Shown one piece after another: positions 1 to 64,000 of a stretch of 64,000 nucleotides of DNA (position 1 is the first letter of the stretch; each line of letters opens with the position of its first letter). Made by a program: the position numbers and the translations under genes. Origin of the DNA: Adlercreutzia murintestinalis (GTDB taxonomy: Bacteria > Actinomycetota > Coriobacteriia > Coriobacteriales > Eggerthellaceae); NCBI RefSeq assembly GCF_943192905.1, contig NZ_CALPCC010000002.1:1-64000 (forward strand), read 5' to 3'. The notes under the pieces were generated by a model, which was given only the letters and a program-made list of their open reading frames with translations, had not been told where the DNA came from and made no database searches.

Positions 1-2
1 TA

Positions 3-3000
3 GAGATTCATCTTCGATTGGCGCCAGGCTATAAATATAAGCTTAAAGGCTGGAAAGTTGAAGGCTGGGAATACGGCTATAAAGCTCCTCAGGGATCTAT
101 GGGAGCAACACTTATCCAGACCGTGCCGAATGCGGATATGAGCACATCCACTTATCAAGCATACCATGGCTGGATAGGTCGTGGCGTTGCAGGCAATATT
201 ACCTATACGCCTGAATTCGAAGATGAACCTGGGGAGACCTATAACTTAAGCGCAACCGCAGGCGCAAACGCGAGCAACGCAAGTGTTGAACCACAGACAT
301 ATACGTTTAAACCGGCAGGCGGAAACGTATCCACAGTAACGCTGAACGCTGATGCGGCTTCAGGCTACGATAAAGCCAAAGGCAGCTGGGAAGTTTGGAT
401 CAAGGACGGCTCAACCGAAGGCGTAGATGCAAACGGGTTCAAGAAGCTGGATGTTCCGGAAGATGGCTCAGGAAAGGTAACCAAGCCCGTATACAACGAA
501 GCTGACGACAACTGGACGGCAGATATCAACCCCGGCACTTACGGAGAAATTGACTTCCGTCCGTCGTTTACCGAAGGCGCAACCTATAGCCTGACGGCCA
601 GCGAGGTGTCGCACGCGGCAAACGCAAGCGTTGAGGTAACCGCGCCCGCTCCCGCAGACGAGGCTGCAAAAACAAAATATACGTTCCAGCCGACGACGGG
701 CACTACGTCGCTGTCCCTGAAAGCCGATCCCATTAGCGGCTGGAATAAGGCTGCTGGCACATGGGAGCTTTGGATACATGACGGCGTCCAAAACGAAGAT
801 ACCGACGATAACGGTTACAACAAATACGAGTTCGGAGCAGCAGGCACAGGCAAGGTGACAGAGCCTGAGCCAGTGATGGAGGACGGCAATGTTGTCGGCT
901 GGACTGCAAGCATTAACCCCGGCACCTACGGCGATATAGATTTCCGTGTGCGTTTCGACACGCCGAAGGAATATGGCATAACAATTGAAGCTGCCGCAAA
1001 CGGCCATGTGAAGGAAGGCAGCCTGAACGTCGACCCTCAGAATTACAAGTTCAACATGGGCGACTATACCGCCGATGATGGCAATGTTGACGAAAGCGGC
1101 AATCTGATCATTACGCTGGAGGCACAGCCGATCGACGGATACGATATAAGCAATGCCACCTGGAGCGTTAAGCTCGACGGTACTCCTATAACCAGCGGTT
1201 TCGGTGAAAACGGGCTGCTTAGACCAGTGCCGGCCAAGGATGCCAGTAATAACGTCATTCCGGGTAAATGGACTGCAGCCATTGTTGGCGGAGGCAGGAT
1301 AAGCGGCGCGCTTGAATACACGGTATCGTTCGGCAGTGCTGCTTCGTATGATATTTCAACAGAGCGCGGAGATCATGCACAGAGCGTTGAACTTCAACCT
1401 GCTGACGACAACAAGTACGAATTCAACACCGAGAAGACCGTTTCGTTGAAAGCGACTCCGGCCATTGGATATACGGGCAACGCAGCATGGTCTGCCACGG
1501 TCAACGGCGTTGCTGCTACTAGCGATCAGATAACCTTCGGCACCGATACCAAGGGCACCTGCACGGCCACCATCTTGGCTGGTACGCTTGGCCCGGTGGT
1601 GTTCACGGCATCGTTTGCCGACCATGATGCCTACGCTGTGTCCGCATCGACTGGCCAGCATGCGCAAAGCGCAAGCGTGGCGCCAAGCTCGAGCGCGCCG
1701 ACCATCGTTGAGGGTGCCGATAACACCTACACCTATACGTACGATCCTGCTCAGGACACGCACGTGGTCATTGATGCCAAGCCCAACGATGGCTACACCA
1801 CGAAGGCCTCTTGGGTCATCAAGGTGAATGGCGGCAACGATGCTGGTGGTTATGAGATCACCTATACGGCCGACTCGGATGATCCGGGCGAAGGCGCCAC
1901 CGGCGACGGCGACGGTGGCGAAGGTGGCAACACTGGCTCCGGTTCCGGCGACGGCAGCGATACCGGCTCCGGCGACGGCAGCGCCGCCACTGTGGTGAAG
2001 GCGGCCATGCACGCGCCCACCGTTACCAAGCCCCAGCTGGTCACCGATACCGCGGGCAACGTAAGCTGGACGGCCCAGATCCAGGCTGGCTTTGCCGGTT
2101 CGGTGGAATTCGTGCCCAGCTTCAACGAAGTCTCTGAATTCCAGATCACCGCTACGGGCGTGCAGAACTACAAGGTGAACCAGATTGACGGGGAAGAGGT
2201 CAGCAGCGTTCAGGTAGTCAGGCCGGTGGATGCTGAGGGCAATCACAAGTACGCCTATTACCCAACGCCAACAGGTGATGGCACCGACACCACCGAGGTG
2301 GAGCTTGCGGCCGACCCAGTGGATGGCTATGCGAAGGATGCTGCTACGTGGGAGCTTTGGATCGACGATGGCACCGGCAGCGCCGAGAACGATGGCTACA
2401 CCAAATACCAGTTCGGCACCAGCACAGACACCGTGCCTGGCGATGGCAAGGTGACCAAGCCGGTCTACAACAGCGATACGGGCACCTGGACGTGCACCAT
2501 CCTGCAAGGCACGCTGGGCGCGATCGACTTCCGCGTGTCCTTCACGGAGGGCAGGTCGTACAACGTCGCCATAGATGTGACCGCTGAAGGCGACAATGTG
2601 CGCGAAGACCTCGATGTTGCCAAGTGGGGCCCAAGCGTGAGCCCGGCGACCTATACGTTCGTGCCCACCAGTAGCGAAGAGACGAAGGCGGGAACGGTCA
2701 CCATAATGGCTCAGCCCGAACGTGGCTACTCTGTGCAGGATGTGGTCTGGGAAGTAACGGTGGGCGAAGGCGAGGGTGCCACCACCTTCACCATCGATGC
2801 CGAGCACGAAAACGACGGCACCGTGATAAGCACGCCCGTGTACAACGCGAATACCAAGAGCTGGACAACGGACATCCAGAAGGGCGTCTTGGGCGATATC
2901 ACGTTCAAGCCCAGCTTCCCCAAGGAGGCAACGTACAGCATCACGACAGATAGTGATATGGGCATCCATTTAGAATACGACTTCTTAGATGCCTATGATC

Positions 3001-5669
3001 AAAGCGCGGTTGATAAGAGCACGATCAAGAACCAATTATTTGAAAAGGGTGCAGATAATTGGCAGGTGACCGAGCCTCAAAGTGAGACGTATACGTATAA
3101 CAAGCAAACAGAGATCGTGATCACCTATTCTGCCGATATTTTCGAAGGCTTCGATCCTAATAGGTTCCGGTTCAACGCCAGCTATGTATACGATAAAATA
3201 AGTAACCCTTATTCCAAGGATTATGATCCGACCCATCCAGATTATGACCCAACTCGCGATGAAAGCTCTGACGAATACATCGAATTAGATCTTGGTGGGT
3301 TGTCTAAGAAATGGGATAGCGAGAACAACTGTTGGAGGCTCACGCTCCCTGGAAATATACGGGGAGATTTGGAAATCTCCATTGATCACTTGAAAGTGTA
3401 TCGGCATCAGGTTAATTTCAAGAACTATGACGGCCTTGATGGTGACGGAAATATCAAGCCGTACGCCCAGTACTATCCAACGAACGAGAAGACGAAGTAT
3501 CCCTATTGGGCTACATATACCGGTACATATGTGCTCCAAGATGAGGTATGGTCAACTCTTAAGTGGGTGTTTGGACAAGGTGATATACGTCCGGCAACAT
3601 TCGTAGAGCTCGTGGATTCCACCATCATGCCAGACGCGAACCCGACCCGCCCGGATGACGCCTATTACACCTATACGTTCAAGGGTTGGACCGAGGAAGA
3701 GAACCCGGAAATCGACGCGGACGTCATTCCCATGGAGGAACTTGAGGCCAGCATCGTGAAGGGCGACAAGACCTACTACGCGGTGTACACGCGCGCTCCG
3801 CGTCAGTACGAAGTGACGGCCGAGGCCAACGGCAGCACAGTGGACGAACATCACGTGCTGGATTCCAAGGTGGAGATCCTTGAACCTGAGGCCACCACCA
3901 CCGAAGAGGGTCCGAAGCACTACTACAGCGCCTATCCGGAAAGTTCCACGGAGCGCACGAAGGTGGTGATCACCGCTGAGCCTACCGAGGGCTGGAAGGC
4001 CAACCCGACGTGGGAGGTAACGGTCAATGGCGTGAAGGTGGAGGACGCGTATCCTGAGCCACCGAACTCGCCAGGGGCGGCACCCGGCCCAGATGATGGC
4101 ACTTCAAAGGGCACGACGGTCAAGGCGGCCATGTATGTGCAGCCTACCAAGGTGACCATGCCGGTATGGGATGCGAGCGCCAACGATGGCAAGGGCGCCT
4201 ATGTGGCGGAGATACTTCCGGGCGTGTTCGGCAACGTTGAGTTCAAGGTCAGCTTCAACGACCCCGATGCGTTCCCGATCACCTTTGTGAACGAGCACGT
4301 CAAGGACAGCGAAGGCAATGCCACCACGCTGTATGCAGAGGACATCAATGCGGGCACGCCGTACCCCGAGTTCATGGAGTCCGACGACTTCAAGAACCGG
4401 GTGGGCACGCCTCAGAAACCGTGGGATAACGACCATGCCTATTACTTCAAAGGCTGGACCGAACAGGCCAATGCGGAGGTAGACGCGGACGTCATCCCGA
4501 TGACAGCGGATCCGAACAACCCCTCGGCCGTAACGCCGATGGATCAGCGCACGGTCGACTCGGCGAAGACCTACTACGCAGTGTTCCGTTCGGTGGCACT
4601 GCACGACATGACCATCGAGCTGTACCAGTATGCCGATGCGTCGGACGCGGCTCAGCAATACGACTATGCAGGACCGGATGCCAGCAGCACGGGTTCCTAC
4701 ACGGTGCGCCTGCCCGAGACAACCAGCTCTGACGACCTGAGTCAGGTGTCGGTGAAGCTACCGGCCACCACGGCCACCATACCGACCCAGATGAAGGATG
4801 GAAGCGTTGCGGAGGGCATTGCGGGCCACATGATGACCAGCTGGTATCTGCCGGAAAGCGACCCGAGCGCCAGCGATGCCAACGCTAAGGTCGACCTGGA
4901 AGCGGCATCAGGCGAAGGCGCTAGCGCACCAACGACGTTCAGCTTCGCCGGGGCTACGGGTGAGGGCAGCGATGGCTACCTGACCGTGACCGCCGATAAG
5001 CTGCTGCCAGCTGACAGGCTGCCCGTTACGGGCGACGTTACGGTGAAGCTGGTCGCAGGCTGGCGTGCCACCATCCAAGGCACCGCAGCCACCGATGCTG
5101 CCCGCTTCAATCTGAAGACGGATGCGAGCGGCAGCATGGAGGCGGCTCAGTTCGTGCAGCTTCAGTCCAGCACGGCTCGCGCACTGGCGGTCAGCGCAAC
5201 GTCTGCGCCAGACGCAGAGGCGTTCGCGAAGCTGTTCCGCACGCAGGATGGCGGCGCTGCGCCCACCGAAGACGATATGGCAGCTACTGCGTTCCGCTTC
5301 CCCTACTTCGAGCGGGATTACTGGTCCACCAACGACGAGACCGAAGCCTACGACAAGGCTCACGAGTTCTCCTACACCGGCGGCGCGATCTCAGCACAGC
5401 TGTGCATGATAGAGGGCACCAACAGCATCGATCAGAGCACCACCGTGGGCAAGCTGGGCCTGTGCCTGGCGGACACCCTGCGCACCTTGACGCAAGACGA
5501 GGTTGACGGAGAGACCTTCAACCTTACCGAGAGCGAAGAGGAAGGCGGTGGCAAGGGCGAACAGCTGGGCAAGATCGTATGGCAGTTGCAGATGCTCAAC
5601 GAAGCCGACGCGCACCAATACGCTTTCGGCAGCGCCACGCAGACCTGGTGGGGCGAATGGTTCGAATAG
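3..5669 (+). CDS. Giant repeat-containing surface protein (5' end outside window)
   Basis: The frame is open from the left edge, so the true start and any signal peptide lie outside the window; about 1,889 codons are visible. The visible part is a chain of beta-rich repeats of roughly 100-190 residues. Each has an aromatic Y-x-F entry, a GY/GW turn, a W-E-x-W-I strand and an I-x-x-G-T-x-G-x-I/V-x-F closing strand. Near the C-terminus are two Listeria-Bacteroides-like (InlB B type) units, marked by F-K-G-W-T-E and T-Y-Y-A-V. It ends in W-W-G-E-W-F-E with no LPxTG motif, hydrophobic anchor or basic tail, so attachment must be by another means. Base composition is mosaic: around 3000-3240 G+C is about 38%, against 65-68% nearer the end. 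Likely an adhesin or matrix protein; the ligand is unknown. Confidence 0.85.
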   Translation, partial: EIHLRLAPGYKYKLKGWKVEGWEYGYKAPQGSMGATLIQTVPNADMSTSTYQAYHGWIGRGVAGNITYTPEFEDEPGETYNLSATAGANASNASVEPQTYTFKPAGGNVSTVTLNADAASGYDKAKGSWEVWIKDGSTEGVDANGFKKLDVPEDGSGKVTKPVYNEADDNWTADINPGTYGEIDFRPSFTEGATYSLTASEVSHAANASVEVTAPAPADEAAKTKYTFQPTTGTTSLSLKADPISGWNKAAGTWELWIHDGVQNEDTDDNGYNKYEFGAAGTGKVTEPEPVMEDGNVVGWTASINPGTYGDIDFRVRFDTPKEYGITIEAAANGHVKEGSLNVDPQNYKFNMGDYTADDGNVDESGNLIITLEAQPIDGYDISNATWSVKLDGTPITSGFGENGLLRPVPAKDASNNVIPGKWTAAIVGGGRISGALEYTVSFGSAASYDISTERGDHAQSVELQPADDNKYEFNTEKTVSLKATPAIGYTGNAAWSATVNGVAATSDQITFGTDTKGTCTATILAGTLGPVVFTASFADHDAYAVSASTGQHAQSASVAPSSSAPTIVEGADNTYTYTYDPAQDTHVVIDAKPNDGYTTKASWVIKVNGGNDAGGYEITYTADSDDPGEGATGDGDGGEGGNTGSGSGDGSDTGSGDGSAATVVKAAMHAPTVTKPQLVTDTAGNVSWTAQIQAGFAGSVEFVPSFNEVSEFQITATGVQNYKVNQIDGEEVSSVQVVRPVDAEGNHKYAYYPTPTGDGTDTTEVELAADPVDGYAKDAATWELWIDDGTGSAENDGYTKYQFGTSTDTVPGDGKVTKPVYNSDTGTWTCTILQGTLGAIDFRVSFTEGRSYNVAIDVTAEGDNVREDLDVAKWGPSVSPATYTFVPTSSEETKAGTVTIMAQPERGYSVQDVVWEVTVGEGEGATTFTIDAEHENDGTVISTPVYNANTKSWTTDIQKGVLGDITFKPSFPKEATYSITTDSDMGIHLEYDFLDAYDQSAVDKSTIKNQLFEKGADNWQVTEPQSETYTYNKQTEIVITYSADIFEGFDPNRFRFNASYVYDKISNPYSKDYDPTHPDYDPTRDESSDEYIELDLGGLSKKWDSENNCWRLTLPGNIRGDLEISIDHLKVYRHQVNFKNYDGLDGDGNIKPYAQYYPTNEKTKYPYWATYTGTYVLQDEVWSTLKWVFGQGDIRPATFVELVDSTIMPDANPTRPDDAYYTYTFKGWTEEENPEIDADVIPMEELEASIVKGDKTYYAVYTRAPRQYEVTAEANGSTVDEHHVLDSKVEILEPEATTTEEGPKHYYSAYPESSTERTKVVITAEPTEGWKANPTWEVTVNGVKVEDAYPEPPNSPGAAPGPDDGTSKGTTVKAAMYVQPTKVTMPVWDASANDGKGAYVAEILPGVFGNVEFKVSFNDPDAFPITFVNEHVKDSEGNATTLYAEDINAGTPYPEFMESDDFKNRVGTPQKPWDNDHAYYFKGWTEQANAEVDADVIPMTADPNNPSAVTPMDQRTVDSAKTYYAVFRSVALHDMTIELYQYADASDAAQQYDYAGPDASSTGSYTVRLPETTSSDDLSQVSVKLPATTATIPTQMKDGSVAEGIAGHMMTSWYLPESDPSASDANAKVDLEAASGEGASAPTTFSFAGATGEGSDGYLTVTADKLLPADRLPVTGDVTVKLVAGWRATIQGTAATDAARFNLKTDASGSMEAAQFVQLQSSTARALAVSATSAPDAEAFAKLFRTQDGGAAPTEDDMAATAFRFPYFERDYWSTNDETEAYDKAHEFSYTGGAISAQLCMIEGTNSIDQSTTVGKLGLCLADTLRTLTQDEVDGETFNLTESEEEGGGKGEQLGKIVWQLQMLNEADAHQYAFGSATQTWWGEWFE

Positions 5670-5763
5670 GGACCACGCATGTTGCTCATGCGCTGAGCAG
5701 AGTGCCCAGCGCTAGCAGATAAGGGAAAGACGCAAGTAGAAAGACACGAGTAAGAGGATACCG

Positions 5764-6405
5764 ATGACGAACAACAACGACATGAACCAGGCTCCGAACC
5801 AACCTATGCGACCGCGCGTGCAGGTGCAGCCGCAAGCGCCGGTGCAGCCGCGCACGGGCACGCCGAACGTTGCTTTGGGGCAACCCGAAGGCCAGGACCC
5901 CAAGAAGAACGGCCGTAAGCGCACCATCTTGGTGGTGCTGCTGGTGCTCATCGTGGCGCTGATCATCTGGCTTCTGATATGGCTGTTCGCCTGCAACGGC
6001 AACAATCCCTTCGATACGAACGCGCAAAGCGGCCAGGCGCCCTACAAGACCGAGGAAGAGATGCGCGCCGAATTGGATCGCAAGGTGGAAGAGGGCATGT
6101 TCAACATCTCCATCGCCAGCGTGATCGAATTCGAGGATGGCACCTCGAACGGTACCGCCTACATCGAGAACGTACCGGGCAACCGCTACAACATGCAGGT
6201 GACCATCACCGAGGATGAAACGGGCGATGTGCTCTACGAGAGCGGTGTTCTGCAGCCGAACCAATACATAGAGAACATCACGTTGACCCGCGATCTTGAT
6301 CCGGGCAGCTATGAGGCCACCGCTATGTTCACGGCGCTCGACCCCGACACGTTCCAAGAGACGGGCCAGGCTGCCGCAAAGGTGAACTTGGAGGTGCTGG
6401 GCTAG
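5764..6405 (+). CDS. Single-pass membrane protein with extracellular beta domain (module copy 1)
   Basis: 213 residues. A Pro/Gln-rich cytoplasmic head (1-45) is followed by a basic K-K-N-G-R-K-R stop, one transmembrane helix (about 54-76) and a roughly 130-residue outer domain. The outer domain starts with K-T-E-E-E-M-R-A-E-L and contains G-M-F-N-I-S-I, E-D-G-T-S and I-E-N-V-P-G-N-R-Y. That domain is clearly paralogous to the product at 7622-8326, which has the same order of motifs and the same terminal A-A-A-K-V. The start is supported by AGAGGA about 6 bases upstream. It lies 94 bases after the giant surface protein and before a secreted protein, so it may be a membrane adaptor or anchor for these proteins. 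No known family was recognised; the function is inferred from context only. Confidence 0.85.
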   Translation: MTNNNDMNQAPNQPMRPRVQVQPQAPVQPRTGTPNVALGQPEGQDPKKNGRKRTILVVLLVLIVALIIWLLIWLFACNGNNPFDTNAQSGQAPYKTEEEMRAELDRKVEEGMFNISIASVIEFEDGTSNGTAYIENVPGNRYNMQVTITEDETGDVLYESGVLQPNQYIENITLTRDLDPGSYEATAMFTALDPDTFQETGQAAAKVNLEVLG

Positions 6406-6429
6406 GCGAGCGCACAAGCGCATGCGCGC

Positions 6430-6499
6430 CAACGGCGAGCAACGGCGTTTCCTATTGCTGAATCCCCATTCAACTGGGAAACGCCCTTGCTCTCCGTTG
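6430..6499. terminator. Long nested hairpin, possible terminator or RNA element
   Basis: Arms 6430-6452 and 6477-6499 pair over 23 positions with two mismatches. The loop contains a second 5-bp stem (6459-6463/6468-6472) closing on CCCC. No clear T-run follows, so a simple intrinsic terminator is uncertain. It lies 25 bases after the stop of the upstream membrane-protein gene. Confidence 0.5.
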
Positions 6500-6627
6500 G
6501 AGAGCGCAGGGCTGGTCAAAGGCAGTGCGTGCCCATGGGGCCAGCCCGCAGATAGACGGGGGATGCGCCCTCACCCAGGGGCGCATCGCTCGGGGCCGCA
6601 CCAAGACCCGAGCGGCCGTACTGAACA

Positions 6628-6643
6628 GGATGCGATCGCATCC
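6628..6643. repeat. Perfect 16-base palindrome GGATGCGATCGCATCC
   Basis: The sequence equals its own reverse complement over all 16 bases. With no loop it fits a dimeric-protein operator better than an RNA hairpin. It lies 130 bases upstream of the secreted protein gene at 6774. Confidence 0.5.
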
Positions 6644-6773
6644 AGGAAGCGCCAAGGCGCATCCGCTCGAAGGCAGGCATGAAGCGAAGCCGAGCCTTCA
6701 CAGAGAGGTATCAAAGGGTAGGGAACCTTTTGATATAGAGAAATGGTCACATCGATACAAGGAGGAAATGACC

Positions 6774-7436
6774 ATGAAGAAGATGACGAAGATCTTCGGC
6801 ACCGTAGCAGTATCCGCAGCTCTGGCCATTGGCACCGCTATGCCGGCATTCGCTGACCCCGGCCTGGCTGGCGATGCGACCGGCGACAAGCAGGACCATG
6901 CCGTTCAAGGCTCTACGGACCCGAACGCTGACAAGCCTACCATGAGCACGGACGTTCTGGCCTATTACGACAAGTCCGCCAGCGAGTCAGAGAACCAGGT
7001 GTCGGCTGCAGTGCCGCTGGGCGTCTATGTGGTGATCAACCCCTCGGGCAACACTGAGCAGACCATCATCACGCCGAGCAACTACTACATCAAGAACACC
7101 GGCAAGAACACCGTCGAGGTCACCAATGTCAATGCGAAGATGAACACGAATGGTAAAGTCACGTGGAGTGCTGTGGCAACGGGTACGACCCTGACCACGA
7201 CGAAGACCATGAAGATGCTGTTCACCACCGGTGCGAAGCAGATCGACCTGGCAACTGCGACTACGAGCGGCTACACCAACTTTGGTCTGACCATCGCCGA
7301 GGGCTCTTCTGCTGGCTTTGATATCGTTGGCAAGTCCTTTGTTAGCACTTCTGATGCTGGCAGCATCCAGGATCAGACCGAGTTGGCTGACAAACTGTTC
7401 GATATGACCTACACCATCGCGAAGGCGACGGCATAA
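6774..7436 (+). CDS. Secreted beta-rich surface protein (module copy 1)
   Basis: 220 residues. The start at 6774 is chosen because GGAGG (6761-6765) lies 8 bases before it; an ATG at 6768 is too close. A classical signal peptide (M-K-K-M-T-K, hydrophobic core, cleavage after A-F-A) precedes a short linker and the motif P-T-M-S-T-D-V-L-A-Y-Y. The same motif in the form T-T-M-S-T-S-V-Y-A-Y-Y follows the signal peptide of the protein at 8412. The rest is Thr/Asn/Val-rich, predicted beta, with no anchor and no cysteine. Size and composition recall small Gram-positive fibre or camelysin/TasA-type subunits, but no diagnostic motif was found, so this is only a suggestion. It lies behind a strongly structured leader. 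Confidence 0.85.
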   Translation: MKKMTKIFGTVAVSAALAIGTAMPAFADPGLAGDATGDKQDHAVQGSTDPNADKPTMSTDVLAYYDKSASESENQVSAAVPLGVYVVINPSGNTEQTIITPSNYYIKNTGKNTVEVTNVNAKMNTNGKVTWSAVATGTTLTTTKTMKMLFTTGAKQIDLATATTSGYTNFGLTIAEGSSAGFDIVGKSFVSTSDAGSIQDQTELADKLFDMTYTIAKATA

Positions 7437-7451
7437 AAAGAGCTTCATCTG

Positions 7452-7590
7452 TTCGACGCTCTGTCGAATGGCGCCATAAAGGCGAAGTAGCAGGCACCGG
7501 AGCGGCAGCTTCTTGGCGGTTGCGCCGCTCCAGATGCCCTGAAGAGCGGGAGCTGGCCCCTGTGGCCATGGGCCTTGGCGGCTGGCTCCC
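7452..7590. terminator. Three successive GC-rich hairpins between surface genes
   Basis: Three stems follow one another: 7452-7457/7463-7468; 7499-7506/7524-7531 (8 bp); and 7548-7553/7585-7590 with a nested 7555-7559/7570-7574. They fill the gap between the secreted protein and the second membrane protein. The first stem lies 15 bases past the stop codon and could terminate or attenuate. No T-run is seen. Confidence 0.45.
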
Positions 7591-7621
7591 ATCGCAACGA
7601 GTGTAAGGATGCACCCCCGAA

Positions 7622-8326
7622 ATGGCAAATGAATATCGCAAGGATGCTGGCAACCCTCGCCCCGTGTCGCCGTCAGGCGCCTACGGTGCGCCGCACTACC
7701 CGGTAGGGCAGCAGGCGAACATGGCCGCGCCGCAGATGGCGCAAAGAGGTCAGGCGCCGCAGCCCGTCCCGCAGCCGGGCTTTGCAGCGCCGGGGTCTGC
7801 ACAGCAGCCCCCGGAGGAGAAGAAGCGTCGTCGCGGCGCCGGTTTCTGGATCGGCATCGTGGTGGCCTTGGTTGCCATCATCCTGGCGATAGTGTTGGCG
7901 TTCATCTTGCTCGGCGGGAACGACGAGCAAGGAAGGCGCGCCGGTACGCTCGGCCAGCTGGAAGGCAAGACGGAAGAAGAGATCGTCGCCGAGCTGAACC
8001 GCGCTGTGGACGAGGGCATGTTCAACATATCCATATCGTCCAACGTCACCTTCGAAGATGGCACCTCGGAAGGCGACCTGCGCATAGAGAACGTGCCAGG
8101 CAACCGGTATCTGATGCAAGTTGACATCAAGCGGGACGACACAGGTGAGACCATCTACGAGAGCGGCATCCTTGAACCGAACTATCACATCCAATCGGAC
8201 AAGCTCTCCACGGATCTGGATGCGGGCACCTACGAGTGCACCGCCGAGTTCCATGCCCTTGATCCCGACTCGGAAGAGGAAGTGGGCACGGCGGCGGCCA
8301 AGCTGGTCATCAATGTGGCCAACTGA
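7622..8326 (+). CDS. Single-pass membrane protein with extracellular beta domain (module copy 2)
   Basis: 234 residues. The cytoplasmic head (1-65) is rich in Pro, Gln and Ala. A basic stop K-K-R-R-R is followed by a transmembrane helix at about 74-98. The outer domain begins with K-T-E-E-E-I-V-A-E-L and matches the 5764-6405 product strand by strand: G-M-F-N-I-S-I, F-E-D-G-T-S, I-E-N-V-P-G-N-R-Y, Y-E-S-G-I-L, and a closing A-A-A-K-L-V. The cytoplasmic heads are not alike, so the outer domain is the conserved part. AAGGA at 7605-7609 is a rather distant ribosome binding site. It precedes the LAPTG-anchored protein, repeating the membrane-then-secreted order of copy 1. Family not recognised. 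Confidence 0.85.
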   Translation: MANEYRKDAGNPRPVSPSGAYGAPHYPVGQQANMAAPQMAQRGQAPQPVPQPGFAAPGSAQQPPEEKKRRRGAGFWIGIVVALVAIILAIVLAFILLGGNDEQGRRAGTLGQLEGKTEEEIVAELNRAVDEGMFNISISSNVTFEDGTSEGDLRIENVPGNRYLMQVDIKRDDTGETIYESGILEPNYHIQSDKLSTDLDAGTYECTAEFHALDPDSEEEVGTAAAKLVINVAN

Positions 8327-8411
8327 TCGGGCCAGGTTGGGGCCAGGCACGTAAAGGGAATGGGCGATTTCATGCTGGGGAGCACTGAGAGGCAGCTGAT
8401 GAGGTAGCGCT

Positions 8412-11400
8412 ATGAACGGTTTTCTCAAAAGGATCATATCGTGTGCAATGTGCGCGTTGCTCATTATGGGCATGGCTGCACCCGCCTATGCCGTTCCTGG
8501 TGCTGCGGGTGTGACAGGGCCTGACGAGCAGGATGTGAGCTATTCGACCGGGGACATCATCGGCGACAAGGCCGAGTGGGGCATGGACCAGAGCGTCATC
8601 CAGAACCCGGGCAGCCAGACCCCGGGGGACAAGACCACCATGTCCACCAGCGTGTATGCCTACTACGGGGACACCAGCCCCTTCTCGCTCCAGCGCACGT
8701 TGGATAGCATTTCGGGCACGTTGGACGAGCTTTCGTGGGCCTCGCTGAGCGCTCATGTGGTGGGCGCAGCCGAGAGGATCACCTATACCTGGCATGCGGA
8801 GAGCCGCCCCGCAGGCAGCGAAGAACCCTTCGAGCCGGTGCATCTGGTGGGTGGGTCCGCCGATGAGCCTTTCGGCATCAGCGGCACCTTGAACGCTGCT
8901 GAGAACAAGGAGATCGTGCTTCCCTTGGGCAGTCAGATCGTGGCTGGCAGCAATGAGGGCTTGCAGGATCAGCGGGAGTACCGTTTCACGGTGACCGCGG
9001 TGAAGCCCAGCACTGGCGAGCAAGCCGAGACCACCATGACCGTGGTGGTGGGCAATAACTACCTTACCGTGCTGTATGCGCCGCAGGGCAGCGACCCGTA
9101 CGATTTTGATGCGCGCATCACCGGCGTGTTCTTGAAAGGGTCCGAACTCGTCTGCGCGAGCCCCATCGAGGATGAGGCCGTGCTGGATGCGTTCGCGGGG
9201 GTGGCGGGCGGCTTCGCGCTGAGCCACACCTGGCAACTGAGCGTGTCGGGCATCGCAGGCTGCGTGAAGTCCATCGATTCCGTAGCATTCTCCATCACCG
9301 CAGATGAGGCGGCCCTGATCGAGCAGGGCGCGGCCAAGGCAGTGGCGTTCGAGGATGGGCGCACCACCGTCTATGCGGGCAACGGGTTGCAAGCCGTCAG
9401 CGAGACCGACGATGACGGGGTGGAGCATTTCTATGTGATCATTCCGAAGGATGGCGGCAAAGGGCTTGGCAGCTATGCGCTCATGTTCCAGAATGGCGAT
9501 ACGGTGCAGGTGTCGGCACGCGTTGAGGGCACGGGCGGTCAGGTGAGCCCTGTTGGCACGAAGACCTGGTCGATGGCTGATGCGTGGGGCAACCCGGCAG
9601 ACATCCGCTATGTCATGGTGCCGAGCGCAGGCTACAAGGTTGCCAGCGTTGTGGTGACCGACGCTCTGGACCGTGAGGTGTTCTCCTATCCGGCGCAGGC
9701 GCTGACCTCGCCCAGCGCACTCTCGCTGACCGGGTTGTTGCAGGCGGGCGGCAGCTACCAGATGGTGGTCGCCTTCCAGCGAACGGAGAGCGACCCGGAT
9801 GCCGCTCCGGTGACCTTCGAGGCCATGGCCTGCGATGAAGCGGGCGCGCCCTTGACGAGCGATGTGAGCATCTCTGCGACCGGAACGCTGCGCGATGCGT
9901 CGTCTGTCAGTGCTGCGCCGGGGGCATCGGTGCGCCTGGAAGGCTTGATGCGGGGGTCGGGCGTCAGCGTGGTGTTCGCCAGCACCAGCCATGAGGCCCT
10001 GCGCACGGAAGTGTCTACCGATGGCGGTGCTACCTGGCAGGCGGGGCCTCCCATGATCGGGAGCACCTGCCTTGTTGACGAGATGACCGCAAACACGCGG
10101 TTGCGATTCGTGTGCCATGCCAGCGCGCAGGGTGCGGATCTTCCCGCCTATGCTGTGGTGGCGCGCATCGTGGATGGCGATGGGGTCACCTTGGCCCAGA
10201 CCGGCACCGGCACCAGCAATGCGGCAAGCACCGATACTGGCGACAAGGTGGTGGTGGCCTCCACCAGCGTCAAGCGCGGCAGCATGGCCGAGGTGAGCTT
10301 GAAGGGCGGTCCGTATCGCACGGTGGTGCGGGCGTATCTGATCTCGGCGGATGGCACCGTGCAGACCGATCTTGCATCCGATCTTTCCGGCAACGAGGAA
10401 GACGGCTGGAAGATACACACGCGTGCGTTGGAGGACATGGTCATCTGCGTGCAGTTCGCGGGCTATACCGACTATTTTGTGACCGCGCAGCGTCCCAGTA
10501 ATGGTGATTTCCAGCTCAACGGCAGCCCATGGGAGACTACCGATAGCCCTATCAGGGTCGTAGAGGGCACCTCGCCGTCTATGCTTCGCATCTCCGCTAA
10601 GCCTAGCTATGTGATAAACAGGGTCCTATGTGAAGGCATCTCTTTCGGCGGTGAGGGCAACCCGAAATCGGTGAGCGTGGAGCTGCCCTATCAAAAAGCA
10701 GAGGATCACCCCATCAAGATCGTGTTCACCCCAGCTGACGACGATGATGAGTACATCGACATCACGGTTTCGGTGAACACATCCATCAGCAAGCGCAGCG
10801 CGGCGGCCATGCAGTCGGGCACGGTACCGCTATCCACCGAGCAGAGCGGTCCGCGTGAGGCATCGATGCTGGGTGCGGTGCCGCAAACGCTGAGCGATAC
10901 GACGCCTGCTGGTGTGGTGGGCGCTGCGGCAGGAAGCAGCCGCGCGGCAGCCGATCAGGCGGCAGACCAGGCAGACGAGGCTGCCAGCGAGGCGACGGGT
11001 GCAGCAGTGGCCAGTCCCTTAGAGGACGAGCCCGAGGGCGCTTTGGGCGGTCTGGTGATGCCGCCGAACGTGCGCATCAAGAAGGGCACGCCCTATACGT
11101 TCAGCATCTATCCGAACGACGGGTATACGCTGGACGAGGTGCGCATCGTGACCACCAGCGGAGAATTGGTCAAGGTGTACACGAAAGACGATCTGCCGCT
11201 GATCAGCGACCAGACGCTCGGCGGGGGCGACGGAGATGCCGTGTATGGTTACAGCTTGCCCTTGCCAGGCGATATCCTGACCCAGAGCGTCAGCATCAAT
11301 GTCAGCTTCACCGAGGACGCGAATGCCATCTGGGGGGCGCTGGACACCACCACCATCGGGTGCTCGGATGGCGGCTTCATATCGCCTTCCGGAGAGATGC

Positions 11401-12947
11401 GCATCCCGCGGGGCAACACGGTCAGCGTTGACCTGACGGCTAAGCCCGATGCGGGTTATCGCCTGGCGCATCTGTGGCTGATCAGCACCCAGGGCAAGGA
11501 GGATATCGCCGAGGGGCGCCCGAAGGGCGGCGACTTCAACGTAGAGCTGAAGGGCGGCATGCAGGTGTATGCGGAATTCGAGCGCGACACCGCCTCCATC
11601 TGGGTGGATGACAACGTGGCGCACGGAACGCTCAGCCCATCGGGTAACGTTGATGTGGTGCTGGATGATGGCGCACGCGTCTACTTCTGGGCCGACGAGG
11701 GCTACCGCCTGACCGAGATCATAACAAGGTATCCCAACGACCCGACCGAGTACCGCCAGAAGGTGGCGTCGAACACGTATTCGTGGGATTTCTACGACAT
11801 TGAGGACGGCATGCAGATCAGCGCCGTGTTCGGTCCGGGCGCGACGCCGCAGGTCGATCGTCATACCATTACCGCTACGGCCGAGAACGGCACCATATCG
11901 CCTGCGACCATGCAGGTTGCGGCGGGCCAAGATGCTGTGTTGACGTGCCGCCCGCAGCCAGGGTACATCTTCGATTCCATTGAGGTGACCTACGCTAACG
12001 GCACAGCGGTGAATCCTTCGCGGGTTTCGGTTGAGGGCGGCAAGATCACGGTGCGCGCGATAGACGGCACCATGCAGGTGCATGTGACCTTCAAGGAGAT
12101 GCTCTTCCATACCGTGCGCCTGGACCTTGAGATAGAAGGCGGCCAGCTGTCTGCGACGAACAGCGTGGAAGGCGCCCTGCTGGTGCGTGACGGCCAGAGC
12201 GTGAAGGTGAACGTGGTGGCTGCGGATGGCTATGTGCTGGACGGCCAGCCTGAGTACATAGAGGACAGCGAGCCGGGTCTGTTCTCCTTCTTCGCGGCGC
12301 GAGAGCCGTCGAAGCTGGATTACGCCAATGGGGTAGCTACGCTGGAGCCGCACGCGAGCGGCCTTCTGACGGCGAAGTTCCGCTCTACGAAGGAGCCGGA
12401 AGGCCCTGATAGCAGCTCGTCGAGCAGCAGTAGTTCGTCGTCGGGTAGCTCATCTGCGGGGTCCTCTTCCAGCAGCTCTGCCGGAAGCTCGGGCGGCACC
12501 GAGCAGCCAGGGGGCGATCCCTCAGAGGAATACGACTTCGTCATCACAGCCACGGCGGGCGAGCATGGCAGCATCGAGCCGTCCGGGCGTGTGGGGGTCA
12601 ACGAAGGTCAGAGCGCCGTGTTCACGTTCAAACCAGATGCAGGCTATCAGGTATCCAGCGTTACGGTGGATGGCACGCGTTATGAAGGTAGGCGCGACCA
12701 GTGGACATTCTCCGAGGTAAGCGATGATCATCGGGTCCATGTGGAGTTCGTCGAGCGAACGGCACAGCCGCTCACCCCGCTGACCACTCTGCGAAACATG
12801 ATGTCGGCGGCTGGGTTGGCGCCGACCGGAGATGCCATGGTAATCGTCTTTGGCGTGCTCTCGATGATGGCGCTGACCGGTGGCGTATTGGCTCTCTATT
12901 CTGGGCGTAAACGCAAGGAAGGGTATCGAGATGACAACTGTAGGTGA
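8412..12947 (+). CDS. Giant LAxTG-type cell-wall-anchored repeat protein (module copy 2)
   Basis: 1,511 residues. A signal peptide ends at P-A-Y-A, and the motif T-T-M-S-T-S-V-Y-A-Y-Y shared with the 6774 protein follows shortly after. The long middle holds immunoglobulin-like segments. From about residue 880 there are several divergent InlB-B-type repeats (pattern A-x-x-G-x-I/L-S-P-S/A-G followed by P-x-x-G-Y). A Ser/Gly linker at about 1333-1361 precedes a last repeat. The C-terminus has L-A-P-T-G-D (1469-1474), a hydrophobic helix and R-K-R-K, the layout of a sortase substrate; LAxTG is the form known for class E sortases of Actinobacteria. No matching class E sortase is visible in the window. 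A stalk-like adhesin is the most likely role. Confidence 0.9.
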   Translation: MNGFLKRIISCAMCALLIMGMAAPAYAVPGAAGVTGPDEQDVSYSTGDIIGDKAEWGMDQSVIQNPGSQTPGDKTTMSTSVYAYYGDTSPFSLQRTLDSISGTLDELSWASLSAHVVGAAERITYTWHAESRPAGSEEPFEPVHLVGGSADEPFGISGTLNAAENKEIVLPLGSQIVAGSNEGLQDQREYRFTVTAVKPSTGEQAETTMTVVVGNNYLTVLYAPQGSDPYDFDARITGVFLKGSELVCASPIEDEAVLDAFAGVAGGFALSHTWQLSVSGIAGCVKSIDSVAFSITADEAALIEQGAAKAVAFEDGRTTVYAGNGLQAVSETDDDGVEHFYVIIPKDGGKGLGSYALMFQNGDTVQVSARVEGTGGQVSPVGTKTWSMADAWGNPADIRYVMVPSAGYKVASVVVTDALDREVFSYPAQALTSPSALSLTGLLQAGGSYQMVVAFQRTESDPDAAPVTFEAMACDEAGAPLTSDVSISATGTLRDASSVSAAPGASVRLEGLMRGSGVSVVFASTSHEALRTEVSTDGGATWQAGPPMIGSTCLVDEMTANTRLRFVCHASAQGADLPAYAVVARIVDGDGVTLAQTGTGTSNAASTDTGDKVVVASTSVKRGSMAEVSLKGGPYRTVVRAYLISADGTVQTDLASDLSGNEEDGWKIHTRALEDMVICVQFAGYTDYFVTAQRPSNGDFQLNGSPWETTDSPIRVVEGTSPSMLRISAKPSYVINRVLCEGISFGGEGNPKSVSVELPYQKAEDHPIKIVFTPADDDDEYIDITVSVNTSISKRSAAAMQSGTVPLSTEQSGPREASMLGAVPQTLSDTTPAGVVGAAAGSSRAAADQAADQADEAASEATGAAVASPLEDEPEGALGGLVMPPNVRIKKGTPYTFSIYPNDGYTLDEVRIVTTSGELVKVYTKDDLPLISDQTLGGGDGDAVYGYSLPLPGDILTQSVSINVSFTEDANAIWGALDTTTIGCSDGGFISPSGEMRIPRGNTVSVDLTAKPDAGYRLAHLWLISTQGKEDIAEGRPKGGDFNVELKGGMQVYAEFERDTASIWVDDNVAHGTLSPSGNVDVVLDDGARVYFWADEGYRLTEIITRYPNDPTEYRQKVASNTYSWDFYDIEDGMQISAVFGPGATPQVDRHTITATAENGTISPATMQVAAGQDAVLTCRPQPGYIFDSIEVTYANGTAVNPSRVSVEGGKITVRAIDGTMQVHVTFKEMLFHTVRLDLEIEGGQLSATNSVEGALLVRDGQSVKVNVVAADGYVLDGQPEYIEDSEPGLFSFFAAREPSKLDYANGVATLEPHASGLLTAKFRSTKEPEGPDSSSSSSSSSSSGSSSAGSSSSSSAGSSGGTEQPGGDPSEEYDFVITATAGEHGSIEPSGRVGVNEGQSAVFTFKPDAGYQVSSVTVDGTRYEGRRDQWTFSEVSDDHRVHVEFVERTAQPLTPLTTLRNMMSAAGLAPTGDAMVIVFGVLSMMALTGGVLALYSGRKRKEGYRDDNCR

Positions 12948-13323
12948 GAACTATCTCACTCAGATCGAGTTCAAGAAGCGCCGGGTCGGCGGCGTGGACG
13001 TAGAGAACGTGGTGAGCCATTTTGAAACGCTCACGCAACTGTACGAGCAGGAACTAGCGCAAAACGCGGCTGCGTATTCGCAACAGCTGTATCAGCGGGA
13101 TATGCAGATCAGGCAGATGCAGCAGCAGTATGCCGATGCGCTGCAACAAGCCGCTGCTGCGCAGGACGAGGCAGTGCGCATCGCAAGCGAACAGCGTGCG
13201 GAAGCCGATGCGCACGAACGCAGCCTTACCGCCTGTGAAGAGTACCTGCCAGCTATCTGGGACTGCGTGTCGCGCATGGAGCGAGCATTCTCCGCGCGCA
13301 TACCGGATATGCCGCCGCGGTGA
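12931..13323 (+). CDS. DivIVA-like coiled-coil protein
   Basis: 130 residues. ATG 12931 lies inside the 3' end of the surface-protein gene (17-base overlap) and is preceded by AAGGAAGGG, which indicates translational coupling. The N-terminus (Y-L-T-Q-I-E-F-K-K-R-R-V-G-G-V-D) resembles the lipid-binding start of DivIVA/GpsB-type proteins. Residues about 30-105 form a long Gln/Ala-rich coiled coil. No membrane segment or signal peptide is present, so it should act in the cytoplasm. The link to surface-protein positioning or septal display is inference from gene order. The DivIVA similarity is weak and short. Confidence 0.75.
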   Translation: MTTVGENYLTQIEFKKRRVGGVDVENVVSHFETLTQLYEQELAQNAAAYSQQLYQRDMQIRQMQQQYADALQQAAAAQDEAVRIASEQRAEADAHERSLTACEEYLPAIWDCVSRMERAFSARIPDMPPR

Positions 13324-13351
13324 TCTTGCCGTATCGTAGGGTGAAGCAGCG

Positions 13352-13720
13352 ATGCCTGAATTGGTAGTGGGAAAAGTCGTGGTTTCCGAGCGCCCCGAGC
13401 CGGGAGCGGGTACGGGATGGCATCTGTGGTGGCCATCGCTCTTGCGCATCGTCTTGAACATGGGGCGCCCGATCAGGTATCGGGAGTTCTACTTCGACCT
13501 GGATACGGTCCCGCATGAGCTCTTGGCCGAAGCTCTCGAGTGGTTCACGGACGAGGGTGTCTATATCTATTCGAGTCGGCAGACGAACAAGGGCGTGTGC
13601 CGTTTCGGCGTGAAGGGGTTCTACACCATATTGGCTCGGAATGCCTTCGAGGTTCCTCTCTTCGAGCGAAAGAGCGCCGTCGAGCTCATGCGCATATGGC
13701 CGCAGAACGGCGAGTCGTAA
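13352..13720 (+). CDS. Hypothetical protein, 122 residues
   Basis: No known family was recognised. The protein is soluble and mixed alpha/beta by composition. A segment W-W-P-S-L-L-R-I-V-L could be a short amphipathic helix, and the C-terminal half is rich in F, Y and R. GGGTGA upstream of ATG 13352 may serve as ribosome binding site. It sits 28 bases after the coiled-coil gene, and its stop codon overlaps the start of the next gene (TAATG), so the three belong to one transcription unit with the surface proteins. Confidence 0.7.
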   Translation: MPELVVGKVVVSERPEPGAGTGWHLWWPSLLRIVLNMGRPIRYREFYFDLDTVPHELLAEALEWFTDEGVYIYSSRQTNKGVCRFGVKGFYTILARNAFEVPLFERKSAVELMRIWPQNGES

Positions 13721-14643
13721 TGGAGGAATGGCTACACCTTCTTGGCGGTGCCATCGTGCTCGTGTCGGTCTTCGCGGCGATCGTGTGGTTGCTCACGCCG
13801 CAGCCGGGGCGCATGGTCGGTGCGCGCGATCCGCAGATCGAACACGAAGCGCGGGAGCGACTGGTGGATGCGTGCGTTGCGGCCACAGATGAGGAAGCGC
13901 GGCGTGCGGCGCAAGAGAGCTTGCGCACGTGGTCCGAGCGGGTAGCGCGTATTCGCTATCGCAGGTATCCCAGCATTGCTGCCCGGCAGGCGGTGTCTAC
14001 GTTGATCGTGGCTGCTTGTGGGGTGTTGACGTGGTCGATCGCGTCAAGCGTGCCATCCGAGATGCCCGTAGCCAGGCTGGTCTGGGTCTTCGTGTGTGCC
14101 ATCTTCTTTGGCAGTGCGCTTGCCTTTGGCGTTGCCGTGGCGTTCAAGGTGGACGTCTTTGCGGTCCAGGGAAGCCTTGAGCGACGCCATTATGCCGAAG
14201 AATCCAAGTTGCGCATACCCGCACCGTGCTATCTTGATCTGTCGGCTGCCTACGATGCGGCAGAGAGATTGGGTGGTTATAGGCTGATCGATACGCGACC
14301 TCAGCACAGGGCCATCAGCTATCCGCTTGAGGGGGCCATCGCGTATTTCACGTCGGATGAGCGTGGGTCTCATTTCGAGAGTGGCATCCATATGGATCAA
14401 GCCGACCTCTCGCGCTGTCTTCCCGATCGGGATATCTGCGTCTTCGTGGTCTCCGATTATGGTCGCGAAAGCCACGAATTGACGTGTCAGTTGCGCGATA
14501 TGGGGTATCGGTATGCCTATGATCTGGGTGGCATTGCGGGGTGTTACGGCCGGGCTGCTCGCATCAGCTACGTTTTGAATGCGGTACTGGGTGTGAAGAA
14601 GGCGTCGTGCGCTCATGGTTGCGCGCATCCTTGCAGAGCATGA
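13720..14643 (+). CDS. Membrane protein with degenerate rhodanese-like domain
   Basis: 307 residues. The start at 13720 overlaps the previous stop by one base. A transmembrane helix at about 8-26 is followed by a charged helical region (35-80), two more helices (about 92-110 and 118-141), and a cytoplasmic rhodanese-like domain (about 170-280). That domain shows D-x-R (191-193), a late G-A-I strand and L-x-D-M-G-Y-R-x-A-Y-D-L-G-G-I. The active-site loop reads V-V-S-D-Y-G-R-E-S, with Ser245 where the catalytic Cys normally sits, so sulfur transfer is unlikely and a binding or sensing role is inferred. A Cys-rich tail (C-A-H-G-C-A-H-P-C) ends the protein. It is the last gene of the surface locus. 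Confidence 0.75.
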   Translation: MEEWLHLLGGAIVLVSVFAAIVWLLTPQPGRMVGARDPQIEHEARERLVDACVAATDEEARRAAQESLRTWSERVARIRYRRYPSIAARQAVSTLIVAACGVLTWSIASSVPSEMPVARLVWVFVCAIFFGSALAFGVAVAFKVDVFAVQGSLERRHYAEESKLRIPAPCYLDLSAAYDAAERLGGYRLIDTRPQHRAISYPLEGAIAYFTSDERGSHFESGIHMDQADLSRCLPDRDICVFVVSDYGRESHELTCQLRDMGYRYAYDLGGIAGCYGRAARISYVLNAVLGVKKASCAHGCAHPCRA

Positions 14644-14743
14644 TGCTCTCTGTAGTTTTGAAGACGACCGGCTGCCGTGCATGCGAGTGTGCTTGCGATG
14701 TGCGACAATCGTGCGCAAGAGAAACGAGCACGTTAGGTAGCAC

Positions 14744-17700
14744 ATGCCAGCCCAGTTTGAAGTACGCGCCGCCGCGTCCGATGCGGTTGCGCGCATTCAG
14801 CAGCAGTTGAATCTGCCACATTTCATTGCCGCAACGTTGGTTGCGCGCGGTCTTGATACGCCCGAGAAAGCGCAGGACTTCATGCGTCCTTCCCTTGAGC
14901 GTGATTGGTTGAATCCCTACGACATGCCCGGCATGACCGCAGTGGCCAATGCGGTGGAGGCGGCCATCGACGCACACCAGCACATCGTGGTGTTCGGCGA
15001 TTTCGACCTGGACGGCATCTCTGCCACCACCGTGCTCACGCGCGGCATTCGGGCGCTGGGCGGACGCGCCACCCCGTTCATTCCGAAGCGCTTCGAAGAG
15101 GGCTATGGTCTTACGATGGCGGCTTATGAGCGCATGAAGCCGTTGCAGCCTGAACTGATTGTCACGGTTGACTGTGGCATCGCGTGTGCCGAAGAGGTGG
15201 CGACCATCGTGACCGATGGAGTGCCCGTGGTGATAACCGACCACCACGAGGCGGGCAATCTCATGCCGTGCGACGTGCCCATCTGCGACCCGAAGACGGT
15301 GGACGATTGCCCTAGTGCCATTCTTGCTGGTGCGGGCGTGGCACTGAAATTGGTGCAGGTATTGGGCAGCCGCCGCGGGTTCCCGCACCTGTGGCGCAGC
15401 TACACGGATTTCGCGGCGCTGGGCACCGTAGCTGACCTCATGCCGATGCGCGACGAGAACCGCGCCTTGGTGGCCGATGGTCTGGCTCGTATGAACGAGG
15501 AAGCGAGGCCATGCATCGTGGCGCTGGCCGAGGCAAGCGGTGCTGCAGGGAAGGCCATCACGTCGACTTCACTCAGCTTCACGCTGGTGCCGCGCCTGAA
15601 CGCGGCCGGCCGCATGGGCGATGCCCAGTTGGCCTTGGACCTATTGATGTGCGACAGCTACCCGGAAGCCTATGAGTTGGCGCGCCAGCTGGAAGGCGTT
15701 AACGACAAGCGGCGCGCTATCGAGGCGGAGCTTTCCGAGGTTGCTAAGGAACAAGCTGCGCAGATCTACGACGGGCAGCGCGCCTTGGTGGTGGCGGGCG
15801 AGGGGTGGCACGAGGGCGTGAAGGGCATTGTGGCCAGCCGCTTGGTCAGCATGTATGGCGTACCTACGCTGCTGTTCACCATCTGCGGCGACGAGGCGCG
15901 CGGCAGTGGCCGGTCGGTGGGCAACGTGAACCTGTTCGCCGCCATCGAGAGCGCGTCCGACCTGCTCACGCGCTTCGGTGGGCATGAGGCTGCGGTGGGG
16001 GTGACCCTTCCCGCGAAGAACCTGCCTGCGTTCGCGCAGCGCTTGGCCGCCTACATGGACCAGCTGCCCGAAAGCGAGTTCCAACCCATCATGGAAGTGG
16101 ATGCGCTGGTGGGCTTGAACGAGCTGACGCTTCCTGCGGTGCAGATGGTCGACTTGCTAGCGCCGTTCGGGCAGGAAAACCGCGTGCCGCTGTACCTGGC
16201 GCGCAACGTGACGCTTGCGAACTGCCGAGCGGTGGGCGCCGACAAGAACCATTTCAGCTGCACGTTGACCGATGGGCGTGCCAGCGTGAACGGCATCTTG
16301 TTCCACTGTCAGAACATCCAAGACCTGCTGCACAACGACTCGGTGGTGGATGCTGCCTTCAACGTGCAGATCGACGAGTGGCGCGGTCGGCGCAACGTGA
16401 AGGCCATGCTGGAGACGCTGGCGCCCGCGTGCAGATGCGAAGGGCTGCATGCGTGCATCGATCCTGAGGTCGACCGTCTGTTCGAGCAGCTGTTTGGGCG
16501 GGCGGAGGATGCGGCGGGCTGCGCGCTGACCACGCAGGCGCGCCGTCATGCGGCCCCCAGCTCAGCGGAGCCATCGGAGCGCGGTCGCGCCTTCTGGGAG
16601 GAGCTGGGCGCGCGCGATCCGAAGGCGCTCGAGGCTGAGGTAATTTCGGCCATTATTGGCAATGGCCAGTTGCATCCGGCACAGCGGCAGATCCTTGATC
16701 GGCTGCAAGCGGGCCGCTCCACGCTGGGGGTCATGGCCACCGGACGCGGCAAGTCGCTGGTGTTCCAGGTGTATGCGGCCATGCAGGCGCTCGTGCATCA
16801 TAAGGCCAGCCTGTTCGTGTATCCGCTGCGCGCGCTCATGGCCGACCAGGCTTTCCACATGGCGCGCCAACTGGGCCGTTTCGGGTTGCGCTGCGCGGTG
16901 CTGAACGGCGAGAGCAGCCAGACCGAGCGCGAAGCGGTGTATGCGGGCGTTGCCGAGGGCAGCGTGGACATGGTGCTGACCACGCCGGAATACCTCGCCT
17001 TCCACGCCGACCGCTTGGCTCACACCGGACGCATCGGCTTCATGGTGGTGGACGAGGCGCACCATATTGGCCTGGCGAAAGCGGGCCAGCGGTGCGCTTA
17101 CCGCCAGCTGGGCAGTGTGGTCAGTCAGCTGGGCGGCCCGGTGGTGCTGGCGGTTACTGCAACTGCTCCAGGTGAGGTGACCGACGATGTGGAGGCTACC
17201 TTGCCCATTGAGGATCGCGTGGTGGACGATGCTTCGCGCGACAACCTTCATGTGAACGACCAGCGCAACATCAGGAACCGCGACGACTACCTGGCGCATT
17301 TGGTGGCATCGGGTGGCAAGGCGGTCATCTATGTGAACTCGCGCGAGCAGAGTGTGGGCGTGGCGCGGCGCTTGCGCCGTCGCGTGCCGCAACTGGCGCC
17401 CATGATCGGCTTCTACAATGCCGGGCTGACACGTATCGAGCGCAACCGTATTGAGGATTTATTCCGCAGGGGAGACATTCAGGTATTGGTGTCCACCTCA
17501 GCCTTCGGGGAGGGCATCGACATTCCCGATATTCGCAACGTGGTGCTCTACCATATGCCGTTCAACGAGGTGGAGTTCAACCAGATGGCGGGCCGCGCCG
17601 GGCGCGACGGGCGCGAGGCATGGATACACCTGCTCTACGGGCGCGACGATGTGTCCATCAACGAGGGCATTCTGGCCGATCTGACGCCTGACCGCGACGT

Positions 17701-18094
17701 GATGGCACAGGTCTACCGTTGCTTGTGCAGCCTGCAGAAGGAATGTCCGCACGATGCCTTCCAGCTGACGTTCGACGATCTGGCGCGCCAGGCATCTGAC
17801 CGTTTCCGTATCGTTTCACCCACGGCTGCCGCCTGCGGCGTGTCCGTTTTTCGCGAACTAGGCCTGATAGAGACGCAGGAAACGTATAATAATGGCGTGA
17901 CCACGCACAGTATCCGCGTGAACGCTGGCGCGCCGAAGTGCGAGTTGACCGATTCGGTGCGCTATTGCGAGGGCCTAGACGAGCTGGGCATCTTCCGTGC
18001 TTTCCGCGATTGGGCCATGCGTGCCGACTTAGGCCGCTTGACCGTGCGCATCACGCATCCCATCACGCCCGACACGAAGCGCGAAGGACGTTAG
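14744..18094 (+). CDS. recJ: RecJ single-strand exonuclease fused to RecQ-like helicase
   Basis: 1,116 residues, about twice a normal RecJ. The N-terminal half has the DHH phosphoesterase motifs: D-F-D-L-D-G (86-91), V-D-C-G-I, T-D-H-H (165-168) and a late G-G-H-E-A-A-V-G DHHA1 motif. From about residue 640 a superfamily 2 helicase follows: Walker A A-T-G-R-G-K-S (about 665), D-E-A-H (about 769), T-A-T-A, and a C-terminal lobe with S-A-F-G-E-G-I-D-I-P and Q-M-A-G-R-A-G-R-D-G. RecJ degrades single-stranded DNA 5' to 3' in recombination and mismatch repair and normally relies on a separate RecQ for unwinding; here both activities appear to be in one chain. The gap to rel is 3 bases. Confidence 0.93.
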   Translation: MPAQFEVRAAASDAVARIQQQLNLPHFIAATLVARGLDTPEKAQDFMRPSLERDWLNPYDMPGMTAVANAVEAAIDAHQHIVVFGDFDLDGISATTVLTRGIRALGGRATPFIPKRFEEGYGLTMAAYERMKPLQPELIVTVDCGIACAEEVATIVTDGVPVVITDHHEAGNLMPCDVPICDPKTVDDCPSAILAGAGVALKLVQVLGSRRGFPHLWRSYTDFAALGTVADLMPMRDENRALVADGLARMNEEARPCIVALAEASGAAGKAITSTSLSFTLVPRLNAAGRMGDAQLALDLLMCDSYPEAYELARQLEGVNDKRRAIEAELSEVAKEQAAQIYDGQRALVVAGEGWHEGVKGIVASRLVSMYGVPTLLFTICGDEARGSGRSVGNVNLFAAIESASDLLTRFGGHEAAVGVTLPAKNLPAFAQRLAAYMDQLPESEFQPIMEVDALVGLNELTLPAVQMVDLLAPFGQENRVPLYLARNVTLANCRAVGADKNHFSCTLTDGRASVNGILFHCQNIQDLLHNDSVVDAAFNVQIDEWRGRRNVKAMLETLAPACRCEGLHACIDPEVDRLFEQLFGRAEDAAGCALTTQARRHAAPSSAEPSERGRAFWEELGARDPKALEAEVISAIIGNGQLHPAQRQILDRLQAGRSTLGVMATGRGKSLVFQVYAAMQALVHHKASLFVYPLRALMADQAFHMARQLGRFGLRCAVLNGESSQTEREAVYAGVAEGSVDMVLTTPEYLAFHADRLAHTGRIGFMVVDEAHHIGLAKAGQRCAYRQLGSVVSQLGGPVVLAVTATAPGEVTDDVEATLPIEDRVVDDASRDNLHVNDQRNIRNRDDYLAHLVASGGKAVIYVNSREQSVGVARRLRRRVPQLAPMIGFYNAGLTRIERNRIEDLFRRGDIQVLVSTSAFGEGIDIPDIRNVVLYHMPFNEVEFNQMAGRAGRDGREAWIHLLYGRDDVSINEGILADLTPDRDVMAQVYRCLCSLQKECPHDAFQLTFDDLARQASDRFRIVSPTAAACGVSVFRELGLIETQETYNNGVTTHSIRVNAGAPKCELTDSVRYCEGLDELGIFRAFRDWAMRADLGRLTVRITHPITPDTKREGR

Positions 18095-18097
18095 GAC

Positions 18098-20374
18098 ATG
18101 GCCGTGTCTGCCGAACATACTCCGCCCAGGGCACCCGAAGAGGTGTTCGCCGAGCTTGCCACCTTGATTGGCGAGTACATGGGTCCTGACGATGAGGCTA
18201 TGCTGGCGCGCGCGTTCGAGTTCGCCAACCAAGCGCACGCGGGCCAGTTGCGCAAATCGGGCGAGCCGTTCATCAACCATCCGCTCGAGGTAGCCAAGAT
18301 CCTGGCCGATCTGCGCATGGATGCGGAAACGGTGTGCGCTGCCATTCTGCACGACACGGTGGAGGACACCGAGGTTACGCCCGAGGATGTGGAGCGCGAG
18401 TTCGGCGCGGACGTGCGCCAGCTGGTGGAGGGCGTCACCAAGATCACGCGCATCGAAGTGGGGTCGCTCTCCGATGAGCAGGCGGCCACCATTCGCAAGA
18501 TGCTGGTGGCTATGGGCAAGGACATTCGCGTGATCGTCATCAAGCTGGCCGACCGGCTGCACAACATGCGCACGCTGGCCAGCCTACGCGAAGACCGCCG
18601 CATCTTTAAGAGCCGCGAGACGCTGGAAATATACGCACCCATCGCGCATCGTTTGGGTATCAATTCTGTGAAATGGGAGCTTGAGGACCTGGCGTTCTTC
18701 TACCTTGAGCCCAACAAATACAAGCAAGTCAGCCGCATGGTCACCGACAGCCGCGCTGAGCGCGAGGAATATCTGAGCAATGTGGTGAGCGTTTTGCATG
18801 GCGAGATGGAGAAGGTGGGCATCGATGCGCGCATCATGGGGCGCCCGAAGCACCTGTATTCCATCTATCAGAAGATGACGAAGAAGGGCAAGGGCTTCTC
18901 TGAGATATACGATCTGATCGCGGTGCGCATCATCGTACAATCGGTGAAGGATTGCTACAGCGCGCTGGGGGCCGTACACACGTTGTGGCGTCCGATGCCG
19001 GGGCGGTTCAAAGACTACATTGCCATGCCGAAGTACAACATGTACCAGAGCTTGCACACCACGGTGATGGGCCCGGCGGGTCGTCCGCTCGAGGTGCAGA
19101 TTCGCACCGAAGAGATGCATCGTGCCAGTGAATATGGCGTGGCGGCGCACTGGCGCTACAAGGAGGGCGGCGGCCGTGTCAGCCGCGACGAGCTTGATTC
19201 GCAGCTGGCGTGGTTGCGCGAGATGATCGACTGGTCAGACGAGGCCGACGACTCGCGCGAGTTCCTGAAGAATCTGAAGATGGACCTGGACAACGCCGAC
19301 GTCTACGTATTTACGCCTGGCGGCGATGTGAAGACGCTGCGCGCGGGTGCTACGCCCATCGATTTCGCCTACGCCGTGCACACCGAGGTGGGCAACCATT
19401 GCGTGGGCGCCAAGGTCAACGGGCAGATCGTGCCGCTGTCGTACAAGCTGAACGTGGGCGACCGCGTGGAAGTGCTGACGTCGAAGAGCGCCAGCCCCTC
19501 GCGCGATTGGCTGGGCATGGTGGCCACGCCCTCGGCGCGCAACAAGATACGCGGGTATTTCAGCAAGCAGACGCGCGACGATGACCGCCAAGAGGGTCAC
19601 GACATGCTGATGCGCGAGATGCGCAAGCATGGGCTGGGCCTCTCGAGCGCTCGCAGCGTGCGCGCGTTGAAGACGGTGGCCGAGGCTATGGGCTTCAACG
19701 ACACCGACGACATGTACGTGCAGATCGCGCGCAACAGGGAGAGCGCACAGCATGTGGCGAATCGCATGTTGAAGCTGCTGGTCGACCGCGCGAACGAGGC
19801 CGAGAAGACCACGCCTTTAGGGGTGGGGGAGGGCTCCACGGTGGGCAAGCTGCCCATGCTGACCTCGGTGAAGCGGCCCAAGCGGCATGAAACGCATAGC
19901 AGCAACGGCGTGGTGGTGAAGGGTGTGGACGACGTGCTGGTGCGCTTGTCGCGCTGCTGCAATCCCGTGCCCGGCGATGACATCATCGGCTTCGTGACGC
20001 GTGGCCGTGGCGTGAGCGTGCACCGGGCCGATTGTCCGAACGCATCTGACCTCAAGCGCGATCCTGACCGCATCATCGAAGTGTCGTGGGCGGGCGACGC
20101 GCGCGTGCAGGACACGTTCAAGGTGGAGATCTACGTGGAAGCGCTCGACCGCATGAATCTGCTATTGGATGTGACGCGCGTGCTCTCTGACGTGGGCGCC
20201 AACGTCATCTCGTGCACCACCAACACGCATCGCGACGGTCTGGTGGAGATGCGCTTTTTGTTCCAAGTGAGCGACCTGGCCATGATCGATCTGGCGATCA
20301 AGGGTTTGGCGTCGGTGGAGGGCGTCTTCGACGCGCGCCGCATGATGCCGGGTCAGAAAGCTCCGGCAGCCTGA
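18098..20374 (+). CDS. rel: Bifunctional (p)ppGpp synthetase/hydrolase, RelA/SpoT family
   Basis: 758 residues, typical for a long Rel. Domains in order: HD hydrolase with H-D-T-V-E-D-T; synthetase with G-R-x-K-H-x-Y-S-I-Y and the Y-x-S-L-H-T-T-V segment; TGS with D-V-Y-V-F-T-P-G-G-D-V and N-V-G-D-R-V-E-V; a zinc-finger-like region with R-C-C-N-P-V-P-G-D; and a C-terminal ACT domain. Both catalytic halves look intact, so it should make and degrade the alarmone (p)ppGpp in amino-acid starvation. It is translated in the recJ operon and followed 11 bases later by the metallo-hydrolase gene, an arrangement seen in several Gram-positive lineages. Confidence 0.97.
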   Translation: MAVSAEHTPPRAPEEVFAELATLIGEYMGPDDEAMLARAFEFANQAHAGQLRKSGEPFINHPLEVAKILADLRMDAETVCAAILHDTVEDTEVTPEDVEREFGADVRQLVEGVTKITRIEVGSLSDEQAATIRKMLVAMGKDIRVIVIKLADRLHNMRTLASLREDRRIFKSRETLEIYAPIAHRLGINSVKWELEDLAFFYLEPNKYKQVSRMVTDSRAEREEYLSNVVSVLHGEMEKVGIDARIMGRPKHLYSIYQKMTKKGKGFSEIYDLIAVRIIVQSVKDCYSALGAVHTLWRPMPGRFKDYIAMPKYNMYQSLHTTVMGPAGRPLEVQIRTEEMHRASEYGVAAHWRYKEGGGRVSRDELDSQLAWLREMIDWSDEADDSREFLKNLKMDLDNADVYVFTPGGDVKTLRAGATPIDFAYAVHTEVGNHCVGAKVNGQIVPLSYKLNVGDRVEVLTSKSASPSRDWLGMVATPSARNKIRGYFSKQTRDDDRQEGHDMLMREMRKHGLGLSSARSVRALKTVAEAMGFNDTDDMYVQIARNRESAQHVANRMLKLLVDRANEAEKTTPLGVGEGSTVGKLPMLTSVKRPKRHETHSSNGVVVKGVDDVLVRLSRCCNPVPGDDIIGFVTRGRGVSVHRADCPNASDLKRDPDRIIEVSWAGDARVQDTFKVEIYVEALDRMNLLLDVTRVLSDVGANVISCTTNTHRDGLVEMRFLFQVSDLAMIDLAIKGLASVEGVFDARRMMPGQKAPAA

Positions 20375-20385
20375 AAGGATATGAT

Positions 20386-21057
20386 ATGACTGATCTGGTA
20401 ACGGTGAACGGCCTGTGCGTGGACGTGCGCTTCCTGGTGATGGGGCCGCTTGAGAACAACGTGTATCTCGTCTCCGATGGGGCGGGCACGTTCGTGGTTG
20501 ATCCGTCGCAGGATGCTGAGAAGATCCTGGCGGCGTTGGATGGCGCACCGCTGGATGCCATCATCATCACGCATGCGCACTGGGACCATATGGGTGCCGC
20601 GGCTGCGCTGCGCGAGGCCACGGGCGCGCCGGTCATTGCCAGCGTGGGCGATGCGCCCCTGATCGAGCACCCGGCCGATGTGGGCACGTCGCGGCGCGCG
20701 GCCGCCTGCCCGGTTGATCGCACGGTGTCTACTGGCGATGTGGTGCACGTGGGCAACATGGAGTGGAAGGTCATCGAAACGCCGGGGCACAGCCCGGGGT
20801 CGATGTGCTTGTTCTGCATTCCGCAATTCGGGAATCACCCCGAGGGTCTGCCGGTGCTCATAAGCGGAGATACGCTGTTCGCGGGCACCACGGGTCGCAC
20901 CGACTTCGAGGGTGGATCGCCTGCGGATATGGCTGCGTCCATGAAGAAGCTGGCTGCGCTGCCGGATGATACGGCGGTGCTGCCCGGGCATAATCAGCTG
21001 ACCACCATTGGCGGCGAGCGCCGCACCTTCGCGCTGTTCGGCGACGAACCGGAATAG
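20386..21057 (+). CDS. Metallo-beta-lactamase-fold hydrolase (glyoxalase II-like)
   Basis: 223 residues. The start at 20386 is chosen because the earlier ATG at 20381 runs into a stop after two codons. Metal-binding motifs are all present: H-A-H-W-D-H, G-H-S-P-G-S, S-G-D-T-L-F and the late G-H. Members of this family hydrolyse thioesters such as hydroxyacylglutathione, but substrate cannot be assigned, and glutathione is not expected in Coriobacteriia. The gene follows rel with 11 bases between them and is probably co-transcribed with recJ-rel. Confidence 0.9.
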   Translation: MTDLVTVNGLCVDVRFLVMGPLENNVYLVSDGAGTFVVDPSQDAEKILAALDGAPLDAIIITHAHWDHMGAAAALREATGAPVIASVGDAPLIEHPADVGTSRRAAACPVDRTVSTGDVVHVGNMEWKVIETPGHSPGSMCLFCIPQFGNHPEGLPVLISGDTLFAGTTGRTDFEGGSPADMAASMKKLAALPDDTAVLPGHNQLTTIGGERRTFALFGDEPE

Positions 21058-21170
21058 GCGCGTGAAGCTTTCTGTGTTAGCGGCGTTACCGATCCGTTGG
21101 TCGGCACGCCGCTTCGGTGCTTCGTTCAATGTTAAAATTCTGGCGTGATGAAACCGTTGAAAGGCACGCC

Positions 21171-22226
21171 GTGTCCCTGGATTGGTCGTTCTTTATCACC
21201 GAACTGCTGCGCAACCCGCTGTTGTTGGTTGTTACCTTGCTCAATATCGGCGTCATCATCGTGAACGGCGCCACCGATGCTCCCAATGCTATCGCCACTG
21301 CGGTCAGCACGCGCGCTATGAAACCGCGTCGCGCCATCATCATGGCGGCTATCTGCAACTTCGTGGGGCTTTTGGTCATCTCGGCCATCTCGCCCGCCGT
21401 GGCACAGACCATCTTCGGCATGATAGATTTCGGCGGCGATTCCCATAAGGCCCTGGTCACGCTGATGGCGGCCATGGTGGCCATCATCGTGTGGGGCAGC
21501 GTTGCCTGGTATTTCGGCATTCCCACGTCACAATCGCATTCACTGATCGCGGGCATTACAGGTGCCGCCGTAGCGCTCATGGGCAGCTTCGATGCTATCA
21601 ACTGGGCTGAATGGGTGAAGGTCATCTACGGCATTCTGCTGTCCACGCTGATGGGCTTTGGTCTGGGCTGGGTGTTCTTCCATATCATCAAGCGCGTGTT
21701 TTGCAACGCGAACCGCCAACGCGCGAACGTGTTCTTCCGTGCCTCGCAGGTGCTCTCGGGCGCAGGCGTGGCATTCATGCATGGGGCCCAAGACGGCCAG
21801 AAGTTCATGGGCATCTTCGTGCTGGCCATTTTGATGGCGGCGGGCATGGGCACCAGCACCGACGCGCTGTCGCTGCCGGTATGGCTGATGCTGCTGTGCG
21901 CGCTGTCCATGGGGCTGGGTACGGCGGTCGGCGGCGAGCGCATCATCAAGAGCGTGGGCGTTGACATGGTGAAGCTGGAGGCGTTCCAGGGCTTCGCGGC
22001 CAGCTCGTCCACGTTCGTGAGCCTGATCGTGGCCACATTCGGCGGTCTGCCGGTGTCCACCACGCACACCAACACCACGGCCATCATGGGCGTGGGCGCG
22101 GCGAAGAACCCGAAAGCGGTCAAGTGGTCCATCGCCATCGACATGGTGAAGACATGGGTGCTCACGTTCCCGGGCTGCGGCCTGATGGGCTTCGTGTTCG
22201 CGAAGCTGTTCTTGCTGGTGCTGTAG
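21171..22226 (+). CDS. pit: Inorganic phosphate transporter, PiT family
   Basis: 351 residues from GTG 21171, supported by GAAAGG about 7 bases upstream; an earlier in-frame TTG at 21117 lacks support. About ten hydrophobic helices are visible. The two PiT signature segments are present: N-G-A-T-D-A-P-N-A-I-A-T near the N-terminus and G-V-A-F-M-H-G-A-Q-D-G-Q-K in the second half, plus V-S-T-T-H-T-N-T. PiT proteins import phosphate with a cation. The DUF47 gene follows 124 bases downstream, the usual partner arrangement. Confidence 0.95.
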   Translation: MSLDWSFFITELLRNPLLLVVTLLNIGVIIVNGATDAPNAIATAVSTRAMKPRRAIIMAAICNFVGLLVISAISPAVAQTIFGMIDFGGDSHKALVTLMAAMVAIIVWGSVAWYFGIPTSQSHSLIAGITGAAVALMGSFDAINWAEWVKVIYGILLSTLMGFGLGWVFFHIIKRVFCNANRQRANVFFRASQVLSGAGVAFMHGAQDGQKFMGIFVLAILMAAGMGTSTDALSLPVWLMLLCALSMGLGTAVGGERIIKSVGVDMVKLEAFQGFAASSSTFVSLIVATFGGLPVSTTHTNTTAIMGVGAAKNPKAVKWSIAIDMVKTWVLTFPGCGLMGFVFAKLFLLVL

Positions 22227-22350
22227 CGGCGCTCGCCGAAATCACGGCAACAGAATGGGCACAGTTCCATCTTGTGCGAGCAGCGGGCGCGTGCCCTGAT
22301 ATCATCGTGTGAGTTGGTTTTGGCTGTGAACCATGAATGGAGAGGTCGCA

Positions 22351-22974
22351 ATGGGGAAGAACAAGTTCAACTACTTCAAGGCGTACGAGAAGTTGACCGG
22401 GCTGGCCGTGGAAGAGGCCGATCTGCTCATTGAGGCCATGCGTACGTTTACCGATGCCAGCGGCTACTCCGACACCATGGAGCAGATGCACGAGTTCGAG
22501 AACAAAGGCGACGACATCAACCATGACATCTTCACGGCCGCGGCGGTCGATTTCATGCCGCCCTTCGATCGGGAGGATGTGGTTGCGCTGGCCCAAGCGC
22601 TAGACAACGTGCTGGATTACATCGACGATGTGCTGGGTCATATGTATGTGTACGACATTCGCACTATGCCCGAGGACGCCCTGCGCTTTTCCGGCCTCAT
22701 CAAGAAGTCGGTCAAGGCGCTCGACCATATGATGTGCGAGTTCCATAATTTCAAGAAGAACAAGAAGTTCAAGCAACTGCTCGTGGATATCAATTCCTAT
22801 GAGGAAGAGGCCGACAGTCTGTACCAAGAGGCCATGCGGCGCCTACACACAGAGGATAACGACGACATCATGCACGTGCTGGTGTGGTCGCGCATCTACG
22901 AGCGCATGGAGAAGTGCTGCGATGCCACCGAGCACGCCGCCGACATCGTGAGCACCATCCTGCTGAAGAACTAG
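22351..22974 (+). CDS. DUF47/PhoU-like partner of the PiT transporter
   Basis: 207 residues. ATG 22351 is preferred over ATG 22333 because GGAGAGG (22339-22345) is correctly spaced. The protein is all-helical and highly charged, with E/D-x-x-x-D patterns typical of the PhoU-like fold (E-F-E-N-K-G-D-D-I-N-H-D and E-H-A-A-D-I-V-S). DUF47 proteins are routinely encoded next to PiT permeases and are thought to regulate them. A TATCAT box at 22299-22304 may give it its own promoter. Confidence 0.92.
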   Translation: MGKNKFNYFKAYEKLTGLAVEEADLLIEAMRTFTDASGYSDTMEQMHEFENKGDDINHDIFTAAAVDFMPPFDREDVVALAQALDNVLDYIDDVLGHMYVYDIRTMPEDALRFSGLIKKSVKALDHMMCEFHNFKKNKKFKQLLVDINSYEEEADSLYQEAMRRLHTEDNDDIMHVLVWSRIYERMEKCCDATEHAADIVSTILLKN

Positions 22975-23052
22975 AGACGCGCGTGGCACCCCCGTGGTGC
23001 TCCCGGAGCGCTCGTTCCCGTGGCGCGATGGCTCGCTGGTAGTTGCGCGCTG

Positions 23053-24078
23053 CTATCGGATATCTTCCGCGCTGACGATCACGGGCTCGGCAAGCTGGCC
23101 GTTGTAGTTGCGCCCTTCGGTGACCCGACGCAAGAACGCGCCCAGATCAGGGGTGGTAACGAACTCCGGCACACCGATGAAGGCCTCTTCGAGCGCATGG
23201 TCGTACAGATCCCAGAAGCTCTCGGTGCGTTTCATGCCAGCATCTTCGTCGAACCAGGGGTCGTGGTCGCGGTTGTCGAAGAGCGACCGCTCGATGCGAT
23301 GGTTGCGGTGGCTCATGGCGCGCACGTACGAATAGCGCCGCGCCACTTCCTCGATGCGACCGAGCAGCGCCCGCTTCACGCCGGTGGGCGACCAGAGCGC
23401 GCGTAGCGCCAAGCGATAGGCTTTAGCGGACACGCGGTACGCGCCCACGGGGAGCGATTCTTCGAAAACGCGCGACGCAACGCGCTCATACAGGGCGGAC
23501 ACGATGTTGAGCACATGATCGTTGGCCACGAGCGTCTTGCGCGACGGGTCGAAATCGGCAATGGTCTGTCCCCGCTTCACCGAGAGCACCAGCTCGTCCA
23601 GCTCGCTTTCGATGGCGGCATGCACTTCGTGCGCGCTGCTGCGATCGAGCCCTTCCACGCCCGCGTCGCAAAGCGCCCACTGCTGCGCATAGATGAAGGG
23701 ATGAAGCGTGCTATCCAGCAGGTAATGGCAGAGCAGCCCCTGCACGTAGGCGCGGGCGATATCGTGGGCGCTGGCATCGGGCGCGCCCGGTGTGCGCGGC
23801 TGCGGCGTGCAGGCGGGGGTCTTGTGGGCCTCGGGCGGAATGGCATCCACCGCATCGCGAAACGCCGCCAGCGTCTCAATGGGCTGCTCGCGATGCATGC
23901 GCGACCCCAGCTGGCTGGCGCGCGCCGTACGCGGATGCAACGCCCCGAAGAACAGCACGTCAGGACCTTGGTTTCCCAGTAAGAACGCCTGGAATTCGTC
24001 ACGGCTTTCGCCGATCATCATGTACAGACTGTCATAGACTTGACGACCGAACTCATCGTGTGTGATGACGGCTGGCAT
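23053..24078 (-). CDS. Zinc-dependent phospholipase C-like protein
   Basis: 341 residues. The start at 24078 is fixed by AAGGAG just upstream on the minus strand. The N-terminus (M-P-A-V-I-T-H-D-E-F-G) and the segment H-Y-L-L-D-S-T-L-H-P-F-I-Y match the zinc-dependent phospholipase C/S1-P1-like family, with metal-binding His residues in helices. No signal peptide is present, so unlike secreted toxins it is probably cytoplasmic, as for many Coriobacteriia and Firmicutes members with unknown substrate. It is divergent from lysC, with the two promoters in the 90 bases between. Confidence 0.82.
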   Translation of the reverse strand: MPAVITHDEFGRQVYDSLYMMIGESRDEFQAFLLGNQGPDVLFFGALHPRTARASQLGSRMHREQPIETLAAFRDAVDAIPPEAHKTPACTPQPRTPGAPDASAHDIARAYVQGLLCHYLLDSTLHPFIYAQQWALCDAGVEGLDRSSAHEVHAAIESELDELVLSVKRGQTIADFDPSRKTLVANDHVLNIVSALYERVASRVFEESLPVGAYRVSAKAYRLALRALWSPTGVKRALLGRIEEVARRYSYVRAMSHRNHRIERSLFDNRDHDPWFDEDAGMKRTESFWDLYDHALEEAFIGVPEFVTTPDLGAFLRRVTEGRNYNGQLAEPVIVSAEDIR

Positions 24079-24095
24079 GATTTCTCTCCTTCGCG

Positions 24096-24125
24096 TTGTG
24101 AGCGGCCCGCGTACACGCCTATAAT
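24096..24125 (+). promoter_or_regulatory. Promoter of lysC
   Basis: A -35 box TTGTGA (24096-24101), an 18-base spacer and a perfect -10 TATAAT (24120-24125) point toward lysC. The expected start site is about 24132, leaving a leader of about 37 bases. Confidence 0.65.
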
Positions 24126-24168
24126 AGTGCGCGCATACGACCAAATTGTGAAGAATGGCAGGGCCCTT

Positions 24169-25446
24169 TTGGCACTGATAGTTGCGAAATTCGGCGGCAC
24201 CTCGGTGGCGTCGCCCGAGCGGATCAAGAACGTGGCGAAGCGTTTGGCTGCCATGCGGGAGCAAGGCGACCGGGTGGTGGCCGTGGTGTCGGCTATGGGC
24301 AAGACCACCGATGAGCTGATGGGGTTGGCGAACGCGGTATCCAGCAACCCGCCTGCGCGCGAGCTGGACCGACTGCTGTCCACCGGCGAGCATGTGTCCA
24401 TGACGCTGCTGGCGCTGGCGCTTGACGCCATGGGCGTGCCCGCCATTAGCTTCACGGGGCGTCAAGCGGGCATTGAGACCAACGGCACCCACAACAAGGC
24501 GCGCATCGTGAAGGTGCACAACGAGCGCATCCTAGAAGCGCTCGCGGCGGGGTTACTGCCGGTGGTAGCTGGGTTTCAGGGCATCGATGCGAACGGCGAC
24601 ATCACCACGCTCGGGCGCGGCGGATCGGACACGACTGCGGTAGCGGTGGCGTGGGGCATCGGCGCTGATGCGTGCGAGATCTATTCCGACGTGGATGGCG
24701 TGTATACCACCGACCCGCGCGTGGCCCCGCGCGCTCGCAAGCTCAGCCAGATTAGCTACGACGACATGTTGGAGCTCTCCAGCGCTGGCAGCGGCGTGTT
24801 GCAGAGCCGCGCGGTCGAGTTCGCCAAGAAGTGGGGCGTGGTCATCCATTCGCGCTCGGCCTTTTCCGACGCCCTTGGCACCTATATCAAGGAGGAACCT
24901 CAGATGGAGGAAGCCGTCATTACCGGTATTGCGCACGATACATCCGAAGTGAAGGTGACGGTGCGTCACGTGCCCGACGCCGTGGGCGTGGCGGCTAAGG
25001 TGTTCACTGCGCTGGCCGCTCGGGCGGTGAACATGGACATGATCATCCAAAACACCTCCCTTGATGGCGCTACGGATATCTCATTCACCTGCCCAGCCTC
25101 TGACCTGCCGCGCGCGCAGGAGGCGCTCGAGACCATCGTGCCGCAGATCGGCGCGGAGTCGGTGGACGTGGAAGAGGATGTGGCGAAGATCAGCTTGGTG
25201 GGTACCGGCATGAAGTCGTCGCCGGGTGTGTCGGCGAAGGCATTCGACACGTTGGGTGCCAACAATATCAATATCATCGCCATCTCTACGAGCCCCATTC
25301 GGCTCTCCATGGTCATCGATGCGGCCGAGGCGCAGCGTGCGGTGCAGCTGCTGCATACGGCGTTCGATCTTGACTCCGAGAGCGTGTTCGAGGAAACGCA
25401 GCTTTCCGCCGAAGAGATTGCCGCCAAGATGCAGAAGGGCCGCTGA
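24169..25446 (+). CDS. lysC: Aspartate kinase
   Basis: 425 residues from TTG 24169, chosen because the product then begins M-A-L-I-V-A-K-F-G-G-T-S, the usual aspartokinase start; GTG 24148 is an alternative. The catalytic domain has K-F-G-G-T-S-V, G-R-G-G-S-D-T-T-A and D-V-D-G-V-Y-T-T-D-P-R. The C-terminal third contains paired ACT domains for feedback control by lysine and/or threonine. The enzyme makes aspartyl phosphate, the first step toward diaminopimelate, lysine, threonine and methionine. The next enzyme, Asd, is encoded 3 kb downstream and DapL further on, so the pathway genes are scattered. Confidence 0.96.
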   Translation: MALIVAKFGGTSVASPERIKNVAKRLAAMREQGDRVVAVVSAMGKTTDELMGLANAVSSNPPARELDRLLSTGEHVSMTLLALALDAMGVPAISFTGRQAGIETNGTHNKARIVKVHNERILEALAAGLLPVVAGFQGIDANGDITTLGRGGSDTTAVAVAWGIGADACEIYSDVDGVYTTDPRVAPRARKLSQISYDDMLELSSAGSGVLQSRAVEFAKKWGVVIHSRSAFSDALGTYIKEEPQMEEAVITGIAHDTSEVKVTVRHVPDAVGVAAKVFTALAARAVNMDMIIQNTSLDGATDISFTCPASDLPRAQEALETIVPQIGAESVDVEEDVAKISLVGTGMKSSPGVSAKAFDTLGANNINIIAISTSPIRLSMVIDAAEAQRAVQLLHTAFDLDSESVFEETQLSAEEIAAKMQKGR

Positions 25447-25481
25447 GCGCTGTCGCGGTGGTTGCGGCTGGTTCGGCGAAG

Positions 25482-26456
25482 ATGAGCGCGAACGTGAATG
25501 CGCAGGCAGATGCGGATGCGGGCGCCGCTTTGACGGTGTGCGCGAGCGCGCGGGCGGTTTCACCTGGGGCGACGGAAACGGGCTTGGTCGGCGGCGCGGA
25601 TGCGGTCTGGCTGGTGGTCAATGGCTTTCTGCACAGCCCCAAATTCGACGATCTGTACGAGTTGCTGCTGGCGGCGGCAGCTCGGTGTGACATGAACCTG
25701 CGGATGGTGCGCACGACCGATCTTCCTTATAACCGCGAACGGCTTGCTGCGCTGCGTCCTGATCGGGTCTTGTTCTGGGATAAGGATATGGTGCTGGCGC
25801 GCATGCTGGAATCGGTAGGGGCGCGCTTGTTCAACCAGGCATCGGCCGTTGAGTGGTGCGACGACAAGGCGCTCACGGCGCTGGCGCTCGATGCGGCTGG
25901 CGTGCCCACGCCGCGCACGTTCGTGTCGCCCCTCGCGTTCGCAGCGCCGGAAGAGGCGCATTTGGGCTTTGCTTCGCGGGCTGCCGCACAGCTGGGCTAT
26001 CCGCTGGTGGTGAAAGAGGTGCACGGCTCGTTCGGGCAACAGGTGATGTTGGTGCGAAGCGAGCGCCAGCTTCTTGATGCGGTGGCGCGTCTGGGCAGCA
26101 CGCGGTTCATTATGCAGGAGTTCATTGCTGAGAGTGCGGGGAGCGATCTGCGCGTGGCGGTGGTGGATGGCGTGGTGGTTGGCGCCCTGCTTCGCGAGAG
26201 CCAGAACGGGGATTTCAGGTCGAACATCACGGCGGGCGGACGCGGGCGCTCCGCAGAACCTACGTCCGATGAGGCAGCGTGCGCTCTTGCGGCGTGCGCG
26301 GCGTTGGGTCTTTCCTTCGGTGGCGTGGACATTCTGCGCTCGGCTCGCGGGCCGCTGGTGTGCGAGGTCAATTCCAATCCGCATTTCCGTAGCATGCTCG
26401 ATGCGTGCGGGGTGAACATGGCGGAGAGCATCGTTGAGCTGGTGGGGCGCGCATGA
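25482..26456 (+). CDS. RimK-like ATP-grasp ligase
   Basis: 324 residues from ATG 25482; the N-terminal 25 residues are Ala-rich and the true start is uncertain (GTG 25458 is possible). ATP-grasp features: L-V-V-K-E-V-H-G-S-F-G-Q-Q-V (phosphate-binding loop), Q-E-F-I (adenine-side), S-D-L-R-V-A-V-V-D-G, and C-E-V-N-S-N-P-H-F (metal-binding). Closest in style to the RimK/LysX family, which adds glutamate or amino groups to peptide or carrier termini. Substrate is unknown. The stop overlaps the mnmA start (ATGA), so the two are translationally coupled. Confidence 0.85.
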   Translation: MSANVNAQADADAGAALTVCASARAVSPGATETGLVGGADAVWLVVNGFLHSPKFDDLYELLLAAAARCDMNLRMVRTTDLPYNRERLAALRPDRVLFWDKDMVLARMLESVGARLFNQASAVEWCDDKALTALALDAAGVPTPRTFVSPLAFAAPEEAHLGFASRAAAQLGYPLVVKEVHGSFGQQVMLVRSERQLLDAVARLGSTRFIMQEFIAESAGSDLRVAVVDGVVVGALLRESQNGDFRSNITAGGRGRSAEPTSDEAACALAACAALGLSFGGVDILRSARGPLVCEVNSNPHFRSMLDACGVNMAESIVELVGRA

Positions 26457-27643
26457 GCGGCGCAAGGCAGCGCGCGCGGGTTCTCGTGGCCATGAGCGGC
26501 GGGGTGGATAGCGCGGCTGCTGCTACGTTGTTGCTGCAGGATGGCTATGACGTGTCCGGCGTGACCATGCGGCTGCTGGATGCGGAGCAGGATGCCGACA
26601 TCGAAGACGCGCGAGCGATGTGCGCACGGCTGGGCATCGCGCATCGGGTGGTCGATCTGCGCGACCGTTTCAAGGAGCAGGTGGTGGATGCGTTTTGCGC
26701 GGCGTATCTGCGAGGGGATACTCCCAACCCGTGCGTGACGTGCAACAAGCACATCAAGTTCGCCGCGCTGCATGAGGTGCGCCGCGAAGCTGGATTCGAC
26801 TATCTGGCAACAGGGCATTACGCGCGTCGATCCTTCGACGAAGAGACCGGTCGCTGGCAGCTGCTCCGCGCGCGCGATGCGTCGAAGGACCAGAGCTACT
26901 TCCTGTTCAATATCACGCAGGACCAGCTTGCGCATACGTTGTTCCCGTTGGGGGTGGGCACGAAGGACGAAGTGCGTGCGCTGGCGCGCGATGCGGGGCT
27001 GCGGGCGGCCGAGAAGCCGGAGAGCCAGGATATCTGCTTCGTGCCACACGGCGACTACGCTGCGTTCATCGCGCGCATGGTCGATATGGGGAGCGGGGCG
27101 GCCGAGGTGCGAGATTCCGCAGCGGGCGATGCGTCGGGCGCTGCGGAGGGCATCGCGGAAAGCGCGGTAGGTGCTGCGGAGGGTGACGTGGGCGGCGTGC
27201 CGCATGCGCATGCCGCGTTCGAGCCCGGCCCGATCGTGGACCGTGCGGGCATCGTGCGCGGTGAGCATCCTGGGCTGATCCACTTCACGGCGGGACAGCG
27301 CAAGGGCATTGGCGTGGCTGCGTCCGAGCCGCTGTACGTGCTCGAGAAGCGTATGGATACGCGGGAACTGGTGGTGGGCACCGCCTGCGAGGCCCGGTGC
27401 GGCGGGGTGATAGCCGCTGATGCGAATGTGGTGTCGGTACTCCCATGGCAGGGATCGCGGCCAGTGCAGGTGAAGACCCACTATCGTCAGCAGTCTCAGC
27501 CAGCTACCGCGGAGTTGGCTGGCAACACACTGCGCGTCGCCTTCGCCACACCGCAGCGCGTATGCGCTCCGGGTCAGGCAGCCGCCATCTACGATGGCGA
27601 TGTGCTTCTTGCGGGTGGCAGCATGACCACCTGCCTTCCGTAG
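26453..27643 (+). CDS. mnmA: tRNA-specific 2-thiouridylase MnmA
   Basis: 396 residues. It shows the PP-loop S-G-G-V-D-S-A, N-P-C-V-T-C-N (first catalytic Cys), A-T-G-H-Y-A-R, D-Q-S-Y-F-L, E-S-Q-D-I-C-F-V-P (second catalytic Cys) and G-Q-R-K-G-I-G-V. The enzyme puts sulfur on U34 of tRNA for Lys, Glu and Gln. An Ala/Gly/Glu-rich, probably disordered insert of about 45 residues lies at roughly 27090-27225, between the catalytic core and the C-terminal beta domains, and makes the protein longer than the usual 350-370 residues. It overlaps the upstream RimK-like gene by 4 bases. Confidence 0.96.
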   Translation: MSGARQRARVLVAMSGGVDSAAAATLLLQDGYDVSGVTMRLLDAEQDADIEDARAMCARLGIAHRVVDLRDRFKEQVVDAFCAAYLRGDTPNPCVTCNKHIKFAALHEVRREAGFDYLATGHYARRSFDEETGRWQLLRARDASKDQSYFLFNITQDQLAHTLFPLGVGTKDEVRALARDAGLRAAEKPESQDICFVPHGDYAAFIARMVDMGSGAAEVRDSAAGDASGAAEGIAESAVGAAEGDVGGVPHAHAAFEPGPIVDRAGIVRGEHPGLIHFTAGQRKGIGVAASEPLYVLEKRMDTRELVVGTACEARCGGVIAADANVVSVLPWQGSRPVQVKTHYRQQSQPATAELAGNTLRVAFATPQRVCAPGQAAAIYDGDVLLAGGSMTTCLP

Positions 27644-27761
27644 GCGCTCGTGATCCATCGTGGTGCGACCGGTGCGCGGACTGATCGCAGCCGCGCATCC
27701 GAGCATGCCTGCGCGCCGTACGCCGTACGCTGAGGGGTCGCGTGGGGCGCGCGAGGCTCTC

Positions 27762-28313
27762 TTATTCTTGGAAGAGCATATCGGCGGCCACCTTCCGAGC
27801 CACCTCGTCTCCCGCGAGCCGGCGCAGTCCCGCAATGCCGAAAGCGAGCCCGTAGCCCGGGCCGCTCGCGGTGATCAGGTTGCCATCGGTGATAACGCCT
27901 TGTCCCTGATATGTTCCCTCGGGAAAGCCTTCCTCGCAGCCGGGGTAGCAGGTTGCCGCGCGTCCGGTCAGCAACCCCCAGGCGTTCAAAACCGTGGGTC
28001 CAGCGCAGATGGACATGACCGTGCGCGCGTCGTCATCCATGAACGCGGGCAGCACCTCTTCCAGCTTCGCGCATGCTTTCAGGTTCGCTACGCCGCCTTC
28101 GCCGCCCGGCAGGCAGATGGCATCGAAGGCCATCAGGTCGGTTTCGCCGATGGTCGCATCGGCTTGCATCCGGATGCCTTGCGCCGCCATCACGGCGCGC
28201 TCGGGCATGACCGAGACCAGCACCACCTCAACACCGCCGCGCCGCAACGCATCCACGGGCGCCACCACTTCCAACGGCTCACAGCCCTCGCCGAGCATCA
28301 TCGCCAGCTTCAT
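27762..28313 (-). CDS. DJ-1/PfpI family protein
   Basis: 183 residues from the ATG at 28313, chosen because CGGAG on the minus strand is 9 bases upstream; three earlier in-frame ATGs (up to 28346) are possible. The family Glu lies in G-E-G-C-E-P-L-E, and the nucleophilic Cys is in S-I-C-A-G-P-T-V-L. L-P-G-G-E-G-G forms the oxyanion-side loop. Members of the DJ-1 branch act as deglycase/chaperone or stress proteins; older annotations as ThiJ are misleading. It is convergent with mnmA and divergent from asd. Confidence 0.9.
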   Translation of the reverse strand: MKLAMMLGEGCEPLEVVAPVDALRRGGVEVVLVSVMPERAVMAAQGIRMQADATIGETDLMAFDAICLPGGEGGVANLKACAKLEEVLPAFMDDDARTVMSICAGPTVLNAWGLLTGRAATCYPGCEEGFPEGTYQGQGVITDGNLITASGPGYGLAFGIAGLRRLAGDEVARKVAADMLFQE

Positions 28314-28369
28314 GTGCATCATCTCCGATCGTTTGAGCGCTTGCATGCGTCTATTATGCCCGCGAAAGC

Positions 28370-28375
28370 TATAAT
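28370..28375 (+). promoter_or_regulatory. -10 box of asd
   Basis: A perfect TATAAT at 28370-28375 lies 30 bases upstream of the asd start. No convincing -35 box was found. On the other strand CATAAT (28353-28358) may serve the divergent DJ-1 gene. Confidence 0.5.
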
Positions 28376-28405
28376 GATGCGACCGCCGATGCGAAAGGAA
28401 CCGAA

Positions 28406-29455
28406 ATGTTGAAGGACAAGCAGATGCCCGCGAATCCCGTTGTTGCCGTGGCAGGAGCTACCGGCGCGGTGGGGGCTGAGTTCCTCAAGGTGCTCCATGA
28501 TGTGGATTTCCCGGCGTCGGAGGTGCGCGCGCTGGCGAGCGCTCGTTCGGCTGGCAAGGAGCTCGATTTCGAGGGCTGCGGCCAGGTGCCCGCGGGCAAG
28601 CTGATCGTGCAGGAGATGACGCCCGAGAGCTTCGAGGGCGTGGATATCGCGCTGTTTAGCGCAGGCGCTGGCGTGTCGAAGGCCATGCGCGATGCGGTGG
28701 TGGCCGCGGGTGCGGTGATGATCGACAATTCCAGTGCGTTTCGCATGGATCCGGATGTGCCGTTAGTGGTGCCCGAGGTGAACCCGCAGGATGTGGCGTG
28801 GCACAACGGTGTGATCGCCAACCCGAATTGCTCCACGATTCAGATGGTGGTGGCGCTCAAGCCGCTGTACGACCTGGCGCGCATCAAGCGCGTGGTGGTG
28901 AGCACGTATCAGGCGGCAAGCGGTGCCGGGGCGCCAGCGATGGCCGAGTTGTACGATCAGACGCGTGCGTTCTTGGACGGCACGCCCGAAGGCGAACTTG
29001 AGGTGAACGCGTTCCAGCATCGTATCGCGTTCAATTGCATTCCGCATATCGATGTGCCCATGGATGATGGTTCCACCAAGGAAGAGTGGAAGATGGTGGT
29101 GGAAACGAAGAAGATCATGGGCGATGACGACCTGGCGGTGAGCGCCACGTGCGTGCGCGTGCCGGTGCTGCGCTGCCATGGCGAGTCCATCAACGTGGAG
29201 TTCGCAGGTGAGGTGACCGTGGAACAGGCGCGGGCGGCCCTTGAGGCGGCGGCCGGCGTGCAGGTGATGGATGATCTGGCGGCGTGCGCGTATCCCATGC
29301 CGGGCATCTTGGCTGGTACCGATGGCGTGTTCATTGGTCGGCTGCGCCGCGATGAGAGCGTGGAGCACGGGCTGGCGTTCTGGGATGTGGCGGACCAGAT
29401 TCGCAAGGGTGCGGCGCTCAACGCCGTGCAGATCGCGCAGCTTCTCATTTCGTAG
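28406..29455 (+). CDS. asd: Aspartate-semialdehyde dehydrogenase
   Basis: 349 residues. ATG 28406 is preceded by AAAGGA with 8 bases spacing. The Rossmann motif G-A-T-G-A-V-G-A-E-F-L binds NADPH; the catalytic Cys lies in N-P-N-C-S-T-I-Q; Q-A-A-S-G-A-G and the late H-R-I-A-F-N segments are also typical. It reduces aspartyl phosphate to the semialdehyde, the branch point to diaminopimelate and threonine. No other biosynthetic gene is in the same operon. Confidence 0.96.
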   Translation: MLKDKQMPANPVVAVAGATGAVGAEFLKVLHDVDFPASEVRALASARSAGKELDFEGCGQVPAGKLIVQEMTPESFEGVDIALFSAGAGVSKAMRDAVVAAGAVMIDNSSAFRMDPDVPLVVPEVNPQDVAWHNGVIANPNCSTIQMVVALKPLYDLARIKRVVVSTYQAASGAGAPAMAELYDQTRAFLDGTPEGELEVNAFQHRIAFNCIPHIDVPMDDGSTKEEWKMVVETKKIMGDDDLAVSATCVRVPVLRCHGESINVEFAGEVTVEQARAALEAAAGVQVMDDLAACAYPMPGILAGTDGVFIGRLRRDESVEHGLAFWDVADQIRKGAALNAVQIAQLLIS

Positions 29456-29472
29456 CTTGTCTTACGGGTTTC

Positions 29473-29566
29473 GGATGGCGCTCGGTCGCTCAGACAGTCC
29501 TCGCTCGGCGAACATGCCCACTGGGCATTCTCGTTCGCTGCGGAACTCGTTTGGTGAGCACCATCC
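29473..29566. ncRNA. Long nested intergenic hairpin, candidate structured RNA or repeat element
   Basis: The outer arms GGATGGCGCTC (29473-29483) and GAGCACCATCC (29556-29566) pair in 10 of 11 positions. Inside, GCGAACATGCCCA (29508-29520) pairs with TGGGCAT plus GTTCGC (29522-29528, 29533-29538) around a one-base centre with a 4-base bulge. The element fills most of the asd-tlyA gap. Its form resembles dispersed palindromic intergenic elements, but copy number cannot be tested here. It could also be a terminator or RNA leader. Confidence 0.5.
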
Positions 29567-29620
29567 AAAATCCTGCTGAAAGTTCATTCGGATCGTGCGC
29601 GGGCTGGACGGGTTTCGCTT

Positions 29621-30358
29621 GTGAATCGGAAGAAGAAGATCAGGCTTGACGAGTTGCTGGTGCAGCGGGGGTTGTTCCCTGATGCCGAGGCGGCTCTGCG
29701 CGCCATCATGGCACGGGAGGTGCGCGTGGGCACCGCGTATGCGCAGAGTCCGGCGCTTCTGGTGGCGCCCGATGCTGAGCTATTCGTGAAGGGCGCGCGG
29801 CGCTTCGTTTCGCGCGGGGGAGAGAAGCTGCAAGGGGCGCTGGATGCATTCGGGCAGGACGTGCAGGGTCTGCGCTGTATTGACATCGGCTCGTCCACCG
29901 GCGGGTTCACCGATTGCCTGCTGCAGGCGGGTGCGGCGGCGGTGGCATGCGTGGATGTGAACTACGGGCAGCTGGCGTGGAAGGTGCGGCAGGATGCGCG
30001 CGTGAGCGTGTTCGAGCGCACCAACATTCGCACGGCCGACCCAGCGGCGCTCGGCGCGCCCTTCGGTCTGATCGTCATCGACGTCAGCTTCATCGGACTG
30101 GCTGCGTTAGCGCCTGTGTTCCCGGCGCTCTCTGCGCCTGGCACGGTGTTCATCGGTCTGGTGAAGCCGCAGTTCGAGTCGCGCGTGGGCGAGACCGACG
30201 GTGGCGTGGTGCGGGACGCGGCGGTGCGTGCGCGCACGGTGGAGGAAGTGAAGGCGGCTTTGCAGGAGCAGGGCTTTCAGGTGACCGACGCGGTCGAGTC
30301 GCCCATCACCGGCCCCAAGGGCAACGTAGAATACCTCGTTCGCGCAGTGTTCGAGTAG
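29621..30358 (+). CDS. tlyA: TlyA family rRNA 2'-O-methyltransferase
   Basis: 245 residues from GTG 29621. The N-terminal S4 RNA-binding domain (R-L-D-E-L-L-V-Q-R-G) is followed by an FtsJ-like Rossmann methyltransferase with D-I-G-S-S-T-G-G-F-T-D (SAM-binding), V-D-V-N-Y-G-Q, V-I-D-V-S-F-I and V-K-P-Q-F-E; these carry the K-D-K-E type residues. TlyA methylates 2'-hydroxyls of 16S and/or 23S rRNA, and its loss gives capreomycin resistance in mycobacteria; a haemolysin role is an old misattribution. It stands alone between the structured element and a convergent terminator. Confidence 0.94.
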   Translation: MNRKKKIRLDELLVQRGLFPDAEAALRAIMAREVRVGTAYAQSPALLVAPDAELFVKGARRFVSRGGEKLQGALDAFGQDVQGLRCIDIGSSTGGFTDCLLQAGAAAVACVDVNYGQLAWKVRQDARVSVFERTNIRTADPAALGAPFGLIVIDVSFIGLAALAPVFPALSAPGTVFIGLVKPQFESRVGETDGGVVRDAAVRARTVEEVKAALQEQGFQVTDAVESPITGPKGNVEYLVRAVFE

Positions 30359-30376
30359 TCCATTCCAGATAATAAG

Positions 30377-30404
30377 GAACCCCGAATCGGTTGACCCGGG
30401 GTTC
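30377..30404 (-). terminator. Hairpin between tlyA and pspA, terminator mainly for pspA
   Basis: GAACCCCG (30377-30384) pairs with CGGGGTTC (30397-30404) over 8 bp. Read on the minus strand it is followed by CCTTATTATC, a weak T-rich tail; the plus-strand side has none. It lies between two convergent genes. Confidence 0.55.
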
Positions 30405-30428
30405 GAAAGCTGCTCGTATGGAGGCCTT

Positions 30429-31115
30429 TCAGTTCAGGCCCATCTCCGCTTTCATCTTCGCCAGCTCGTCATCCACCGCAGCGGTGCTGCCAGCTTCTTC
30501 GTACTTCTTGGCGAGGTCATCGGCGGTATCTTTGGGCTGTGCGTTCAACTCGGCCATGGCGTTGGATTTGTCCAGCATCTCGTCAGCCTTGCTCTCCATA
30601 CGGTTGAACGCGCTCATGGCGCCTTCTGCCTTCGCGCCCGATGCCGAGATGTCGTTCACCTTGTCCTGCGTCTTCGCAACAGCCACTTTCGCCTTGATGG
30701 CTTCCTGGCGGCCCTTCAAAAGCTCGATGTCGCTGACCAGCTTGTCGTGCATCTGCCGCATCTTGTCCGCGTTCGCTTTCGCGGCGTCGTAGGCAACGGT
30801 CAGCCCTTCGTTCTTTGCTTCGAGCTGTTGCTTCTTCGCTAAGAACTGACGCGCGTCGTCTTCGTTGCCCGCTTCGAGCGCCTTGCGTGCCAAGCCGTCG
30901 TACTTGGCGATCTCGCCTGCGTTTTCGTCCATCATGCGCTTGCAGCGGGTTTCCTCGGCCATGACGCCTGCGGTGGCTTCGCGCACCTCGGCGAGGCTTT
31001 CCGTGAGTTCGCGCATGTACTGGTCCACCATCTTTGCGGGATCTTCCGCCTTATCCAGAAGGTCGTTGATGTTCGCCTTGATGATGCTGGTGAACCTATC
31101 GAGTATTCCTGCCAT
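30429..31115 (-). CDS. pspA: PspA/IM30 family envelope-stress protein
   Basis: 228 residues, all-helical, with the characteristic start M-A-G-I-L-D-R-F and D-P-A-K-M-V-D-Q-Y-M-R-E-L, then long Ala/Lys/Glu coiled coils. PspA binds damaged inner membrane, oligomerises and helps maintain proton motive force. AGGAGAG precedes the ATG on the minus strand. The gene lies 8 bases after the TPM-like membrane protein gene, so the two form an operon. Confidence 0.95.
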   Translation of the reverse strand: MAGILDRFTSIIKANINDLLDKAEDPAKMVDQYMRELTESLAEVREATAGVMAEETRCKRMMDENAGEIAKYDGLARKALEAGNEDDARQFLAKKQQLEAKNEGLTVAYDAAKANADKMRQMHDKLVSDIELLKGRQEAIKAKVAVAKTQDKVNDISASGAKAEGAMSAFNRMESKADEMLDKSNAMAELNAQPKDTADDLAKKYEEAGSTAAVDDELAKMKAEMGLN

Positions 31116-31123
31116 GTTCTCTC

Positions 31124-32395
31124 CTATTCCGGCTTCGTAGCCTGTACATCCGCCGCAGCGGAACTGTCCACAATGGTTGGCGTGCTGCCTTGGGTCGTTT
31201 GCGTTGGGGTCGTTGTTTGCTCCGGTGTCATGGGGGTTCCCTGAGCGGCGTGGGTCACGTGGTCTGTCTGGGTTGCAGGAGCCGTCTGATCCGTCTGGTA
31301 CTTCTTCTCCAGATCTTCTAGGTTCTTGTCGCCGAATTCTTCAAGAGGCGTGTTCAGGATGCGCTCCATGCGGTCGGCTTCCTCCTTCTTCGCCTGCCGC
31401 CTGCGCACGACGATGAAGACGATAACGCCCGCGATGACCACCACGATCACCGCACCCGCAAGGGGGATGGCCGGACTCACTGTTTTGCTCATGATGTGCT
31501 CGCCGGTCTGTGCGAAGGTGTTCGAGAATATCTGCTCTTCGCTCAGGCTCATGTCGTCGTAGTTGCGTTCAAGGTAGGCCGCCAGTATCTCCACCGCCTC
31601 GTCGTCGATGACCGAGCGCGCTGCTTGCCCGCCGTAGTACCCGCAGTTGTATCCGCCGGTATTGTTGTCGCAAAACACCAGCAAGAAGTGCGCATCGTCG
31701 GTGAACAGCTCGTTGTAGAGCTTCTGGGCCATCTCGGTCAGCTGCTTGCTCGAGGTGGTCGTGCCGTTCGGCAGAATGTAGACGTAGGGCCATACCCCGG
31801 TCTCGTCATAGAACTGCCGCAGACCCTCTTCGAGGCGCGCGGGCGTGTGGACCCAATCGCCGTCTTCGTCGGTGTAGAACTCGGTGACCTGAGCTGTTCC
31901 GGCTGGAAGAGCCGTGCGTTCGACCGTGGATGCGGGCACGCCTGCAACACCGTCGAACAGGCCGCCGAAGATCGCGATGACCAGCATGACCGCGATAACA
32001 GCAACGACGATGAACAGGCACCCAAGACCGTTTGACTGCTTGGAGTTCGGGTCTTGCATGCCGCCGTTGTTCGGGCCGCCTGGACCCGTTGGGCCATTCG
32101 GACCAGTAGGGCCGCCCGATCCGCCTGGCGAACCGCCGCCACTTTGCGGTTGCTGCACCACCACCGTCTGCCCGCGGCCGCCGCCAAGCAGGCTGCCCCA
32201 CAGAAAGCCGCCTAGCCAGCTGCCACCACCGCCGTGGTATCCGCCGCCATACGAAGAGCCGCCGCCGAAGCCACCCGCGCTGCGGCCGCCTCCCCGATGT
32301 CCGCCACCAAAGCTGCCGCCGAAGCCGCCGCCTCCGCTGGAGAACCCACCGCCGAAGCCGCCGCCTCCGAAACTGCCACCGCCCGATCTGCCCAT
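31124..32395 (-). CDS. TPM-domain-like membrane protein with Gly-rich and collagen-like head
   Basis: 423 residues from the ATG at 32395, with GGGA upstream. Residues 1-75 are almost pure Gly/Ser with Phe, His and Tyr (F-G-G-G repeats). A short collagen-like stretch (G-P-T-G-P-N-G-P-T-G-P-G-G-P) follows. Then come a transmembrane helix (about 125-148), an extracytoplasmic TPM-like domain (G-V-W-P-Y-V-Y-I-L-P-N-G, F-L-L-V-F-C-D-N-N, then a Y-D-D-M-S-L-S-E-E helix), a second helix (about 315-338) and a Thr/Gln-rich cytoplasmic tail. TPM (YgcG) proteins are often found near PspA or LemA. Operon with pspA points to a membrane-stress role. Confidence 0.85.
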   Translation of the reverse strand: MGRSGGGSFGGGGFGGGFSSGGGGFGGSFGGGHRGGGRSAGGFGGGSSYGGGYHGGGGSWLGGFLWGSLLGGGRGQTVVVQQPQSGGGSPGGSGGPTGPNGPTGPGGPNNGGMQDPNSKQSNGLGCLFIVVAVIAVMLVIAIFGGLFDGVAGVPASTVERTALPAGTAQVTEFYTDEDGDWVHTPARLEEGLRQFYDETGVWPYVYILPNGTTTSSKQLTEMAQKLYNELFTDDAHFLLVFCDNNTGGYNCGYYGGQAARSVIDDEAVEILAAYLERNYDDMSLSEEQIFSNTFAQTGEHIMSKTVSPAIPLAGAVIVVVIAGVIVFIVVRRRQAKKEEADRMERILNTPLEEFGDKNLEDLEKKYQTDQTAPATQTDHVTHAAQGTPMTPEQTTTPTQTTQGSTPTIVDSSAAADVQATKPE

Positions 32396-32563
32396 ACGTT
32401 CCCTTTCAAAACGGAAGTTCCTACCATTATGGAGGAAAATGCTCAGGATTGGCGCACATACTCTACTTGTCAGCAACCCGAAACACAGCACGTCGCAGGA
32501 GATGTACCCGAAAAACTACATGACAGAAGCGACGCAAATCAAAAGCAGAAGGTATGACGCTTG

Positions 32564-33682
32564 TCAGAAGACAGGGAGAGAGGAAAAACTCGATACCTTT
32601 ATCCACTCAAGAGCGGTCAGGTAGAAAAGCTCGCTGTTGAGTTCTTCTCGCTTCTTTTGCGTTGCCCAGCGGGGCTTCCAGTCGATCGTATAATCAATCA
32701 CGGCATCGGCTTCGATTTCTGGCGAATCGGTATGATGCTTGGGTTGTTTGCGTGATTCGCATAGCTGGTCGTATGAGTAGATCAAAGTGGTGCTCAGTTC
32801 TGCTTGTTCGGTGTTACGGATGCGCCGGAATAGGTCGATGGTCTTTTCGGCTGCGCGCAATTCTTTAGCGGTGAAGCGCGCGGCGTCAAACTGGAAAGAA
32901 GGAACAACTTCTATCTGAATCATCTTTCCGAATGTTTTTTCATGAATCAGATTGTTGTTTGCGATAACGGCGAGCGCGTTCGTTGCCTCGACCGAATACG
33001 GACCGTAATCGCCCTGGGTGAACCTGAACCCTAATTCGGCACCAGAGCGCGTCAAGATGTAGCAGATCTTTTGAAAGATGGTTCTGCCGACAGGAAGTAT
33101 AAGGCTTTCGGTATTAAGGGATCTTACGACGTGCAAAATGAGATCCCACTTATGGTCGTAGCGCCTTCCTTGTGTTCCACATTCAGCTCCTGTTGATCGT
33201 TGCTTTGATGAAAGGAATTCATCAGCTAATTGATGCTGAGGAGTGCCGTAGGGAGCATAGATCGTTATATCAATAGGAAGGTCGTGCAACTTTTCAAAGA
33301 TGAGCGGCCCGACATCTTCCCAAGCAAGGCCGCCGTTTCCGCAGCCGAGTGGAGGGAATGCGATCGAGGTGATTCCAAGTGTTTTCCAATGGTCCCGAAA
33401 CCAGTCGAGCCCTTCTTCGACATAAGAGAGCCTTGATGATGATCTCCAATGATCCTTGGTGGGGAAATTGAGAATCGAAGTGTCGAATAGATCGGTGAAG
33501 AGATAAGGCTTTCCAGGATGCAGGGATCCTTCTGCGCAGCGTTTCTTGTAATCTCGGTACATATCAGGGAAACGCTCTTTGAAGTCTCTTGCGATGCCTT
33601 TGCCCATAACCCCAACGCAGTTGACCGTGTTTACCAAGGTCTTGGCATTGCTCTCGAATATGTTTCCGATAGTCACGAGCAT
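32564..33682 (-). CDS. darG: DarG-type macrodomain antitoxin
   Basis: 372 residues. The N-terminal macrodomain (1-155) has the DarG/TARG1-like signature V-N-T-V-N-C-V-G-V-M-G-K-G-I-A, a Lys in F-P-T-K-D-H-W-R (Lys76) and F-P-P-L-G-C-G-N-G-G-L. It removes ADP-ribose from DNA thymidines. The C-terminal part (about 165-372) includes I-F-Q-K-I-C-Y-I-L and Y-G-P-Y-S, resembling SocA/Panacea-type domains found in antitoxins, and should bind the toxin. It starts 9 bases after darT. The pair is AT-rich (43% G+C at 33061-33120) against 65% in the flanking transporter gene, indicating transfer. Confidence 0.92.
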   Translation of the reverse strand: MLVTIGNIFESNAKTLVNTVNCVGVMGKGIARDFKERFPDMYRDYKKRCAEGSLHPGKPYLFTDLFDTSILNFPTKDHWRSSSRLSYVEEGLDWFRDHWKTLGITSIAFPPLGCGNGGLAWEDVGPLIFEKLHDLPIDITIYAPYGTPQHQLADEFLSSKQRSTGAECGTQGRRYDHKWDLILHVVRSLNTESLILPVGRTIFQKICYILTRSGAELGFRFTQGDYGPYSVEATNALAVIANNNLIHEKTFGKMIQIEVVPSFQFDAARFTAKELRAAEKTIDLFRRIRNTEQAELSTTLIYSYDQLCESRKQPKHHTDSPEIEADAVIDYTIDWKPRWATQKKREELNSELFYLTALEWIKVSSFSSLPVF

Positions 33683-33691
33683 GAATTTACT

Positions 33692-34315
33692 CTAGCAAAA
33701 GAACAAATGTTTGTCTATATAGATGGGCAGGAGAAAGCCCTGAGCGCGCAATGATTCTGCGCTTTGTTCAGAGAAAACACTAGCACCCACGATAAAGCGA
33801 GCGGGTACGCATTCCCAGACAAGCACCTCTGCACACTTTATCGATTTCCTCATGTAGTATCTGACTTGGTCATCGTCGGTCCAGTAATCGGCGAAGATAA
33901 GTGCGAAGTTAAGCTTCGGTAAAGCGTCAGCAGGATGGTAGAAGGCCGTGTAGAATGCAGCAGCATTTCTGTCGGCAACAACCGTCTCCTTAAGATCGAG
34001 GACCCCATATGAGACGTGGAGAACGCACAGCGAATCTCGCATGGTTCGCCGTTTGTAAAGCATTGGGTTGCGTGCGTCGAAATAAAGATTCGCATACTGG
34101 TGAAGGGATCTTTGTAAGACATGGTCGACGATCACAGCGCTGCGTATGTCTTGCACATCTTGCATCGAGATATCATGGTGGAGTAGGCAAGATGCTCGTT
34201 CATGTGAAAGAATTCCATATTGCAGAATCGAAGCAATATTTGCGATCGGTGCGATGTTGTGCAAATGCGCCCGTCCGGTGCGTTGAGTGTATTGGTATGC
34301 CAGGCTCTGAACCAT
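33692..34315 (-). CDS. darT: DarT-type DNA ADP-ribosyltransferase toxin
   Basis: 207 residues from the ATG at 34315, the usual DarT size. The N-terminus (L-H-N-I-A-P-I-A-N-I-A-S-I-L-Q-Y-G-I-L) and the NAD-loop segment L-Y-F-D-A-R-N-P-M-L-Y are characteristic of the DUF4433/DarT family. Glu163 in C-A-E-V-L-V corresponds to the catalytic Glu. DarT modifies thymidine in single-stranded DNA and blocks replication; DarTG systems act as phage defence. All key residues look intact. It precedes darG in one operon with an operator-like palindrome in its promoter. Confidence 0.92.
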   Translation of the reverse strand: MVQSLAYQYTQRTGRAHLHNIAPIANIASILQYGILSHERASCLLHHDISMQDVQDIRSAVIVDHVLQRSLHQYANLYFDARNPMLYKRRTMRDSLCVLHVSYGVLDLKETVVADRNAAAFYTAFYHPADALPKLNFALIFADYWTDDDQVRYYMRKSIKCAEVLVWECVPARFIVGASVFSEQSAESLRAQGFLLPIYIDKHLFFC

Positions 34316-34630
34316 GGACAAGGCCCCCAATCGGTGTGCTAGAACGATAATAGCAGACCTATGAACACATACATATGTTCTCTTTTCAAAATGACAAGTT
34401 TTCATAGCGTATCCCAGTGAGATACTTGCCTGTCGTGAAGACTGTTTCGTGGGCATGCCCTTTTGCCCGTTCCTCACACTACCGGCGGATTGCGGCTGGT
34501 TTAACGCTATAATCAGAACGAGCAATATAGGAAGGCAATGCTCCTTCACTTTGCACGCGCCACACCCACTTCAAACACAGCTTGCGCCAGCGGCAAGATG
34601 AAAGCGCATTCCCTCGCAGAAGGGAGACCC
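34316..34630. other. Divergent intergenic region between darT and the symporter gene
   Basis: These 315 bases hold the leftward darTG promoter and operator-like palindrome. They also hold a rightward TATAAT at 34508-34513 (no good -35), about 118 bases before the symporter start. Base composition shifts from AT-rich to GC-rich across it, so the right edge of the acquired darTG segment is probably here. No small gene was found. Confidence 0.55.
34347..34380 (-). promoter_or_regulatory. darTG promoter with overlapping palindrome
   Basis: Reading leftwards, TATTAT (forward ATAATA 34347-34352) is a -10 box about 30 bases before the darT start. An imperfect 18-base palindrome, GAACACATACATATGTTC (34363-34380), lies over the expected -35 region. 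The overlap suggests autorepression, which is usual for toxin-antitoxin operons. Confidence 0.5.
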
Positions 34631-36241
34631 ATGGACGCACTCAATGAGGCGTTGGAGGCGATCAACGAGGTGCTGGTCGCCACAACGGGCCAGATCGACG
34701 ATTTCATGTACACCTACATCCTGGTCATTCTGCTCGTGGTGGCGGGCATCTGGTTCAGCATTCGCACGAAGTTCGTGCAAATTCGCTATTTCGGCGACAT
34801 GTTCAAGTCGCTGACGGCGTCAAGCGATCGCATCAAGGCGGAAGAGGCGGCGGATGCCGCGCAAGACGCAGGCGAGACCGACAGCGATGTGATGACGGCT
34901 GAATGCGGCGGCACGCCTAAGGCGCACGCAGGGAAGAAGAAGCGCATCAGCTCGTTCCAGGCGCTCATGGTGTCCACTGCCAGCCGCGTGGGCACGGGCA
35001 ACATCGTGGGCATCGCCACTGCTATCTCCATGGGCGGCCCGGGCGCGGTGTTCTGGATGTGGCTCATGGCCATCGTGGGGTCCGCTTCCGCGTTCATCGA
35101 GTCCACGCTCGCGCAAATTTGGAAAGTGAAGAACCCGGACGGCACGTTTCGCGGTGGCCCGGCTTACTACATTCAGCAGGCGCTGGGGAAGCGCTGGCTG
35201 GGCGTGGTGTTCGCCATCGCGCTGATCCTATGCTTTGCGTTCGGCTTCAATGGCTTGCAGACGTTCAACATCACCTCGGCGCTCGACTACTATGTGATCC
35301 TCGAGCACCGGTCAACGGTGAATGCGCTGGTGGGCTTGCTGATCGTGATCGCCACGGCGCTGGTCATCTTCGGCGGCATGCATCGCATTTCGGTTATCAC
35401 GTCGGTGATCGTGCCCTTCATGGCGGTGGCCTATATCGCCATTGCGCTGTGGACCACCATCGCGAACGCCAACGAGCTGCCAGCCATCTTGTCGCTCATC
35501 TTCACCGAGGCGTTCAATCCTGAGTCGTTCGCGGGCGGCTTCACGGGCAGCTGCCTGATGTGGGGCATCAAGCGCGGCCTGTTCAGCAACGAGGCCGGCA
35601 TGGGTTCCGCACCGAACGCCGCTGCCACCGCCGATGTGTCGCATCCGGTGAAGCAGGGCCTCGTGCAGAGCCTGTCGGTCTATATCGACACCATCCTCAT
35701 TTGCACGTGCAGCGCGTTCATGATGATGGTCTTCTACGTGCAAGACCCTGAGCTGGCCACCTCGGTCAAGGGCATGGAGTTCGTGCAGATGGCCATGAAC
35801 AACTCCATCGGCGCGTTCGGCATCCATCTGATCACGGCGGCCATCTTCGTGTTCGGCTTCTCTAGCTTGGTGGGCAACTACTTCTATGCGGAGGGCAATA
35901 TTCGCTTCATCAAGAACAATAAGACGCTGCTGTTCTGGTTCCGCATCATGTGCCTGTGCTTCATCATGATCGGCGCCGTGAACAACTTCGATCTGGCGTG
36001 GAACCTCTCCGATATCTTCATGGGCTTCATGGCCATCATCAATCTGGTTGCCATCTTGCTGCTGGGAAAATGGGCGCTTGCAGCGCTGGCCGACTACACC
36101 GCGCAGCGCAAGGCTGGCAAGAACCCGGTGTTTCATGCCGACTCCATTCCGGGGTTGCCCGCTACTGAGTGCTGGCATGAGGAAGACGTGATCGCGTTTG
36201 GCGGTGCGGTGACCGACGAGGTTGCGGTGGAGCGCTCGTAG
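34631..36241 (+). CDS. Sodium:alanine symporter, AGCS family
   Basis: 536 residues. ATG 34631 is preceded by AAGGGAGA; the reading frame is open further upstream without good start signals. About eleven hydrophobic helices are visible. AGCS signatures: T-A-S-R-V-G-T-G-N-I-V-G-I-A-T-A-I and L-F-S-N-E-A-G-M-G-S-A-P-N-A-A-A. A charged cytoplasmic loop of about 50 residues (60-110) between helices 1 and 2 is longer than usual. Imports alanine or glycine with Na+. The next gene starts directly after the stop codon. Confidence 0.95.
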   Translation: MDALNEALEAINEVLVATTGQIDDFMYTYILVILLVVAGIWFSIRTKFVQIRYFGDMFKSLTASSDRIKAEEAADAAQDAGETDSDVMTAECGGTPKAHAGKKKRISSFQALMVSTASRVGTGNIVGIATAISMGGPGAVFWMWLMAIVGSASAFIESTLAQIWKVKNPDGTFRGGPAYYIQQALGKRWLGVVFAIALILCFAFGFNGLQTFNITSALDYYVILEHRSTVNALVGLLIVIATALVIFGGMHRISVITSVIVPFMAVAYIAIALWTTIANANELPAILSLIFTEAFNPESFAGGFTGSCLMWGIKRGLFSNEAGMGSAPNAAATADVSHPVKQGLVQSLSVYIDTILICTCSAFMMMVFYVQDPELATSVKGMEFVQMAMNNSIGAFGIHLITAAIFVFGFSSLVGNYFYAEGNIRFIKNNKTLLFWFRIMCLCFIMIGAVNNFDLAWNLSDIFMGFMAIINLVAILLLGKWALAALADYTAQRKAGKNPVFHADSIPGLPATECWHEEDVIAFGGAVTDEVAVERS

Positions 36242-36808
36242 GTGACCGAGCCGCGCAAGATATCAGAGGCGACCACGGCGGTCGAAGAGGCTGACGGGGG
36301 CGCGCTGGGCGCGGAGCCTGCGAGGGTCGTGCGCTCCGCGCGAACCGGCCAGACCACCACGGTCGGAAGGGCCGCAAGGGCGGGCGCCGTGCAGGTGCCC
36401 GCTGCCGTTTCGGCGTGGGTCGCGCGTCTTGCCTATGGCGTGGTGTTCGCATGGAATGTGCTGTGCGCCGTGCAGTTCATCGGGTGGCCGGGCGATTACG
36501 TGGCCGCGTATCAGCTGAGCGGTCCGGCTGGCGAGGCGGCGCTGCGGGGGCTTGGCGTGGCGTTTCTGATGTGGAACGTCACGTATCCGCTGTTCCTGTG
36601 GAAGCCAGCCCAGCAGCGTGTATTGGGCGCGCTCATCATCGTGCAGCAGGTCATTGGCCTTGCGGGAGAGATCGTTGTCGCTTCGGGGCTGCCAGCGGGC
36701 TTCGATGCGCTGACCGACAGCATTGCGCGTTTCGTGGGCTTCGATGCTCTCGGGCTTTTGCTGATGGCGTGCGCCTACTTGTTGCTCTTTAGGAAATCAT
36801 CGGCCTGA
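36242..36808 (+). CDS. Hypothetical four-helix membrane protein
   Basis: 188 residues. GTG 36242 abuts the symporter stop codon, so it is probably translated by coupling. Residues 1-55 are polar and Ala/Thr/Arg-rich, followed by about four hydrophobic helices with conserved-looking W-N-V and F-L-W-K-P turns. No family recognised. Its 3' end overlaps the convergent basic-protein gene by 34 bases. A role connected with the symporter is only suggested by position. Confidence 0.7.
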   Translation: MTEPRKISEATTAVEEADGGALGAEPARVVRSARTGQTTTVGRAARAGAVQVPAAVSAWVARLAYGVVFAWNVLCAVQFIGWPGDYVAAYQLSGPAGEAALRGLGVAFLMWNVTYPLFLWKPAQQRVLGALIIVQQVIGLAGEIVVASGLPAGFDALTDSIARFVGFDALGLLLMACAYLLLFRKSSA

Positions 36809-37113
36809 GCGCGACCTTTCTTGCAGCGTGGGTCGCTCAGCGGGCAGCGCTTCTTGCAGCCGGTGCAATGAAGGCTCGCGAGCAGCTTCTTTGAGGCGCT
36901 GGCCCCTTTTTTCGCTGTGCTGCCCGTTTCGCCGTGCGGCTTTTTGGCGGCCTTCGCTTTCGTCTTGGTCTTGGCTTTGGTTTTGGGCTTTGCTATCGCT
37001 TTGGTCTTGGCTTTTGATTTGCGTTTTGCCTTCGTTTTGGCCTTCGCTTTCGCTTTAACCTTTGCCTCAGCCGTAGCCTTCGCGTTCTTCTGTGCCTTCT
37101 TCTTGTGCGACAT
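36775..37113 (-). CDS. Lys/Ala-rich histone H1-like protein with C-terminal Cys cluster
   Basis: 112 residues. GGAGG lies 7 bases before the ATG at 37113. Residues 1-75 are a nearly pure run of K-A/K-T dipeptides like the tail of histone H1 or of bacterial HU-H1 proteins, expected to bind nucleic acid. Residues about 80-100 form a compact C-x2-C-x3-C-x6-C motif (H-C-T-G-C-K-K-R-C-P and D-P-R-C-K-K-G), which may bind zinc. Such a combination was not recognised from a named family. It is the last gene of the dapL-PAP2 operon (18 bases after the PAP2 gene). Confidence 0.8.
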   Translation of the reverse strand: MSHKKKAQKNAKATAEAKVKAKAKAKTKAKRKSKAKTKAIAKPKTKAKTKTKAKAAKKPHGETGSTAKKGASASKKLLASLHCTGCKKRCPLSDPRCKKGRAQADDFLKSNK

Positions 37114-37131
37114 CGTGTGCCTCCAGAACCT

Positions 37132-37617
37132 CTAGATCGGGAGCAGGGTCCATGGTATCGCCTGGTAACCCACAGCGCATACGACAAGCGCGAGCGCGGC
37201 ACCTGCGACCACGTCGCGCGCGAAATGCACACCACCCACCACGCGCATGATGGCCATGGCGATGCTGGCCGCTACCAGTGCGCCGCCCACAACGGCTGCC
37301 CACCAAGCTGCACCGCTGGTGGCCACGGCCCATTCCAGCCATGTGCAGGCGATGGTGACCATGCAGAAGGTGTGGCGGCTCGGAAACGAGTGTCCGCGCG
37401 TATCCTTCGGGATGCGCGGTGCGGGTGCCCCCGGGGCCTCGTAGGGGCGCGGGGCGTTTATGGTCGTGCGCACGATGGAGCAGAGGGCGAACCCGACCGC
37501 TGGTACCACGATGCAGCGCAGCAACAGGCTGCGACCGAACAGGGCGAGCAGCACCAGCAGCAGTGGATAGGCTACGTATCCAACAACGGTGAGCGCCCTG
37601 TTCGCGGCGATCAGCAA
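37132..37617 (-). CDS. PAP2-family membrane phosphatase
   Basis: 161 residues from TTG 37617, preferred because AAGG lies about 8 bases upstream, overlapping the dapL stop region; an ATG at 37674 would overlap dapL by 56 bases without a ribosome binding site. Motifs: R-x6-R-P (R-T-T-I-N-A-P-R-P), P-S-R-H-T and R-V-V-G-G-V-H-F-A-R-D, i.e. all three PAP2 phosphatase signatures. Four to five helices are visible. It probably dephosphorylates a lipid phosphate such as undecaprenyl pyrophosphate or phosphatidic acid; the exact substrate cannot be read from sequence. Confidence 0.85.
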   Translation of the reverse strand: MLIAANRALTVVGYVAYPLLLVLLALFGRSLLLRCIVVPAVGFALCSIVRTTINAPRPYEAPGAPAPRIPKDTRGHSFPSRHTFCMVTIACTWLEWAVATSGAAWWAAVVGGALVAASIAMAIMRVVGGVHFARDVVAGAALALVVCAVGYQAIPWTLLPI

Positions 37618-37618
37618 G

Positions 37619-38842
37619 CTAGGCCTTGAGCATCCGCTTGATGCGCTCGACGGCCTCTTGCGTGGCTTCCGCATCGCCGAAGGCGGTCAGGCGGATATAG
37701 CCCTCGCCGGCTGGCCCGAAGCCCGCGCCTGGCGTGGTGATGACGTTCGCCTCTTCCAGCAGCTTGTTGAAGAAGTCCCAGCTGCCCATGCCATCAGGCG
37801 TCTTGCACCACACGTACGGGCTGTTCACGGCGCCGTACACCTCAAGCCCGGCGCTTTCCAGGCCCTCCTTGATCACGCGCGCGTTGTTCAGGTAGAAGCC
37901 GATGACGTCGGCTACTTGACGCGCGCCCTCGGGCGTGTAGATGGCCGCCGCGCCCTTCTGGATGACATAGCTGGCGCCGTTGAACTTGGTGGTCTGGCGG
38001 CGCAGCCACATGGCGTTCAGGTTCTGGCCGTCGCGCTCGAGCGCCTTGGGCACCACGGTGTAGCCGCAGCGCATGCCCGTGAAGCCAGCGGTCTTGCTGA
38101 AGCTGCGGAACTCGATGGCGCACGTCTTCGCACCGGGGATCTCGTAGATGGTGTGCGGCACGTCCGGCTCGGTGATGAAGCGCTCATACGCGCTGTCGAA
38201 CATGATGACCGCGCCGCAGTCGTTCGCCCAGTCGACCCAGCGCGTCAACTCTTCGCGGGAAAGCGCGGTGCCGGTGGGGTTGTTCGGGCTGCACAGGTAC
38301 ACGATGTCGGCTGGTTGGTCGGGCAGCGCGGGGCAGAAGCCGTTCTCGGCGGTGGTGGGCATGTAGATCAGGTTCGTCCACGCATCAGCCGCAGCGTCCC
38401 AGTCACCAGCGCGCCCGGCCATGGCGTTGCTGTCCACGTACACGGGGTACACCGGGTCGCATACGGCCACTTTGTTATCCACGGCGAAGATGTCGCCGAT
38501 GTTGCCGCAGTCGCTCTTCGCGCCGTCGCTGATGAAGATCTCGTCGGCCGCGATATCCACGCCGCGCGCACGGTAATCATGCTCCACCACCGCATCGCGC
38601 AGGAACGCGTAGCCCTGCTCAGGGCCGTATCCGTGGAAGGTGGCCGCTGCCGCTTGCTCGTCCACCGCTTCGTGCATCGCTGCGATCACCGCGGGCACGA
38701 GCGGCTGGGTCACATCGCCGATGCCGAGGCGGATCAGCGCGGCCGCCGGGTTCGCCTCTTGATACGCCGCCGTGCGTCGCGCTATCTCGCTGAAGAGGTA
38801 GCTGCCGGGCAATTTCGCGAAATTCGCGTTCATCTTCGTCAT
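37619..38842 (-). CDS. dapL: LL-diaminopimelate aminotransferase
   Basis: 407 residues, typical for DapL. Key segments: the start [42 protein letters not shown], and the PLP Lys in [15 protein letters not shown]. It transaminates tetrahydrodipicolinate directly to LL-diaminopimelate, bypassing the succinylase and acetylase routes. GGAGG precedes the ATG, and TATCAT (forward 38875-38880) may be its -10 box. First gene of an operon with the PAP2 phosphatase and basic protein. Confidence 0.96.
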
Positions 38843-38874
38843 GGGAGCCTCCGGTCTCGTCGTTGGTTCGGTCT

Positions 38875-38880
38875 ATGATA
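38875..38880 (-). promoter_or_regulatory. -10 box of dapL
   Basis: On the minus strand TATCAT lies about 32 bases before the dapL start, with GGAGG between. No clear -35 box. Confidence 0.45.
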
Positions 38881-38941
38881 GAGTCGCTCTGTTTCGAGCG
38901 CGTTATGCGTTCAGGTGCTCATTGTAATGAAAGATGAGCGG

Positions 38942-39367
38942 TCACGGTCGATAGACGGCGCGGTTGTTCGGCGTTTCGTCGACCTCCACCTGCACTACGG
39001 GCAGACCAGCTTCACTCAAGCGCTCGAAGAGGTGCCGCGCTAGGTTTTCGGCGGTCGTGCGGAAGGGGAGCATCTTGAGGCGGAAGCCCTCGCCTTCAAG
39101 AGCGGCGATGGTGGCATCGTGCAGCGTGCCTTCTTCGACGAGGAACACATGGTCGAACTCCTCGGCCAGCTCGCGCACGGCCTTCTTGAAGGCGCCGAAA
39201 TCGCATACCATATCGCGCTCGGTGCCCTCCGCGCCCAGCTCGCCATCCGCAACGCCAATGGTGGCCTCCACGCGCCAGCGGTGCCCGTGCAGGTTCTCGC
39301 ACTTGCCATAGTAGTCGGCGAGAAAATGCGCCGAATCGAAGAAAGCGTCGGTTTTGAGCTCGTACAT
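38942..39367 (-). CDS. queD: 6-carboxy-tetrahydropterin synthase QueD
   Basis: 141 residues. GGAGG lies 4 bases before the ATG at 39367. F-D-S-A-H-F-L, C-E-N-L-H-G-H-R-W supply the zinc-binding His residues and catalytic Cys, and the late D-E-T-P-N-N and F-D-H-V-F-L segments are typical of the family. It converts dihydroneopterin triphosphate to carboxytetrahydropterin in queuosine/preQ0 synthesis. No other que gene is adjacent; the neighbouring radical SAM protein is too long and lacks QueE features. A TATAAT on the minus strand (39500-39505) may be its -10 box, giving a leader of about 125 bases. Confidence 0.93.
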   Translation of the reverse strand: MYELKTDAFFDSAHFLADYYGKCENLHGHRWRVEATIGVADGELGAEGTERDMVCDFGAFKKAVRELAEEFDHVFLVEEGTLHDATIAALEGEGFRLKMLPFRTTAENLARHLFERLSEAGLPVVQVEVDETPNNRAVYRP

Positions 39368-39682
39368 GGCACCTCCGTTTGCGCTTCTCGCTTTTTTGGT
39401 TGTTTTTGGCACAAAAGGGCCTTGGAAAGGCAGATTTGCGGCAAAAACGACCACCAAAAGAGAGATGATCGGCTCAATCGTGCAGGACAGATGGACGCTA
39501 TTATACAAACCCCAGGTCAGACGTTTGTGCGTCATGTCCGATTTTCCTGGGAGCGTCTTGTTGGCCTTCGCGCAGAGGTGATGGGGCTCTTGCGGCGATG
39601 CTATCAACGCTGCGGATGCCGCAGTAGTGCACGCGGTGAAAAGCGCCTACAATGGGCAGAGCTCTCAGATGAAAGGATGCAT
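39368..39682. other. Divergent intergenic region queD / radical SAM gene
   Basis: These 315 bases hold the leftward TATAAT for queD (39500-39505), a small hairpin CTGCGG/CCGCAG (about 39610-39624) and a rightward TACAAT (39648-39653) close to the radical SAM gene. The queD leader is A/T-rich near the start codon. It was searched by eye for a preQ1 riboswitch and none of the known consensus cores was found. Confidence 0.5.
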
Positions 39683-40981
39683 GTGGCAAACGAGGCACTA
39701 GAGCGAGCGCGAGCTGGGTATGAAGCGGTCGAGCGGCGTTACGTGGAAGCGTTGCAGGCGAAAGGCCTGCGATTCCAAAGCCGCGCCGAGGGGTTGGCGT
39801 CCCAGAAACGCTGTGCGGACCTGCGTCGGCACCTTGCCGATGCAGGCGCGGCGGTGCGTAACGCTGGGGCATCGCTGGTGTGCGGGTATCTGTCACCGGC
39901 GTGCGTGGAGTGCACTGGCGCTGACGGCTCGGAAACGATCAGCACCACGTTTAAGTGTCATCGCGATTGCTACTTCTGCTTCAATCATAACGTGGCTGAC
40001 TACGATCGCTTCTTTCACGAAGGATGTCCTTGGGAAGATGAGCTTGAGCGCGCGGCGGCCGAGCGGCAGCAACTTGCGTGCGTGGGGCTGACCGGCGGCG
40101 AGCCGCTGTTGGATTTCGAGAACGCCATCCGCTTTTTCGAGCGCGCACGCGAGCTGTTCCCCGAGGCGCACTTGCGCATGTACACCTCAGGCGACCTGCT
40201 CACCGAAGAGCGGGTCGTGCGCCTGCGCGATGCGGGCTTGGACGAGATCCGTTTCAGCGTGAAGGACGACGATACGCCCGAGATGCAGCAGCGCGTGTTG
40301 GATGCCATGCGGCTGGCGAAGCGCTATCTGCCCAGCGTAATGGCGGAGATGCCGGTGATTCCGGGTGCGGGCGAGCATATGCGCAACCTTCTGCGCGCTT
40401 TCGATGATGTGGGGCTCGACGGCATCAATTTGCTGGAATTCTGCTTTCCGTTCTGCAACTGGCCCGAGTTCGAGCGGCGTGGTTTCAGCTTGAAGAATCC
40501 GCCGTTCGATGTGATGTATGACTACGGCTACTCGGGCGGTTTGGCGGTGGCGGGCAGCGAAGAGCTCATATTGGAGCTCATGCTGTGGGCGCGCGAAGAG
40601 GGTCTCAGGCTGGGGCTGCACTATTGCTCGCTCGATAACAAGCACCGATCGGAGATCCGCCAGAAGAACGAGCGGGCGAAAGACGTCCATCCTTGTCTCG
40701 TCTTTGACGACCAGGATTTCTTCTTGAAGGCGGTGAAGGTGTTCGGCCCTGACGTGGAGCCGGTGCGCACGGCGTTGCGCGAAGCGGGGTGCACGGACAT
40801 GATCGAAGATGCTGCGGAAGGATCGCTGGCGTTCTCGCCGGAGCATCTGGGTGCGCTGCGCGGTGTTGTGCGTGCGGACGGCGCGCCCGTCGAACCGCAG
40901 CTGTGCCCGTTCGTCTACGAGCTTGACGGTGATGATGCGTATCTGACTGACGTGTCGCTCTGTCCGGCGCCGGTGCGCTGA
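39683..40981 (+). CDS. Radical SAM protein of unknown substrate
   Basis: 432 residues from GTG 39683, which has GAAAGG at the right distance; ATG 39677 is also possible. The 4Fe-4S cluster motif is C-H-R-D-C-Y-F-C (CxxxCxxC), followed by the GGEP motif T-G-G-E-P-L-L and a TIM-barrel-like pattern (L-R-M-Y-T-S-G, I-R-F-S-V-K). Additional cysteines lie before the cluster (L-V-C-G-Y, A-C-V-E-C) and in the C-terminal part, so accessory clusters are possible. Resembles activase-type radical SAM proteins but cannot be assigned. TACAAT 28 bases upstream may be the -10 box. Its end overlaps the convergent methyltransferase gene by 67 bases. Confidence 0.85.
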   Translation: MANEALERARAGYEAVERRYVEALQAKGLRFQSRAEGLASQKRCADLRRHLADAGAAVRNAGASLVCGYLSPACVECTGADGSETISTTFKCHRDCYFCFNHNVADYDRFFHEGCPWEDELERAAAERQQLACVGLTGGEPLLDFENAIRFFERARELFPEAHLRMYTSGDLLTEERVVRLRDAGLDEIRFSVKDDDTPEMQQRVLDAMRLAKRYLPSVMAEMPVIPGAGEHMRNLLRAFDDVGLDGINLLEFCFPFCNWPEFERRGFSLKNPPFDVMYDYGYSGGLAVAGSEELILELMLWAREEGLRLGLHYCSLDNKHRSEIRQKNERAKDVHPCLVFDDQDFFLKAVKVFGPDVEPVRTALREAGCTDMIEDAAEGSLAFSPEHLGALRGVVRADGAPVEPQLCPFVYELDGDDAYLTDVSLCPAPVR

Positions 40982-41811
40982 AGCACGACGTAGCGATTGA
41001 GCGCTGCGCGCCCGTCGGCGTTGAAGCGACCGAGCACCCGCGCGCCCGACACGCCCGTAACGAGCTGGTCCACCTCGTCGTCTGAGAAGTGGTGGCAATA
41101 ACGAAAGAGGTCAGCGCGATCCTGCCAGCTGAGCAGCTTGTCATGCGCGTCATCGAAGACGAGGTTATGGCGCTGGCAGCCGCAGCGGGTGACGTCGGCG
41201 GCCTTCTCGGCCAGGCGCGCATCGTGTAGGAACTGCCAAAACGACACGGCGATCATGCCGCCTTCGCGCGTGCGGTTGACGAGCGCTTGCAGGAGCTGTG
41301 CGCGCCATGCGGGCAGCGGAATGTGATGCATGAAACCGAAAGCGACGCATATATCGAAGAGCGTCTCAGGCGGCGTGGCGCGGAAGGGGGACGGCGTGAC
41401 GGTCTGGCAAGGGCGGTGTGCGGCGTCATGCGGCGTGACCGTTTCAGATGCCTCAAGCGCCTCCAGCACATCTGTCGGGTGGAAGTGAATGCAGACGTTG
41501 TCGGGCACGTTGAGCGCTGCGTCGCAGGCAAGCGATGTGCACGCATCGACGCAGTGGGCGTCAAAGACTGCATCGGGTGCCGCTTCAGCCAAGAAGCGCT
41601 CGAAGCGCAGATTGCCGCAGGCGATATCGAGCACGCGGATCGGGTGTTCAGGACAAGCGCGTTGCGTATCGCGCTGCCAGCCCGGCCATGCGTCCAGCAC
41701 GCGCTGCCAGCCCGGCCACGCGCTCGCGCGGGTGTCCGAAAACGAAAGGGCTGCCTGGTCGTAGAGATCGCGCGTGAGCGCGCGGAGTTTTGCGGCGGTG
41801 GGCGTATCCAT
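40915..41811 (-). CDS. Class I SAM-dependent methyltransferase
   Basis: 298 residues. The SAM-binding motif V-L-D-I-A-C-G-N-L-R-F follows an N-terminal helical part, and A-F-G-F-M-H-H-I-P-L-P-A-W is the typical post-motif. The layout recalls Trm9-like and other small-molecule/tRNA methyltransferases, but the target is unknown. A 30-base tandem repeat in the gene (18 identical bases at 41671-41688 and 41701-41718) encodes two consecutive A-W-P-G-W-Q-R units. No strong ribosome binding site precedes the ATG. Convergent with the radical SAM gene, with overlapping 3' ends. Confidence 0.8.
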   Translation of the reverse strand: MDTPTAAKLRALTRDLYDQAALSFSDTRASAWPGWQRVLDAWPGWQRDTQRACPEHPIRVLDIACGNLRFERFLAEAAPDAVFDAHCVDACTSLACDAALNVPDNVCIHFHPTDVLEALEASETVTPHDAAHRPCQTVTPSPFRATPPETLFDICVAFGFMHHIPLPAWRAQLLQALVNRTREGGMIAVSFWQFLHDARLAEKAADVTRCGCQRHNLVFDDAHDKLLSWQDRADLFRYCHHFSDDEVDQLVTGVSGARVLGRFNADGRAALNRYVVLQRTGAGQSDTSVRYASSPSSS

Positions 41812-41951
41812 GCGGCCATTATCGCACGGCGGTGATGCTGCATGAAGGCGAAAGAGGCGCGACCGAGAAAATGGGTGCTGGATACGGTGTGCACCAGCAC
41901 CCTTCCCGATACACGCGCGCGGCTGTTCCAGCAGCCACATGCGGCGCCCAG

Positions 41952-41957
41952 TATAAT
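41952..41957 (+). promoter_or_regulatory. -10 box directly before elp3
   Basis: A perfect TATAAT ends 9 bases before the GTG start of elp3, so transcription would start at or within a few bases of the start codon. This implies a leaderless or nearly leaderless mRNA. Confidence 0.55.
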
Positions 41958-41966
41958 GGGAAAACT

Positions 41967-43844
41967 GTGAACGAAACGTTACAAAAGATCATTAACGCAA
42001 TACGAGCAGAAACCCAGGAGGGCCGCTGCACGCTCGATGACGCGTGGCTGGATAAGCTGGTGCGCCAACGCAACCGCGAGATGCACGATGGTACGCGTCA
42101 GGTGGCGAAGAAGCGCCTGCTCCCAGCGTATCTACGCCTGCGTGAGCAGCAGCCCGAAGTGCTGGCAGCATGGGGCGCGCCTGCGGGCGGAGTGGTGGAC
42201 ACGGCGGTCGTGCGCTTGCTGCGCGCCAAGCCGCGCCGAACAGCCTCGGGGGTTGCCACCATCACGGTACTGACGCGGCCGTGGCCGTGCGCAGGCGACT
42301 GCGTTTTCTGTCCGAGCGATATGCGCATGCCGAAGAGCTATCTGGCCGATGAGCCCGCCTGCCAGCGCGCTGAGCGCTGCTTCTTCGATCCGTATATGCA
42401 GGTGGCGGCGCGCCTGCGCGCCTTGAGCGACATGGGACACGTGACCGACAAGGTTGAGCTGATCGTGCTGGGAGGAACGTGGAGCGACTATCCGCGCGCT
42501 TATCAGGTGTGGTTCATGACGGAGCTCTTCCGTGCCTTGAACGCGTCCAATGATGCCCGCAGTGTCTGTACCCACCAGCGTCGCGCATTCTATGAGGAAT
42601 GTGGCTTGACGAGCGATCCGGCGGTGCTCGCGCAACAGGTGGCGTCTCTCCAGCAGCAGGTGAGCGAAGGCGATGTGCGCTATGCCGAAGCATGGGAGCG
42701 TCTCTACGGTCAAAGCGCGGCGTGGCAGCGTGCGGGCGCGGTGCAGCAGGCGAGCATGGAGCAGCTCGCAGAGCAGCAGCGTCTCAACGAGAACGCCGAG
42801 CACCGCTGCGTGGGGCTGGTGGTGGAAACGCGGCCTGAGCTGGTAAACGCCGATCATGCAGTGTTCCTGCGGCAGCTTGGCTGCACGAAGGTGCAGATGG
42901 GTATCCAGACGTTGGATGCGCGCCTGCTCGAGCGTTGCGGTCGCCCCACCGACCCAGCGCAGGTGGAGCGTGCTTTCGCGCTGTTGCGCCTGTTCGGCTT
43001 CAAGTCGCATATCCACCTGATGGCGAACCTGCCAGGTGCCACGCCCGCCTCCGATGCGGCAGAGTTTCGCCTGCTCATGCATGATGCACGCTATATTCCC
43101 GACGAGGTGAAGCTCTATCCCTGCGCGCTGGTTGAAAGCGCGCGGCTCACCGATTGGTATGCGCATGGTCAGTGGGTGCCCTATGCCGAAGAGGACCTGA
43201 TCGCGCTTCTTGCGGCTGACCTCATGGAGGCGCCGGCCCATGTGCGCATCTCGCGTATGATCCGCGATATCTCGTCGACCGACATCATCGCTGGCAACAA
43301 GAAGACGAATCTGCGCCAGATGGTGGAGGCGCGCGTGCGGGCTGCGGTAGCGGCGGGCGAGGGCCGTTGTCAAGAGATGCGCTTTCGCGAGATAGCGACC
43401 AGTCAGGTTGACCGGAAGGACCTGCGGCTCGAAACGATTGCCTACGACACCACGGTCAGCCGCGAGCGTTTTTTGCAGTGGGTTGATGGCGAAGGTCGTC
43501 TTGCGGGCTTCTTGCGCCTGTCGCTACCGCGCGCGGAGGCGGTGGTGCAAGCGTTGCAAGAAACGGCTTTTCCTCTTGGGCTCGGTCAAGCCATGATCCG
43601 TGAGGTGCACGTGTATGGGAAGGTCGCCGCGCTCGGCCAGTCCGATACCGACGCGAGCGCGGCGCAACATGGGGGATTGGGCCGCGCGCTCGTGGATGAG
43701 GCCTGCCGCCAAGCTCAGGCGGCAGGGTATCGACAGGTCAATGTGATCAGTGCCATTGGCACGCGCGCCTACTATCGCTCGCTCGGGTTTCGCGACAACG
43801 GGCTGTATCAGGTGAAGGATCTTGAGCGCTTGCCTGTCGCATGA
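41967..43844 (+). CDS. elp3: Elp3-type radical SAM / GNAT tRNA-modification enzyme
   Basis: 625 residues from GTG 41967. Radical SAM motif C-A-G-D-C-V-F-C-P; Elp3-specific segments L-G-G-T-W-S-D-Y-P, G-L-V-V-E-T-R-P-E, Q-M-G-I-Q-T-L-D and R-I-S-R-M-I-R-D-I. The C-terminal GNAT acetyltransferase domain has G-L-G-R-A-L-V-D-E-A and a late Y-Y-R-S-L-G-F. The eukaryotic/archaeal Elp3 starts cm5U modification of tRNA wobble uridines; bacterial members are known in a few phyla and are less studied. mnmA in the same window thiolates the same nucleotide. The start codon is almost at the predicted transcription start. Confidence 0.93.
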   Translation: MNETLQKIINAIRAETQEGRCTLDDAWLDKLVRQRNREMHDGTRQVAKKRLLPAYLRLREQQPEVLAAWGAPAGGVVDTAVVRLLRAKPRRTASGVATITVLTRPWPCAGDCVFCPSDMRMPKSYLADEPACQRAERCFFDPYMQVAARLRALSDMGHVTDKVELIVLGGTWSDYPRAYQVWFMTELFRALNASNDARSVCTHQRRAFYEECGLTSDPAVLAQQVASLQQQVSEGDVRYAEAWERLYGQSAAWQRAGAVQQASMEQLAEQQRLNENAEHRCVGLVVETRPELVNADHAVFLRQLGCTKVQMGIQTLDARLLERCGRPTDPAQVERAFALLRLFGFKSHIHLMANLPGATPASDAAEFRLLMHDARYIPDEVKLYPCALVESARLTDWYAHGQWVPYAEEDLIALLAADLMEAPAHVRISRMIRDISSTDIIAGNKKTNLRQMVEARVRAAVAAGEGRCQEMRFREIATSQVDRKDLRLETIAYDTTVSRERFLQWVDGEGRLAGFLRLSLPRAEAVVQALQETAFPLGLGQAMIREVHVYGKVAALGQSDTDASAAQHGGLGRALVDEACRQAQAAGYRQVNVISAIGTRAYYRSLGFRDNGLYQVKDLERLPVA

Positions 43845-43877
43845 GCGCATGAGGCCCTTCGCGCGAGCCCGATGGCG

Positions 43878-44477
43878 CTACAGCGCGGCTTTGATGGCTT
43901 CGAGCAGGTCGAAGTACTCCGTGTAGGCGGGCACGTCTGGGTATTCGGCGCGCAGCGCATCGGTGGTGCGGAAGAAGAACCCGGCTTTCGAATCGAGGAT
44001 CATGCCCACATCGTTGTACGAATCGCCCGAGGCGATCGTATCGAGCCCGGCATCGTGTAGCGCGCGCACGGTGGTCAGCTTCGTTTGCGGGCAGCGCATC
44101 CGGTAGCTTTCGATCATGCCGTCTTCGCCTACGATCAACTCGTTACAGAAGATGGTGGGCCAGCCCAGCTTCTCCATGAGCGGCCGGGCAAACTGGCTGA
44201 ACGTGTCGGATATGATGATGACCTGCGCGAGCGGCCGCAGCTGATCGAGGAATTCGCGGGCGCCCGGCATGGGGTCGATACCGGCGATGACCTCTTGGAT
44301 CTGCGCGAGGCCCAGCCCATGCTGGCGCAGGATATCAAGGCGGTATTCCATCAGCTTGTCGTAGTCGGGTTCGTCGCGCGTGGTGCGCTTCAGTTCGGGG
44401 ATGCCGGTCGCGTCAGCGAAGGCGATCCATATCTCGGGTACCAGCACGCCTTCCAAATCAAGGCAAACAACGTTCAT
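43878..44477 (-). CDS. thrH: ThrH-like phosphoserine phosphatase / homoserine phosphotransferase
   Basis: 199 residues. AAGGAG precedes the ATG at 44477. HAD motifs: D-L-E-G-V-L-V (motif I, D-x-E as in ThrH), S-D-T-F (motif II), K in P-Q-T-K, and G-D-S-Y-N-D (motif IV). The N-terminal cap P-E-I-W-I-A-F-A-D-A-T-G and T-T-R-D-E-P-D-Y-D are specific to ThrH. The enzyme removes phosphate from phosphoserine and can transfer it to homoserine, linking serine and threonine synthesis. Divergent from the Fe-S protein gene. Confidence 0.92.
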   Translation of the reverse strand: MNVVCLDLEGVLVPEIWIAFADATGIPELKRTTRDEPDYDKLMEYRLDILRQHGLGLAQIQEVIAGIDPMPGAREFLDQLRPLAQVIIISDTFSQFARPLMEKLGWPTIFCNELIVGEDGMIESYRMRCPQTKLTTVRALHDAGLDTIASGDSYNDVGMILDSKAGFFFRTTDALRAEYPDVPAYTEYFDLLEAIKAAL

Positions 44478-44568
44478 GGGGGCTCCTTTTCGTTGGTCAC
44501 CGACCAAGGGTACCGCGGCGGCCCTGTTCGCGAAAGCGGTTTCGGCGAAAAAGCCGTCGAATGCGGGC

Positions 44569-44574
44569 TATAAT
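44569..44574 (+). promoter_or_regulatory. -10 box of the Fe-S oxidoreductase gene
   Basis: A perfect TATAAT lies 67 bases upstream of the start codon at 44642; no convincing -35 box. Confidence 0.45.
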
Positions 44575-44641
44575 CGAGAGAATGATGGTGCCAGCGCGCG
44601 GGTGCGGACAGACGCATCCGGGCAGGCGGTAAGGAGACAGC

Positions 44642-45946
44642 ATGGCGGTCCGCGATTTTCTGGCAGCGTATGAGGCCAGCCCCAGCATTCATAATGCGAA
44701 GATGGATGCCATCGTGTCGTTTACGGCGCGGCAGCTCACGTGCAGCCACTGTGGGAAATGCACGCAGCGCTGCGAGGTGCTTCGCGGGCCTGGGCTTGAT
44801 ATCGGTACCATCGCTGCGGCCTACGATCGTATCAGCGCGTTGCCTGAAGACGAACAGCCGCAGACCGTGATGGCGCTGGTGGCGGAGGATTACCTGCTGT
44901 ACAACGCGCTGCGCCAGTGCTGCTTTTGCGGGCACTGCACGGCGGCGTGCGCGCATCATGTGCTGGCGCCCGAGGATATGCGCGCGTGGCGCCAGCTGTT
45001 CATGCGCGCGGGCTTGATGCCGCCCGACGACTCGAAGCTGGTCATGGTGGATAACGAGTGGAACATCTTCAGTGCGTATCGGGCTATTCACGGCGTGGCG
45101 TATCCGGAATACGTGTCGCTGGCCGCGGCGGCCGAGGCGGGGCCAGGGCTTGCCGATACGTTGTTTTTCCCAGGATGCAGCTTGGTCAGCTACGCGCCCG
45201 AGGTGACGCGTGCGGTGGGCGATTGGCTGGCCGCATGCGGCGTGAAGTGGGCGCTGTGCGATGGTTGTTGCGGCAGTCCACTGATGAGCGCGGGGCTGTT
45301 CGAGCGCGCCGAGGCGTTGCGCTGCGGCTTCGTGGAACAGATGCAGCAAGCGGGCATCAGGCGCATGGTCACCGTGTGCCCGGGGTGCGCTGATGAGTTC
45401 GCCGACGATATGCCCGCCGATATCGCGATCGTGCCGCTGCCTGCGTTGATGCTGGAGCTGGCAGAGCGGCGCGTGGCGGCTGGAGAGCCGGTCGGGTTCG
45501 CGCCGCTGCTGCGCGAGTCGGTCACGTTCTTCGATTCGTGCCATGACCGTCTGACGGGACGCAATGGGCGCGCCATCCGTGAGCTCATGCGCCGCTTCGT
45601 GCCTGATGCGCGCCAGGCGGAAATGGAGCATTGCAAGCGGGACACACTGTGCTGCGGTGCGGGCGGCGCGGTGGCGGCCTATGACCCGCAGATCACCGAT
45701 GACCGCGTGTGGCAGGTGATGGAAGAGGCGCGCGCCACCGCCACCCAAACCGTCATCACGATGTGCCCCACGTGCACCTACACGCTGGCGCAGGCGAATC
45801 TGAATGCGCCCGAGCGCGGTATGGACTCCAAGCACTACCTTGAGATGCTGTTCGGCGTTGAGATCGACTGGGCAGCGGTGTTCGCGAACCTCGGTGGCAT
45901 GTGGACCGGCGAATACGGCCCCTGGCTCACGCAGACGTTCTACTAG
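44642..45946 (+). CDS. Heterodisulfide-reductase-like (HdrD/GlpC type) Fe-S protein
   Basis: 434 residues. AAGGAG lies 7 bases upstream. Two N-terminal 4Fe-4S ferredoxin motifs (C-S-H-C-G-K-C-T-Q-R-C and C-C-F-C-G-H-C-T-A-A-C) are followed by two CCG domains (P-G-C-S with G-C-C-G and C-P-G-C; then D-S-C-H with C-C-G-A-G-G and C-P-T-C). This layout is typical of subunits that pass electrons between quinones, disulfides or flavoproteins in anaerobes. No flavin or cytochrome partner gene is adjacent, so the partner is elsewhere or absent. Monocistronic. Confidence 0.9.
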   Translation: MAVRDFLAAYEASPSIHNAKMDAIVSFTARQLTCSHCGKCTQRCEVLRGPGLDIGTIAAAYDRISALPEDEQPQTVMALVAEDYLLYNALRQCCFCGHCTAACAHHVLAPEDMRAWRQLFMRAGLMPPDDSKLVMVDNEWNIFSAYRAIHGVAYPEYVSLAAAAEAGPGLADTLFFPGCSLVSYAPEVTRAVGDWLAACGVKWALCDGCCGSPLMSAGLFERAEALRCGFVEQMQQAGIRRMVTVCPGCADEFADDMPADIAIVPLPALMLELAERRVAAGEPVGFAPLLRESVTFFDSCHDRLTGRNGRAIRELMRRFVPDARQAEMEHCKRDTLCCGAGGAVAAYDPQITDDRVWQVMEEARATATQTVITMCPTCTYTLAQANLNAPERGMDSKHYLEMLFGVEIDWAAVFANLGGMWTGEYGPWLTQTFY

Positions 45947-46015
45947 GTCGCTTCGAGGTCGCCCCGCGCGAGTGCGCGATGGTCGCAGGAGTCGCGGAAG
46001 ACGCGCCGGTGTCGA

Positions 46016-46714
46016 TCAGACGGCCACCACGACGCGGTAGTTGGCATGGTCGCCGCAGCAGGTCTGCAAGATGACGGACTCGCCGTATCCGGTCACCCGA
46101 TCTTGGATCTCTTCCCAATAGGTGCTGTCCGCTACGGTGAAGGCGTCCACCACATGGTAGGTGCGGCTGGCGCCTGTGCGATCGGTTATGGTGACGGCGT
46201 CGCCTGAGGTAAGGTCCATCACGTGCCAGAACGATCCAGGATTATGGCCGATGAAATAACCCCAGCTACCGTCGGTGGTGCTGTCTGAGCCCATCCAGAG
46301 CCCCGCGCCCGTACTGGGGGCAGAGGATGACTGGTACGAATCTACGAAGTGCATGGACACGCCATCTACGTTGATGGTGCTCGGCCCCGTTGCGGTAACC
46401 TGAGTCCTCTGCGTCTGCGTGCTTTGCGTGGTGGTCGCTGCGCGCTGGGCTGCCGCCCGTGCAGCATTTTCGGCATCGTTTTGCGTCGTCAGAGCGGCAA
46501 GATCATCACCCACCATGGCAGCTTGCGCATCAAGGAGGTCATCGCCTTGGGCCACGGTGAGGTCGCAGGCATGTTCCACCGCTTGCTCGATGCCATCTTC
46601 GATGGCGTACTCGTCTGCGTGCGCTTGGGGCGTGGCCACGGTCGTTGCCATGAACGTGGCAAGCAGTATCGCCGCTGATGCGGCCAGCATGCGCTTTGAT
46701 CCTATCGCGCTCAT
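46016..46714 (-). CDS. Secreted sortase-like protein
   Basis: 232 residues. GAGGAAGGC precedes the ATG at 46714. A signal peptide ends near A-H-A-D (about 31-34), followed by an Ala/Gln-rich helical region (40-105) and a C-terminal sortase-like domain (115-232). His157 in Y-F-I-G-H-N-P-G, Cys219/220 in L-Q-T-C-C-G and Arg227 in N-Y-R-V-V-V match the catalytic triad. Class cannot be assigned by eye and no substrate gene is adjacent. It has no transmembrane anchor after cleavage, which differs from housekeeping sortases. It lies behind a long leader containing hairpins and an operator-like palindrome. Confidence 0.8.
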   Translation of the reverse strand: MSAIGSKRMLAASAAILLATFMATTVATPQAHADEYAIEDGIEQAVEHACDLTVAQGDDLLDAQAAMVGDDLAALTTQNDAENAARAAAQRAATTTQSTQTQRTQVTATGPSTINVDGVSMHFVDSYQSSSAPSTGAGLWMGSDSTTDGSWGYFIGHNPGSFWHVMDLTSGDAVTITDRTGASRTYHVVDAFTVADSTYWEEIQDRVTGYGESVILQTCCGDHANYRVVVAV

Positions 46715-46863
46715 TCTCGGATGCCTTCCTCTTCTCGCGTGAAGGCCTCCGCTCCTTGATCCGACCTCGTGGTCGCCCTTTGATCTCACCTTGCGTGGTC
46801 TCAGAATAGTTCGTCGGTGGCTGCGGCTGCGTTTGAAAGCGCGTTCGCAACCGCGACGAATGT

Positions 46864-46887
46864 CAAATGTAATCTTTGTTACATTTG
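46864..46887. promoter_or_regulatory. Operator-like palindrome CAAATGTAA-N6-TTACATTTG
   Basis: Two perfect 9-base arms (46864-46872, 46879-46887) are separated by TCTTTG. The AT-rich core stands out in a GC-rich setting. Position is about 150 bases upstream of the sortase-like gene and 220 upstream of pyrH, so it may control either. Confidence 0.5.
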
Positions 46888-46936
46888 TGAAATCTCGGCG
46901 AGAACCACTGTGGGCGGGTAGGCGTGCCAAGCAAAC

Positions 46937-46990
46937 GCGCATCGAGCAAGGACGTTGAACGTGCGCGTTGAGCACGCGCACCCGATGCGC
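46937..46990. repeat. Nested GC-rich hairpin upstream of pyrH
   Basis: Outer arms GCGCATCG (46937-46944) and CGATGCGC (46983-46990) enclose inner arms GTGCGCG (46961-46967) and CGCGCAC (46975-46981). It may be a structured leader or attenuator of the pyrH operon. Confidence 0.4.
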
Positions 46991-47080
46991 GCATCGCAGC
47001 CCCCAGATGGTGCTCGACGCCAAGAAATCGCATATCGCGCATGAAGCTGCGCTCGTTTCGGGGTAAGATGGTAAGAATGA

Positions 47081-47824
<744 letters not shown>

Positions 47825-47835
47825 GAGGATGCGCT

Positions 47836-48399
47836 ATGGCAGAGGTAGATGAGATCCTGTTGAACGCAGAAGAGCGCATGGGCAAGGCGCTCGGTTCATT
47901 GCATGACAATTTCGCGTCGGTGCGCACGGGTCGTGCGAATGCGATGGTGCTCGATCGCATCACCGTTGACTATTATGGGGTTGCCACGCCCATCAATCAG
48001 ATGGCGGGCGTGAAGACGCCGGATGCGCACATGCTGGTCATCGAGCCGTGGGACAAGTCGTCGCTGAAAGACATCGAGCGCGCCATTCTGGAGAGCGATC
48101 TGGGTGTTACGCCCAACAACGACGGGTCGGTCATTCGTTTGCCGTTCCCGCAGCTGACCGAGGAACGCCGCAAGGAACTGGCGAAGCAGTGTCGCACCTA
48201 TGCCGAAGAATCGCGCGTGGCGGTGCGCAATGCGCGGCGCGATGCGAACGCTGCCATCGAGCGCGCGCAAAAGAACGATGGGCTGCCCGAAGATGAGGCG
48301 AAGCGCGCCGAGGCTGAGGTGCAGAAGCTGACCGACAAATACGTTGCCGATGTAGATGCTGCCGTGAAGGCTAAAGAAGCCGAGGTCATGGAGGTATGA
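47836..48399 (+). CDS. frr: Ribosome recycling factor
   Basis: 187 residues, full length. V-R-T-G-R-A-N, D-Y-Y-G-V-A-T-P-I-N-Q, I-E-P-W-D-K-S and R-L-P-F-P-Q-L-T-E-E-R-R are the family landmarks. With EF-G it splits post-termination ribosomes. Gap to pyrH is 11 bases. Confidence 0.97.
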   Translation: MAEVDEILLNAEERMGKALGSLHDNFASVRTGRANAMVLDRITVDYYGVATPINQMAGVKTPDAHMLVIEPWDKSSLKDIERAILESDLGVTPNNDGSVIRLPFPQLTEERRKELAKQCRTYAEESRVAVRNARRDANAAIERAQKNDGLPEDEAKRAEAEVQKLTDKYVADVDAAVKAKEAEVMEV

Positions 48400-48418
48400 G
48401 GCGCGGCCTCAGAGGCTT

Positions 48419-49192
48419 TTGAAGGAGCTTTCCTACATATTTCCCGCGTCGCCGTCCGATGTCGATCCGGCGCAGTTGGACGCAGCGCGCATTCCGCAGC
48501 ATGTGGCCGTCATCATGGATGGGAACGGTCGCTGGGCTAAAGCGCGTGCGCTCAATCGTCTGCGCGGCCATAAGGCGGGCATCGAGGCGGTGCGCGAGAC
48601 CATCCGTTGCGCCAATGATCTGGGGGTGCGCTACCTGACCATCTATTCGTTCAGCACCGAGAACTGGAAGCGGCCCGAAGATGAAGTGGTCGGACTGATG
48701 AACCTGTTCGCCAAGACCATGTTGGCCGAGGTCGATGGATTGCATGCGGAGGGCGTTCGCGTGATGACCATCGGGGATCTCTCCCCGCTGCCCGCGGAAA
48801 CGCGGGAGGCGTTTCAGACCGCTTGGGAAAAGACGCGTCATAACCAGGGGATGACGCTGGTGGTGGCGGTGAACTACGGGGGTCGTGCCGAGATCGTGCA
48901 CGCAGCGAACGAGTACATGCGCGAGGTGGCTGCGGTGGTAGCCAGCGGAGGCGAGGTGCCGCGCCTGACCGAAGAGCTCTTGGAGAGCCATCTTGCAACG
49001 GCGGGCATCCCTGATCCGGAACTGCTCATTCGCACGAGCGGCGAGCGACGGCTCTCTAACTTCTTGCTTTGGCAGGCTGCCTATGCCGAGTTCGTTTCCT
49101 CGGAGGTGCTCTGGCCCGATTTCGATCGTTACGAATTCTTGCGGTGTTTGCTGGAATATCAGCGCCGCGACAGACGATTCGGGGCGCTTTGA
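48419..49192 (+). CDS. uppS: Isoprenyl (undecaprenyl) diphosphate synthase
   Basis: 257 residues from TTG 48419, the first start in frame after frr, with GAGG 5 bases upstream. H-V-A-V-I-M-D-G-N-G-R-W (Mg2+-binding Asp), G-H-K-A-G, S-T-E-N-W-K-R-P and R-T-S-G-E-R-R-L-S-N-F-L-L-W-Q define a cis-prenyltransferase. It makes the C55 lipid carrier for peptidoglycan. The stop overlaps the cdsA start by one base (TGATG). Confidence 0.96.
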   Translation: MKELSYIFPASPSDVDPAQLDAARIPQHVAVIMDGNGRWAKARALNRLRGHKAGIEAVRETIRCANDLGVRYLTIYSFSTENWKRPEDEVVGLMNLFAKTMLAEVDGLHAEGVRVMTIGDLSPLPAETREAFQTAWEKTRHNQGMTLVVAVNYGGRAEIVHAANEYMREVAAVVASGGEVPRLTEELLESHLATAGIPDPELLIRTSGERRLSNFLLWQAAYAEFVSSEVLWPDFDRYEFLRCLLEYQRRDRRFGAL

Positions 49193-50340
49193 TGGACGAG
49201 GCGCAGCAAGAGCAGTTGACCGAGACGCAGCGCGCAGCACGCGAGCGCTTGAAGCAGCAGGTGGCCGATCTGATCAGCAAGGCTGACGAGAAAGCACTGT
49301 TTCGAGCGCGTCCCACCACGAAAGAGCTGGGAGCGGGCCGGGATGCGTGCGACCCGGCCATCATCTACGATCCCGAAGCAGCGCCACCCGGGCCGCCGTG
49401 GCACTACGATGTGACGCCTGATGAGGCTGCCGAGAAAATGCAAAAGAAGGAGAAGCGGGCGGAAAAGCGTCAGAAGGTGAAGGAGACCGCTTTGGGGAAG
49501 GCCCCGAAGAAGCTCAAGAATCCTTCGAGCTTGCAGGTGCGCTTCCGAACGGGTCTTGTCTATACGCTGCTCACCATCGCCTGTGTGTTCGCGGGCAATA
49601 TACCCACCATGGTGTACCTGATGGTGGTGGCGGGCATCTGCGCAGGTGAGTTCTATTACATGCTTCGCTCTGATGCGAAACTGCCCAATGAGGCGCTGGG
49701 CATTGGGGGTGCTGTCCTGTTCATCCCCGCGACTTACTTCTTCGGGTTGGCAGGTGCGTTGGTGGTCGCCATCGTGCTGCTCATCGCGCTTTTGGTGTGG
49801 TATGTGTTCTGGTTGCGCGCACGCATTCAAGATGTGGCCATCAGCTTTTTCGGAGCGGCGTACACCGGCCTTCTGCTCTGCGGGCTGATGATCATACGGC
49901 AATCTGTGGAACCCCCGTGGGGCGGCTTGGTCATGTTCATGATATTCCTGAGCGTGTGGGCCAACGATGCGTTCGCGTATTTCGTGGGCAGCAAAATAGG
50001 CAAGCACAAGCTTGCTCCGCGCGTCAGCCCCAAAAAGAGCTGGGAAGGCTTTTTGGCCGGTTTGGTGGGCTCTATGCTGGTATGGCTTGTCATGTCGTTC
50101 ATCCCGGGGCTCTCCCTGCCTGTTCCGCTGGCGCTCGTGTTCGGGTTCATCTGCGGTCTCATGGAGGTTCTGGGCGATCTGGCCGAGAGCCGCATCAAGC
50201 GCAATTCCGGCTTCAAGGATTCTGGCACCATCATGCCAGGGCATGGCGGTTTGCTTGACCGAACAGATTCGCTGTTCTTAGCTTCAGTCACCGCAGCATT
50301 CCTCATGATCGCAGGAGGCGTCATTCCCTATGTCATCTAA
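49192..50340 (+). CDS. cdsA: Phosphatidate cytidylyltransferase
   Basis: 382 residues. The first 120 or so residues are a charged, Lys/Glu/Gln-rich cytoplasmic extension, not part of the usual CdsA. About eight hydrophobic helices follow. The signature lies near the C-terminus: S-P-K-K-S-W-E-G-F, L-G-D-L-A-E-S-R-I-K-R and P-G-H-G-G-L-L-D-R-T-D-S. It makes CDP-diacylglycerol for phospholipid synthesis. The dxr start overlaps its last 11 bases. Confidence 0.95.
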   Translation: MDEAQQEQLTETQRAARERLKQQVADLISKADEKALFRARPTTKELGAGRDACDPAIIYDPEAAPPGPPWHYDVTPDEAAEKMQKKEKRAEKRQKVKETALGKAPKKLKNPSSLQVRFRTGLVYTLLTIACVFAGNIPTMVYLMVVAGICAGEFYYMLRSDAKLPNEALGIGGAVLFIPATYFFGLAGALVVAIVLLIALLVWYVFWLRARIQDVAISFFGAAYTGLLLCGLMIIRQSVEPPWGGLVMFMIFLSVWANDAFAYFVGSKIGKHKLAPRVSPKKSWEGFLAGLVGSMLVWLVMSFIPGLSLPVPLALVFGFICGLMEVLGDLAESRIKRNSGFKDSGTIMPGHGGLLDRTDSLFLASVTAAFLMIAGGVIPYVI

Positions 50341-51433
50341 TAAGGGCGTTGTGGTCCTCGGCTCTACCGGCTCTATCGGGCGCCAGACGCTTGACGTGAT
50401 AGCCCAGCACTCCGACCGTCTGCACGCGGTGGCGCTCGCGTGCGGCACGCGCGTTGCCGAAATGGAGGGTCAGGCTGCACGGTTTGGCGTGCAGCACACC
50501 GCCGTGGGCGCTGATGCGGCGTTAGGGCTCATCGGTCTTGATGATGCCGATATCGTGGTGAACGCGCTCGTCGGATCGGCGGGCTTGCGCGCGAGCTACG
50601 AGACGCTGGCTGCAGGCAAGACGTTGGCGTTGGCCAATAAGGAGTCGCTGGTCGTCGGCGGCGACCTGTTGATGCCGATGGCGCAGCAACCCGGTCAGCT
50701 GATGCCGATCGACTCTGAGCATGGCGCTATCTACCAATGTCTGCTCGGCGAAGATCCTCGTGAGGTTTCCTGCTTGTGGGTGACCGCATCGGGTGGGCCC
50801 TTTCGTGGGCGGACGCGCGATGAGCTCGCGCAGGTGACCGCATCCGATGCGCTGGCGCATCCCACGTGGACCATGGGCCCTAAGATCACCATCGACTCGT
50901 CCACGCTGATGAACAAGGGGCTCGAGGTGATCGAGGCGCACCACCTCTTCGATATGCCCTACGAGCGAATTCAGGTGGTCGTACAGCCTCAGAGCGCCAT
51001 ACATTCCATGGTTGAGTTCGCCGACGGTTCCGTGAAGGCGCATTTGGGGACCACAGACATGCGCATCCCCATACAGTTCGCGCTGTCGTATCCGGAGCGG
51101 TGGGATGCGCCGGTGGAGCCGCTCGATTTCCGCACGCTGGGACGACTCGATTTCGCGGCTCCCGACACCGATACGTTTCGCTGTCTCTCGCTCGCTCGGC
51201 AAGCGGGGGCAGTGGGAGGAACCTTGCCGGCGGCGATGAATGCCGCGAATGAAGTGGCCGTCGCTGCCTTTTTGCGCGGCGATTGCGGTTTTCTTGACAT
51301 CCCTGCCTGCGTTGAAGCAGTGATGAGCAGCCACGACACGCAGCCCGTCGAGAGCGTCGATCAGCTTGAGGGCGTTGATGCTGCGGCTCGCGAGGCTGCT
51401 TGCCGCTTCTTGTCGAGCGTTCATGTTGCATAG
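50330..51433 (+). CDS. dxr: 1-deoxy-D-xylulose 5-phosphate reductoisomerase
   Basis: 367 residues. N-terminal NADPH fold L-G-S-T-G-S-I-G-R-Q-T-L-D; A-N-K-E-S-L-V; metal and substrate-binding I-D-S-E-H-G-A-I-Y-Q, A-S-G-G-P-F-R and I-D-S-S-T-L-M-N-K-G-L-E; late N-A-A-N-E. It makes methylerythritol 4-phosphate in the non-mevalonate isoprenoid pathway. Its 3' end overlaps the convergent sortase gene by 13 bases, where the conserved operon is interrupted. Confidence 0.97.
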   Translation: MSSNKGVVVLGSTGSIGRQTLDVIAQHSDRLHAVALACGTRVAEMEGQAARFGVQHTAVGADAALGLIGLDDADIVVNALVGSAGLRASYETLAAGKTLALANKESLVVGGDLLMPMAQQPGQLMPIDSEHGAIYQCLLGEDPREVSCLWVTASGGPFRGRTRDELAQVTASDALAHPTWTMGPKITIDSSTLMNKGLEVIEAHHLFDMPYERIQVVVQPQSAIHSMVEFADGSVKAHLGTTDMRIPIQFALSYPERWDAPVEPLDFRTLGRLDFAAPDTDTFRCLSLARQAGAVGGTLPAAMNAANEVAVAAFLRGDCGFLDIPACVEAVMSSHDTQPVESVDQLEGVDAAAREAACRFLSSVHVA

Positions 51434-52170
51434 ACGAGCGTCCTTTCGTTGGAATACCGGGTATAGCTGCACGTGACAAAGGTGACGCACGATTCGGCGG
51501 GTGCGCTGTCAAGCTGCACGCAGCACTCGTTCATCCGATCGGCATACCATGCAGCGAAGTCGTCCTGATCGGCGAAGGTCGTGCGCTTTGTCTGGTCGTA
51601 TCCGTTGATAATGGCTGCGCCTGACACGGTGAGCATGCGCTTCTCAAAGGGTGTTTGCAGCAAGATGACGGCGTGCGTGCGCGCGAACTCTTGGCTCGCA
51701 AAAGCGGCGAAGTCGGCGAACATGGGTGCGCCGTATTTAATGTGATGCCCGAACACCACGGCATTGCCGCTCAGAAGGCCGGTGGACGCGCAGGTTGCGT
51801 CAAGATAGGGGCATCCGAGATGGTTCGCATTTCTGCGGATATCGTGGCTCAGATAATACGTGGGGTCATCAGCGGGCGCTTGCACGATCGCGCTATTGAT
51901 GCGAGTGCCGGGCACGCTGACCCAACCTACGACATCGGGGTTCACTGCGGTCCAGTAGTGCCAGTCAACGATCGGAAAACCATCGGTGTCGCAGGTCGTG
52001 AGGCCATGGGGGTTCGCATCAGTGCTCGCACTGTGGCTGCACCAGGCAAACCACAGTGCGATCGCGGCTGACACCGCGACCAATGCCGCTGCGAGCAGGA
52101 AGGCTGCTACCGCCCGCACGGGGATCGCGCTGCTCGCGGCCTGTCCGGATCGTCGGTGCTGCTCATGCAT
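51421..52170 (-). CDS. srtB: Class B sortase
   Basis: 249 residues. An N-terminal signal-anchor helix (about 20-42) is followed by a class B sortase domain: W-x-x-V-N-P-D-V-V-G-W-V-x-V-P-G-T-x-I, Y-Y-L-S-H-D, catalytic His142 in V-F-G-H-H, Cys234 in F-V-T-C-S-Y, and Arg243 in N-E-R-T-L-V. The long helix before the Cys (D-D-F-A-A-W-Y-A-D-R) is a class B trait. It should join or anchor the LPGTG protein encoded two genes upstream. Its start overlaps the previous gene by 8 bases. Confidence 0.93.
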   Translation of the reverse strand: MHEQHRRSGQAASSAIPVRAVAAFLLAAALVAVSAAIALWFAWCSHSASTDANPHGLTTCDTDGFPIVDWHYWTAVNPDVVGWVSVPGTRINSAIVQAPADDPTYYLSHDIRRNANHLGCPYLDATCASTGLLSGNAVVFGHHIKYGAPMFADFAAFASQEFARTHAVILLQTPFEKRMLTVSGAAIINGYDQTKRTTFADQDDFAAWYADRMNECCVQLDSAPAESCVTFVTCSYTRYSNERTLVYAT

Positions 52171-52654
52171 GAGCAGCTACGTTTCTGCGGGTGCCGCAGG
52201 TCGAACAAGTTTCCGTGGTGACGACCACCTCTTCGTAGGCATCTTGATCGACGACGGTCTCCGTCCACGCCTCTTGCGTTATTCGCTGCTCGGGGCGCGG
52301 CACATCAGGAGTGTAGGAGAGGTGGCTGGTCGCAGCAGCATGTTCTGCGGTCGCTCTGTCAATGATGGCATCGCAGCTGTTGCAGATAGTGTGGGGCACC
52401 ATGATGGTCTCCGTCTGAGCATCATGGTGGACCTGATGCGTGAGAGCATCGTGGTGAACGAGCTCCACGTCTTGCTGCCATGCGTGGGTATGCTCGCTGT
52501 CGTTGTGCGCTGGTTCTGCTTGCGCCTGCTCCGGATGCATGCCCGCAGAAGCGCTGAGCGACCAGATGACGCACAGGCAGATGGCCGCCGTTCCCAGCGT
52601 GATTGCGGCGAGGTTGAGATACGTTCGGGATGTTTTCGCTTCGAGTCGTTCCAT
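52163..52654 (-). CDS. Membrane-anchored Cys-pair protein of the pilin cassette
   Basis: 163 residues. AAGGAG lies upstream of the ATG at 52654. One helix (about 12-34) precedes an extracytoplasmic His-rich segment (V-H-H-D-A-L-T-H-Q-V-H-H-D) with repeated T-V-V-x-Q-x-A-Y-like units and two C-x2-C pairs (Cys91/94, Cys150/153). The pairs and His residues suggest a zinc ribbon. Similar His/Cys modules are known from Coriobacteriia and clostridial surface genes, but the function is undefined. It lies between the pilin and sortase genes, so a role in assembly is inferred. Confidence 0.8.
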   Translation of the reverse strand: MERLEAKTSRTYLNLAAITLGTAAICLCVIWSLSASAGMHPEQAQAEPAHNDSEHTHAWQQDVELVHHDALTHQVHHDAQTETIMVPHTICNSCDAIIDRATAEHAAATSHLSYTPDVPRPEQRITQEAWTETVVDQDAYEEVVVTTETCSTCGTRRNVAAHA

Positions 52655-52701
52655 AGGTGCTCCTTTGCTTGCCTGATGAGATGACGATGGGCGTGCGCTT
52701 G

Positions 52702-55700
52702 CTACCCTCGGCGCAGCGCACGTTGTACGCTTTGGTCCGCTTCTCGGTTACGACGGCGTATCTGCTGAATGCCGTAGAGCGATGCACCAAAGGCACCGAG
52801 CGCACCAAGGGCACCGAGCGCAATGCCGGGCGTGCCCGCATCGCCGGTTTTGTCGTATCCGGTGCCAGGTAAGCCCGTACCTTCGATGGATACGGTCTGC
52901 TCTGCGGCATTGAGGTCGGCATGCTGCGCCACCAAGACCTTTTCTGCGTGCCCGTCGGTGGTCTCCATATTGCGATACAGATATTCATACACCACGACCT
53001 GCTTGCCAGCTGCCCTGCTGGCATCGAAGGAGAACTCGACCGAGGTAGTGCCGTCCTCGGCGGCTGCAACGAACGAAGCGGTGGCAGTGACTTGCTTGTC
53101 ACCGATGAGCAAGGGACTTGCGGTAGCGCGATCGTAGAGCACGCCCTCCAGCACGTACTCTTTGCCAGAGGTCAGGCCCTCGAAGGCGACTTCGTCTCGG
53201 ATGCGGGCAGATGCGCTATTCAACAGCACTTGGTCGCCATCAGTCGCATCGCATGCTCGTGTTGCGATAGTGCCGATCACGAACGTGACGGTCTGGTCGG
53301 TGCTGGTAAGGTCCATCTCCTGGCTGACGACCGTATTGTCTTTGACGAGCATGACCATCGAAGTCGCTCTTGTGCCTTCGAGGCCGCGCGCATCAAAGCG
53401 GTATTCCAGCTCGGTGGAACCGGCAGTGCTCTCGGCGGTGAAGCTGTTCGTTGCCATTACCAGATGCTGAGTCAGATCGGGGTATTGGTTGAGCGCATCG
53501 CGGAGCGCGTCCCCATCGAAGTCGCGAGGCAGTTCGCGCTGATGGTCGAACAGTTCGCGCAGGTCAGCATCAGTCTTATCGGTATCCACCGCTTCGGATG
53601 CTTCAAGGAGGTGGCGCATGAGTTGGCTTGCGAGGGCGGCCTCGTCCGGTGCGCTCTCATCGTGATATTGAAGGATGGGAGCACCGCTTTCCGCGTTCAC
53701 GAGCAGGCCGTAGACCGTGTAGGAACCGCCCGCGACCGCATCCGCATAGCTGATCTGGTCGATGAAAGCAGCTTCTGAGTCAGCGGGTATGTTTTTGGCA
53801 GCCGCGTCAGCGCCACCGAGCACGGTCCAGAGCTCTGCCGCGCGTACTGAGAAGCTCTGATCCTCATTGGAGGGGTCCTCGTCCTCGGCAACGAGGGTAT
53901 CATTGCGATACAGCTTTTCATACACCACCAGGTCGCGTCCATCGCATGAAGACGAATCGAAATCGAAGCGCACCTGCGTTTGTCCGGTACTAGCATCAGG
54001 TGTGAACGTCGTATCCGCTCTGACCGCGCTTCCTGACTGGTCGAGCAGCGGCTCGACATCCCAAAACGGTGTCCCATCGCTGCCCACCGAGGCGCTCTTC
54101 ACCATGAGGCTACCCTCTAAACGGTATTCCTTACCGGGAATCAAGTCAGTGTAGGAGATGGCATCCACCACCGTGGATGATCCATCAGAGGCCACCACAT
54201 CGTCACCGTCAGCGAAGTCAGTCGCAACGGTGGCAATGCGAGGGGCGCAGACGGTCACGGTCTGGTTCTGGTCCGCGCTATCCTCGTGGGAGACGATCAG
54301 CTGTCCGTCTTTGAGTAAGCGCTCGAACACCACGACCCGTTTACCCGCATGTGCGGTGGTATCGCATGTGAAGGCTACCTCAACGGTGCCGTCTTCGTAC
54401 TCGGGTACGAAGGGCATCTCAGTGCGGTAGGGTGTTCCCTGCGCATCGCACAGCGGTATGAACGCGGGCTCATCACTATCACCGGTATCCTCGTCGCTTT
54501 CGATCCACAAAGAGCCCTCCAAGGTGTATGCCTCACCAGCTATCAGGTTGCGATAGGTGACCCGATCGGTGATGGACGCTTCGGGATCGGCTGATACGAG
54601 CTTGTCGTCATCGGCTGTGTCAGATGCTGTGGTTCGCAGGATCTGCCCCTTGATGTGCACCGTTTGAGCATAATCGGCGGCATCTTTGTGCTCGGCCACC
54701 ACAGCCCCCGTATCGCAGCGCACCAGTTCTTCGTAGACGGTCACGTCGCGATCTGCCTGCGCGCGCGAATCGAACGTGATCACTACCTCGGCATAGCCGT
54801 TCGGCTGTGTCGGCGTGAAGCGCGCATGCCCGGTGATGGCATCTCCGTTACTGTGGTGGAGCGCCTCACCGGTGAGCGCGTCGACGAGGGAGGCGCGCAG
54901 CTCATAAGCTGTGTTGCTCGTGGTGTCCAGATGAGCGTAGGAGACCCGGTCGATGATCGTGGTTTGCGGGTCGGCACCGATGCTCTTGCTGCCGCTTGTT
55001 CGTTCTCGGGCGGCCGTGGTGATGGACACTTCGGTAATGGCCTGATTGTCAAGGGTGCCTAGGTCAACAAGGTGGCCTTCGCGTTCGTCGATGGTCAGGC
55101 TTGGAATACGGATCAAAGCAAGTCCGGCGTTCGCCGCAACGGGTAGCTCTTCTATGGTGTAGGTCCCGTAGGGAAGGGCCCCTCTGGAATCGTCGACGCG
55201 CCCCTTTCCGAACCAAATACCGCAGGTTGCATCAAGCTTCGTCTCGTCTACCGTACCGTCAGCGCGTATGGCGCGATCGTTGGCGTTCGTGTTGCGGGAG
55301 TGTTGGTTCCAGGTGCTCTGGGTCGCTGCTTGGCCATTGGCGTCGGTTACGATGACATGGCTCTCTCCGGTCGTGTTGCAGGTGATGCGAAAAGGTACGC
55401 CAGCAAGTCTGTTCTGGTCGGATTCGCGCGCCTTGACGAGCTGCACGTCACCGCGATAGACCTGATCGGCTACGGTGGGAGCATGGTAGGAAACGGCCGT
55501 TTCGGCGCTTCCGTGAGCCGTCAGCTGTACGAGATGCACGCTGGTATCGCTCAGATGATAGCCGGTGGGCGCTTTTGTCTCTTGCACCAGTGCGGTGCCA
55601 AGCGGCAAAGCTGGTTTTCCGTCGCTGGTAAAGAAGAAGTCACCGTTTGACGATACGAGGTGACTTTCGTCCAAGCGGGCGCATCCGTGCTCATCGGTGC

Positions 55701-56853
55701 GCACCGTCCAGCTGCGCTGCGGCTGCCCGCTTGCCTCTGCTTGGGCTACGCTGGTGTAGTGCCCCGGGTAGAAGCGGACGGTGAACTGCGCGTCGGCGAG
55801 CGTAGCACCTCCCTGTCCGCGGCCTTCCCGCGTTTCGGTGTCGATCTTCGCCACGAGCATCTCGAGCGCGGCGCATTGGGGCGCATCGGCAACTGAACCG
55901 CCGTTCACGCGCGCGGTTTGCCCGCTTTCGACCGACACGGCATAGATGCGCTCGTCAAGGGCATAGCCGACAGGCGCCTTCGTCTCGCGCACGTAATAGA
56001 TGCCGACGCCCAAATACCCCGAGGTCGCTTGTCCGTTCTCGTCAAGCTTCAGAGTGGCGGCAAGATTGGCACAGCCGCGATCGTGGTAGATCCCGTACTG
56101 GGCACCCTCAAGCGAATAGCAGGGGTTGTTGTCGGTCATGGTCGTGTTAGCCGAGCGCTTCGCGATGCTCACCCATCCACCAGGGACAAAGCTCAAGATC
56201 ACTTGCCGGTCAGACCCGGTAGACATCTGGAAGCACCCGTTTCGGAAACCTTCAGGGACCTCCGAGCCACGCGTGAAGATAAGGTTTTGAGGCGTGCCGT
56301 AGTTGGGACCGTCCACCCAATATCCCAATACGTTTCTCCCGGCCCATTCGCGGAAATCCGCCGAGCAACCGCTGAGGGCGGCAGCGCCATCGCAGGCGTA
56401 GAAATCGGCCACGATGATATGGGTGAGCGCCAGGTAGCGATCTGCGGTCATAGCGGTGCCATCGAACCAGGTGCGTGGCCACATCGACGTGTCGAATCCA
56501 GGACCGCCGTAGCCGAACCAGAGCGCTGCGGCCACGGCGGAGGGATCGTAGGGGGTGCCACCAGGCGGGCAGGTGGGCGTGATGGGGTCTTTGCGGTAGG
56601 TGCCGCTGAGCGGCGTTGCCTTTGAAGGCTGTCCGCAGTAGGCGACGGTGCCCTCAACGCTCATGCGGTGCGTCTCGTAGCCGCCATAGGGCACCGATCC
56701 GCCTACATCGAGCTGCGCGTATCCTCCGGCATACGCCTCTTGGGCTCCAAGCGGTATCTTCGGTATCAGTCCGATGATGAGTGCTATCGCTATTCCTACC
56801 ATCATCCACCAGCGCATGCGCGCTGCTGCTCGCGATACGTTTTGTTTTGCCAC
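52702..56853 (-). CDS. VaFE/SpaA repeat surface protein with LPGTG anchor
   Basis: 1,383 residues from GTG 56853 (AGGAG about 7 bases upstream). A signal peptide (about 1-43) is followed by a thioester-domain-like region (A-Y-C-G-Q, Cys73) in which the T-Q partner is replaced by T-H (144-145). Three prealbumin/SpaA-like domains follow, with E-T-K-A-P-x-G-Y strands expected to form isopeptide bonds. Next come five VaFE repeats (V-V-Y-E-x-L and D-x-x-x-x-x-Q-T-V-x-V ends). The C-terminus has L-P-G-T-G (1328-1332), a hydrophobic helix and R-R-R. This is the structural adhesin/pilin of the cassette, on the minus strand against the surrounding operon. Confidence 0.95.
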   Translation of the reverse strand: MAKQNVSRAAARMRWWMMVGIAIALIIGLIPKIPLGAQEAYAGGYAQLDVGGSVPYGGYETHRMSVEGTVAYCGQPSKATPLSGTYRKDPITPTCPPGGTPYDPSAVAAALWFGYGGPGFDTSMWPRTWFDGTAMTADRYLALTHIIVADFYACDGAAALSGCSADFREWAGRNVLGYWVDGPNYGTPQNLIFTRGSEVPEGFRNGCFQMSTGSDRQVILSFVPGGWVSIAKRSANTTMTDNNPCYSLEGAQYGIYHDRGCANLAATLKLDENGQATSGYLGVGIYYVRETKAPVGYALDERIYAVSVESGQTARVNGGSVADAPQCAALEMLVAKIDTETREGRGQGGATLADAQFTVRFYPGHYTSVAQAEASGQPQRSWTVRTDEHGCARLDESHLVSSNGDFFFTSDGKPALPLGTALVQETKAPTGYHLSDTSVHLVQLTAHGSAETAVSYHAPTVADQVYRGDVQLVKARESDQNRLAGVPFRITCNTTGESHVIVTDANGQAATQSTWNQHSRNTNANDRAIRADGTVDETKLDATCGIWFGKGRVDDSRGALPYGTYTIEELPVAANAGLALIRIPSLTIDEREGHLVDLGTLDNQAITEVSITTAARERTSGSKSIGADPQTTIIDRVSYAHLDTTSNTAYELRASLVDALTGEALHHSNGDAITGHARFTPTQPNGYAEVVITFDSRAQADRDVTVYEELVRCDTGAVVAEHKDAADYAQTVHIKGQILRTTASDTADDDKLVSADPEASITDRVTYRNLIAGEAYTLEGSLWIESDEDTGDSDEPAFIPLCDAQGTPYRTEMPFVPEYEDGTVEVAFTCDTTAHAGKRVVVFERLLKDGQLIVSHEDSADQNQTVTVCAPRIATVATDFADGDDVVASDGSSTVVDAISYTDLIPGKEYRLEGSLMVKSASVGSDGTPFWDVEPLLDQSGSAVRADTTFTPDASTGQTQVRFDFDSSSCDGRDLVVYEKLYRNDTLVAEDEDPSNEDQSFSVRAAELWTVLGGADAAAKNIPADSEAAFIDQISYADAVAGGSYTVYGLLVNAESGAPILQYHDESAPDEAALASQLMRHLLEASEAVDTDKTDADLRELFDHQRELPRDFDGDALRDALNQYPDLTQHLVMATNSFTAESTAGSTELEYRFDARGLEGTRATSMVMLVKDNTVVSQEMDLTSTDQTVTFVIGTIATRACDATDGDQVLLNSASARIRDEVAFEGLTSGKEYVLEGVLYDRATASPLLIGDKQVTATASFVAAAEDGTTSVEFSFDASRAAGKQVVVYEYLYRNMETTDGHAEKVLVAQHADLNAAEQTVSIEGTGLPGTGYDKTGDAGTPGIALGALGALGAFGASLYGIQQIRRRNREADQSVQRALRRG

Positions 56854-56893
56854 CGTGCGCTCCTATCCGCGAAACCAGCATTGCTCTGTATTG

Positions 56894-56899
56894 ACTATA
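56894..56899 (-). promoter_or_regulatory. -10 box of the pilin cassette
   Basis: TATAGT on the minus strand (forward ACTATA 56894-56899) lies 41 bases before the GTG start, with AGGAG between. No strong -35 box. Confidence 0.4.
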
Positions 56900-57065
56900 G
56901 CGATGCGCTCTGGCGCGGCGGATGCACGTCTGCTGCATGCGGTCGGCGTCGTTTCAGGCGCGTTTCGCATTGCTTGGCGTATGGCCCGTTGGCGTCTGCG
57001 GGCACGGATCCTGTGTGGAAACATTGGCGTTCTTGCGCAGAACTTGCATGAACCTGATACCGCTC

Positions 57066-57095
57066 TTGCGGTGATCCGGGACGATGCTTCACAAT
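57066..57095 (+). promoter_or_regulatory. Candidate promoter for rseP-ispG-proS
   Basis: TTGCGG (57066-57071), an 18-base spacer and CACAAT (57090-57095) lie upstream of rseP. Because the genes are cut off from pyrH-dxr by the inserted cassette, they need a promoter here. Confidence 0.4.
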
Positions 57096-57138
57096 ACCGC
57101 GCAAAGAACGTGAGCGCGTTTGATACGGAAAGCAGCAT

Positions 57139-58248
57139 ATGGACATTCTCTTCATGATCGTCTGTGCCATCTTCGTGATCGGTTTTCTGGTATTCATCCA
57201 CGAAGGTGGCCACTACCTGGCGGCGCGCGTATTCGGCGTGCGCGTCACTGAATTCATGTTGGGCCTGCCAGGCCCCAGCATTGGCTTCAAGAAGGCGGGC
57301 ACGCGCTTCGGGGTGACCGCAGTGCCGCTTGGCGGCTATGCGAAAGTGTGCGGCATGGAGATGGGCCCCATCTCCGAGCATGCCAAGGCCGTGCTTGCCT
57401 GCGTGTACGAACAGGGAACCGCATCGCTTCCCGATATTGCTCGGGCGTGCGATATCAGCGAAGAGGAAGCCCAAGATACGCTCGATCAGCTGGTGGAATG
57501 GGGCAGCGTAGAGGCCCCGCGCAAGCATGATGCAGCTGACCTCTACCGCACGCCAGCAGAAGAGCCCACACGCGCCCAGCGGCGCGTGGCTGCGCGGCTG
57601 TGCCGCCCGCTTTCCACCGAGAGCGCGGCCGGTACGCCCCGCGCGGTGCCCGATGCGCATGCGCTCTTCGAGCGCGAGTTGTCGCAACAGTATCGCAGCT
57701 TGCCGTTCTGGAAGCGCTCGGTCATCTTGCTGGCGGGCATCGCGGTGAATCTCGCCTTCGCTCTGGTGGCGTTCATCGTCATCTATTCGGTCATCGGCTT
57801 TGATGTGGCCGATCCCGAAACGGGCGCCATCACGCATCTGGTGGTCGGCCCCGACAGGGCCATCTTTGCCGGGTTCAGTTATATCGGCATGACCGTGCAA
57901 GCCATCATGGGGCTTTTCAACCCCGCAACTGCCGTTGAGACGGTATCCAACTCCACCAGCGTCATCGGCATAGCCGTCATGTCTGCCGATTACTTTGCCG
58001 CAGGGCTCGCCGAGGCCCTCTTCTTCATGGCGGTCATATCGGTGTCGCTCGGGCTCATGAACCTCATTCCTATTCCGCCGCTTGATGGCGGACGCTTCCT
58101 CATCGAGGTCATCCAAAAGCTGAGCCGCCGTCAGGTACCCGCGCGCGTGATGGGATACCTCTCGTTGGCTGGCATGGCTTTATTCATCGGCTTCTTCGTT
58201 ATCATGTTGAACCAAGATGTACAGCGCTTCATCTTCGGAAATTGGTAG
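57139..58248 (+). CDS. rseP: M50 site-2 protease (RseP family) with winged-helix-like insert and no PDZ domain
   Basis: 369 residues. H-E-G-G-H (21-25) at the end of helix 1 and P-P-L-D-G-G-R near the C-terminus are the zinc-binding motifs of intramembrane metalloproteases. The beta-loop P-L-G-G-Y-A-K-V is followed by an unusual insert of about 110 residues. Its first part (about 82-126) reads like a small winged helix (L-P-D-I-A-R-A-C-D-I, then A-Q-D-T-L-D-Q-L-V-E-W-G-S-V-E). The PDZ domain normally between helices 2 and 3 is missing; only a short loop remains. It probably cleaves membrane-bound regulators. Located between the pilin cassette and ispG. Confidence 0.92.
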   Translation: MDILFMIVCAIFVIGFLVFIHEGGHYLAARVFGVRVTEFMLGLPGPSIGFKKAGTRFGVTAVPLGGYAKVCGMEMGPISEHAKAVLACVYEQGTASLPDIARACDISEEEAQDTLDQLVEWGSVEAPRKHDAADLYRTPAEEPTRAQRRVAARLCRPLSTESAAGTPRAVPDAHALFERELSQQYRSLPFWKRSVILLAGIAVNLAFALVAFIVIYSVIGFDVADPETGAITHLVVGPDRAIFAGFSYIGMTVQAIMGLFNPATAVETVSNSTSVIGIAVMSADYFAAGLAEALFFMAVISVSLGLMNLIPIPPLDGGRFLIEVIQKLSRRQVPARVMGYLSLAGMALFIGFFVIMLNQDVQRFIFGNW

Positions 58249-58264
58249 CAAAGGGAGGATGCGG

Positions 58265-59380
58265 ATGAACAAGCCGCAGATGGCGAAGGAGCGGCCAGAG
58301 GCGCCGCAGATGCCAAGAACGATGACGCATCAGGTGATGGTGGGCAGGTCGGGCCATGGCGGCGTGGCGGTTGGTGGCGGTGCGCCGGTGTCGGTGCAAT
58401 CGATGTTGAATGCGCCCGTCCACGATGTTGACGCTAACCTGCGTCAGATCGAGGCGCTGGCCGAAGTGGGCTGTGAGATCGTCCGCATGGCCATCCCCGA
58501 ACGCACGGCGCTGCGCTCGTTCGCGCAGGTGTGCGCGCGCTCGCCCTTGCCCGTGGTCGCCGATGTCCACTTCGATGCGCACATCGCCCTTGAAGCGGCT
58601 TGGTCGGGCGCGGCGAAGCTGCGCATCAATCCCGGGAACATCGGCGGTCTGGCGAAGACCGACCAGGTGATCGATGCGGCGCGGGGCGCGGGCATTCCCA
58701 TCCGCATCGGTGTGAACGCGGGTTCTCTGGACGCTTCCATCGCGGCGCGGCGCGACCTTACCCTGCCGCAGAAGCTAGCCGAATCAGCCGTTCAGTATGT
58801 GCGGTATTTTGAAGAGGATCGTGGCTTTCGCGATCTGGTGGTGTCAGCGAAGGCGCACGACGTGCCCGCCACCATTGCCACGTATCGCATCCTGAGCCAG
58901 CGTCTGCCGCACGTGCCACTGCACATCGGCATTACGGAGGCGGGCACGGTGATGCAGGGCACCATCAAATCGGCAGCAGGGTTAGGCGTGCTGCTCGAAC
59001 AGGGCATTGGTGATACCATGCGCATCTCGTTGACCGACGACCCCACCCTCGAAGTGCGCGCCGCTTGGCAGTTGCTCGCAGCGCTTGACATGCGTCGTCG
59101 CACACCCGAGATGATCAGTTGCCCGACCTGCGGGCGCTGTCAGGTTGATATGATCCCCATTGCCAAGCAGGTAGAAGAGGCGCTTTCCCACGTTGCCAAG
59201 CCCATCAAGGTGGCCGTGATGGGTTGTGTGGTCAATGGGCCCGGTGAGGCAGCCGATGCCGATGTGGGGGTTGCTTGCGGTGCCGGTCAGGCGGCGCTGT
59301 TCCGTAATGGTAAAATCGTTGCCAAAGTTGACGAGAGCCGCATCGTTGACGCGCTCTTGGAAGAGGTCGAGAAGCTCTAA
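58265..59380 (+). CDS. ispG: (E)-4-hydroxy-3-methylbut-2-enyl-diphosphate synthase
   Basis: 371 residues from ATG 58265; AAGGGAGG (58251-58258) is 6 bases upstream, too near an earlier ATG at 58259. V-Q-S-M-L-N, V-A-D-V-H-F-D and L-R-I-N-P-G-N-I-G are barrel motifs. Cluster cysteines lie in S-C-P-T-C-G-R-C and G-C-V-V-N-G-P-G-E. It makes HMBPP in the same pathway as Dxr. Follows rseP by 16 bases. Confidence 0.96.
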   Translation: MNKPQMAKERPEAPQMPRTMTHQVMVGRSGHGGVAVGGGAPVSVQSMLNAPVHDVDANLRQIEALAEVGCEIVRMAIPERTALRSFAQVCARSPLPVVADVHFDAHIALEAAWSGAAKLRINPGNIGGLAKTDQVIDAARGAGIPIRIGVNAGSLDASIAARRDLTLPQKLAESAVQYVRYFEEDRGFRDLVVSAKAHDVPATIATYRILSQRLPHVPLHIGITEAGTVMQGTIKSAAGLGVLLEQGIGDTMRISLTDDPTLEVRAAWQLLAALDMRRRTPEMISCPTCGRCQVDMIPIAKQVEEALSHVAKPIKVAVMGCVVNGPGEAADADVGVACGAGQAALFRNGKIVAKVDESRIVDALLEEVEKL

Positions 59381-59413
59381 GGGGTCTCGGCCACAAGTTC
59401 TCAAGGAGACCTG

Positions 59414-61165
59414 ATGACCGAGATACTGCGCTTGAAGAACCTCTACGTGCCTACCTTGAAAGAGGATCCGGCAGATGCCGATATTGCCAGTCATAAGCTG
59501 CTCTTGCGCGCTGGTATGATTCGCAAGACCGCCAGCGGCGTCTACACGTTCTTGCCGCTGGGCTACCGCGTGCTGCGCAAGGTGGAGGGCATCATACGCG
59601 ATGAGATGGATGCCATTGGCGCGCAGGAGATCATGATGCCGGCGCTCCAGCCGGCCGAGCTTTGGCACGAGAGCGGGCGCTGGGACGATTATGGCCCTGA
59701 GCTCATGCGCCTGACCGACCGCCACCAGCATGGCTTTTGCTTAGGGCCCACCCACGAGGAACTGATCACGTCGCTCGTGCGCGACGAGTTGCGTTCGTAC
59801 AAGCAGCTTCCCGTCTCGCTCTATCAGATACAGGTGAAGTTCCGCGATGAGATACGCCCGCGCTTCGGGCTCTTGCGCAGCCGCGAGTTCATCATGAAGG
59901 ATGCGTATTCCTTCCACGACAGCCAGGAAAGCCTTCAGGAGACCTATGACGATATGTCGGGCGCCTATGGTCGCATTTGCGATCGGTGCGCGCTTACCTG
60001 GCGCGCGGTGGAGGCGGACAGCGGCCAGATCGGCGGCAGCGTGACCACGGAGTTCATGGCGCTGGCTGAGTCGGGCGAAGCGGAACTGGTGCATTGCAAG
60101 TGCGGTTATGCGGCCGATGCAGAGGCAGCCGAGTGCATCTGCCATGCTACGCTGCACAGAGTCGAGAAGATGGAAAAGATAAGCACGCCGGGCGTGCATA
60201 CGATTGACGAGCTAGCCGCGTTCTTGGATATTCCGGCATCGTCTACGGTCAAGGCACTTTCCGGCATGAGCGGCGACGACGAGCTGGTCGTGCTGTTCGT
60301 GCCGGGCAACCACGAGCTCAACGATATCAAGGCCGATCGTGCTATTCCTGGGTTCAGGTTCTTGACCGATGACGAAATGATCTCATTCGGGCTGCACAAG
60401 GGGTCCATGGGTCCGGTGGGTCTGCCCGAAGGCGCCCGTATCGTGGCCGATCGCAATCTGCGCGGCGTGCCGCAATGGGTCGTGGGCGCCAACGAGGATG
60501 GCTATCACTATGTGGGCGCGCAACTGGGGATTGACTTCCAGGTGGACGAATGGGCCGACCTATGCACGACGGTGCCTGGGGATACCTGTCCTGAGTGCGG
60601 GTGCGCCTTGGAAGGTGCGCGCGGCATCGAGGTCAGCCAGGTGTTCCAGCTGGGTGACAAGTACTCGCGCACCATGAACGCCACCTATTTGGATAAGGAT
60701 GGCAAGGAACAGTACTTCATCATGGGCTGCTACGGTGTTGGTGTGACCCGCACCTTGGCCGCGGTGGTCGAGCAGCACTTCGACGAGGATGGCATCATCT
60801 GGCCGCCTAGCGTGGCACCCGCGCATGTGTGCGTGCTGCCGCTGTCCGCAGACGATACCGTTATGAATGCGGCCAATGATGTAGCAGCGAAGATTTCCCG
60901 GATGGGTTTCGAAGTGGCCATTGACGACCGTGACGAGCGTGCTGGAGTGAAGTTCGCCGATGCGGACTTGATCGGGTGGCCGTTGCAGGTGATCGTGGGC
61001 AAGCGTGGCCTCGAGGCGGGCAAGGTGGAGTTGAAGCGCCGCCGCACCGGAGAGCGCCGCGAGGTCTCCCTGGACTATTTGGACGAGGTGATGACGTTCG
61101 TGACGCGCAAGATGAAGGCGATGCCGCAAGGTGGCACGAACCTGTTTGCCAGTCTCTTCGAGTAG
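59414..61165 (+). CDS. proS: Prolyl-tRNA synthetase
   Basis: 583 residues, bacterial type with the editing insertion. Class II motifs: G-V-Y-T-F-L-P-L-G and R-I-I-R-D-E-M-D-A-type motif 1, F-R-D-E-I-R-P-R-F-G-L-L-R-S-R-E-F motif 2, and the later G-C-Y-G-V-G-V-T-R motif 3. The INS domain (about 225-400) edits Ala-tRNA(Pro). C-terminal anticodon-binding domain ends the protein. Last gene of the cluster, followed by a strong terminator. Confidence 0.97.
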   Translation: MTEILRLKNLYVPTLKEDPADADIASHKLLLRAGMIRKTASGVYTFLPLGYRVLRKVEGIIRDEMDAIGAQEIMMPALQPAELWHESGRWDDYGPELMRLTDRHQHGFCLGPTHEELITSLVRDELRSYKQLPVSLYQIQVKFRDEIRPRFGLLRSREFIMKDAYSFHDSQESLQETYDDMSGAYGRICDRCALTWRAVEADSGQIGGSVTTEFMALAESGEAELVHCKCGYAADAEAAECICHATLHRVEKMEKISTPGVHTIDELAAFLDIPASSTVKALSGMSGDDELVVLFVPGNHELNDIKADRAIPGFRFLTDDEMISFGLHKGSMGPVGLPEGARIVADRNLRGVPQWVVGANEDGYHYVGAQLGIDFQVDEWADLCTTVPGDTCPECGCALEGARGIEVSQVFQLGDKYSRTMNATYLDKDGKEQYFIMGCYGVGVTRTLAAVVEQHFDEDGIIWPPSVAPAHVCVLPLSADDTVMNAANDVAAKISRMGFEVAIDDRDERAGVKFADADLIGWPLQVIVGKRGLEAGKVELKRRRTGERREVSLDYLDEVMTFVTRKMKAMPQGGTNLFASLFE

Positions 61166-61196
61166 CACGCTACAAAGCGCTCACGTAACTGGATCC

Positions 61197-61240
61197 CGTC
61201 AGCCCGCGGCCTGCGTTCAGGTGCGCGGGCTGACGTTTAG
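61197..61240 (+). terminator. Strong terminator hairpin after proS
   Basis: A perfect 12-bp stem (61197-61208 with 61224-61235), 15-base loop, followed by TTTAGA. It lies 32 bases past the proS stop. Confidence 0.75.
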
Positions 61241-61323
61241 ATGACACCTTCGGTCTGTCGTGCATCGCGCCTGCTCGGTGCGTCATCATGATGGCATGAG
61301 CACACGCAAGAAGGAGGCTACTC

Positions 61324-61671
61324 ATGGCAACCATGAACGATCCGTTCCGCGAGATATTCCTTGCCGGTGTTGGCGCGCTGGCGCTTGGCGCTGAGAAGTC
61401 GAAGGAGATCGTCGATCAACTGGTCTCGAAAGGCCAGATCACGGTCGATCAGGGCAAGGAGATCGCGACCGACCTGCAACATCAAGCACACGAGAACACC
61501 GCACAGGTGCGCGATGAGGTGATCCGTGCATACCTTGGCTCGCTGAGCAAGGACGAGCGCGATGCGTTTGCGGCTCGCATCGCCGATATGGCAGCGCAGG
61601 TTGATGGCGATGAGGCGCTTCGTGACCAGGAAGCAACCGAGGTGCAAGAGAGCGCGAAGGCATCTTCCTAA
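61324..61671 (+). CDS. Phasin-like helical protein
   Basis: 115 residues. AAGAAGGAGG precedes the ATG. F-L-A-G-V-G-A-L-A-L-G-A-E-K and I-V-D-Q-L-V-S-K-G-Q-I-T-V-D-Q-G-K match the phasin/PhaF-like N-terminal helix seen in many Gram-positive bacteria that do not make polyhydroxyalkanoate, so a granule role is not implied. The remainder is a charged helix. It is monocistronic behind the terminator. Confidence 0.85.
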   Translation: MATMNDPFREIFLAGVGALALGAEKSKEIVDQLVSKGQITVDQGKEIATDLQHQAHENTAQVRDEVIRAYLGSLSKDERDAFAARIADMAAQVDGDEALRDQEATEVQESAKASS

Positions 61672-61700
61672 GGTGACCAGCGGCGTTCGCGCGCATGCAG

Positions 61701-61706
61701 TATCAT
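61701..61706 (+). promoter_or_regulatory. -10 box directly before rlmB
   Basis: TATCAT ends 7 bases before ATG 61714, so the transcript probably starts at the start codon; no ribosome binding site is available. Candidate leaderless gene. Confidence 0.5.
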
Positions 61707-61713
61707 AGGGCGC

Positions 61714-62460
61714 ATGACTGACTACATTGAAGGAAAACGCGCCGTTATCGAAGCGCTGCGCAGCGGGTGTCCTCTGCGCAGCGTTTTCGTGGCTGAGGGC
61801 ATCCAGCGCGATGGGTTGGTAAAGGATATTCTGCGCAAATGCGATCAGCGCAGCGTACGCGTGAAGCAGGTCTCGCGTAAGCGCCTGGACGATATGGCGC
61901 ACACCGACGCACACCAAGGCGTCATAGCTGAGACCGCTCCGTTTCCCTATCAAGGCGCAGGTGAGGTGCTGGCGCAGGCGGTGGAGGATGCGCGCACGCA
62001 CGAACGCGCGCTCATCGTGGTGCTCGACCATATCACCGACGCGGGCAATTTGGGCGCTATCGCCCGCAGTGCGGAGTCGGTCGGTGCGAGCGGCATCGTG
62101 ATACCCAACAAGCGCAGCGCGCATGTGACGGCTGCTACTTACAAAAGCTCTGCGGGGGCCATCTCCCATATTCCTCTTGCGCAAGTCTCTAATATCGCTG
62201 CGTTCATCGAGCGCACTAAGGAAGAGGGGTTTTGGGCGGTTGCCGCTACCGAGCATGCCGAAGAAACGCTGTGGGACACCGATCTTTCCGGGCGCATCGT
62301 GTTGGTCATGGGCAGCGAGCACGATGGCGTGTCGCGCTTGGTGCTCGAGACGTGCGATATGCATGCCTCCCTGCCTCAACAGGGACGCATCTCATCATTG
62401 AACGTGGCGCAGGCATCAACGGTGTTCATGTACGAATGGTTACGTCAGAATCGCCTCTGA
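61714..62460 (+). CDS. rlmB: RlmB/TrmH-family 23S rRNA 2'-O-ribose methyltransferase
   Basis: 248 residues. The N-terminal substrate-binding domain (E-G-K-R-A-V-I-E-A-L) is followed by the SPOUT knot with N-L-G-A-I-A-R-S-A, M-G-S-E-H-D-G-V-S-R and S-S-L-N-V-A-Q-A-S. In E. coli RlmB methylates G2251 of 23S rRNA; related TrmH-family proteins can have other targets. The start codon sits 7 bases after a -10 box. Confidence 0.92.
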   Translation: MTDYIEGKRAVIEALRSGCPLRSVFVAEGIQRDGLVKDILRKCDQRSVRVKQVSRKRLDDMAHTDAHQGVIAETAPFPYQGAGEVLAQAVEDARTHERALIVVLDHITDAGNLGAIARSAESVGASGIVIPNKRSAHVTAATYKSSAGAISHIPLAQVSNIAAFIERTKEEGFWAVAATEHAEETLWDTDLSGRIVLVMGSEHDGVSRLVLETCDMHASLPQQGRISSLNVAQASTVFMYEWLRQNRL

Positions 62461-62517
62461 TGGTGAGGTGTGCTGCCAGCGTGTATTCAGATGAGCGCAC
62501 CAAGAAGGAGCTTCGCG

Positions 62518-62868
62518 ATGATCCATGAGATAACCGACGAGAACTTCCAAGCGGAGGTCGTGCAAAGCGAACTGCCCTGCGTGATCCAGTTCACCGCAGG
62601 ATGGTGCACCATGTGCGACGAGATGGCGCCCGCGTTCGAGTCGCTTGCCGATACGTTCGAGGGGCAGGTGAAGTTCTGCCGCGTCAACACCGATGCGCAA
62701 AAGCAACTTCGCATCCGCTTCGCTGTGGCGGCGCTACCCTACCTCGTCTTCGTAGCCGATGGCATGAAGACGCCGCTGTTCGATCAGATCGTTTCCGCGC
62801 AGCGTTTGGAAGAGCGCATCCGATTCATGTTGGAGGGCGGCACAGCACCGAATACCAGGCCGGTGTAG
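62518..62868 (+). CDS. Thioredoxin-like protein
   Basis: 116 residues from ATG 62518; AAGGAG at 62504-62509. The active site is W-C-T-M-C in place of the usual W-C-G-P-C, followed by the usual fold pattern (V-N-T-D, A-L-P-Y with the cis-Pro). It should exchange disulfides, but the different C-x-x-C centre suggests a substrate other than the standard thioredoxin. Lies 57 bases after rlmB. Confidence 0.9.
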   Translation: MIHEITDENFQAEVVQSELPCVIQFTAGWCTMCDEMAPAFESLADTFEGQVKFCRVNTDAQKQLRIRFAVAALPYLVFVADGMKTPLFDQIVSAQRLEERIRFMLEGGTAPNTRPV

Positions 62869-62912
62869 CGCGCGCTCTGGTGTCGTGCACCCTGTTCGTG
62901 CGGCGCCTCACG

Positions 62913-62918
62913 TATAAT
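62913..62918 (+). promoter_or_regulatory. -10 box directly before the NYN gene
   Basis: A perfect TATAAT ends 7 bases before ATG 62926. The predicted transcription start coincides with the start codon, so the mRNA should be leaderless. Confidence 0.6.
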
Positions 62919-62925
62919 CGCCTTC

Positions 62926-63474
62926 ATGAAAACGCGAAGAAAACTCCTGATCGTTGATGGGTACAACGTGCTGCGCTCGGGGAGCAGGTACGCGCGCATC
63001 GTCTTGCCTGATTACACCGACGATACGTTCAACGTCGCGCGCGAGCGGCTGCTCAACGATGTGATCAACTACGCAGGTCGCGACACGCAGGCCATCATCG
63101 TCTTCGACGGTAAGGATAACGAGCACTCACGCGGTGAGGCGGAAACGGTGGGCGGCGTGCGCATCATATTCTCGCCCGCAGGGCAGATCGCCGATCGCGT
63201 GATCGAGAAGTTGGCCCACGACGCGCGCGAGCGCAACGTGGAGACGCTGGTGGTCACTTCGGATTCGACCATCCAAGACACCGTGTTCGGTGACGGGGTG
63301 GACCGCATGAGCGCCGAGGGTTTCTGCCAGGAGGTCGAGGCCACCATTGAGAATGCGGTCGCCGATGAGACGCCCCGCATCGCGCGCAAGAGCACCATTG
63401 CCGATCGCGTGAGCCCTGATGTATTAGCAAAGCTGAAGGAACTGCGGGATGGCGAGAGGCGCCCACCTCGCTAG
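62926..63474 (+). CDS. NYN-domain (YacP-like) RNA-binding/nuclease protein
   Basis: 182 residues. L-L-I-V-D-G-Y-N-V-L, V-F-D-G-K-D-N-E-H-S and V-V-T-S-D-S-T-I-Q are the acidic motifs of the DUF901/YacP group of NYN (PIN-like) nucleases; B. subtilis Rae1 is a relative that cleaves mRNA on the ribosome. The C-terminus is helical and basic. Likely leaderless mRNA. Its stop overlaps the convergent coaX gene by 4 bases. Confidence 0.9.
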   Translation: MKTRRKLLIVDGYNVLRSGSRYARIVLPDYTDDTFNVARERLLNDVINYAGRDTQAIIVFDGKDNEHSRGEAETVGGVRIIFSPAGQIADRVIEKLAHDARERNVETLVVTSDSTIQDTVFGDGVDRMSAEGFCQEVEATIENAVADETPRIARKSTIADRVSPDVLAKLKELRDGERRPPR

Positions 63475-64000
63475 GAGCGCCCACCTTGTGAAGAGCGCTC
63501 GTGCGTAGAACGAGCTTCTACGATCAGGCGGAGCCCTTCGAGCGTGAGGTCGGGGTTCACCTGATCGATCAGCTTGGAATGCTTGGCAATGAGCGGCGCG
63601 AGCCCGCCGGTGGCAACAACGGGCGCCCGGTAGCCAAGCTGGTCGAAGATGCGTTGCAGCAATCCATCTACCCGGTCAACCTCGCCGAGCACGATGCCTG
63701 CTTGCATGGCCTCTACCGTGTTCGTGCCGATCGCGTGATCGGGTGCTTCCAGGCTGATCGCTGGCAGTTTAGAGGCGTTGTTGAACAGCGTTTGCGCCGA
63801 GGTTTGCAGTCCTGGGGCGATGATGCCACCGATGAAGCGGCCCGCACTATCGATGACCTCGATGTTGGTGGCCGTGCCAAAATCGACCACGATGCAGGGA
63901 GCGCCGTACAGCGCCCGCATTGCTACCGAATCAGCCACGCGGTCTGCGCCGATCTCGGCTGGATCCGGGTAGTCTGCGCAGAACAGATCGCCTGCGGTCT
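63471..64000 (-). CDS. coaX: Type III pantothenate kinase (5' end outside window)
   Basis: The visible part runs from beyond the right edge (A-G-D-L-F-C-A-D-Y, I-G-A-D-R-V-A) to the stop at 63471. C-I-V-V-D-F-G-T-A-T-N-I-E-V and G-G-I-I-A-P-G-L-Q are the CoaX ASKHA motifs; V-V-A-T-G-G-L-A is the later nucleotide loop. It makes 4'-phosphopantothenate, the first step of CoA synthesis, without feedback by CoA. An internal Met at 63938 is not the start, because the frame and the family motif continue past the edge. Confidence 0.95.
   Translation of the reverse strand, partial: TAGDLFCADYPDPAEIGADRVADSVAMRALYGAPCIVVDFGTATNIEVIDSAGRFIGGIIAPGLQTSAQTLFNNASKLPAISLEAPDHAIGTNTVEAMQAGIVLGEVDRVDGLLQRIFDQLGYRAPVVATGGLAPLIAKHSKLIDQVNPDLTLEGLRLIVEARSTHERSSQGGRS

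Follow-up and report, generated by a model that had tools for sequence, protein, structure and literature searches.

Near the beginning of the window (the whole analysed stretch of DNA, 64,000 nucleotides of Adlercreutzia murintestinalis), genes for two membrane proteins alternate with genes for two secreted proteins of very different size, and the secreted proteins carry the same short motif in the N-terminal region. The question raised by this locus is what the motif does and what the genes assemble. An earlier note, made from the sequence alone, had described two tandem pairs of a membrane and a secreted protein; all four open reading frames were found, and the sizes given for the secreted partners, 220 and 1,511 residues, were borne out.

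The five-gene cassette and its distribution

The window contains a single copy of a cassette of five genes, H–MemA–S–MemB–L (Table 1). MemA has a Pro/Gln-rich cytosolic tail and an extracellular Ig-like domain; the outer domain that the two membrane proteins had been said to share was recovered in the whole-genome match as an alignment of about 120 residues with 49% identity, and the comparison of MemA with MemB gave 60% identity across the 124-residue domain. The S protein comprises an N-terminal strand followed by a domain, and its gene is preceded by a ribosome-binding-like GGAGG; a Pfam search found two Flg_new_2 repeat matches in L. The scan for promoters and terminators gave no signal convincingly above shuffles.

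Table 1. Coordinates of the cassette genes and their features in the window
Feature	Position	Strand	Description
H	18..5669	+	Very large secreted repeat protein without C-terminal anchor, 1883+ aa (a lower bound, the contig starts inside H)
MemA	5764..6405	+	213 aa; type II membrane protein, one TM helix
MemA outer domain	6031..6402	+	About 124 aa, EEGMFNISIAS...IENVPGN...; alignment of 63 sequences
S	6774..7436	+	220 aa; small secreted protein, beta-sandwich-like, Sec/SPase I signal
S strand motif TMSTDVLAYY	6939..6968	+	Proposed donor strand
S domain (QVSAAVPL... to MTYTIAKATA)	6996..7433	+	S-family alignment; proposed groove-bearing beta-sandwich
MemB	7622..8326	+	234 aa; second membrane protein, B-type outer domain
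MemB outer domain	7952..8323	+	From the Mem outer-domain alignment
L	8412..12947	+	1511 aa; large protein, wall-anchored by predicted sorting signal
L strand motif TMSTSVYAYY	8637..8666	+	Proposed donor strand, matched to S
L C-terminal sorting signal LAPTGD, TM segment, basic tail	12816..12947	+	From sequence

The module of two pairs is real, but the unit had been drawn too small; the genome has about nine paralogous loci, and each complete locus also has an H gene upstream. The source genome (2.04 Mb in 55 contigs) encodes 20 Mem paralogs at these loci, most of which have the order H, MemA, S, MemB, L. The cassettes lie on contigs C2 (the window), C25, C31, C1, C12, C24 and C4, with partial copies at the contig ends of C38 and C35 and a divergent cluster containing four Mem genes at C1:120-129 kb, and occupy about 100 kb, some 5% of the 2.04 Mb assembly.

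Two small genes follow L in the window (12934-13323 and 13352-13720, both +), encoding a coiled-coil protein starting IEFKKRRVGGVD and a 122-aa protein; counterparts of both were seen only beside the divergent C1 cluster (L014:8669-9001 and 7651-7872, -), and the two may be accessory genes. Farther along, a single ORF of 1116 aa (14744-18094, +) encodes a fusion of a RecJ exonuclease and a RecQ-like helicase.

When 84,980 species genomes were scanned, 35 loci were recovered, 12 of them in Adlercreutzia sp. ZJ304 and further ones in Gordonibacter, Enteroscipio and Eggerthellaceae MAGs; Oscillospiraceae, Anaerotruncus massiliensis, Christensenella and other Clostridia add a second phylum. The domains named in the earlier note occur together and in the same order in other genomes, the gene order being kept in both Actinomycetota and Bacillota, and across the collected family the motif gives a good alignment. 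Among sampled genomes, Mem is present in 27 of 138 from the window's family and in 5 of 296 from its phylum. At three loci (L034:6400-7119, L035:9887-10606 and L036:5833-7083) Mem occurs without S or L, and these stand-alone genes adjoin housekeeping genes. Two ZJ304 loci (L021:5291-7288, L028:6503-8137) have extra secreted proteins of 544-665 aa near H, which start with an S-like domain and are possibly additional subunits.

Neither the Pfam and NCBIfam searches nor the PDB sequence searches with S, Mem and their alignments returned anything significant, in agreement with the earlier statement that no known family is recognisable. The cassette is real and widespread and, as far as our searches reach, undescribed.

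The strand shared by S and L

The motif noticed in both secreted proteins, PTMSTDVLAYY in S and TTMSTSVYAYY in L, is indeed common to them: the best ungapped 11-mer between the two proteins scores 39, a value reached by none of 5,000 shuffles (mean 22.3, maximum 36). It is N-terminal, as had been claimed, but does not directly follow the signal peptide, lying about 28 (S) and 48 (L) residues past the predicted cleavage site, as a conserved core inside a variable leader. The S alignment comprises this leader, the pattern [A/S]-x-T-x-Φ-x-Φ-x-Φ (Φ, hydrophobic), a gap of 1-9 residues, the sequence [Q/N]-I-S-V-T-V-P-L and a domain ending in ..TYTIA; TMSTxVxAYY is an instance of the predicted short β-strand pattern T-x-Φ-x-Φ-x-Φ. 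The L proteins are otherwise unrelated to S, yet have the same short amphipathic strand near the N-terminus, and a Gibbs sampler run on L alone recovered it in nearly all of them.

The strands match within cassettes. In a position-free 11-mer search, S and L of the same cassette scored 30.5 and mismatched pairs 23.4, with none of 50,000 permutations within genome groups reaching the observed value. When the strands were located independently (two misplaced by the sampler, in L013 and L024, being left so), the BLOSUM score of S was 20.2 against its own L, 6.9 against other L and 8.4 against other S; again none of 50,000 within-group permutations reached the own-L score, and the p values for the three genome groups were 8e-5, 5e-4 and <2e-5. 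The S and L motifs were first found three residues out of register and gave no signal until aligned; the register was set from mismatched, between-cassette pairs only, to avoid favouring the hypothesis. A partial Mantel test of the S and L strands, controlling for the S domain, MemA and MemB and with the L013 and L024 strands set by eye, gave r 0.34 (p 0.0002); by group, p was 0.066 for the 17 Eggerthellaceae cassettes alone, which is not significant, and 0.009 for the others. Before the S–L tests, three loci were set aside: L028, where no L was found, L046, whose gene order is non-standard, and L041, which is cut and close to L014. The match is poor in some pairs (L031, L027 and L030). Taken together, these comparisons constitute a strong sequence signature for pairing between the S and L strands.

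The earlier note took the pattern to suggest cognate recognition, with the membrane domain possibly holding, chaperoning or presenting its partner through the motif. The Mem genes do flank S and L in order, and modelling of the Mem outer domain predicted an Ig-like sandwich (pLDDT 83.9) resembling PapD-like and pilus-chaperone domains, which bind subunits by strand pairing; a Foldseek search of the PDB placed GbpA first (E 8e-4), followed by weaker PapD-like domains, with the pilus chaperones DraB, FaeE and SafB (E ~0.005-0.02) among many Ig-like folds. Ig-like folds are common. The motif, however, diverges between cassettes where the Mem outer domain is strongly conserved (mean column identity 62% in the 63-sequence alignment), and between cassettes the similarity of L strands showed no relation to the similarity of Mem (rho 0.03 and -0.07); S matches L, and neither matches Mem. 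Recognition by Mem is accordingly improbable, and the earlier interpretation is partly supported as a whole: the specificity, as judged from covariation, is between S and L, and Mem possibly holds or chaperones its partners through sequence-tolerant strand pairing.

According to another reading, the motif is just the opening strand of a common Ig-like fold and has no binding role, its likeness in S and L being due to shared descent or gene conversion. The leader likeness does sometimes run past the strand, as in the cassette on C4 (PYGTKVGEM and PYGTHVGEM). Two L proteins of Anaerotruncus, of 158 and 162 aa, nevertheless retain the strand with no Ig domain behind it, consisting of little beyond a signal, the strand, a linker and an LPxTG-like sorting signal (IPDTGD and IPNTGD); their strands are ASTAFFLTIEK, paired with ADTSFNLTVDK in S, and ASTRFYLRIEN, paired with GKTDFYLNIDK. 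The similarity between S and L also exceeds that between S proteins across cassettes, and the unrelated csc clusters considered below show the same arrangement, all of which makes this reading very improbable.

L as anchor, H as presumed acceptor and a possible assembly

All Eggerthellaceae L proteins with the C-terminus in hand end in a -TGD sorting signal, nearly always LA[KQRTP]TGD, with a TM segment and basic residues after it; the signals in Anaerotruncus are LPNTGD, IPDTGD or IPNTGD, and no anchor was evident on L of three Clostridia loci. At least three sortase-like proteins are encoded in the genome outside the cassettes, and no sortase gene was seen within a cassette. Elsewhere in the window, a class B-like sortase gene (51421-52170, -) adjoins the gene of a 1383-aa surface adhesin (52702-56853, -) with a thioester domain, SpaA domains and four T-Q ester-bond domains.

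The H genes of the other cassettes correspond to the window's H in position and in the C-terminus of their products. The C-terminal domain of Bacillota H proteins is homologous to S (profile probability 97.9, E 4e-13), and the Eggerthellaceae H proteins compare with the Bacillota H profile at a probability of 86.9; the S-likeness of the window's H as a single sequence is not significant, the support in Eggerthellaceae coming from profile comparison only. A cassette-matched strand was not found in H (15.3 with its own cassette, 14.5 with others, p 0.09). From these features, S can be described as a strand plus a domain, L as a strand plus an anchor, and H as a domain only. The model of the S monomer was weak (pLDDT 64.6, with the motif unplaced), and its Foldseek neighbours were not significant (best E 0.04); they include strand-exchange pilins, namely the Pyrobaculum bundling pili, CsuA/B, CfaB, FimA and PapK. 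The fold neighbours of S and Mem are leads rather than proof.

The cassette probably encodes a surface fibre or complex joined by donor-strand complementation, in which S would provide both a groove and a strand, L a strand and the wall anchor, and H a groove only. By inserting its strand into the open S sandwich, L would tie S to the wall. S would in turn donate its own strand, either to the next S, so that a shaft forms, or to the S-like domain of H; H would then form a huge, adhesin-like tip distal to the wall. MemA and MemB would act as Ig-like chaperones or assembly factors tethered in the membrane, where they would retain the proteins with a groove until strands are exchanged. The fibre and the chaperone role of Mem are our inference; no report of a filament was found in the literature searched.

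The strand evidence applies equally to complementation without polymerisation, where a one-copy S adaptor would receive the strand of L and insert its own into H, giving a defined H-S-L complex. One S gene per cassette is the rule, as such a complex would have it, and no filament report was found; on the other hand, a small subunit with a strand and a groove polymerises in the TasA/TapA and pilus systems (PMC9674648), and the Christensenella locus L046 has an additional S-like gene. We regard the one-copy complex as rather unlikely.

If donor-strand complementation is right, it explains in concrete terms how a very large paralogous expansion of surface proteins in some gut Eggerthellaceae is assembled, and the matched, cassette-specific strands would be the keys by which a cell keeps some nine parallel systems apart. 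With a strand length of about 10 residues, binding and specificity lend themselves to direct tests with peptides.

Comparison with known surface systems

TasA subunits form fibres in which each completes the following one with its N-terminal strand (PMC9674648, PMC10151520), and the N-terminus of TapA resembles the TasA donor strand (PMC9674648). The cassette is similar in having a small secreted beta-sandwich-like protein with an N-terminal strand, S, and a second protein, L, whose N-terminus resembles that strand; it differs in that a sorting signal usually anchors L to the wall, and the membrane Ig proteins and large H are extra. Peptidase_M73 (PF12389) had no match in the source genome (the B. 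subtilis control was positive) or among S family members, and membership in the TasA/camelysin family was rejected on this ground. With chaperone-usher pili the cassette would share the logic of a donor strand, a groove-only tip and a chaperone, as well as the weak fold neighbours of S and Mem; unlike them, it belongs to a monoderm host where no usher is expected, Mem is fixed in the membrane, and the sequences are unrelated. Sortase-polymerised pili (SpaA/SpaH type) have in common with it the sorting signal on L, but S ends in ..TYTIA with no such signal, and nothing here implies a covalent polymer.

The csc clusters of Lactobacillus and Enterococcus comprise CscA (DUF916/DUF3324, with a TM segment), the small WxL protein CscB, the large CscC with a C-terminal WxL domain and the short LPxTG protein CscD (PMC1534035, PMC10599100); AlphaFold modelling has put a strand of CscA in a gap of WxL (PMC10599100), and CscD has been suggested to serve as anchor for the other proteins "through as yet unknown interactions" (PMC1534035). 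The same four roles recur in the cassette: a membrane Ig-like protein, a small secreted beta protein, a large protein with a C-terminal domain like the small one (clear in Bacillota H, weaker in Eggerthellaceae) and a wall-anchored partner, L, of LPxTG type except at the three Clostridia loci. Both systems also form many paralogous clusters per genome. In contrast to csc, the cassette has two Mem genes rather than one CscA, its L usually measures 700-2,700 aa, and its strand is cassette-specific, whereas that of csc is a conserved SNGxVxF. The WxL domain (PF13731) had no match in the source genome; S or H compared with a CscB profile at probabilities of 0.2-0.4, below 1%, Mem compared with a CscA-candidate profile at 13%, and MemA and MemB lack a Pfam match to DUF916/DUF3324. 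Membership in the WxL system was rejected, there being no WxL family in the genome and no detectable homology of S and Mem to WxL and CscA; the cassette is filed neither there nor with TasA, because homology is undetectable and the genome has neither family.

The match of roles led us to examine the csc clusters for a shared strand in the anchor and the small protein, and about 40 csc regions of Lactobacillales were fetched (L071, L072, L102-L141). With a profile built from CscB alone, 11 of 18 CscD N-termini beat their own shuffles at p<=0.02. Per-sequence values are fairer here than a combined p, which related clusters inflate; a few CscD entries were also mis-trimmed. The post-signal strand has the form YxSNGxVxF; in one cluster, CscD reads YQSNGEVEF and CscB YESNGSIEF. 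CscD carries the strand of CscB, and the shared-strand rule therefore seems to be general. No report of a strand common to CscD and CscB was found in the literature searched, with preprints and most subscription papers outside it. We put forward tentatively that the cassettes represent a new class of wall-anchored donor-strand fibres of gut Actinomycetota and Clostridia, of which one cell would run as many as about nine, insulated from one another, and in which the anchor carries the strand of the shaft, a rule that would also explain CscD. If right, it gives a testable answer to a question left open in 2006, namely how the short LPxTG protein CscD anchors WxL complexes.
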